IMG/VR virus record: IMGVR_UViG_3300047300_000571
Location: 1-24,641 of that record
Strand: one strand, 5' to 3'
Source: a virus
Length of the DNA stretch: 24,641 nt
Shown piece by piece: positions 1-24,641 of this stretch; the first letter of the stretch is position 1, and the number at the start of each line of letters is the position of its first letter. Below the pieces are notes generated by a model that saw only the letters and a program-made list of their open reading frames with translations, was not told where the DNA came from and ran no database searches. The translations under genes and the position numbers were made by a program.

Positions 1-75
1 CCCCACAGAAAGTCCTTCAATACTTTTGGTAAGTGTTTTACGAAATTTGCTAACGTCAAATGGTTTAGTTGCCAT
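1..75 (-). CDS. uvsX: UvsX/RecA-like recombinase, N-terminal fragment (runs off the window)
   Basis: Only the first 25 codons are inside the window. They begin MATKPFDVSKFRKTLTKSIE, which matches my memory of the N-terminus of UvsX-type recombinases of marine T4-like phages (a DVSKFRK-LTKSI stretch just before the RecA core). UvsX forms the presynaptic filament on single-stranded DNA for recombination-dependent replication and acts with gp32, whose gene lies upstream in the same direction. The ATG at 75 is preceded by a good Shine-Dalgarno (AAGGAAA on the minus strand, around 82-88). The gene overlaps the end of the preceding radical SAM gene by 11 nt, so it is probably translationally coupled to the cassette. 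The Walker motifs are outside the window, so the assignment rests on a short segment. Confidence 0.66.
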   Translation of the reverse strand, partial: MATKPFDVSKFRKTLTKSIEGLSVG

Positions 76-1213
76 GATAATTTTCCTTGTATAAATCTTT
101 AAAAATGTTGCGACTGTTTAAGTTTCTTCTCAAGTCCAACTGTTCAAGTTGTCGCAGGGACTCGGCGAAGTCTTTACTAAACGGCTCTTGGATGTATTTT
201 AACATATTTCTATAGCCGTCTTCAAGTAAAAAACCGGGCCTGTCGTTAATGCGTTTCTCCAAAGTCATCTTTACAGAGTTTAGCATATCGTCAGGTAATT
301 GTCTAATGTTTAGGTATTCAGGATTGAGCAGTGGACCAATAACGAAACTGTTGTTATGGAATCCCATATTGCTTAGATAGTCTACGCAACCAAACAAACT
401 CTGATGGTTTAACAAGAAGTGTAACATGTTAAACGATATCTTGTGTCCTAGGTTGCGTATAGTGTTTAGGTTGTCTAGGAAGTCATTCCAGCGCCCGCCA
501 TACCTAATGTATTCAAATTCTTCTTCGATGGTTTCTACACTTACAATCCAATGCACATTCTTAAACTCGCAGATACGTTCAAACACTCGTGTATCCACTT
601 TGCTTAGATTAGTGTTAATGCGTAAATTAGTTTCTGGGCGCAGTAAGTCTAATAGCTCTAAGTTTTCTTTCATTAGCAGTGGTTCGCCACCTGCTAGATA
701 TACGTGTTCTAGTTGATTTGCGTGTTCAAAGATATACTGCTTAAATGCTTCGCGCTGTTGTGGTGTTGGTGTTTCTGTTACTACTCCAAGTTCGCTTGCC
801 CACTTACTACTAAACTCTGGACCGCAGTATACGCAACCAAAGTTACACAAGTTAGTCCAACGTACATCGATGGTACGCAAATCAAAGTTACCAGGTTGAT
901 ATGTTTCTAGTGGAACTTTCTTTAGTTCACGGATGTAGAAGATTCTGTCACTGATAATGTCAAATCCACGCTTGCCTTCTTCTAGTTTGTAGCAAGGTGT
1001 GCAATTGCTTGTACCTGTGCGATCACTTATTAGCCACTGTCTGTTGTAGTTAGTGTCGCCTAACACAATGTCTTCAATTGCTTCTTCTCGAATATTGCCT
1101 ATAGTTTCTGCACTACGGATGCAGTTCTTAACTGTGCCATCAAAGTTGTACATAAGCCCAGTCCAGGGCATAGGACAAAATAATCTATTAGTTACAATGT
1201 CCTTGGGTGTCAT
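65..1213 (-). CDS. Radical SAM protein with N-terminal twitch/SPASM-like cysteine region (copy 1)
   Basis: A 382-aa radical SAM enzyme. The 4Fe-4S/SAM motif CNFGCVYC (C123, C127, C130) is followed by GGEP at 175-178, the usual SAM-binding strand. An N-terminal region carries C13, C31 and the pair C71/C74 in the context CTPCYKLEEGKRGF; this resembles the auxiliary-cluster (twitch/SPASM-like) motif of phage and bacterial radical SAM proteins, here placed before the barrel instead of after it. Such enzymes generate a 5'-deoxyadenosyl radical to modify peptides, sugars or other substrates; the substrate is unknown. The start overlaps the SDR gene stop in an ATGA (1210-1213), and its own end overlaps uvsX, so it is part of a coupled operon. 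Family assignment is firm, biochemical role is not. Confidence 0.88.
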   Translation of the reverse strand: MTPKDIVTNRLFCPMPWTGLMYNFDGTVKNCIRSAETIGNIREEAIEDIVLGDTNYNRQWLISDRTGTSNCTPCYKLEEGKRGFDIISDRIFYIRELKKVPLETYQPGNFDLRTIDVRWTNLCNFGCVYCGPEFSSKWASELGVVTETPTPQQREAFKQYIFEHANQLEHVYLAGGEPLLMKENLELLDLLRPETNLRINTNLSKVDTRVFERICEFKNVHWIVSVETIEEEFEYIRYGGRWNDFLDNLNTIRNLGHKISFNMLHFLLNHQSLFGCVDYLSNMGFHNNSFVIGPLLNPEYLNIRQLPDDMLNSVKMTLEKRINDRPGFLLEDGYRNMLKYIQEPFSKDFAESLRQLEQLDLRRNLNSRNIFKDLYKENYHGN

Positions 1214-1740
1214 ACTGGCCCTACACTAATATCATTTACTAGCAAGTCTGGCTCCGCGGCTGCTAGTGTGTTAACAACAAACTCTGCCCAGCGATCTACA
1301 TCTGCACTAGGCGGGACTGTCTTTTGTTCAGTAGTAGCGATATCCCCAGGACGAACTAGCACAATGCGTGGTAGTCGGCTTTTGTGTCGTAAAGACTTTA
1401 CTGCTTCTTCTAGGGCTACCTTCTGTACACGGTATTCTTCTAGTCCGGGAATAGATGTAACAGGTTCTTGTGTCATCATTGTGCTAATAACCACAATGCG
1501 CTTGTCCTGTCCTTCCCAGCGGCGATGCATTTCAAATAGCAATTCTGTTTGTGCAAAACCTGCTTGTGCATTGTTAACAAACATATCGCAATCTGTAATA
1601 GCATCTGCACAACGTGGAGTAATCTTAATATTGTATCCGTTGCTCTTGCTTAATCCCACAACTACATGGCCATGCTGGACAAAGGCACGTGACAATGCTG
1701 CCCCTATTCCTTTTGTATGCCCAGTAATTGCTATCTTCAT
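1210..1740 (-). CDS. Short-chain dehydrogenase/reductase (SDR) family protein
   Basis: A 176-aa Rossmann-fold protein. It shows the SDR nucleotide-binding motif TGHTKGIG (residues 6-13), an NNAQAG variant of the NNAG strand (56-61), a serine in VVISTMM (S86), the catalytic YxxxK (Y103, K107) and the PG turn (131-132). The Ser-Tyr-Lys set is intact, so an NAD(P)(H)-dependent oxidoreductase is plausible. It is shorter than the usual 240-260 aa, lacking much of the C-terminal substrate region, as in other compact phage SDRs. It lies between a 2OG oxygenase and a radical SAM enzyme, with 4-nt ATGA overlaps on both sides (1737-1740 and 1210-1213), which implies coordinated translation and a shared pathway. 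The substrate cannot be inferred. Confidence 0.86.
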   Translation of the reverse strand: MKIAITGHTKGIGAALSRAFVQHGHVVVGLSKSNGYNIKITPRCADAITDCDMFVNNAQAGFAQTELLFEMHRRWEGQDKRIVVISTMMTQEPVTSIPGLEEYRVQKVALEEAVKSLRHKSRLPRIVLVRPGDIATTEQKTVPPSADVDRWAEFVVNTLAAAEPDLLVNDISVGPV

Positions 1741-2291
1741 TGTAGTAACTCCAGCGGTTCTTTGTGGAATGTAAAGCTAGCAATTATGCGTGGCAATGTA
1801 GTTGGGCTAACTGGAACAACAGAATGTGGTACACGACTGTTAAACACAATAGGCATACTCAGATCGTCTAACTGTTCCGGTGCCAGCAATGCATCAGATG
1901 ATAGCTGTGACACATCTTCGCAGTCTGCGCCAAACTGTGTTACCTTTCTTGGCAACGTCTCGAGTACACCATCTGGCAATGAGTACCAGTAGTTAGTCCA
2001 ACCCGCGTTGTTAGCAACAGGGAAATTGATCTTAGCTGTTACTGGAGCAGGATCAATGTGTAAGTCTAAGCGTCTGTATAAAATAACTACAGCGGCCTCT
2101 CGCGGTAGCAATTTGTATGTTTTAAAGAACTCTACCAGCTCGGGAACACTACTTAACAAACTCTTGCAATCAATAAACTGCCAGCCTTCTGCGCCATCTT
2201 GTAATAGAGATGTGCGTGTTTCAACAAACTCATATATCTTCTGAGATATAGTAGCAATGTTGTTACATTCTAGCCGACGGTAGTTTTTCAT
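1737..2291 (-). CDS. 2OG-Fe(II) oxygenase-like (double-stranded beta-helix) protein
   Basis: A 184-aa protein with the spacing of a non-heme iron, 2-oxoglutarate-dependent oxygenase. The iron facial triad would be H78 and D80 (LHIDPAP) with H156 (SRVPHSVV), and R168 (PRIIASF), 12 residues later, would bind 2-oxoglutarate. The intervening KINFPVANNAGWTNYW resembles the core strand of phage and aspartyl/asparaginyl-hydroxylase-like members. Such enzymes usually hydroxylate amino acids, nucleobases or small molecules. It overlaps by 4 nt both the upstream radical SAM gene (2288-2291) and the downstream SDR gene (1737-1740). Sequence divergence from textbook families is large, so the call rests on motif geometry. 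Confidence 0.72.
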   Translation of the reverse strand: MKNYRRLECNNIATISQKIYEFVETRTSLLQDGAEGWQFIDCKSLLSSVPELVEFFKTYKLLPREAAVVILYRRLDLHIDPAPVTAKINFPVANNAGWTNYWYSLPDGVLETLPRKVTQFGADCEDVSQLSSDALLAPEQLDDLSMPIVFNSRVPHSVVPVSPTTLPRIIASFTFHKEPLELLQ

Positions 2292-3268
2292 TTATAGTAG
2301 TCCCATAGCTTAATACCACGTAACTGATCTTGTTTATAGGTCCACAGTTGCAGTTCTACTGTGTTGTCTCGTTCGGATCCTACATACAGTTTTAACTCTT
2401 CTGGAACATCTGCTGTTCTTGTAAAGTGGTTGCTGTACTTAACATTTAACACATCTGGGTTTTCCAGGAATGCCCATGCGTGTTTGATACTGTGTTCTGA
2501 CGTGTAGTTGATAATGTTCTTTAGATCTCCTACGTTTAGTGCGTGTACAGTTGTCCAGGTGTTTAAATCAATAGCATCACCTAGACTACAATAGAAACGT
2601 AGTGTAGCTTCGTAGTGTTCCCAATTGCTAGGCCAACGCACATATTCGTGTACTCTTCCGATGCCATCAAAACTAACTGTGATAGTAAGCTTAATACCGC
2701 GTTCAATTAGTTTTATAATGCCGGGCAGTGGTCTAATGCCATTTGTGTTTACACGAACGTGTTTAACATTAGCGGGTAAGTTTTCTAGTAGTTGCTGATA
2801 TGCAGGACTTACTGTAGGTTCGCCACCATTGATGTCTAGTTTAACAATGCGATCTACCGGGAGTTGCCAAAACTTCTCTGCATTGTTTGTTGTGTAGTAG
2901 TCTTTTGAGTATAGACTACCAATCTTCGTGCTGTGCTCTGCATTGCACGATATACAAGCACTTTGGCAGATGTTGTCAAGAACTCCCCCAACAACAAGGT
3001 AATCAGTTTTGATTTGCGATAAATCGCTTTGTTCCTGTTCTGAAAATTCTCTGATACTCGTTTGCTGTACTCGCTCAGCTGCCTCGCATCGTCTACATTC
3101 CGCGGGAAATATATCAGAATCCATATTGCTTGTAACATTCTTTTGCCATTCACTGTTATCCATTTCCTGGATAGTAGCAAACTTAGGAGCGTCGACCATA
3201 TGTCCACAGCGACTGACTGTTCCGTCATAGTTTAGCCTTACAAAATGTTTTAAGCGAGCACATTGCAT
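2288..3268 (-). CDS. Radical SAM protein with N-terminal twitch/SPASM-like cysteines (copy 2)
   Basis: A 326-aa radical SAM protein. The cluster motif is CQSACISC (C101, C105, C108) and the SAM-binding motif is NGGEP at 147-151. As in the other radical SAM protein of this cassette, the N-terminus carries C3, C21 and a C58/C61 pair, a plausible second Fe-S site placed before the barrel. Conserved barrel features such as VRVNTNG and ITVSFDG follow. The two enzymes are clearly paralogous in architecture but well diverged, suggesting two chemical steps or two substrates. The start (ATG at 3268) lies inside the sulfotransferase gene (19-nt overlap) with only a weak Shine-Dalgarno, consistent with translational coupling; the end overlaps the 2OG oxygenase start. 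Confidence 0.86.
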   Translation of the reverse strand: MQCARLKHFVRLNYDGTVSRCGHMVDAPKFATIQEMDNSEWQKNVTSNMDSDIFPAECRRCEAAERVQQTSIREFSEQEQSDLSQIKTDYLVVGGVLDNICQSACISCNAEHSTKIGSLYSKDYYTTNNAEKFWQLPVDRIVKLDINGGEPTVSPAYQQLLENLPANVKHVRVNTNGIRPLPGIIKLIERGIKLTITVSFDGIGRVHEYVRWPSNWEHYEATLRFYCSLGDAIDLNTWTTVHALNVGDLKNIINYTSEHSIKHAWAFLENPDVLNVKYSNHFTRTADVPEELKLYVGSERDNTVELQLWTYKQDQLRGIKLWDYYK

Positions 3269-3876
3269 AGCGTAATCGATCTTTCAATAATTTCTTTGTA
3301 CGCATCCGGGTACTGTGTGCGTATATGTTCTACAATGTCTTTAAACGAGACTGTTTGTCCTACTAGATCCACTAATGCTTTGTCTAGTGTTAGATAAAAA
3401 TGCAAACGCATATTGTCATTAAAGAACTCTACTAGACTTGTGTCTCGAGGGGGATTGTTTAATGTATATGGCGTTACGTTCTTAGTGTATTGATCTAGTT
3501 CTGTAAGCGAACGCAGTTTAATCTTAGCTGTAGTGTGCCTGCTTAAATTAAGAAGCCAATGGAACTGTGGTGCATAATGTCTGTTTAGAAACAAGTAACG
3601 GTCTACATAATGTAACACCGTTTCTCTGTGGTATGTATCTGGCAATCTGCTTAGATACATTTGAACACCACTCACAAATCGTTCCATTGGCGCCCTAACA
3701 AAAACATCAACTGTGTCTAATGTCAGCAATTCGCTTTTGTCTAATAGCCTATACCCAGACCCATACAATGCGCTACTACCATTTTTAAAGATAGGATACA
3801 CATACTGTTGCCCCGGAACGACTTCGAGTACCTCGCAATCATCAGGGAAGATAATAGGATCAATGTATGACAGCAT
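3250..3876 (-). CDS. Sulfotransferase-family protein
   Basis: A 208-aa protein with the two PAPS-binding signatures of the Sulfotransfer_2-like family. A P-loop-like 5'-phosphosulfate motif IFKNGSSAL is at residues 29-37, and a 3'-phosphate motif FVRAPMERFVSG at 59-70 has R61 and S69 in the expected places. A HYAPQFHWL segment (100-108) matches the H-x-PQ pattern of carbohydrate sulfotransferases. It would transfer sulfate from PAPS to a hydroxyl or amino group of an unknown acceptor, presumably in the host cytoplasm. It is the first gene of the five-enzyme cassette and lies just after a terminator that separates it from gp32. No clear Shine-Dalgarno precedes the ATG at 3876, so the start is tentative. 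Confidence 0.76.
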   Translation of the reverse strand: MLSYIDPIIFPDDCEVLEVVPGQQYVYPIFKNGSSALYGSGYRLLDKSELLTLDTVDVFVRAPMERFVSGVQMYLSRLPDTYHRETVLHYVDRYLFLNRHYAPQFHWLLNLSRHTTAKIKLRSLTELDQYTKNVTPYTLNNPPRDTSLVEFFNDNMRLHFYLTLDKALVDLVGQTVSFKDIVEHIRTQYPDAYKEIIERSITLCNVLA

Positions 3877-3884
3877 ATAGAGAA

Positions 3885-3910
3885 TAAGGGTAGAGTTTCC
3901 CCTACCCTTA
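3885..3910 (-). terminator. Hairpin terminator downstream of gene 32
   Basis: A perfect 9-bp inverted repeat (3885-3893 with 3902-3910, stem TAAGGGTAG) closes an 8-nt loop, 8 nt past the gp32 stop codon. The minus-strand sequence after it is T-rich (TTATTCTCTATAT) but has no long uninterrupted U-run. It probably ends or attenuates the gp32 transcript before the sulfotransferase cassette. Confidence 0.6.
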
Positions 3911-3918
3911 CTTTACAC

Positions 3919-4929
3919 TTATTGTGTCTTACGGTTACGGATCATTGCCAAGATATCTTCGGCCTTTTGGCTAGAAGGTTTGGCTGCTGGTGTAACTACA
4001 GGAGCTTCTGCGGCTTCGGCTGCATCTTCTTCCCAAGGTTGGGTTTCTGCGGCTGCTGTTGGAGCAGGAGCGGCTGCTGGTACAGCTACCTTAACTGCTG
4101 GAGCGGCAACTTCGTCACCTGTGCTACCAGCACCTGCTTGTAAGCCATATGGCTTGTAGTAGTTAGCCCACTTTTCAGGGTCGTATGGCTGACCATCAAC
4201 AGATGCTTCAAACATCTCTTTGATAACTTTCAACTCTACATCGCCTGGTTGCTTAGGCAAGAAGTCGCTCAAGTTATGAAGACCATGTGTTTCAATTGCT
4301 TCAGCTTCTTGTGCTGTTAGTGCAGACTCTTTACGTGACCAGCTAGAAGTGCTGTAGTCAGCGTAACCACCTTTGGAAGTCTTCTTGATAGAGAAGTCCA
4401 AACCTGCCGCATAGTCTGTTGGCAAGTTTTCCATTTCTGGATCCATCAATGCGTTCTTGATCAAGTTAAAGATCTGTGGGCTGATAACGAAACGACGGAT
4501 TGGATTCTCCGGAGTCTTGTCATCACCAATAGGATTATCACGTACAAAACCTTGGAACAAGTAAGACTTCTTCTTCCAGTATTTACGGCCCATTTCTTCT
4601 AGGTTAGGGTCTTTAAACCATGTACGTACTTCTGCCAATACAGGGCAGGCTGCGCCGTACATTTCAACGCAAGGAACTTGAACAACAACAGGCTTGCTGT
4701 CTGCTTGACCTTTAATGCCAGCGAATGGCAGTTTGATCATCAGACGTTCAACCCAGAAAAATGAGTTCTTGTCGTTTGCGTCGGGGAGGAATCTTACACG
4801 AGCTGTGGTGCCTTCTGGGATGTTCCAGTGTGCATAAATGGCATTGTCGCCACCACCTTGGGAATTGCCGCCTTTGCGGTTGTCTTGAGATTGTAGTTTT
4901 GCGCGAATTTCAGCTAAAGTCATGGCCAT
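3919..4929 (-). CDS. 32: gp32-like single-stranded DNA binding protein
   Basis: A 336-aa gp32 homologue of the type found in marine T4-like phages. It has a basic N-terminal region with a KGGNSQGGG linker, an OB-fold core (about residues 31-235, including GRKYWKKKSYLFQGFVR and NPIRRFVISPQIFNLI), then an Ala/Pro/Glu-rich tail ending in the short helix-like AEDILAMIRNRK. It coats single-stranded DNA during replication, recombination and repair, and in T4 it autoregulates its own translation. The T4 zinc ligands (one His, three Cys) are not reproduced: only C87 and C95 are present. A strong Shine-Dalgarno (TAAGGAGAA, 4935-4943) lies 5 nt before the ATG at 4929; the gene is flanked by terminators on both sides and has its own late-type box. 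Confidence 0.93.
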   Translation of the reverse strand: MAMTLAEIRAKLQSQDNRKGGNSQGGGDNAIYAHWNIPEGTTARVRFLPDANDKNSFFWVERLMIKLPFAGIKGQADSKPVVVQVPCVEMYGAACPVLAEVRTWFKDPNLEEMGRKYWKKKSYLFQGFVRDNPIGDDKTPENPIRRFVISPQIFNLIKNALMDPEMENLPTDYAAGLDFSIKKTSKGGYADYSTSSWSRKESALTAQEAEAIETHGLHNLSDFLPKQPGDVELKVIKEMFEASVDGQPYDPEKWANYYKPYGLQAGAGSTGDEVAAPAVKVAVPAAAPAPTAAAETQPWEEDAAEAAEAPVVTPAAKPSSQKAEDILAMIRNRKTQ

Positions 4930-4934
4930 AATAG

Positions 4935-4971
4935 TTCTCCTTAAAAATGTGCCTTAATAATTGTGCCTTAA
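4935..4971 (-). promoter_or_regulatory. Direct repeats in the gp32 leader; candidate translational operator
   Basis: The plus-strand decamer TGTGCCTTAA occurs at 4948-4957 and again at 4962-4971, and a related TTCTCCTTAA at 4935-4944 contains the Shine-Dalgarno complement. On the RNA this reads as three TTAAGG-headed units 13-14 nt apart, the last being the ribosome binding site. T4 gp32 represses its own mRNA by cooperative binding through an AU-rich leader, so an operator role is an inference. Confidence 0.45.
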
Positions 4972-5004
4972 GATGTATAATGCACTCACTGCATTGTACG
5001 TAAG

Positions 5005-5011
5005 TATTTAT
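5005..5011 (-). promoter_or_regulatory. Late-type promoter box ATAAATA upstream of gene 32
   Basis: On the minus strand this reads CATAAATA, one base from the T4 late consensus TATAAATA. It would start an mRNA about 70 nt before the gp32 ATG, a leader that contains the direct repeats. It directly follows the terminator at 5021-5050. Confidence 0.55.
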
Positions 5012-5020
5012 GACAAGTCA

Positions 5021-5050
5021 AAAGAAAAGGCACAAATTTTGTGCCCTTTT
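5021..5050 (-). terminator. Rho-independent terminator between the 524-aa gene and gene 32
   Basis: A GGCACA/TGTGCC stem (5029-5034 with 5040-5045) has flanking A and T runs. On the minus strand the stem is followed by TTTTCTTTT, a classical U-tract. It lies 18 nt past the stop codon of the upstream gene. Confidence 0.82.
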
Positions 5051-5067
5051 GGTTAAACTAGTTTAGG

Positions 5068-6642
5068 TTACTTGCGTAGTCCCGCTAGTGCTCGAATGAA
5101 GTCTAGTGGATCTGCACTTTGCATAACTGGCTGTGCAGGCTGTTGTTCTTCTTCTGGTGCAGGTGGTTCAGCAGGTGTTGCTCCAGCTTCTGGTGCAGGA
5201 GCGGCTGCTGGTTCAGCAGGTGTTGCTCCAGCCTCTGGTGCAGGTGTAGCTGGCTCTTGTGTAGCGGCAGCTGCCTTTTCTGCCGGTTGTGGTGTGCCCA
5301 ATACCGGTTCTGTGCCCATAGCTGGATTTTCTGGTTTCTCTGCAGAAGCCATTGCTTGTTCCATTTCTTGTGCTAGTGCAGGGAAATGGTCTTGCAACCA
5401 ATTAATAACATCTTCGCGGCAATCGTATTCTGGACCTTTGATGTCTGCTAATTCGCCGATGTTGTCAAATAATTGGTCATCGCCAATGATGTTGTACAGG
5501 GCGCTGGTTGCATCCATGCCATCTTGTCCAACCAACAAAGGCTTGCTTAGTAGTTCACGTAGCTTTTCTACATCACCTTCTTTATCCGGAACAGCCCATG
5601 TTCCTTCTACAACCGAGTTGGCCCAGTTTTCAAATTCTTCAGCCATTGATGTATTCATAGACTCTTCCTGTTTTCTGTGTGCTCGATATACATACGGCAG
5701 GGCCGCATCAAAACGCTCATCATACATCTTCTTAACAAAACGCTCACGCAATGCGTCAACATCGTATTCGTCTTCTGCCGCGACTTCTGGCATATAACTT
5801 TCCACAAAGTCTAGGTAGTGGCGTGGGCTTCTTAGACGCTTCAGTTGGTTCTTCAGCTCGTAATATCGATTAATGGCTGCTTGGGCCATTTGGTCTGTTT
5901 CTGCATCTTCAAATTGACGGCGCTTAACTGCACGTACGAAATGGCCCATGCTGGCCATTTCTGCAACCATACCATCAATTGCTTCGCAAATTTCGTCATT
6001 ATGTTCACCACCGTTACTTAGATGCATAGCAACTGCGGCAGCAGCCGGCAAACTATTGTGGTTCATGCGGAAACGATCACCACGTGGAGTTTCCACAAAT
6101 ACTGCTTCTACCTTACGTGTACGTGCGCCACGTTGAGTTTCATCAATGCTTTCACTGTGTACAATACGTAAACGGCAATTGCCCACGTCTTCAAAGCTGT
6201 GACGACTTGTGCCGTACTTGCGGCTTTCTGTCATTTGAATTTCGTCTTTATCTAGTGTAGCATCTGACTTACTTTGTTGCTTAATATCTTTAAGCTGTAA
6301 GTTGCTTTTAGTAATATCACGTGTATCAAAGTTCAGCATGTTACGCTTGGCAAACATGCGTAGACTGCGTAGGAAGTCGTACCACTTACCTGTGTCTAGT
6401 CCTGCGTCTTTGATATTATCAATAATGTCTGTGCCGAAATAGACTTTAAGTGCTTTTTCGTCAATTAAACTGATGGTGACGTTGCCCATTGACTCGCCAT
6501 CAATGTCATAATCAAAGTTAAAGAAACGTGCCTTTTCCGGATCTTGTGTAGCTTTGGCGTTTTCATCGCCTAAGTTTACACTGTCAAATCGGCTACGGAT
6601 TTTCTCAAACAAGTTGTCTGCAATTTTGTCTATTTCTCTCAT
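5068..6642 (-). CDS. Conserved phage protein of unknown function with Pro/Ala-rich C-terminus (524 aa)
   Basis: I do not recognise a catalytic domain. The first 420 residues are charged and appear globular and mostly helical. Residues from about 430 form a Pro/Ala/Glu-rich linker with a tandem 15-aa repeat (APEAGATPAEP twice), ending in a short hydrophobic-basic tip (DPLDFIRALAGLRK). Its neighbour gp32 has a similar layout of Ala/Pro/Glu linker plus terminal IR-containing helix. The ATG at 6642 has no Shine-Dalgarno, but an ATAAATA box ends 5 nt before it, suggesting a leaderless late transcript and thus perhaps a virion or assembly role. It is followed by a strong terminator. Its place between a 2OG oxygenase and gp32 gives no further clue. 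Confidence 0.8.
   Translation of the reverse strand: MREIDKIADNLFEKIRSRFDSVNLGDENAKATQDPEKARFFNFDYDIDGESMGNVTISLIDEKALKVYFGTDIIDNIKDAGLDTGKWYDFLRSLRMFAKRNMLNFDTRDITKSNLQLKDIKQQSKSDATLDKDEIQMTESRKYGTSRHSFEDVGNCRLRIVHSESIDETQRGARTRKVEAVFVETPRGDRFRMNHNSLPAAAAVAMHLSNGGEHNDEICEAIDGMVAEMASMGHFVRAVKRRQFEDAETDQMAQAAINRYYELKNQLKRLRSPRHYLDFVESYMPEVAAEDEYDVDALRERFVKKMYDERFDAALPYVYRAHRKQEESMNTSMAEEFENWANSVVEGTWAVPDKEGDVEKLRELLSKPLLVGQDGMDATSALYNIIGDDQLFDNIGELADIKGPEYDCREDVINWLQDHFPALAQEMEQAMASAEKPENPAMGTEPVLGTPQPAEKAAAATQEPATPAPEAGATPAEPAAAPAPEAGATPAEPPAPEEEQQPAQPVMQSADPLDFIRALAGLRK
5165..5244. repeat. 45-nt period tandem repeat encoding Ala/Pro-rich linker
   Basis: A 35-nt segment at 5165-5199 recurs at 5210-5244 with one mismatch, in frame with a period of 45 nt (15 codons). 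It encodes duplicated APEAGATPAEP-like units of the 524-aa protein, a sign of recent repeat expansion in the linker. Confidence 0.8.
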
Positions 6643-6646
6643 ATTC

Positions 6647-7219
6647 TTATTTATGTGAATATTTAGGAAACACAGTATAGCTTGTTACCCTAAATGTGCC
6701 TTCTGGCACAGGGTTTAGCATAGCATGCCAGTTTAGTGGTTGTGACCCGTCGGGGTTTGGGCCGTTTAGCATCATGTATCCTGTATTTGGTTTAAATTCA
6801 AATTTAGCTCTGTAGTCTTTTTCACGCCCAAAATTGTGAAAGCTAGTTGCTAGGTTAGGTTGCCCTACCCAAAATAACTGTAAGCTCATTGGCAGTTCGC
6901 CATCAGTGTGCATAGGTACCCAGAAGCCAGGTTGATCTACCCACCAATTGGTGTTGCCAATGTTAGCGTCCCAGTCAAAAACAAGTCCCAGCTGTTCTGC
7001 TAGAACTGGCTGTAGCTTTGCAATGTAGTCACTAGCTTCCCTAAGCACAGGATACTCGTCCCTGTTAAGACTTTTACGGGCCCACATCTCTTGTGCGTTT
7101 TGTACGTCCCAGTTCATGTTATTCCAATCAAGAGCTAGCAGACGATCTACTAGTTCTTGTGGGAATATGTCTATTACGTGGAATACTCTATTAGTATCAT
7201 CTACCGGAATTAGTTGCAT
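6647..7219 (-). CDS. 2OG-Fe(II) oxygenase superfamily protein (190 aa)
   Basis: A prolyl-4-hydroxylase/PKHD-like oxygenase by motif. HTD (H104, D106) in PMHTDGELPMSLQLFW and H165 in NWHAMLNP make the iron triad, and R177 (FRVTSY) would bind 2-oxoglutarate. The N-terminal DIFPQELVDRLLAL segment is typical of this fold. Members are very common in T4-like aquatic phages and often have unknown protein or nucleotide substrates. Its start overlaps the terminase gp17 stop as TAATG (7219-7221), with the Shine-Dalgarno GGTGAG inside gp17, so it is translationally coupled to the large terminase. Its last codons (CAT AAA TAA) double as the late promoter box of the next gene. It is a different lineage from the oxygenase at 1737-2291. 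Confidence 0.85.
   Translation of the reverse strand: MQLIPVDDTNRVFHVIDIFPQELVDRLLALDWNNMNWDVQNAQEMWARKSLNRDEYPVLREASDYIAKLQPVLAEQLGLVFDWDANIGNTNWWVDQPGFWVPMHTDGELPMSLQLFWVGQPNLATSFHNFGREKDYRAKFEFKPNTGYMMLNGPNPDGSQPLNWHAMLNPVPEGTFRVTSYTVFPKYSHK
6648..6654 (-). promoter_or_regulatory. Late-type promoter box ATAAATA abutting the 524-aa gene
   Basis: The minus strand reads CATAAATAAGAATATG: the box ends 5 nt before the ATG at 6642, and no Shine-Dalgarno is present. The box includes the TAA stop of the upstream oxygenase. By T4 spacing rules, transcription would begin at or next to the A of the ATG. Confidence 0.6.
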
Positions 7220-8787
7220 TAACTCACCATAATAAAAGGCATTGGCTCAATGAAGTCGTCTAAGCTATCACGCAACTTTTGATCTAAGTCTGGGTCAAAA
7301 CTTTGTAACATCTGAATCATTCGTACTACTAACATTGTTGCCATTACCAAGTCGTCGGTTTCGCCTGTCTTAGCTTCATAACTATTGCCCATTGCAACAA
7401 ATGTTTTTAGTTCAGACAACAAGTTCTTACTTGCAATGCGTAGACGTTTTGTTTCTACTAAGCTCTTGAACTTGGCACAAACTGCCAACTTGCTTTTGTT
7501 TGTAGTAGTAAAACCTCTGCGGTATGTGCGAACGTTTCCAACCTTCTTTGGTTCGGTTAAGAATGTTCCGTGAATGTTTTCTTCGCCGATCTCTGCAATA
7601 CTTACTAAGGCTGCTTCCCCTAGAGTGTTGTTTTCAACGCTGTAATAGATATCGGTATCTGTGCCTACTATTTCATATAAGTAATCGCAGATTTCTTTCA
7701 TGATTGCAATTTGCCGTTGCACTGGAGTCTTGTTATGTTGCCACTCCCCTACTTGCATTAAGGTAGGCAATTCAAAGATTTGTATCGCTGCACAGTCGCC
7801 GCCTGTTCCCAAGCTAGGGTCTAGTCCCACTACGTACTGATGACCTTTTTGCGGTTTTTTATACCAGCGCACTTGCCCTTGGCGTTCGATTGGGTCCATG
7901 CCGTCCATTTCCAGCAAAGTAATCGCATTAATTAGAGTTTCGTCGTAGATCAAGAACTCGCATCCATGTTCACGACGGAAGCGTTCTTCACCAATACGTC
8001 CCATTTCGTCTGCTTTCCACTGCTCGTCACGATCCGGATGTTCCCACCAATTGGCCTGATATCCACGGAACCCGTTTATACCTAGTTCTGTTTCGTTGCC
8101 AAACTCGTCGACCCGCTTGTTGGCTTGTTTCCAGATTAACGCAAATTGGTCTTCATCGCTGTTTGGAGTACTTGTAATAATTGCTCGACCACCAGTTGAT
8201 AGTGTAGGAGAAATGGAAGTCCAGAACTCGGTAGCAATTGTAGGTCTCACGAATGCAAATTCGTCACAGTATAGAAGCGAAATGGACATACCACGTCCGG
8301 TTGTTTCGGTTGTTGTTTGGCTTACAATACGTGAACCATTTTCGAATTCCAACGAACCTTTGTTGTAACTGGTACAACCTGCCCGAATATGGTCCGGGCA
8401 CAATTCGTAAGCATATCGTATACGTTGCATAATTTCTTGTGCGCCAGTGTACTTGTGCGCGGCGATAAGTATAGTACTGTCTGGAACAAACATGGCATAC
8501 CACAACAAATACCCTGCGGCGCTTGTTGATTTGCCCGTTTGTCTAGGCATTAAACTTATAGAGAATCTATAATTATGGTATGTATCAATTAGCTTCTTTT
8601 GAAATTCAAAAGGATGATACAGCATCTTACCTTTGACGGGGTGCTGTATGAAAAAGTAGTTGTCCATGAAGTACATTGGACCCGTAATAGGGTCAGCACA
8701 TCGCGCAAATTCTAAGATTTGTTGCTCTGTGTATGTAGCCTTCTTGTGAGGCGTTTTTACTAGTTGTGTTTCGTCAAATTTTCCCAT
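7219..8787 (-). CDS. 17: Terminase large subunit (gp17-like DNA packaging motor)
   Basis: A 522-aa large terminase. The ATPase domain has a Walker A variant PRQTGKST (81-88), Walker B with catalytic glutamate LLYCDE (171-176) and a coupling motif STP (206-208). The RNase H-like nuclease domain has GLDPS (D323), VENN (E385) and TDDLVMA (D478/D479), matching the Asp-Glu-Asp metal site of T4 gp17 (610 aa in T4). It cuts concatemeric DNA and pumps it into proheads. The gene is separated from gp16 by about 4 kb including an inverted HNH gene, unlike T4 where 16 and 17 adjoin. The ATG at 8787 lacks a Shine-Dalgarno; an ATAAGTA box lies 7 nt upstream. The stop overlaps the next start as TAATG. Confidence 0.96.
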   Translation of the reverse strand: MGKFDETQLVKTPHKKATYTEQQILEFARCADPITGPMYFMDNYFFIQHPVKGKMLYHPFEFQKKLIDTYHNYRFSISLMPRQTGKSTSAAGYLLWYAMFVPDSTILIAAHKYTGAQEIMQRIRYAYELCPDHIRAGCTSYNKGSLEFENGSRIVSQTTTETTGRGMSISLLYCDEFAFVRPTIATEFWTSISPTLSTGGRAIITSTPNSDEDQFALIWKQANKRVDEFGNETELGINGFRGYQANWWEHPDRDEQWKADEMGRIGEERFRREHGCEFLIYDETLINAITLLEMDGMDPIERQGQVRWYKKPQKGHQYVVGLDPSLGTGGDCAAIQIFELPTLMQVGEWQHNKTPVQRQIAIMKEICDYLYEIVGTDTDIYYSVENNTLGEAALVSIAEIGEENIHGTFLTEPKKVGNVRTYRRGFTTTNKSKLAVCAKFKSLVETKRLRIASKNLLSELKTFVAMGNSYEAKTGETDDLVMATMLVVRMIQMLQSFDPDLDQKLRDSLDDFIEPMPFIMVS

Positions 8788-8794
8788 TGTAATA

Positions 8795-8801
8795 TACTTA
8801 T
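8795..8801 (-). promoter_or_regulatory. Possible degenerate late box (ATAAGTA) for gene 17
   Basis: The minus strand reads CATAAGTATATTACAATG, one mismatch from ATAAATA, ending 7 nt before the gp17 ATG. It overlaps the ATG of the divergent HNH gene. Weak on its own; it is listed because other SD-less genes here share this layout. Confidence 0.35.
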
Positions 8802-9333
8802 GAGCGATTGCCTACTACTAAACTCAGATTACCGTCCGATCTCAGTGCTTCCACTGAGTGTTATCGGCTGGCAACATGCAATCAAGCTCATGTTCTTGAA
8901 GAAGGTCCATGTGCTTGAAACTTACCCTGATTGGATTATCCGTTCAGAGTCATTGGCCATTAATGTGCCCAGTGTTTGCGTCACTACGGATTACTTCAAG
9001 TACAAAAAGAACGTGAAGTTTAGCCGTTACAACATGTACCTGCGAGACTTGTTCCAATGTCAATACTGCGAAGAAATCTTTGATTTTGACGAGCTAACCA
9101 TTGACCACGTTGTTCCACGAGCAGCCGGTGGTAAGACTGAATGGACTAACTGTTGTACTGCATGTAAGCCTTGTAACCACAAAAAGGGTGACAAGCTGAT
9201 GCGTCCAAAGACTATGCCTTACAAGCCCGACTACTACAATCTTGTTAACCGTTGGAAGGATCTACCTTTTACAGTTAAGCAAGCAAGCTGGAACAAGTAT
9301 TTGGGTGTTGATAAGGAAGTAAGAGCAGCTTAA
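8800..9333 (+). CDS. HNH endonuclease, inverted next to gene 17
   Basis: A 177-aa protein starting at MSDCLLLNSDYRPISVLP (ATG 8800), which is the conserved N-terminus of a common phage and bacterial HNH family. An in-frame upstream ATG at 8764 would lie inside gp17 and adds a non-conserved extension. The nuclease core spans residues 87-130: zinc ligands C87/C90 and C122/C125, the DH pair (D102, H103), N117 and H127. Such enzymes cleave DNA and may act in homing or assist packaging cleavage when beside terminases. It is on the opposite strand to the whole block, diverges from gp17 with a 12-nt gap, and its stop overlaps the 151-aa gene end by 4 nt. Confidence 0.9.
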   Translation: MSDCLLLNSDYRPISVLPLSVIGWQHAIKLMFLKKVHVLETYPDWIIRSESLAINVPSVCVTTDYFKYKKNVKFSRYNMYLRDLFQCQYCEEIFDFDELTIDHVVPRAAGGKTEWTNCCTACKPCNHKKGDKLMRPKTMPYKPDYYNLVNRWKDLPFTVKQASWNKYLGVDKEVRAA

Positions 9334-9785
9334 AGCTCGTCTCGCTTCCGATCTAATTCGGCCGACAGGTCCTGAACTTTATCAGGGTTTGCTCGGCCGT
9401 CTTTGTCTAGTAGGTATCGGGGATTAGGCTCTGCGTCTGGCTTGTCATCACCTACGGGCTTTTCACCTGTTAGCTCAGGACGAGCAAAGTATAAGCGGAA
9501 CCATTCCGGAGTCCCTACTTTAATGTTCAGGTCTTTTTCTAGACGGCGCTTTTCGCCCATCGGGGTATCGCTAACTGTGCCCACTGGACTAATAGAGGGC
9601 ATTGTTTGATCATTGGGTCTATGTTGTTCTACGTTAGAAATACCACCCATATAGTCTTCTAGTAGTCCTTTACCTAGTCCAGCAAGGTGTTTGATTTGCG
9701 CTAAATCGTCCACAGGAATATAAGCATCAGGAATATGACTATCCTGCTTATTAAAGTCTGCGGCAGTTACGCGGTATTGCTTCAT
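9330..9785 (-). CDS. Hypothetical protein (151 aa), charged, no recognised domain
   Basis: A hydrophilic protein with no membrane segment or motif I can name. Residues 1-50 look structured (IPDAYIPVDDLAQIKHLAGLG), and the segment GTPEWFRLYFARPELTGEKP (about 91-110) is the most distinctive. The C-terminus is rich in Asp, Lys and Arg. It starts by ATGA overlap with the preceding 122-aa gene (9782-9785), so the 722-, 122- and 151-aa genes form a coupled trio. This trio lies between the terminase subunits in the late region, so a structural or assembly role is a reasonable guess only. Confidence 0.7.
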   Translation of the reverse strand: MKQYRVTAADFNKQDSHIPDAYIPVDDLAQIKHLAGLGKGLLEDYMGGISNVEQHRPNDQTMPSISPVGTVSDTPMGEKRRLEKDLNIKVGTPEWFRLYFARPELTGEKPVGDDKPDAEPNPRYLLDKDGRANPDKVQDLSAELDRKRDEL

Positions 9786-10150
9786 TTGTTACGTAATGTA
9801 ATTGGGCCAACTGCTTTGAGTGGACTCTGCTTGTTAATCCCATCAACTTCGTGCGAGCCGCGACCAGTATTAGTAGTAGGTTGAATATTCATTTTCTTTT
9901 CGGCGCCACGTCGAATTTCTTCGTCTGCATCGCTAAAGTCAATCATAGTGAACCGACTACCAATGGCTGCTTCAGAGTCGTTGTCATTTTCAGCAGGGCT
10001 AGCAGCTAGTGCAATACCAAACCTATACGCTAAGTATGGACTATTGTTGTTATCAAGCTGAGAGTAGGTAACTAGACCCGGAGTCGCTCCTTGGAACGGC
10101 TTAGGTAGTGTACCTTTGTTACTCTCAGTAATGATTTCGATTATTTTCAT
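9782..10150 (-). CDS. Hypothetical protein with N-terminal MKIIEIITE motif (122 aa)
   Basis: Function unknown. The N-terminus MKIIEIITES closely resembles that of the 100-aa protein at 23901-24203 (MKITEIITEN) and recalls the capsid-targeting sequence of T4 internal head proteins (MKTYQEFIAEA), which is cut by the gp21 protease after an (I/L)-x-E site. Here I-T-E followed by Ser would fit that rule. The rest is polar, with NSPYLAYRFGIALAASP and RFTMIDFSDADEEIRRGAEKK. The gene overlaps its neighbours by ATGA on both sides (10147-10150 and 9782-9785). A packaged internal protein is an inference to be tested. Confidence 0.68.
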   Translation of the reverse strand: MKIIEIITESNKGTLPKPFQGATPGLVTYSQLDNNNSPYLAYRFGIALAASPAENDNDSEAAIGSRFTMIDFSDADEEIRRGAEKKMNIQPTTNTGRGSHEVDGINKQSPLKAVGPITLRNK

Positions 10151-12315
10151 TTAGAAATCTTAATTGCTTGGTATTCGGCCATTAGTTTAGCGCCTAGACT
10201 ATCTAGAGGATTTACATCTTCTAGTTGCTTTTCTTGCTTGGCTTTAGGGTTAGCTGCCTTGTTAGCTGTAGCTGGATCTTGGTCCTTAGACTTGTTTAAG
10301 TCATCAGTTCCACCTGCTAAGCCGGTTGTTGGGCTTTGCTTCATACCAGCAACTTTTTCACGTGGGCTGTTTAAGTACTCTTCTGGCTCTGCAACATCTG
10401 TATCACCGTACTCTTTAGCTTCGTGTGCAATAACAATTTCAGCCGCTTGTGCATGTGCTTGTCCGCCACCTAGTCCAGCCATCTTTAACATAGCCATTAG
10501 TTGTTCGGCTGCTTCGCCATCTGCACTAATACTAACACTCTTATTACCATCGCTACTGCTGTTTGTATTAACGCTGATACGGCCTTGTTGCTTTTGCATT
10601 TCGTGTGCCATGCCACCAATTGGGCTCATGTCGCCGCACTCGTCAAGTTGGCTTTCAGTAACTGGATAAGTCTTACCATCGGGGCCCACGAAATCTTTTT
10701 TACCAGCTTTTTTAGCGGCATCGGCCTTAAGTTTAAAAATTTCTGGACCTTCTTCAATATCATCTTCGCCCATTTGCTCACGTCCAGTTAATTGGTCATA
10801 GGCTGCTTTGTCGCTGCCTGGCGTGTGAGACGATACTGCCTTGCGGTCATATGTATGGTGCTTCGCTGGGATTGCTGGGCCACCCATACGCTCCGGATCT
10901 CGGCTACTCACTGGACTTGGGGTTTTTGGAGGGTGAGCGGCATTTATAGCATCAACCTTATCGTCATCATATGGATTGCCCCACATTTCTTCTACTTCTT
11001 CTTTGCCGCCCTGCTCATCTTTACCTAAACGTCCAGCAACAACATCACCTTGGGTAACTTTGTCGTATGGCTTGGCATTGTTAGCTAAGTTGCCATCATT
11101 TGCTTCACTTACTTTTAAACCAGCTAGTCGTGCTAGTTCGTTTAGTTCAGCAGCTTCTTGCATACCCATGTCGCGACGTAGTTTAGCTTTTAGCTCTTCG
11201 TCGCTACCGTGTCCAACTTTGTCTAGTACTTTGTGACCAAACTGTTTTGCACGATCTAAGAAACTTGGCTTTGGCTCAGGTGTACCCGGATGCTGTGGTG
11301 CAAAGCTATCGCCACGAACTGCATCGTTTAGTTGCTTCTTGCCGTAGCCGTGTACTTCCATGCAGTCACGTAGGAAGTCACTGCAATGTCCTGTTTCCTT
11401 AAATGTTTTAATATCGTTTTGTAGTTCAGATAACAACTCAGTTAGTGACTGATCCTTGCTTGCTAACATTTCGCGGAAGTTAACGCCTTCAGACAACATC
11501 GTTAGCATCTTAGTGCGGCTCTCGCCTAACTTCTTAGCACGACCTAAACCAACTTCTTTCTTAGCTTGGCCCATGCCAATTGAGAATGGGTTCTTGGCAC
11601 CTTCTGTTGCTTTGCCTACTAGTTTGTCTGTGGCACGTTTAATACCACGTAGGCGCTTGTGTGCTTTTTCGTCTGTTTCTGATCCAGCGTCAATTCCGCC
11701 AAACATTTCTTTGGATTTTGACATTGCCCAACCTTGCTGGCTACCAGCATCGAATCCTTTGCCTTTAGCATCGTAGGCTGCATCCTTAACATAGTTACCC
11801 AATGTCTTTGGACTTAGTTCGTCTAATTGTGCTTCGTCAATATTGCCCTTGCCTTTAACAACTGTACCTTTTTTACCTTTTGGTACTTCACCTGTTGTAC
11901 GACCAAAGATATCACCTTTAGGAGCATTACCGCCTGTTGGTCCATTTGCATTTTTCTTAGGACGACCTTTAGGGCCTCTAACTTTAGCTACTTTAGCAAT
12001 ACGCTCTTTGCCAGCAGCTGGACGACCACGTGTTGGCTTAGGAGCATTAGATGCACCACCTGCTTCGCTATCGTAATCAGCATTGCCGTATGTACCACCT
12101 TTGTAGATAGTGCCGTGTTTGGTTTTTAGAGTTTCGCGCTCTTCTTCCATTGCTTCAAACTGCTCGCGCAATTTTTGCTCGACGCTCTTAACGCCAGCAA
12201 CAATAGAACCTTTAGCTTCTACGCTTTCGTATAGTGGTTGTGCAGGCTTTGCCGCTTCTTGCTTAGGAGTTAGGCTGTTTAGCTTGCCCAAGATGTCATA
12301 CATATTGTTGCTCAT
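10147..12315 (-). CDS. Large low-complexity protein with AT-hook-like motifs (722 aa), probable head-associated
   Basis: A 722-aa hydrophilic protein rich in Lys, Gly, Ala, Asp and Glu. Two AT-hook-like cores are visible: TRGRPAAGK (95-103) and GPKGRPKKN (114-122). Short leucine-rich modules recur, namely QLDELSPKTLGNYVKDA (163-179), AELNELARLAGLKVSEA and ESQLDECGDMS, separated by disordered linkers. The C-terminal part (EYLNSPREKVAGM, GGTDDLNKSKDQ) resembles stretches I recall from long uncharacterised proteins of marine T4-like phages. It may bind DNA inside the head or serve in prohead assembly; I cannot tell which. The start is supported by an AAGGAC Shine-Dalgarno, and the end overlaps the 122-aa gene by ATGA. 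It lies directly after gp16 and the 190-aa gene. Confidence 0.8.
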   Translation of the reverse strand: MSNNMYDILGKLNSLTPKQEAAKPAQPLYESVEAKGSIVAGVKSVEQKLREQFEAMEEERETLKTKHGTIYKGGTYGNADYDSEAGGASNAPKPTRGRPAAGKERIAKVAKVRGPKGRPKKNANGPTGGNAPKGDIFGRTTGEVPKGKKGTVVKGKGNIDEAQLDELSPKTLGNYVKDAAYDAKGKGFDAGSQQGWAMSKSKEMFGGIDAGSETDEKAHKRLRGIKRATDKLVGKATEGAKNPFSIGMGQAKKEVGLGRAKKLGESRTKMLTMLSEGVNFREMLASKDQSLTELLSELQNDIKTFKETGHCSDFLRDCMEVHGYGKKQLNDAVRGDSFAPQHPGTPEPKPSFLDRAKQFGHKVLDKVGHGSDEELKAKLRRDMGMQEAAELNELARLAGLKVSEANDGNLANNAKPYDKVTQGDVVAGRLGKDEQGGKEEVEEMWGNPYDDDKVDAINAAHPPKTPSPVSSRDPERMGGPAIPAKHHTYDRKAVSSHTPGSDKAAYDQLTGREQMGEDDIEEGPEIFKLKADAAKKAGKKDFVGPDGKTYPVTESQLDECGDMSPIGGMAHEMQKQQGRISVNTNSSSDGNKSVSISADGEAAEQLMAMLKMAGLGGGQAHAQAAEIVIAHEAKEYGDTDVAEPEEYLNSPREKVAGMKQSPTTGLAGGTDDLNKSKDQDPATANKAANPKAKQEKQLEDVNPLDSLGAKLMAEYQAIKISK

Positions 12316-12317
12316 TA

Positions 12318-12890
12318 TTATTGTCCTTTTTTGCTACCAATGGTGCTTACGTTATTTTGTGGGATTTCGTTTGTGGTTTTGCCACTGGCATATTCATTGT
12401 CTGTGCCTGCAATTTCTGGCTTACGTGTGTTTGCGCTTAGTTCTTTAATTAAGCCAGACAAACGTTTTTCGCCGACGATGTCCTGTGCAGACTCACCGCC
12501 TAGATCTTCTTGTGTTAGTAAAGGACTCTTAACACTATCAGTTACTTCCCATCCGGCTTCTTCGTTTAGTGCATCTGCTACTGTACGAACGTTAATCCAG
12601 CTAGGGTTAATAGCGGCACGTTCGCCAATTAGTTGACGAATCTGTCCAGGGATAGTTGGGTACTTAACTCCAACGTCAACTACGTAGCATTCGCAAGCAC
12701 CTTCTTGTGCAAATTCCCAATGCTCTGTAATTGGTAGACGCTTAACTGCGCTGATTGTTTCTACTTGGAAGCAATCTAGTGCATTTTTAATACGGTCTAG
12801 TACTTCGCCTTTTGGCTCCACGTGGGCCATTTTGATACGAAACTCATATACCTTATTTGTTTCGTGAAAATATGCTGAAAAGTTCTTCAT
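12318..12890 (-). CDS. Conserved phage protein of unknown function (190 aa), late gene
   Basis: The N-terminal 110 residues look globular (EFRIKMAHVEPKGEVLDRIK, AVKRLPITEH, YVVDVGVKYPTIPGQIRQLI) and match the style of a conserved protein I have seen in marine T4-like genomes, but I cannot name it. The C-terminal 70 residues are low-complexity and hydrophilic. It lies between gp16 and the 722-aa protein with only 2 nt before the next gene. A late-type ATAAATA box at 12913-12919 lies 22 nt before the start, and AGGA about 10 nt before the ATG may act as Shine-Dalgarno. A structural or assembly role is plausible from context. Confidence 0.75.
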   Translation of the reverse strand: MKNFSAYFHETNKVYEFRIKMAHVEPKGEVLDRIKNALDCFQVETISAVKRLPITEHWEFAQEGACECYVVDVGVKYPTIPGQIRQLIGERAAINPSWINVRTVADALNEEAGWEVTDSVKSPLLTQEDLGGESAQDIVGEKRLSGLIKELSANTRKPEIAGTDNEYASGKTTNEIPQNNVSTIGSKKGQ

Positions 12891-12912
12891 AGTGAAAGGA
12901 TCCTATATTCTA

Positions 12913-12919
12913 TATTTAT
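12913..12919 (-). promoter_or_regulatory. Late-type promoter box ATAAATA for the 190-aa gene
   Basis: On the minus strand the box reads GCATAAATATAG and lies between the gp16 stop and the ATG at 12890. The spacing gives a short leader that includes AGGA. Confidence 0.6.
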
Positions 12920-12929
12920 GCGTGTTTAA

Positions 12930-13439
12930 TCAATCACGCTTCTTGCCCAAAATCTGATCTAGCAGGGCGTTACGGTCTAATACAAGCCCTTTACCGTCAA
13001 TTGCGTCTTCTTCGGGCTCTAATTTGGCTGCGTCTTTTTTAACTTGGTGATCGTGCTTTGCTTTAGCTAGCTGTAGTTGGATTTGTTTTAGTTTCTTATC
13101 CATCTTAGCCGTCTTAGCTGTAATGCTGTGCCCTAGTAGTGTGCCTGCTGTTTGTAGGATGACGCCAGCAAAGCGAGGGTCTACGTTCATTCCTAGGTCA
13201 ATTAGGTCTTCGGCTTTATCTTTAGCTAGCTTTGCTAATTCGTCTAGTTCTTCGTCTGCACGATCTAAGTCCTTAACGTAGGGTAAAGCGGCGTCGATCT
13301 TGTCAATTGCATCGTCGACTTGCGTGATAATGTCGCGATTTTCCTCAATTACGGCGCGAATATCATCGGTAGTTTTGCCACCGTCATCATCAGTGTTAGC
13401 TGATGCTATGTTGAATGTTTCTTCAAGTTTTTTAGTCAT
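12930..13439 (-). CDS. 16: Terminase small subunit (gp16-like)
   Basis: A 169-aa small terminase counted from MTKKLEETFNIA (ATG 13439). The central region DAIDKIDAALPYVKDLDRAD, then ELAKLAKDKAEDLIDLGMNV and a GHSITAKTAKMDKKLKQIQL helix, matches gp16 of marine T4-like phages, which forms a ring that recognises DNA and stimulates gp17. The N-terminus is acidic and the C-terminus is charged. An in-frame ATG at 13490 exists but lies inside the hydrolase gene and upstream of the ATAAATA box, so I prefer 13439. That box ends only 4 nt before the ATG and no Shine-Dalgarno is present, predicting a leaderless mRNA. It is unusually far from gp17. Confidence 0.87.
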   Translation of the reverse strand: MTKKLEETFNIASANTDDDGGKTTDDIRAVIEENRDIITQVDDAIDKIDAALPYVKDLDRADEELDELAKLAKDKAEDLIDLGMNVDPRFAGVILQTAGTLLGHSITAKTAKMDKKLKQIQLQLAKAKHDHQVKKDAAKLEPEEDAIDGKGLVLDRNALLDQILGKKRD

Positions 13440-13443
13440 ATGG

Positions 13444-13450
13444 TATTTAT
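13444..13450 (-). promoter_or_regulatory. Late-type promoter box ATAAATA abutting gene 16
   Basis: The minus strand reads CCATAAATACCATATG. The box ends 4 nt before the gp16 ATG, and its TAA is also the stop codon of the alpha/beta hydrolase (13447-13449). Confidence 0.6.
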
Positions 13451-14256
13451 GGGATGATTTTTGGTACAGGTTTATCTCTAAACCAGTCACAGATTGCTTT
13501 AATTACTTCAGCCTGACGCTCCCTAAAGAAGTGCCCGTCGTCTGCACTTACATCGTTTGTTACTAATATGCTGTCAGTGAGTTGCATCTGTTCACGTGCT
13601 TTGTCCCATACTTCTTTCTCATGCATTACCACTAGCACAGGAATTTTTGAGTCAGTAACATTGTACCAATCTAATCGTGCCCCTTGGTGGAACTCGTCTG
13701 TGTCTGCTAACACATGCCACGTTGCACTTAAATTAGCAACCTTGTGTAGCTGTGTGTCTTCTAAGCTTATTGCAGCCGCCTCTTGTGCTCCGTAACTTAG
13801 TCCTGCCCAAACAATTTTAGAGTTAGGAAACTTAGCAGATAGTACGTCAATTAGTTGTTTTGATTCACGTACACGGTCTGGGCTCCGTCTATAAAAACTG
13901 CTAATAAATGGATGCCCGTTTGCTACAAAGTAATCTGGGGCATCAAACACTACAAATGCAACATCATTGGCTAACCATTTTTCTACCCACTCGTAAGTGA
14001 ACTGGTGGTATGTTTCTGTGTTATCTGCAATTGTCCCATCATCCTTTTTGTAGAAATGATGTGCAGTCAACCCACCGTAAGTGTAGATAACCACAACGTC
14101 TGGATCCGGGGCATTGCTTAGTGTTAAGTAGGCAGTGGTGTGATTGGGGTATGTTAAATGGTCTAGCTCGCAGATTGCACGATCAGTATTCAATATACTG
14201 TCCCTACGTCTTAGGTACCACTTTCTAAATACTTCTTCGCGCTTTGGATAGCTCAT
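13447..14256 (-). CDS. Alpha/beta hydrolase fold protein
   Basis: A 269-aa cytoplasmic hydrolase by motif. The nucleophile elbow is GLSYG (S154 within 152-156), the oxyanion region is YTYGG (58-62), and the catalytic His is probably H242 (DDGHFFRERQ) just before a C-terminal helix. The acid is less clear (E213, E215 or D218 in MHEKEVWDKA). This fold cleaves esters, peptides or related bonds; the substrate is unknown. No signal peptide or membrane segment is seen. It follows the DctP-like gene after a terminator and precedes gp16. The ATG at 14256 has no Shine-Dalgarno, but a near-consensus box (TTAAATA, 14261-14267) ends 4 nt upstream. It is an auxiliary gene in the middle of head and packaging genes. 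Confidence 0.85.
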   Translation of the reverse strand: MSYPKREEVFRKWYLRRRDSILNTDRAICELDHLTYPNHTTAYLTLSNAPDPDVVVIYTYGGLTAHHFYKKDDGTIADNTETYHQFTYEWVEKWLANDVAFVVFDAPDYFVANGHPFISSFYRRSPDRVRESKQLIDVLSAKFPNSKIVWAGLSYGAQEAAAISLEDTQLHKVANLSATWHVLADTDEFHQGARLDWYNVTDSKIPVLVVMHEKEVWDKAREQMQLTDSILVTNDVSADDGHFFRERQAEVIKAICDWFRDKPVPKIIP

Positions 14257-14260
14257 GGAG

Positions 14261-14267
14261 TATTTAA
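14261..14267 (-). promoter_or_regulatory. Possible late-type box (TTAAATA) abutting the hydrolase gene
   Basis: The minus strand reads GTTAAATACTCCATG. One mismatch from ATAAATA; it ends 4 nt before an SD-less ATG, the same geometry as at 13444 and 6648. Confidence 0.4.
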
Positions 14268-14271
14268 CAAC

Positions 14272-14296
14272 AAAAAAGGACCCGAAGGTCCTTTTT
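14272..14296 (-). terminator. Rho-independent terminator with UUCG loop after the DctP-like gene
   Basis: The minus strand reads AAAGGACC-TTCG-GGTCCTTTTTTG: an 8-bp stem (14275-14282 with 14287-14294) capped by the stable TTCG tetraloop, followed by a run of T. It sits between the DctP-like gene and the hydrolase and is almost symmetric. Confidence 0.88.
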
Positions 14297-14310
14297 AGGA
14301 GTGCTTAAAA

Positions 14311-15252
14311 TTAAGCTTTCTTAATGCTGTCAACTAAACCAATTTGGAAGTAGTCTGCATACATGTCGTATACTTCGCTAACAACTTCTTGGAACTTAAC
14401 TAGTTCTTTGTCGTTCATACGAACAACTTCAACACCGTTTTGTTCACATTCAGCTAGAATGTTAGGAATATCAGCAACGCTAGTCTTGCGCTCAATTAGA
14501 GCTGCTTCTGCGGCTGCTTCAGCGAAAACTGCTTGGTCGTGTGTGTCGATACCAGCAAAGAAGTCTTTGTTAGTAATAATGCTAGTTAAGAACAAGCTGT
14601 GTGCTGTGTCATTAACGAACTCAAAGCTCTTGTGTTGGTCCAATGGGAATACGCGAACGTATGTAGATTCACCAGCTTCAATAATGCCTTGGTCTGCGGC
14701 AGCATTCATTTCTTCTAGTGCAATACCTTCAAAAGGTTGTGCGCCTAGCAACTTGAATGTGTCGACTGCAACTGGGCTACGGCTCGTGCGAACTTTCTTA
14801 CCTTGCCATGCATCAACTGTATCTGCTTTAAAGTTAGCAGGAACAATACGGAAGCCACCTGAGTATGTGTAGCTCATGGCGTGAATGTTGCTGTTTTTGC
14901 TTACTGTATCTAGCAAGCCGCGGCCAATTTCGCCATCTAGTACGCGAGTTGCGTGGTCGTGATCTTTAAACAAGAATGGCAAGTCAAGGGCGTGTAGGTC
15001 CTTGTTGTAGTCAGCCAACCAAGTTGTGTAGATGTGCGACATTTCAATAGCGCCACTGTTGATTAGATCCATTAGATCAGATTTAGATACACGCTTACCT
15101 GCGTTGTACTTGTTAGAATAGTCAGTTAGACTTAGAACCTCAATGAAGTACTTGCCTTTAGCCTTAGCGTTAACTTTGGCTGCAAAGTCTTCTGCTACCT
15201 TCAAAAACAAACCGATTGGTTCGTGTGCGATTACCCACTTAATGTGTTTCAT
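14311..15252 (-). CDS. TRAP-transporter DctP-like solute-binding protein lacking a signal peptide
   Basis: A 313-aa protein of the DctP (TRAP periplasmic solute-binding) family. It shows the N-terminal HEPIGLFLKVAEDFAAKVNAKAKGKYFIEV pattern, LDLPFLFKDHDHATRVLDG, GGFRIV and KKVRTSRSPVAVDTFKLLGAQP, the last corresponding to the domain region with the substrate-carboxylate Arg, then AADQGIIEAGE. In bacteria these proteins capture organic acids in the periplasm for DctQM permeases. Here translation starts directly at the mature-like sequence; the upstream frame has a stop 10 codons earlier, so no secretion signal is encoded and the protein should stay in the cytoplasm. The Shine-Dalgarno AAGGAAA supports the ATG at 15252. 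No permease genes are in the window. The gene sits in the late region. Confidence 0.85.
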   Translation of the reverse strand: MKHIKWVIAHEPIGLFLKVAEDFAAKVNAKAKGKYFIEVLSLTDYSNKYNAGKRVSKSDLMDLINSGAIEMSHIYTTWLADYNKDLHALDLPFLFKDHDHATRVLDGEIGRGLLDTVSKNSNIHAMSYTYSGGFRIVPANFKADTVDAWQGKKVRTSRSPVAVDTFKLLGAQPFEGIALEEMNAAADQGIIEAGESTYVRVFPLDQHKSFEFVNDTAHSLFLTSIITNKDFFAGIDTHDQAVFAEAAAEAALIERKTSVADIPNILAECEQNGVEVVRMNDKELVKFQEVVSEVYDMYADYFQIGLVDSIKKA

Positions 15253-15253
15253 T

Positions 15254-15385
15254 TTAAAATTTCCTTTTGCAAAAGTATTTCTCTATCTTGCTAGCAGACG
15301 ATCCTGCATACAGTTCGGCGTTCTTTTGTATAACATTAGTAAATGGGTTCATACCCAAAGCGTCGAATTTAACTGACGTCGGCAT
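15254..15385 (-). CDS. Candidate small protein (43 aa) between the TctC- and DctP-like genes
   Basis: A short ORF begins at ATG 15385 with MPTSVKFDALGMNPFTNVIQ and ends at TAA 15254-15256, one base before the DctP-like ATG. It fills nearly all of an otherwise unexplained 158-nt gap, and its end overlaps the next gene's Shine-Dalgarno, typical of coupled phage genes. A late box ATAAATA (15405-15411) is 19 nt upstream. The product is hydrophilic with a basic C-terminus (KYFCKRKF) and no signal peptide. No clear Shine-Dalgarno precedes it, and chance cannot be excluded for an ORF of this length. Confidence 0.45.
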   Translation of the reverse strand: MPTSVKFDALGMNPFTNVIQKNAELYAGSSASKIEKYFCKRKF

Positions 15386-15404
15386 TGCACCGGCGTTGCA
15401 TAAT

Positions 15405-15411
15405 TATTTAT
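15405..15411 (-). promoter_or_regulatory. Late-type promoter box ATAAATA after the TctC-like gene
   Basis: The minus strand reads TGATAAATAATTATG. The box overlaps the TGA stop of the TctC-like gene by one base and would drive the small ORF and the DctP-like gene up to the terminator at 14272-14296. Confidence 0.6.
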
Positions 15412-16337
15412 CATCTAGCCCTGTCAATTTCAGCTTTGTATTTCCTAGTTAAATAGTGCATTTGGCTAACTCGTTTAACAAAGAAATCATTAACTGTTAC
15501 AGGCGGATTGTTGAACTGTGGGGCAAATAAATCAGCCGATTCTAACATAAACTCACTGCCTACTTGTCCCTGTGCATCTACTAGGATTTTAGATATTTCA
15601 TCGCGCTTTTCTTTGGGCATCTTTACGTTAGCAACAACAGTAAAGAATATTGTGGGCGTATCAAACCCTTGCTCTTTTAGTGTTTTAACTTCAGGCATTG
15701 TTGGGTTACGCTTAGGGCAATTGATACCCAGTACTTGCAATCTAGGGTTTCGTTCTTTAAATGTCTTAAAATTCTGGACACGCTCTATTACAAAGTTAAC
15801 ATCGTTATTTCCTGCCATGTTTACTAGGGCGTCGAAATTGGCTTTGTAAACAACATATCGCACATCAAACCCGTAACGTTCTCCAAGCATAATAGCAGTA
15901 ATGTGCGAAGCATTGCCAAAGCCAGTTCCGCCAACTACAATGTCTTTTTGTCCTTGTAGACTAGCCACTCCCTTTTTAGTGTCCCCTACGTTAGTAATAA
16001 TTGCCCAACAAGCATCACCTTGCGCTAGTACAGGAACATAGTCTGCTTCGTTAATAAGTCCTTGTTTAGAGTTTTCAACAAAAGCAGGAGCAATGGTTGC
16101 TAGTCTATTAGCAGGACTAATGTCCATGTTCTTTAGAGCCAATGCACCATTGGCACCCGGCTTCATTTCAATAATAAATTCGTATTTGTCTTGAATTTTA
16201 TTTGCTACATCAAGAGTTCGAATATACGTTGCTACGTTGGGTTGGCTCGGGGCCGTGCCGTTTACAAGAGTGATAACTTCTCGTGCGGTCGCTGATAACG
16301 CAATGGTTGCCAATAAGATGGCTAATAGTTTTTTCAT
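15411..16337 (-). CDS. TctC/Bug-family tripartite tricarboxylate transporter solute-binding protein with signal peptide
   Basis: A 308-aa protein counted from ATG 16337. The first 18 residues (MKKLLAILLATIALSATA) form a classic Sec signal peptide with an A-T-A cleavage site. The mature part has Bug/TctC hallmarks: a first strand leading to PSQPNVATYIR, the NMDISPANRLATIAPAFV region, GGTGFGNASHITAIM, and VVYKANFDALVNMAGNNDVNFVI, matching the VPYKG-LxGGQ-D pattern of this family. Bug proteins bind carboxylates and are especially expanded in Betaproteobacteria. A TTG 15 nt upstream is an alternative start but gives a poorer signal peptide. A late box lies 33 nt before the ATG. No TctA/TctB permease is present, so it would depend on a host permease. 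Confidence 0.88.
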   Translation of the reverse strand: MKKLLAILLATIALSATAREVITLVNGTAPSQPNVATYIRTLDVANKIQDKYEFIIEMKPGANGALALKNMDISPANRLATIAPAFVENSKQGLINEADYVPVLAQGDACWAIITNVGDTKKGVASLQGQKDIVVGGTGFGNASHITAIMLGERYGFDVRYVVYKANFDALVNMAGNNDVNFVIERVQNFKTFKERNPRLQVLGINCPKRNPTMPEVKTLKEQGFDTPTIFFTVVANVKMPKEKRDEISKILVDAQGQVGSEFMLESADLFAPQFNNPPVTVNDFFVKRVSQMHYLTRKYKAEIDRAR

Positions 16338-16370
16338 TGTGGTTCCCGTCAATTGGGTGTATTGATAAAA

Positions 16371-16377
16371 TATTTAT
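16371..16377 (-). promoter_or_regulatory. Late-type promoter box ATAAATA for the TctC-like gene
   Basis: The minus strand reads GCGATAAATATTTTATC. The box contains the TAA stop of the gp4 gene (16374-16376), and the predicted leader to ATG 16337 is about 28 nt. Confidence 0.6.
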
Positions 16378-16811
16378 CGCTTCTTGCCGCTGTGGAAAAT
16401 ATCGTTTTCTGTAACTACGCGGAACTTTAGTCCTTGCGCTTTGCACCAGGCTCTTGCAGCCTCCCATTTTGCCATGTTTAGGATAGCGGCTGCTTGTGCT
16501 CGTGGGCTCTTACCTGCTTCTTGTAAACTGGTTTCTTTTGTGGGTTTAACTTCGATTACTTCTGCGTGGCGCTGACCTGTTGCATCATTATATACTATCA
16601 GGAAGTCTGGAACATATATAGTGTTGCGCCCGGTTAAGGGATTGCGATAGTTAATATGTATTGCTTCACTTGCCCATTGCAGTACATTTGGATTGTTGTC
16701 ACAGAACTGCATAAATGTCCATTCCCACCCTGATCGGTATGTAGGTGTTTTGTTGCCTACATACTTAGATGGATTTTGTATTTGATATTTTCCGTTAGCG
16801 TATTTGCTCAT
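16374..16811 (-). CDS. 4: Head completion protein gp4-like (TnsA-like nuclease fold)
   Basis: A 145-aa homologue of T4 gp4/gp50 head completion protein. It has the family's N-terminal GKYQIQNPSKYVGN, TYRSGWEWTFMQFCDNNPNVLQWASEAI, then VPDFLIVY (D69) and AEVIEVKP (E87, K89), giving with E30 a PD-(D/E)xK/TnsA-like active site. In T4 it acts late in head maturation before tail joining, perhaps trimming DNA ends. Its start overlaps the preceding 135-aa gene by 4 nt (16808-16811), placing it in the tail and head operon. Its TAA stop lies within the late promoter of the TctC-like gene. Confidence 0.9.
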   Translation of the reverse strand: MSKYANGKYQIQNPSKYVGNKTPTYRSGWEWTFMQFCDNNPNVLQWASEAIHINYRNPLTGRNTIYVPDFLIVYNDATGQRHAEVIEVKPTKETSLQEAGKSPRAQAAAILNMAKWEAARAWCKAQGLKFRVVTENDIFHSGKKR

Positions 16812-17215
16812 GCTAAGATTGTTCGAGTTACGTATTTGTTTCTTGTGGGAATAGTTTGCACACCAATTAGGCTAGTACCGATTCGGCTTAGATTTAAAAA
16901 ATAAGCAATATATGGACGCAATTGATCACTTTGTAATTTTTTAAATTCGTCTAAAATGGCCATTGGATCAATGCCCTGTACTTTACTAGTATAGATAACT
17001 GCACTAGCAAGTGCGATGGCGCTATCTTTATTTTCTGTGACTTTTTCAAAGAAGCTCAGGATTGCATCGTCTGCCGCAGAACTGATTGTGATAGGTATAT
17101 CAAAGTAATTGTTAAAATATTTTGTGCCATCACCTACTAGGCGGTTTAGATCTACAGCATTTAAGTTAGTTGGGGTATGTTTGATCTGATCAAATTTGTT
17201 ATTAACGACTGCCAT
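16808..17215 (-). CDS. Conserved T4-like virion/assembly protein of unknown role (135 aa)
   Basis: A small, mostly helical protein. The segments NNYFDIPITISSAADDAILSFF, LASAVIYTSKVQGIDPMAIL and YFLNLSRIGTSLIG are, as I recall, conserved in small structural-region proteins of cyanophage-like myoviruses located beside gp4, but I cannot give a T4 gene number. There is no signal peptide. The ATG at 17215 is preceded by AAGGAT as Shine-Dalgarno and lies 9 nt after the stop of the 516-aa gene. Its stop overlaps gp4 by 4 nt, so the pair is translationally coupled. A role in tail or neck assembly is inferred from position only. Confidence 0.75.
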   Translation of the reverse strand: MAVVNNKFDQIKHTPTNLNAVDLNRLVGDGTKYFNNYFDIPITISSAADDAILSFFEKVTENKDSAIALASAVIYTSKVQGIDPMAILDEFKKLQSDQLRPYIAYFLNLSRIGTSLIGVQTIPTRNKYVTRTILA

Positions 17216-17224
17216 AATTTATCC

Positions 17225-18775
17225 TTAGTAGATTGGATTTCCAAACGCATCGTAGCTCTTAGGTGACGATTGATTGCTTGAAGCATCCGGATTATCAACT
17301 GCATTCTGTTGAGGCACAGTATAATAGTTTCCTTGATCGTCGATCATTGTTTCACTTCCATCCGGATTAGTTGTAGTAGTTTCTCCAGTTTCAGAGTCAT
17401 ATGTTGTTTCACTATCTGCACCCGGTCCGCCTTCTTCTTCGCTATTACCACTGGCATTTTGTGCTTCAAGTGCTTGGTCAAGTCTATATCTATCATCAAG
17501 TACTGCTGTTGTAAGCCCATCAATGTTTTCTTGGATGGCAGCATTGTTGTCAATTACTTCTGCTAACTTGGCTTTGTTGTCTTGGATAATTTGCTCTAGT
17601 GCCGCAATATCTTCTTCAGTTAGGTTAGGATCATACTCTAACGTGTATGTGTCCGATTCAATTTGTGCTTCTAATTGTGCTTGTTCAGCTTGACCGGCTT
17701 CTAAGTCTGCGTTAGCTTGTGCAAGTGCATCCTCGTCTGCTGTTAATTGTGCTTGCGCCGCATCTACTTCCGCTTGTGGGTCCATTGCAGATGTACTGCT
17801 AGACGTTGCTGAATCTTTAGGGAACGCATCGTTCCATGCACTCTTGGCTTTGCCCCAACCGCTCTTTAATGCAGATCCTGCGGCTGCAATTCCTTCGCCG
17901 ACCTTAGGTATACCGCCTGTTACTAGCGCACTAACACCAGCACTTAATGCAGCACCAGCAATGGCAGCACCATTGATATTTTTAAGATTATTAATAATAC
18001 CACCTAAACCAGTCATGCCTTCTGCAAGGTCGTGTACGTCACGATCGGATACTGTCGATGTTCCTAGTATACTGTCTCGGCTGTCGTATGTTAGATGTGC
18101 AAAACCTGTTACAGTATCTTCGCTAACTTGACCGTACTGATATTTTACAGCCTGAAACTGGATGCTCATGGTATTTTCCAATGTGCCTGCTTCGCCGCCT
18201 TGTGCATGTTCGCCGTGTTGGAATTGTGTAATGATTGGATTTAGTAACGTGTATTCAGCAAACTTTTTATTATGTAAACTGTAGATGCGAATTGCACTTA
18301 GATACTGTTGTGTGTTAGATACGCTAGCAGGATACTGTCTAGGTGTATAACCCCATGTTTGGTTTTGACGTTCACTATATTTTGTTGCGGCTGCGTAGAT
18401 GTTTTCATTCCAATCTGCATCACGGTAGTAGTAACTGTAATAGTCATACCAGAAGTTACGCATAACATCTAAGTTGTCATCATGAAACTTAATTGTTATT
18501 GGATCGTATTTTACTTTAGTCTGCACAATGTCTACACGGTTATAGGCATTAAGTGTTTTTGTATCAACTGTGAATTTTGGAAGACTTGCGCTTTTAACAA
18601 TAAGTCCCATGCGTAAAATATCATCGTTACTTACTCTTGCAATCTCAGGGTTAATATCAAACGCTACATGAAATAGCCAACCGTACTTAGGAGCCAAGCC
18701 AAAGTTGTTAGGTATAAAAATCTTAGCCGCATGTGTGCGGTCAAATAATGCAACGTTGTTATCTTTTGTAGCCAT
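17225..18775 (-). CDS. Tail-tube-like protein with long coiled-coil acidic C-terminal extension (516 aa)
   Basis: Residues 30-240 resemble the gp19 tail-tube fold: GLIVKSASLPKFTVDTKTLN, VDIVQTKVKYDPITIKFHDD, then NFWYDYYSYYYRD and a C-terminal strand region IQFQAVKYQYGQVS. A Gly/Ala-rich helical stretch (about 255-300) is followed by a coiled coil (about 335-425) rich in Ala, Gln and Glu, then an acidic Ser/Thr/Gly tail with repeated DSETGETTTTNPDGSET-like units. T4 has related tube-like proteins (gp19, gp54, gp48), so this may be a tube-initiator, terminator or other tail component. The ATG at 18775 lacks a Shine-Dalgarno, and a late box ends 6 nt upstream. It follows the tube gene after a strong terminator, so it forms a separate transcription unit. 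Confidence 0.8.
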   Translation of the reverse strand: MATKDNNVALFDRTHAAKIFIPNNFGLAPKYGWLFHVAFDINPEIARVSNDDILRMGLIVKSASLPKFTVDTKTLNAYNRVDIVQTKVKYDPITIKFHDDNLDVMRNFWYDYYSYYYRDADWNENIYAAATKYSERQNQTWGYTPRQYPASVSNTQQYLSAIRIYSLHNKKFAEYTLLNPIITQFQHGEHAQGGEAGTLENTMSIQFQAVKYQYGQVSEDTVTGFAHLTYDSRDSILGTSTVSDRDVHDLAEGMTGLGGIINNLKNINGAAIAGAALSAGVSALVTGGIPKVGEGIAAAGSALKSGWGKAKSAWNDAFPKDSATSSSTSAMDPQAEVDAAQAQLTADEDALAQANADLEAGQAEQAQLEAQIESDTYTLEYDPNLTEEDIAALEQIIQDNKAKLAEVIDNNAAIQENIDGLTTAVLDDRYRLDQALEAQNASGNSEEEGGPGADSETTYDSETGETTTTNPDGSETMIDDQGNYYTVPQQNAVDNPDASSNQSSPKSYDAFGNPIY

Positions 18776-18781
18776 ATAACT

Positions 18782-18788
18782 TATTTAT
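18782..18788 (-). promoter_or_regulatory. Late-type promoter box ATAAATA abutting the 516-aa gene
   Basis: The minus strand reads ACCATAAATAAGTTATATG. The box ends 6 nt before the ATG at 18775, with no Shine-Dalgarno, immediately after the terminator at 18798-18821. Confidence 0.62.
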
Positions 18789-18797
18789 GGTCACAAA

Positions 18798-18821
18798 AAA
18801 GCCCGGAATTAACCGGGCTTT
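18798..18821 (-). terminator. Rho-independent terminator after the tail tube gene
   Basis: The minus strand reads AAAGCCCGG-TTAATT-CCGGGCTTTTTTG: a 9-bp GC-rich stem (18798-18806 with 18813-18821), 6-nt loop and T-run, 17 nt past the gp19 stop. Confidence 0.92.
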
Positions 18822-18838
18822 GATGTTTTCGTCAACTA

Positions 18839-19465
18839 TTAAGTAGCTGTTTGTGTTGGTACTACACCAGTACCGCCGCTACCAAATGGGATGTGGCCCA
18901 TGTTTTGACCAGGAGTTAACGGAGTTAACGCCGCATTATCGAAACGAATCGTTAATGCAATTTGCGCGGCTTCGTTGCTACCATAGTTCATATCGCCCCA
19001 ATCAGCTTGGCTGATTTGGCAACCTTCTAGGTCCCATGTTTCTAGAACAACTGGGTTCTGACCATTACCACCATCAAGTACTTCATAACGCATAGCAAAC
19101 TTGTAGTCGCCTGCGGTAGCAGCACTAGATTGTTCCATAAAGTCGAACTGACGTTGAATCTGTTCACCAACTAAACGTGCAACTAAGCCGGTGGCATCAT
19201 CACGCAAGTTGATAGTTGTTTCTGCCCATTCTGGTTTACCTTGCATGTAAACTTTACTGTTGTAGATATCCAACGCAAAAGGGTTGAAGTTAACGCTTGG
19301 ACGCTTAATATCAACAACTTGACGAGTTAGTTCAACAACATCTTTACCAGAACCAAAGTTTACAAAGCTAGCGCGAAAGCGATACTTTAACTTTGGCATT
19401 AACAGGCCACCACCGTTACCATCGGTTGGGACTGTAAAATTCTTTAGACTTGCTGTAATAGCCAT
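18839..19465 (-). CDS. 19: Tail tube protein (gp19-like)
   Basis: A 208-aa homologue of the T4 tail tube protein. Typical features are LLMPKLKYRFRASFVNFG near the N-terminus, VVELTRQVVDIKRPSVNF, DIYNSKVYMQGKPEW, the central RLVGEQIQRQFDFMEQ helix and EGCQISQADWGDMNYGSNEAAQIALTIRFDNA. Length is slightly above T4 gp19 (163 aa) because of loop and C-terminal Gly/Thr-rich extensions. It polymerises into the inner tube of the contractile tail through which DNA passes. The ATG at 19465 has a good Shine-Dalgarno (AGGAGAA). It follows the sheath gene, as in T4, and ends in a strong terminator. Confidence 0.94.
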   Translation of the reverse strand: MAITASLKNFTVPTDGNGGGLLMPKLKYRFRASFVNFGSGKDVVELTRQVVDIKRPSVNFNPFALDIYNSKVYMQGKPEWAETTINLRDDATGLVARLVGEQIQRQFDFMEQSSAATAGDYKFAMRYEVLDGGNGQNPVVLETWDLEGCQISQADWGDMNYGSNEAAQIALTIRFDNAALTPLTPGQNMGHIPFGSGGTGVVPTQTAT

Positions 19466-19484
19466 TTAAATTCTCCTATACTCT

Positions 19485-19491
19485 TATTTAC
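19485..19491 (-). promoter_or_regulatory. Possible late-type box (GTAAATA) for gene 19
   Basis: The minus strand reads CGGTAAATAAG, one mismatch from ATAAATA, 19 nt before the gp19 ATG and just after the 19507-19534 hairpin. The leader would carry the AGGAGAA ribosome binding site. Confidence 0.4.
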
Positions 19492-19506
19492 CGTTTTCGC
19501 TGTTTA

Positions 19507-19534
19507 ATAATGCTAGGGGTGAGCCTAGCATTAT
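19507..19534 (-). terminator. Hairpin between tail sheath and tail tube genes
   Basis: A perfect 11-bp inverted repeat (19507-19517 with 19524-19534, stem ATAATGCTAGG) has a 6-nt loop, 13 nt past the sheath stop. The minus-strand tail is TTATTAAAC, so termination may be partial; it could also be an mRNA-stabilising end. Confidence 0.65.
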
Positions 19535-19546
19535 CTACTCAGTTAA

Positions 19547-22500
19547 TTATGCTCCTAGTTGACCTGCGGCAATTGAGCCTGGGTTCAACAAGCGAATTGG
19601 GATATAGATAAACTCAACATCCTTCATCGGTTCGATAGCAATATCAACCCACAATTCGTTTCCAGCGATACGTTGTGGAGTATTGTTGCTTGTGTCACAA
19701 ACTACTAGGTAATCATAGATACCACGCTTTGCAACTAGATCGTTCATTGCACCTTCAATGTTACGCTTGATCTGATCACGAGTGATCTTATCGTTAGGTT
19801 CAAACAAGTATGCATTACCAACCTTAGCAAGGATAGTACGGATATAGTTAATTAGACGAGCTACGTTAACACGATCCATAGAACTTGCCATTGCATTGCG
19901 AGTCTTCTGACCCCATACTGCTAATCCAACACCAGGAAGGATTGTAATAGGGTTAATCTTTTGTTGGTACATAGCGTCACGTAGACCTTGGCTGATACCG
20001 TTGCGAACGAATTCACCTGTATCTTGGTTAATGTAACCAATGTCTGTAGCGTTGTCTACTAGACCACGACGTACACCAGCTGGTGCAAACCATGGATAGC
20101 TTACGCTGTCGTTACGGATAAATGTACGCAACATAATGTGGCTTGGAGGAACAACAACTGTGTTACCACGTACATCGCTAGATACAGCAGATGGGTAGTA
20201 AACGCCTAGGTATGGATCAGCTGTGCTTAGACCATCACCGTTTGTGTTGTTAGACCAGTTAGTTAAGTCAACTGCGTTCGGAGCCAATGTCATTGGTGTG
20301 TCACCGATAACGAAAGCTGTGTTTGCACGGTCGTTGTTTAGACCAACCATGTCATCAATTAACTCTTGGTAACCAGGAGCGCAAATGATGTTGAACGCAA
20401 ATTGTTCTTCACGTAGTTCTGTGCTTGCGGCAATTGCAGATTGCATAGCTTTAACAACCATTGCACGTTGAGCCGCTGGGCCTGCGTACATACTGCCGTC
20501 AAACTTGTTGCCACTTACAGACTGCCATGTAGCTTTTACGTCTGGTAGGCTGCTACTTGCACCAGGAACTGCTGGAGTGTCTGGATATGCTGTTTCGTTA
20601 AAGTAGTTGCCTACGTATTGCTTAACGTTGAAGCCACTACGGCGTGTGTTAAACAATAGTGTACCACGTGGGTATAAGCGATAGTCAGGAGCGTCTTGGT
20701 CAATGTAGTTGCTATATAGCAAATCAGTGATTAGAGGATAGCTGCCTGTTACAACGTCTGTTGTACCATCTGTGTCCCAACGTGCATCAGCAAACACGAT
20801 ACCGTTTTGACCTGTTTGGTCTGTGCGGTCGATTGCAACGAACTTAGTGCCGTTGTAGCGATATAGAGCTGGGTAGTTAACCAAGTCACCACTGTCTAAC
20901 CACAAGTCACCAGCAACTAGTGCCGAGTTGTCTGTTTGTGTTGTTGGCTCACTTGCGCTAACAATAACACCACCTGGGTCTGTGTTAGTTAGGTTGTAAC
21001 CACGTGCATCGCTAGTAACTAGACGATAGCCTTTCCATCCACCGTTGTTGATCATAATGTCAACATCGGCTGCATCACCATAGTACCATAGAGTTCCATC
21101 GGCTGGAGCTTGGTATGGTGTATAGAAGCTGTATGTGTATGGTTGGTAACCAGTACCTGTACCACCTGCTGTCCAGTTACTTAATACTAAACCAGGAGTA
21201 GCTGGGTCACTACGAACGCCGGTTGTGCCTGTTGTAAAGCCAGCTGTTGTTAGAGGAGTTCCGCTTACGTTGTTTAGGATAATTTCGCCACCGTATTCGT
21301 GTGTGAAAGTAATTGTACCTGCGCTAGTTACTGCGGCGCTTACATAGTCAATGCCCGCAGTACCTAATGCAGCCAACACAGATGCTACAAAGTCAGAAAC
21401 TGTTGTACCACTTAGTGAAACGGATGTAGATGCTAATACTGCTGTTCCAAGTTGTGTAACTTGGATAGTAAAGCTGTTACCGATTGTAAAGTTACCAGTT
21501 GGTGTTGTTCCTGTAACTACAGTCTTTGGGCCTGCCTTACGGAACATTAGTCGTACGCCTACTAGGTTACGATTGCTAGAAATATAGTGACGAGCAAATA
21601 CCGAACCTTCTGCAATGCCGTTACCACCGCCGCTTACATCTAGAGCCGCAATAGCTGCCGAACTAGAGCTGTATACTGGAACTGCTAGGGTAGTCCATGT
21701 ACCAGAAGTGCTGTTATACTTCTTAACAGACAAGTTCATACCGTTACCTTGTACACTTGTCTTAACATAAATAGAACCACTCGGTGCAGGTGCAGTATCT
21801 GTAGATCTCCAGTTTGGAACGCCAACGTATGTAGCGTGAGAAACTTGTGGGCAATAGTAAGTACCTGCTGTAATACCAGCAGATGCTAAAGGAGTGTTTG
21901 TGCCTTCAACCAACAATAGTTTACCGTCAGCATTAGCACCATCGCTCATTGCTGTGCTGTCAACATAGAATGTTAACTTGCCGCTAACATCGGCTGCTGT
22001 AACACCAGTGATAGCCGCTGTGTTAATTTTACCAACTACTCCACTTAGTGTAGTTGCTGTGTTTAGGTCAACTGTAGTAGCATTAATAGTTAGTGTGCCG
22101 CTAGCAGTAAAAGTAGGATTAATTTCCGTACCTGCTACTGTTGCCCAACTGTTTTCCCAGTCTGTGCTACCAACTTGTACCCATGTGTTGTCTTTGTTTT
22201 TGTAGAATGTACCATTGTCTGTACTTGCTACAACAACTGCATAAGAACCAATTGAACCAATACTTGAATTAGGTGTGCCACCTGTTAAGTCTGCTGTATC
22301 AGTAATAACAATAGGAGTCTTACGTGTGAACACTTCTGTAGTTGCGTCCCACTCGTTGATACCCCAAGTTGTAGAACTTAGGTCCAACCAGTATGTGCCA
22401 TTTGCAGGAGGGCTGTCTGGACGATTGCTTGTTGCTTCTAATTGCTTCAAGTCAATGTCAGCACGGATAGCGTACAAGCTGTTAGAAACACCTAGTGCGC

Positions 22501-22795
22501 TGTGAGCGGCTAGCAAGCCGTATTCGTTTTGTTCGTTGCCGTTTAGCGGTGTGCCGCTAGAACTTTGTTTAAATGTTGCGTATCCTAATGCACCAGCAAG
22601 TTCACGTTGACTTGTAAACGATTGAAGTTTGCCTGCATTGGCTTTTGTTGTGCCATATGCTGCTGAACCGTCTGGAGCAGTCTTGTCTTGTTCTGTTGCT
22701 AGGATAACTAGAGGTACAGTAGCCGCGGCGCCACTAACGTATGCGCTCATATCTGTTACGGTGATACTTTGACCTGGAGAAACTAAAATAGCCAT
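19547..22795 (-). CDS. 18: Tail sheath protein (gp18-like), greatly expanded (1082 aa)
   Basis: The N-terminal about 120 residues (MAILVSPGQSITVTDMSAYV, LYAIRAD) and the C-terminal about 290 residues (FNIICAPGYQELIDDMVGLN, NPITILPGVGLAVWGQKTRN, FEPNDKITRDQIKRNIEGAM, DVEFIYIPIRLLNPG) match phage contractile sheaths. T4 gp18 is 659 aa; this one has a long central insertion. Within it, residues about 225-315 and 437-525 are two similar Thr/Ala/Gly-rich beta modules (GTLTINATTVDLNTATTLSG; SVSLSGTTVSDFVASVLAAL), and several Trp-containing modules (PANGTYWLDL, PADGTLWYYGD, AGDLWLDS) recur. These probably form domains on the sheath surface. The ATG at 22795 has AAGGAAGA as Shine-Dalgarno and a late box 36 nt upstream. 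Confidence 0.95.
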   Translation of the reverse strand: MAILVSPGQSITVTDMSAYVSGAAATVPLVILATEQDKTAPDGSAAYGTTKANAGKLQSFTSQRELAGALGYATFKQSSSGTPLNGNEQNEYGLLAAHSALGVSNSLYAIRADIDLKQLEATSNRPDSPPANGTYWLDLSSTTWGINEWDATTEVFTRKTPIVITDTADLTGGTPNSSIGSIGSYAVVVASTDNGTFYKNKDNTWVQVGSTDWENSWATVAGTEINPTFTASGTLTINATTVDLNTATTLSGVVGKINTAAITGVTAADVSGKLTFYVDSTAMSDGANADGKLLLVEGTNTPLASAGITAGTYYCPQVSHATYVGVPNWRSTDTAPAPSGSIYVKTSVQGNGMNLSVKKYNSTSGTWTTLAVPVYSSSSAAIAALDVSGGGNGIAEGSVFARHYISSNRNLVGVRLMFRKAGPKTVVTGTTPTGNFTIGNSFTIQVTQLGTAVLASTSVSLSGTTVSDFVASVLAALGTAGIDYVSAAVTSAGTITFTHEYGGEIILNNVSGTPLTTAGFTTGTTGVRSDPATPGLVLSNWTAGGTGTGYQPYTYSFYTPYQAPADGTLWYYGDAADVDIMINNGGWKGYRLVTSDARGYNLTNTDPGGVIVSASEPTTQTDNSALVAGDLWLDSGDLVNYPALYRYNGTKFVAIDRTDQTGQNGIVFADARWDTDGTTDVVTGSYPLITDLLYSNYIDQDAPDYRLYPRGTLLFNTRRSGFNVKQYVGNYFNETAYPDTPAVPGASSSLPDVKATWQSVSGNKFDGSMYAGPAAQRAMVVKAMQSAIAASTELREEQFAFNIICAPGYQELIDDMVGLNNDRANTAFVIGDTPMTLAPNAVDLTNWSNNTNGDGLSTADPYLGVYYPSAVSSDVRGNTVVVPPSHIMLRTFIRNDSVSYPWFAPAGVRRGLVDNATDIGYINQDTGEFVRNGISQGLRDAMYQQKINPITILPGVGLAVWGQKTRNAMASSMDRVNVARLINYIRTILAKVGNAYLFEPNDKITRDQIKRNIEGAMNDLVAKRGIYDYLVVCDTSNNTPQRIAGNELWVDIAIEPMKDVEFIYIPIRLLNPGSIAAGQLGA

Positions 22796-22831
22796 GTTAT
22801 TCTTCCTTTACATAATAGGTTATGTTAATGA

Positions 22832-22838
22832 TATTTAT
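22832..22838 (-). promoter_or_regulatory. Late-type promoter box ATAAATA for gene 18
   Basis: The minus strand reads CGAATAAATATC, 36 nt before the sheath ATG, giving a leader of about 31 nt that contains the Shine-Dalgarno AAGGAAGA. Confidence 0.65.
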
Positions 22839-22844
22839 TCGTAA

Positions 22845-22891
22845 ACGGCAATTTTGGGCATCTAGAGTGCCCTTTGCAAAGGTTTTGCCGT
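22845..22891. other. Nested inverted repeats between divergent late promoters
   Basis: An outer pair ACGGCAA/TTGCCGT (22845-22851 with 22885-22891) encloses an inner stem GGGCA/TGCCC (22856-22860 with 22868-22872) and a perfect palindrome CTTTGCAAAG (22872-22881). The structure lies between the sheath late box and the plus-strand TATAAATA box and could act as a terminator or protein-binding site; its role is not known. Confidence 0.5.
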
Positions 22892-22898
22892 ATAAATA
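22891..22898 (+). promoter_or_regulatory. Perfect T4 late promoter TATAAATA for the plus-strand HNH-like gene
   Basis: An exact TATAAATA is followed by CTCAT and then the ATG at 22904. With T4 spacing the +1 base is the A of the ATG, and there is no Shine-Dalgarno. Confidence 0.72.
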
Positions 22899-22903
22899 CT
22901 CAT

Positions 22904-23254
22904 ATGGAAGACCGACCACTATGCCCTACTTGCTTTGAACGTCCTGTAGCTGTTAATTATGTTAAGGAAGACCGCGTTCATTATCGCAAGGTCTGTGATA
23001 GCTGTGCTCGCAAAGGTAAGAAACTAAAGCCTAAACCACCACAGTGGGTTCAACGTGGCTATAAGAAAAAACCACAATGCGAACATTGTGGCTTTAAGTT
23101 CAAGTTTGCTGAGCAAAGCTTAGTTTATCATGTAGACGGCAATCTAACTAACACTGATCATCTTAATCTAAAGACTGTGTGTCGTAACTGCGCTATAGAA
23201 GTTAGCAAAAGTCGATTACCTTGGAAACCTGCTAAGGCTGTACAAGGGTTTTAA
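22904..23254 (+). CDS. HNH-like/zinc-ribbon protein conserved in T4-like aquatic phages (116 aa)
   Basis: Three CxxC pairs are early or central: C7/C10, C31/C34 and C59/C62; a fourth, C93/C96, closes the treble-clef. Between the last two lie YHVDGN (H76) and the segment NTDHLNLKTVCRNC, the layout of an HNH endonuclease-like finger. It matches my memory of a small conserved cyanophage protein with the pattern C..C-AVNY...C.SC...CEHCGF...DGN...NLKTVC. I set the start at 22904, not at the in-frame ATG at 22874, because the TATAAATA box falls between them. It may be a nuclease or a DNA-binding zinc protein. It is inverted relative to its neighbours and converges on the kinase gene with a 23-nt overlap. 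Confidence 0.82.
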   Translation: MEDRPLCPTCFERPVAVNYVKEDRVHYRKVCDSCARKGKKLKPKPPQWVQRGYKKKPQCEHCGFKFKFAEQSLVYHVDGNLTNTDHLNLKTVCRNCAIEVSKSRLPWKPAKAVQGF

Positions 23255-23849
23255 GTTGGTTAAACAGGTGCTCAATTGACTTGTTGTTATCAACAATCAT
23301 ATCAAAGTCTGTACCAGCCCAGCTATACTCACTAGCATGAATGCCGTTAAGACCTAGCCACTCACGTGCTTTGTTGTCTCCACGATTAGCAGACTCTGCA
23401 ATGCTGTACCAATGCGGAATAATCCCACGCTGAATCCAAATAATCTTAGCGCCTTGTTCTTTGAGCCCTTTAATTTCGTTAGGAAAGCGGCAGTCTGTAA
23501 TAACAATATTATCTTTAGCTGTGCGCAATTTGTTTTCTAAGCTAGCAATCCAAATGTCGTCGTGGAAGTGTGCTCGGAGAACGTTTGTGCCCCATTGCTG
23601 TAACACATAACGTGGTGTTAATTCTGGGATGCCCAGACGTTTAGCCCACCACTCATCCACTTGCTCACGCCATTCACGGCTTGCGCCTGTACGTCCTTCA
23701 AGTAATTCCCTGTCCCATCCAAAGATATCTGCTACTGCATCCTTTAGAGTAGCCGCAAAGCTTTCACGTTTGAAGTTATACGAGTTGCACAAGTAGTCTG
23801 CGGCTGTATCTTTGCCGCTACCAATTAATCCACAAATTCCAATAATCAT
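23232..23849 (-). CDS. 1: Deoxynucleoside monophosphate kinase (T4 gp1-type)
   Basis: A 205-aa P-loop kinase. Walker A is GLIGSGKD (7-14). Further family features are FKRESFAATLKDAVADIFGW, the QQWGTNVLRAHFHDDIWI segment and VITDCRFPNEIKGLKEQGAKIIWIQR. In T4, gp1 phosphorylates dNMPs, including modified ones, to feed phage DNA synthesis. The ATG at 23849 lies right after a hairpin whose 3' arm carries the only Shine-Dalgarno-like element (AGGGGC). A sigma70-type promoter starts transcription inside the hairpin, so expression could be early and separate from the late genes around it. The 3' end overlaps the convergent HNH-like gene. Confidence 0.88.
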   Translation of the reverse strand: MIIGICGLIGSGKDTAADYLCNSYNFKRESFAATLKDAVADIFGWDRELLEGRTGASREWREQVDEWWAKRLGIPELTPRYVLQQWGTNVLRAHFHDDIWIASLENKLRTAKDNIVITDCRFPNEIKGLKEQGAKIIWIQRGIIPHWYSIAESANRGDNKAREWLGLNGIHASEYSWAGTDFDMIVDNNKSIEHLFNQLKTLVQP

Positions 23850-23852
23850 AAA

Positions 23853-23873
23853 AATGCCCCTATACGGGGCATT
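23853..23873 (-). terminator. Hairpin overlapping the kinase ribosome-binding region
   Basis: The stem AATGCCCC/GGGGCATT (23853-23860 with 23866-23873) has a 5-nt loop and is followed on the minus strand by TTTTTATG, so the T-run touches the kinase start codon. It looks like a terminator for the upstream genes, and it would also sequester the kinase Shine-Dalgarno in read-through RNA. Confidence 0.72.
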
Positions 23874-23899
23874 ATTGCATAATAATTAATGCGAGTCAA
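23871..23899 (-). promoter_or_regulatory. Sigma70-type promoter for the dNMP kinase
   Basis: The minus strand has TTGACT (-35, 23894-23899), a 17-nt spacer and AATAAT (-10, 23871-23876) preceded by TGC, an extended -10. The predicted start near 23864 lies in the hairpin loop, so the mRNA from this promoter would lack the 5' arm. Confidence 0.62.
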
Positions 23900-23900
23900 A

Positions 23901-24203
23901 TTATTTTTTTCTACCTTGACAATGAGCACGTTGGCTAAAGCCTTTAGGGTTAGAGCAGTTAATGGACTTCTTGTATTTTTCGCTCCATTTTTCTTCTAAC
24001 TGCCCTTCGTTCTTTTGACGCCCGCTTTTCATATTAGCACACCAATGCGCCATGCGTTGCTTTTCGCCTGAACTACTCTTTGCAACGTTTCTAAGAGTAG
24101 ATACACTAGCTTTACAGTTAACTCCGCTACGTTTAGCCAAGCCTTTGCGACCCGGCTTCTTGCCATCGTCAAAGTTTTCTGTAATAATTTCTGTGATTTT
24201 CAT
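23901..24203 (-). CDS. Small basic Cys-containing phage protein with N-terminal MKITEIITE motif (100 aa)
   Basis: Counted from ATG 24203, which shares its A with the TAA stop of the preceding gene (TAATG); an ATG four codons upstream is possible. After the MKITEIITEN leader, which resembles the 122-aa protein at 9782-10150 and T4 capsid-targeting peptides, the body is Lys/Arg/Ser-rich: RKGLAKRSGVNCKASVSTLR, SSGEKQRMAHWCANMKSGRQ and INCSNPKGFSQRAHCQGRKK. I recall this pattern from small proteins of unknown function in marine T4-like phages. A basic, possibly DNA-associated internal head protein is conceivable but unproven. Confidence 0.72.
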   Translation of the reverse strand: MKITEIITENFDDGKKPGRKGLAKRSGVNCKASVSTLRNVAKSSSGEKQRMAHWCANMKSGRQKNEGQLEEKWSEKYKKSINCSNPKGFSQRAHCQGRKK

Positions 24204-24641
24204 TAGCAGTTCCATTTACGCAAGGCTAGTGCTTTGCGGGTTGGCTTACCGTTTGGCTTTTTCATTGGGCCCTTAACGCCACTCATTCTAGCACAGAAGG
24301 ATTTACGGCGTTTAGCTGCCTTACTGCCCTTTTTCAACTTGCTAGGCTTGGTAGTAACTGCTGTTTGTAGTTTGCTACCTGGGTTTTCTCTACGATAGCT
24401 AGCAACACCTTTGGCGTTTAGGCCACCGTTTTTGTTCTTGCCTTCTTTTCTGCGCCATGCGGCTGTTTCGTATAACTCATTGTCGTCTACAGATTCAAAG
24501 TCTTCCCAGATCAGGTCGGCGTCAACGCCGTGTTCTTCTGCTAGACTTTCAACCATTTCTTCAATAGCATCAAACTGTTCGTCTAGTGATAGTTCTTCTG
24601 ATACACTCTTTTTGTCCTTGATTTGTTTTTCCAATTCGCGG
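24203..24641 (-). CDS. Small basic phage protein, 5' end outside the window
   Basis: The frame is open to the window edge, and the first possible start here is only a TTG at 24634, so the gene probably begins beyond the window. The visible 145 codons have an acidic N-terminal helix region (SLDEQFDAIEEMVESLAEEH) and a basic C-terminal domain: GLNAKGVASYRRENPGSKLQ, TTKPSKLKKGSKAAKRRKSF and CARMSGVKGPMKKPNGKPTR ending ALRKWNC. This C-terminal domain recurs in T4-like marine phages as a protein of unknown function, as I recall. It is coupled to the next gene by TAATG. The charge pattern suggests nucleic-acid or head association. Confidence 0.72.
   Translation of the reverse strand, partial: RELEKQIKDKKSVSEELSLDEQFDAIEEMVESLAEEHGVDADLIWEDFESVDDNELYETAAWRRKEGKNKNGGLNAKGVASYRRENPGSKLQTAVTTKPSKLKKGSKAAKRRKSFCARMSGVKGPMKKPNGKPTRKALALRKWNC

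Follow-up and report, generated by a model that had tools for sequence, protein, structure and literature searches.

A sulfotransferase-like, radical SAM and dehydrogenase gene cassette in the replication block of uncultured T4-type phages

Overlapping genes for a sulfotransferase-like protein (ST), two radical SAM enzymes (rSAM1 and rSAM2), a short-chain dehydrogenase/reductase (SDR) and an accessory Fe(II)/2-oxoglutarate dioxygenase (2OG1) form a core, operon-like unit in large T4-type phages of an uncultured clade. The explanation that we favor, with a probability of roughly 0.4, is that the cassette tailors a carbohydrate, which could be a sugar nucleotide, a glycan made by the phage or a sugar on the host surface. 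It would do so by radical oxidation in the manner of BtrN, reduction by SDR, and sulfation.

A conserved cassette between gp32 and uvsX

The window (the whole stretch of 24,641 nucleotides that was analysed) carries five overlapping genes on one strand at 65-3876, between gp32 and uvsX. The features are as follows:

3919-4929, minus strand: gp32-type ssDNA-binding protein, upstream flank (PHROG 1192, 2e-69; tblastn match to a jumbo-phage SSB)
3880-3915, minus strand: strong RNA hairpin with a 13-bp stem, between the gp32 stop codon and the ST start codon
3250-3876, minus strand: ST, PAPS-type sulfotransferase-like protein, 208 aa
2288-3268, minus strand: rSAM1, radical SAM enzyme with an N-terminal twitch-like Cys set
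1737-2291, minus strand: 2OG1, Fe(II)/2-oxoglutarate dioxygenase, accessory member
1210-1740, minus strand: SDR, short-chain dehydrogenase/reductase, a very short form of 176 aa
65-1213, minus strand: rSAM2, N_Twi_rSAM radical SAM enzyme
1-75, minus strand: start of uvsX recombinase, downstream flank (translation MATKPFDVSKFRKTLTKS; full uvsX in the related loci L003 and L004)

The open reading frames and all of the overlaps originally reported were confirmed: 19 nt for ST/rSAM1, 4 nt each for rSAM1/2OG1, 2OG1/SDR and SDR/rSAM2, and 11 nt between rSAM2 and the uvsX start (about nt 75). Fixed stoichiometry, which the original prediction had drawn from this coupling, does not follow from overlaps, and in the source phage a strong hairpin (dG -20.8, z -4.5) parts gp32 from ST within their 42-nt gap. 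Across the 26 loci with a gp32-ST spacer of at least 15 nt, a stem of at least 8 bp was found in 24, compared with 8 of 26 shuffled spacers.

The original prediction had suggested searching metagenomic phage contigs for the same neighbourhood, on the view that homologues that never co-occur would speak against one pathway; co-occurrence proved to be nearly total. Among contigs of uncultured phages, the genes follow the order ST-rSAM1-(2OG1)-SDR-rSAM2 in 104 of 108 ST-anchored, 103 of 105 SDR-anchored and 62 of 62 rSAM2-anchored loci, and IMG/VR holds at least 583 rSAM2 relatives. As the same order is found in more than 100 contigs and the genes are under purifying selection (dN/dS 0.03-0.15), the arrangement is far beyond chance. 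A search of 50,697 phage records yielded no relative, tblastn with rSAM1, rSAM2, ST and SDR returned no homologues in isolate phages, and two genome scans of bacteria and archaea, covering 84,980 of them at the species level, confirmed no homologues. From a TctC-type gene, one may guess at hosts among freshwater Burkholderiales.

The cassette is modular, behaving as two pairs, ST+rSAM1 and SDR+rSAM2, plus the accessory 2OG1, and hence is not the fixed set of five first described. SDR and rSAM2 have been jointly lost in four lineages in which ST and rSAM1 persist, while ST and rSAM1 have been exchanged as a pair in four loci. These natural module losses make the order of steps testable. 2OG1 is present in 33 of 111 full loci, with 13-18 gain/loss changes on the gene trees. 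A swap between the source phage and L003 had prompted the idea that the presence of 2OG1 tracks ST or SDR alleles, which was rejected because every gene's tree gives a similar 13-18 changes.

These patterns bear on whether the enzymes share a pathway at all. Independent host-takeover or accessory enzymes could stay together only because a fixed gene order is inherited vertically, and such an explanation would fit a cassette location that never varies (for which reason there is no proof of the cassette moving as a unit), the tolerated loss of SDR and rSAM2 while ST and rSAM1 stay, and ST distances that are uncorrelated with those of SDR after correction for the flanks. We nevertheless consider it improbable: the 4-nt overlaps are kept across most loci, genes are lost and replaced in pairs, the cassette persists while adjoining accessory genes come and go, and rSAM1, SDR and rSAM2 still co-vary once gp32/uvsX are accounted for (partial r 0.45-0.54; 0 of 500 permutations). 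A common substrate for all of the enzymes, as originally proposed, is an inference; ST hardly shares in the co-variation of rSAM1, SDR and rSAM2.

The encoded enzymes and their invariant residues

The key motifs, originally described as intact, are essentially invariant across divergent relatives (102-111 per family, and 23 for 2OG1). A four-cysteine N-terminal twitch domain was found in each radical SAM enzyme, bearing out the auxiliary Cys sets that had been predicted: C3-x17-C21-x36-C58-x2-C61 with a CxxxCxxC core at 101/105/108 in rSAM1, and C13-x17-C31-x39-C71-x2-C74 with a core at C123/C127/C130 in rSAM2. The core Cys triplet and GGEP are present in 100% of 106 rSAM1 and 111 rSAM2 sequences. 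rSAM2 matches Pfam Radical_SAM (8e-17) and SPASM (2e-5) and is a member of N_Twi_rSAM (NF033640; 223.1 bits, 6e-66), whose curated cut-off is 170 bits; rSAM1 matches Radical_SAM at 1.6e-6 and scores 126.8 bits against NF033640, under the cut-off, making it a divergent relative rather than a member, and all 21 aligned rSAM1 relatives match N_Twi_rSAM. The profile of BtrN, whose auxiliary-domain ligand layout (Cys-x17-Cys ... CxxC) is that of the N-terminal twitch here, matches at a whole-profile E of 4e-4, but its auxiliary domain, which aligns with the twitch, gives only a weak match (domain i-E 0.3-0.4).

The assignment of ST as a sulfotransferase is supported but remote. The protein has a 5'-PSB-like motif (FKNGSS), a 3'-PB-like motif (VRxPxxRFxSG, R-x7-S) and an invariant His100, and among 105 sequences the residues K31, G33, R61, P63, R66 and S69 of the 5'-PSB (KxGxS/T) and 3'-PB (RxPxxRxxS) are conserved at 96-100%. 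No Pfam or curated sulfotransferase profile matched the source-phage ST, while 3 of 21 relatives weakly matched Sulfotransfer_2 (best E 0.017). By fold, ST matches a predicted phage 'Sulfotransferase family' protein (Foldseek BFVD, 7e-22), and A0A6J7WGY4 from an uncultured Caudovirales phage is 53% identical in structural alignment; in the PDB, the best matches were 3-O-sulfotransferases at a non-significant E of 0.46. An ST paralog in one relative matches galactose-3-O-sulfotransferase phrog_3347. Synthesis of PAPS by the phage was rejected, as P-loop/APS-kinase matches were weak (25-26 bits) and limited to 3 of 12 contigs; PAPS would therefore be host-derived.

SDR scores 28.7 bits against Pfam adh_short (cut-off 26.6) and carries TGxxxGIG, NNAQ and Y103xxxK107, with G7, G11, I12, G13, Y103 and K107 all at 100% among relatives. 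Its 176-aa form, compared with about 250 aa for classical members, is conserved, and a search of solved structures for its subfamily gave no match at 1e-8. The source-phage 2OG1 has no Pfam match; its AlphaFold model (pLDDT 94.5) adopts the double-stranded beta-helix of Fe/2OG dioxygenases (Foldseek PDB E 5.5e-5, prob 1.0). Within H78-x-D80...H156...R168, the residues H78, H156 and R168 are at 100% in 23 relatives and D80 is nearly invariant.

Proposed chemistry and competing substrates

In the chemistry that we propose, 5'-deoxyadenosyl radicals generated by rSAM1 and rSAM2 would abstract hydrogen from C-H bonds of the substrate, and their four-Cys twitch cluster would act as acceptor of the second electron, a role proposed for BtrN, whereby a hydroxyl-bearing carbon would become a ketone. 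A fully Cys-ligated cluster in BtrN goes with two-electron alcohol oxidation (PMC9012708). The NAD(P)H-dependent SDR, which is lost together with rSAM2 and is presumably its partner, could then reduce the ketone stereospecifically, so that the net outcome would be an epimerisation or a redox edit. ST, whose partner would be the rSAM1 replaced together with it, may sulfate a hydroxyl of this product with PAPS as donor, and 2OG1 may add a hydroxylation in about 30% of the phages. The result would probably be a changed surface or virion glycan, or a masked phage product.

Carbohydrate tailoring is favored by the co-inheritance, pairwise losses and replacements, co-variation and invariant residues described above, by the BtrN-like twitch and the ST matches, and by a context of sugar genes. 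Of the 59 loci with room for it, 47 have a downstream gene for a fused sugar-phosphate nucleotidyltransferase/mannose-P-isomerase-type cupin. Two of these genomes also carry further N_Twi rSAM arrays, which stand beside carbamoyltransferase, GT-like and SGNH genes and, in one of the two, DegT aminotransferase and epimerase genes. Against it count the weak BtrN twitch match and differing twitch position, rSAM1 falling under the family cut-off, the lack of a significant solved-structure match for ST, and ST divergence that does not track SDR. Moreover, most of the GT-like neighbours lack a Pfam match, DegT aminotransferases are limited to 4 of 12 contigs, and another rSAM in the same phages is a plausible peptide maturase.

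A different candidate substrate would be a protein or peptide of the phage or its host, encoded elsewhere. In such RiPP-like modification, which we regard as rather doubtful, the rSAMs would make radical edits, 2OG1 would hydroxylate and ST would sulfate (e.g. as Tyr-O-sulfate). Peptide modification relies heavily on SPASM/twitch rSAM enzymes (PMC11002830), many protein hydroxylases are among the proteins that resemble 2OG1 in fold, and one rSAM array lies next to tail-fibre-like genes, with rSAM cassettes also held by the pelagimyophage host-recognition cluster (PMC7029224). Two relatives have a PapB-like rSAM/SPASM gene next to one for a Cys-rich protein whose N-terminus is virion-like, accompanied in one relative (G004) by 2OG and Trp-halogenase genes. 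However, the cassette rSAMs are of N_Twi type rather than peptide-maturase type and, to our knowledge, an SDR is unusual in RiPP-like clusters. As originally stated, no precursor peptide gene lies inside the cassette, where the overlapping genes leave no room, and none recurs alongside it.

The location within the replication/recombination block, invariant in all 102 loci with both flanks visible, would instead suit a replication-coupled base or nucleotide modification that shields phage DNA from host nucleases. A T4-gp1-like dNMP kinase, identified by eye at 23232-23849 of the window, is consistent with this, as is one relative in which paralogs of ST and rSAM2 are neighbours, together with a protein bearing a TGT-like DSGGFQ motif, beside clamp and DNA polymerase genes. 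The TGT-like protein is, however, confined to one lineage, and a TGT/DpdA identity (L167:10823-12436) was rejected, the motif coming with no family or structure match. Likewise unsupported as a general feature was 7-deazaguanine or thymidylate synthase-based modification: among 12 large contigs, all possibly fragments, QueC matches were weak and partial in 2 and thymidylate synthase-type genes were found in 2. We know of no sulfated DNA base, and we consider DNA modification unlikely.

More tentatively than carbohydrate tailoring, we entertain an undescribed phage pathway that would matter enough to have become fixed in the replication block throughout a clade of large phages. Its product, a metabolite or modification that is sulfated, edited by radical chemistry and without counterpart in cells, might have a function specific to the virus, for example hiding phage DNA or virions or blocking host defence. 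As a rule, the accessory enzymes of phages are patchily distributed and come from hosts; the cassette is near-universal in its clade, lies among the replication genes and gave no bacterial or archaeal relative in the scans, which points to dedicated viral chemistry.

Relation to known systems

The literature searched contains no named phage pathway with a sulfotransferase, two rSAMs, an SDR and a 2OG enzyme, in agreement with the original prediction. The closest family is N_Twi_rSAM (NF033640), to which rSAM2 belongs and which rSAM1 and its 21 relatives match; the model name gives no reaction, and its pairing with ST and SDR at gp32-uvsX was not found described in that literature. The cassette thereby offers a function-finding handle on a family without an assigned reaction in the literature searched. 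BtrN, the butirosin 2-deoxy-scyllo-inosamine dehydrogenase (an aminocyclitol dehydrogenase; PDB 4M7T), likewise combines an rSAM core with a four-Cys auxiliary twitch of the same ligand layout, but its twitch is C-terminal rather than N-terminal, the similarity is remote, and no aminocyclitol pathway is seen here. ST resembles phage sulfotransferase family proteins (P-SSM7, S-T4 and uncultured Caudovirales A0A6J7WGY4) in fold and motifs, although the cyanophage P-SSM7 and S-T4 proteins are only distant, non-significant fold matches. Finally, rSAM cassettes have been described in the host-recognition clusters of pelagimyophages, as have T4-like marine genomes rich in rSAM genes (PMC7029224, PMC5332604). 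These are also large myophages with many rSAM genes, partly in cassettes; whereas their rSAM genes form variable cassettes or are scattered, the cassette described here is near-universal in its clade, lies in the replication block and includes ST and SDR.

Genes and families of the cassette

The window is the record of an uncultured virus, 24.6 kb long, and its gp32-type protein most resembles the counterparts in jumbo phages, for example Phosso and PA5oct. Open reading frame calls returned five overlapping genes with coordinates and overlaps exactly as originally predicted:

3250-3876, minus strand: sulfotransferase-like protein (ST)
2288-3268, minus strand: radical SAM enzyme (rSAM1)
1737-2291, minus strand: predicted Fe(II)/2-oxoglutarate dioxygenase (2OG1)
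1210-1740, minus strand: short-chain dehydrogenase/reductase (SDR)
65-1213, minus strand: radical SAM enzyme (rSAM2)

Every cassette enzyme belongs to a known superfamily. By profile match rSAM2 is a curated N_Twi_rSAM (NCBIfam NF033640), rSAM1 is a divergent relative scoring under the cut-off, and SDR passes the Pfam adh_short threshold. ST and 2OG1 had no Pfam match; the predicted structure of 2OG1 (pLDDT 94.5) settles its assignment as an Fe/2OG dioxygenase (Foldseek PDB 5.5e-5, probability 1.0). For the predicted ST structure (pLDDT 87), 3-O-sulfotransferases ranked first, non-significantly, in a PDB fold search, and the viral structure library gave a protein with 53% identity that carries the annotation 'Sulfotransferase family' (7e-22), followed by weaker phage sulfotransferases. 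Sulfotransfer_2 was matched weakly by 3 of 21 ST relatives, and an ST paralog in one relative (ST profile E 1.3e-9) matches a galactose-3-O-sulfotransferase PHROG.

Other genes of the window were also recorded:

6647-7219: HTD...H...R-pattern protein, possible second 2OG-type oxygenase, immediately downstream of the gene for the large terminase subunit; 94% conserved in the related contig L003, no family match in profile searches
14311-15252: TRAP-type DctP solute-binding protein (2.6e-41), phage-encoded amid structural genes, signal peptide apparently missing
15411-16352: TctC-type solute-binding protein (1.3e-6), likewise phage-encoded amid structural genes
8764-9333 and 22874-23254, plus strand, opposite to surrounding genes: two ORFs HNH endonuclease-like by sequence, likely homing elements

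Recurrence and retention

Scans of uncultured phage contigs returned 176 relatives of ST, at least 462 of SDR and at least 583 of rSAM2, and gene order was read in the best 80 of each, the most similar ones. The ST and SDR sets comprised 87 ST-rSAM1-SDR-rSAM2 cassettes and 36 in which 2OG1 separates rSAM1 from SDR; other cassettes were partial or duplicated. The original prediction proposed searching metagenomic phage contigs for the same neighbourhood, and there it recurs: at loci with enough sequence, rSAM1, SDR and rSAM2 accompany ST at 104 of 108, the full context surrounds SDR at 103 of 105, and SDR, rSAM1 and ST lie upstream of rSAM2 at 62/62 (61 scored automatically plus L197, on the same contig as L005, whose intact SDR was masked by the ORF caller). 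The four ST exceptions include L092, with the same artefact, and L057, where all families are present in split ORFs.

The flanks are gp32 and uvsX at all 102 loci where both are visible. This constant location reflects descent from a common phage ancestor, and the recurrence is therefore long-term retention rather than repeated transfer. Retention covers deep divergence, with minimum identities across 49 deduplicated loci of 25% (ST), 44% (rSAM1), 44% (SDR), 46% (rSAM2), 58% (gp32) and 73% (uvsX). Catalytic residues are invariant across relatives. Where it could be measured, dN/dS against L003/L005 lies in the range 0.03-0.15 (ST against L003 is saturated). Pattern scans for rSAM2 and ST with tblastn confirmation yielded no confirmed relatives among 84,980 bacterial and archaeal species, and none were confirmed among 50,697 phage records.

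Separately, every searched large contig of the clade, G001-G012 (contigs of L049, L050, L064, L043, L087, L036, L118, L083, L021, L104, L114 and L059), encodes 4-16 radical SAM domains.

Losses, replacements and coupling

The proposed five-gene set holds as a co-inherited enzyme neighbourhood, except that 2OG1 comes and goes, with 13-18 gains or losses on each gene tree. SDR and rSAM2 are absent together in four lineages that keep ST and rSAM1 (L024, L056, L068 and L035/L039, in the last of which a deletion scar joins the beginning of SDR to a small C-terminal fragment resembling the tail of the third rSAM). In L119, L122, L126 and L146, SDR and rSAM2 are retained, and ST and rSAM1 are jointly swapped for a different 184-185 aa protein (L119:4213-4770; no Pfam or PHROG match) followed by a different twitch rSAM. 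A third rSAM or SGNH-like protein is occasionally inserted ahead of uvsX. Between the window and L003, DNA identity is 97-99% over most of gp32 and ~90% in rSAM2, falls to 50-67% over most of ST and SDR, and 2OG1 is missing from L003; parts can thus be exchanged between near-identical phages.

Synteny without a shared pathway is possible. After correction for gp32/uvsX distance, the distances of rSAM1, SDR and rSAM2 stay correlated with one another (partial r 0.45-0.54, 0/500 permutations), and fast-evolving ST is barely coupled to the others (0.00-0.12). A stable hairpin (window 3880-3915) directly precedes the ST start codon; hairpins of differing sequence are kept here in 24/26 loci with a gp32-ST spacer, and 54/88 loci are almost spacer-free.

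Candidate substrates and known systems

The BtrN analogy, sulfotransferase relatives and gene context suggest that the cassette may tailor a carbohydrate, a reading to which we give a probability of roughly 0.4. In rSAM2 an N-terminal four-Cys (twitch) region is weakly alignable to the auxiliary domain of BtrN, the butirosin-pathway aminocyclitol dehydrogenase, and the four twitch cysteines are invariant in rSAM1 and rSAM2 relatives. BtrN performs a two-electron oxidation of an aminocyclitol hydroxyl, with an auxiliary cluster that, unlike that of MoaA, is fully Cys-ligated (PMC9012708). In the cassette, radical chemistry would oxidise an alcohol, SDR would reduce the resulting ketone, ST would sulfate from PAPS, and 2OG hydroxylation would be optional. 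Of 59 loci, 47 have a gene downstream that fuses a nucleotidyltransferase with a mannose-P-isomerase-type cupin. In G001 and G004, further twitch-rSAM arrays adjoin carbamoyltransferase, GT-like and SGNH genes (in G001 also a DegT aminotransferase and epimerase). Several N_Twi rSAMs stand in an array with GT-like and SGNH genes at each of these places:

L006:3092-13066
L182:12865-L183:9915, including carbamoyltransferase genes in L183
L185:1-13800, including carbamoyltransferase genes and adjoining tail-fibre-like genes

Modification of a peptide or virion protein is a serious alternative: rSAM cassettes occur in pelagimyophage host-recognition clusters (PMC7029224), and phages that carry the present cassette encode an apparent ranthipeptide-type maturase, a PapB-like rSAM/SPASM protein, adjoining a protein that has a virion-like N-terminus ('LPSSGQISFGDI') and a region rich in Cys (NCNCNCTFCACACW):

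L192:3707-4138 and 4154-9762 (on the L043 contig), accompanied by genes of 2OG, Trp halogenase (1e-90) and B12-rSAM type
L170:16566-18941 (contig of L049)

These genes look as if the phage modifies one of its structural proteins in RiPP fashion, with enzymes of its own. What suggests DNA modification is where the cassette lies, together with a dNMP kinase and a gene cluster specific to one lineage, and the absence of general base-modification genes weakens it. At L167:9214-13010, second ST-like and rSAM2-like genes flank a protein that has a TGT-like motif, DSGGFQ, and was found in G001/G002 only, near sliding clamp and DNA polymerase genes.

The literature searched described neither this fixed enzyme combination, in agreement with the original statement that no named phage pathway with it is known, nor that one clade of phages retains it almost universally and that cellular relatives go undetected. 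T4-like phages rich in rSAM genes are already known (PMC5332604); the cassette is classed here as a variant among phage-encoded modification enzymes, and there is a real chance that it represents a new kind of system.
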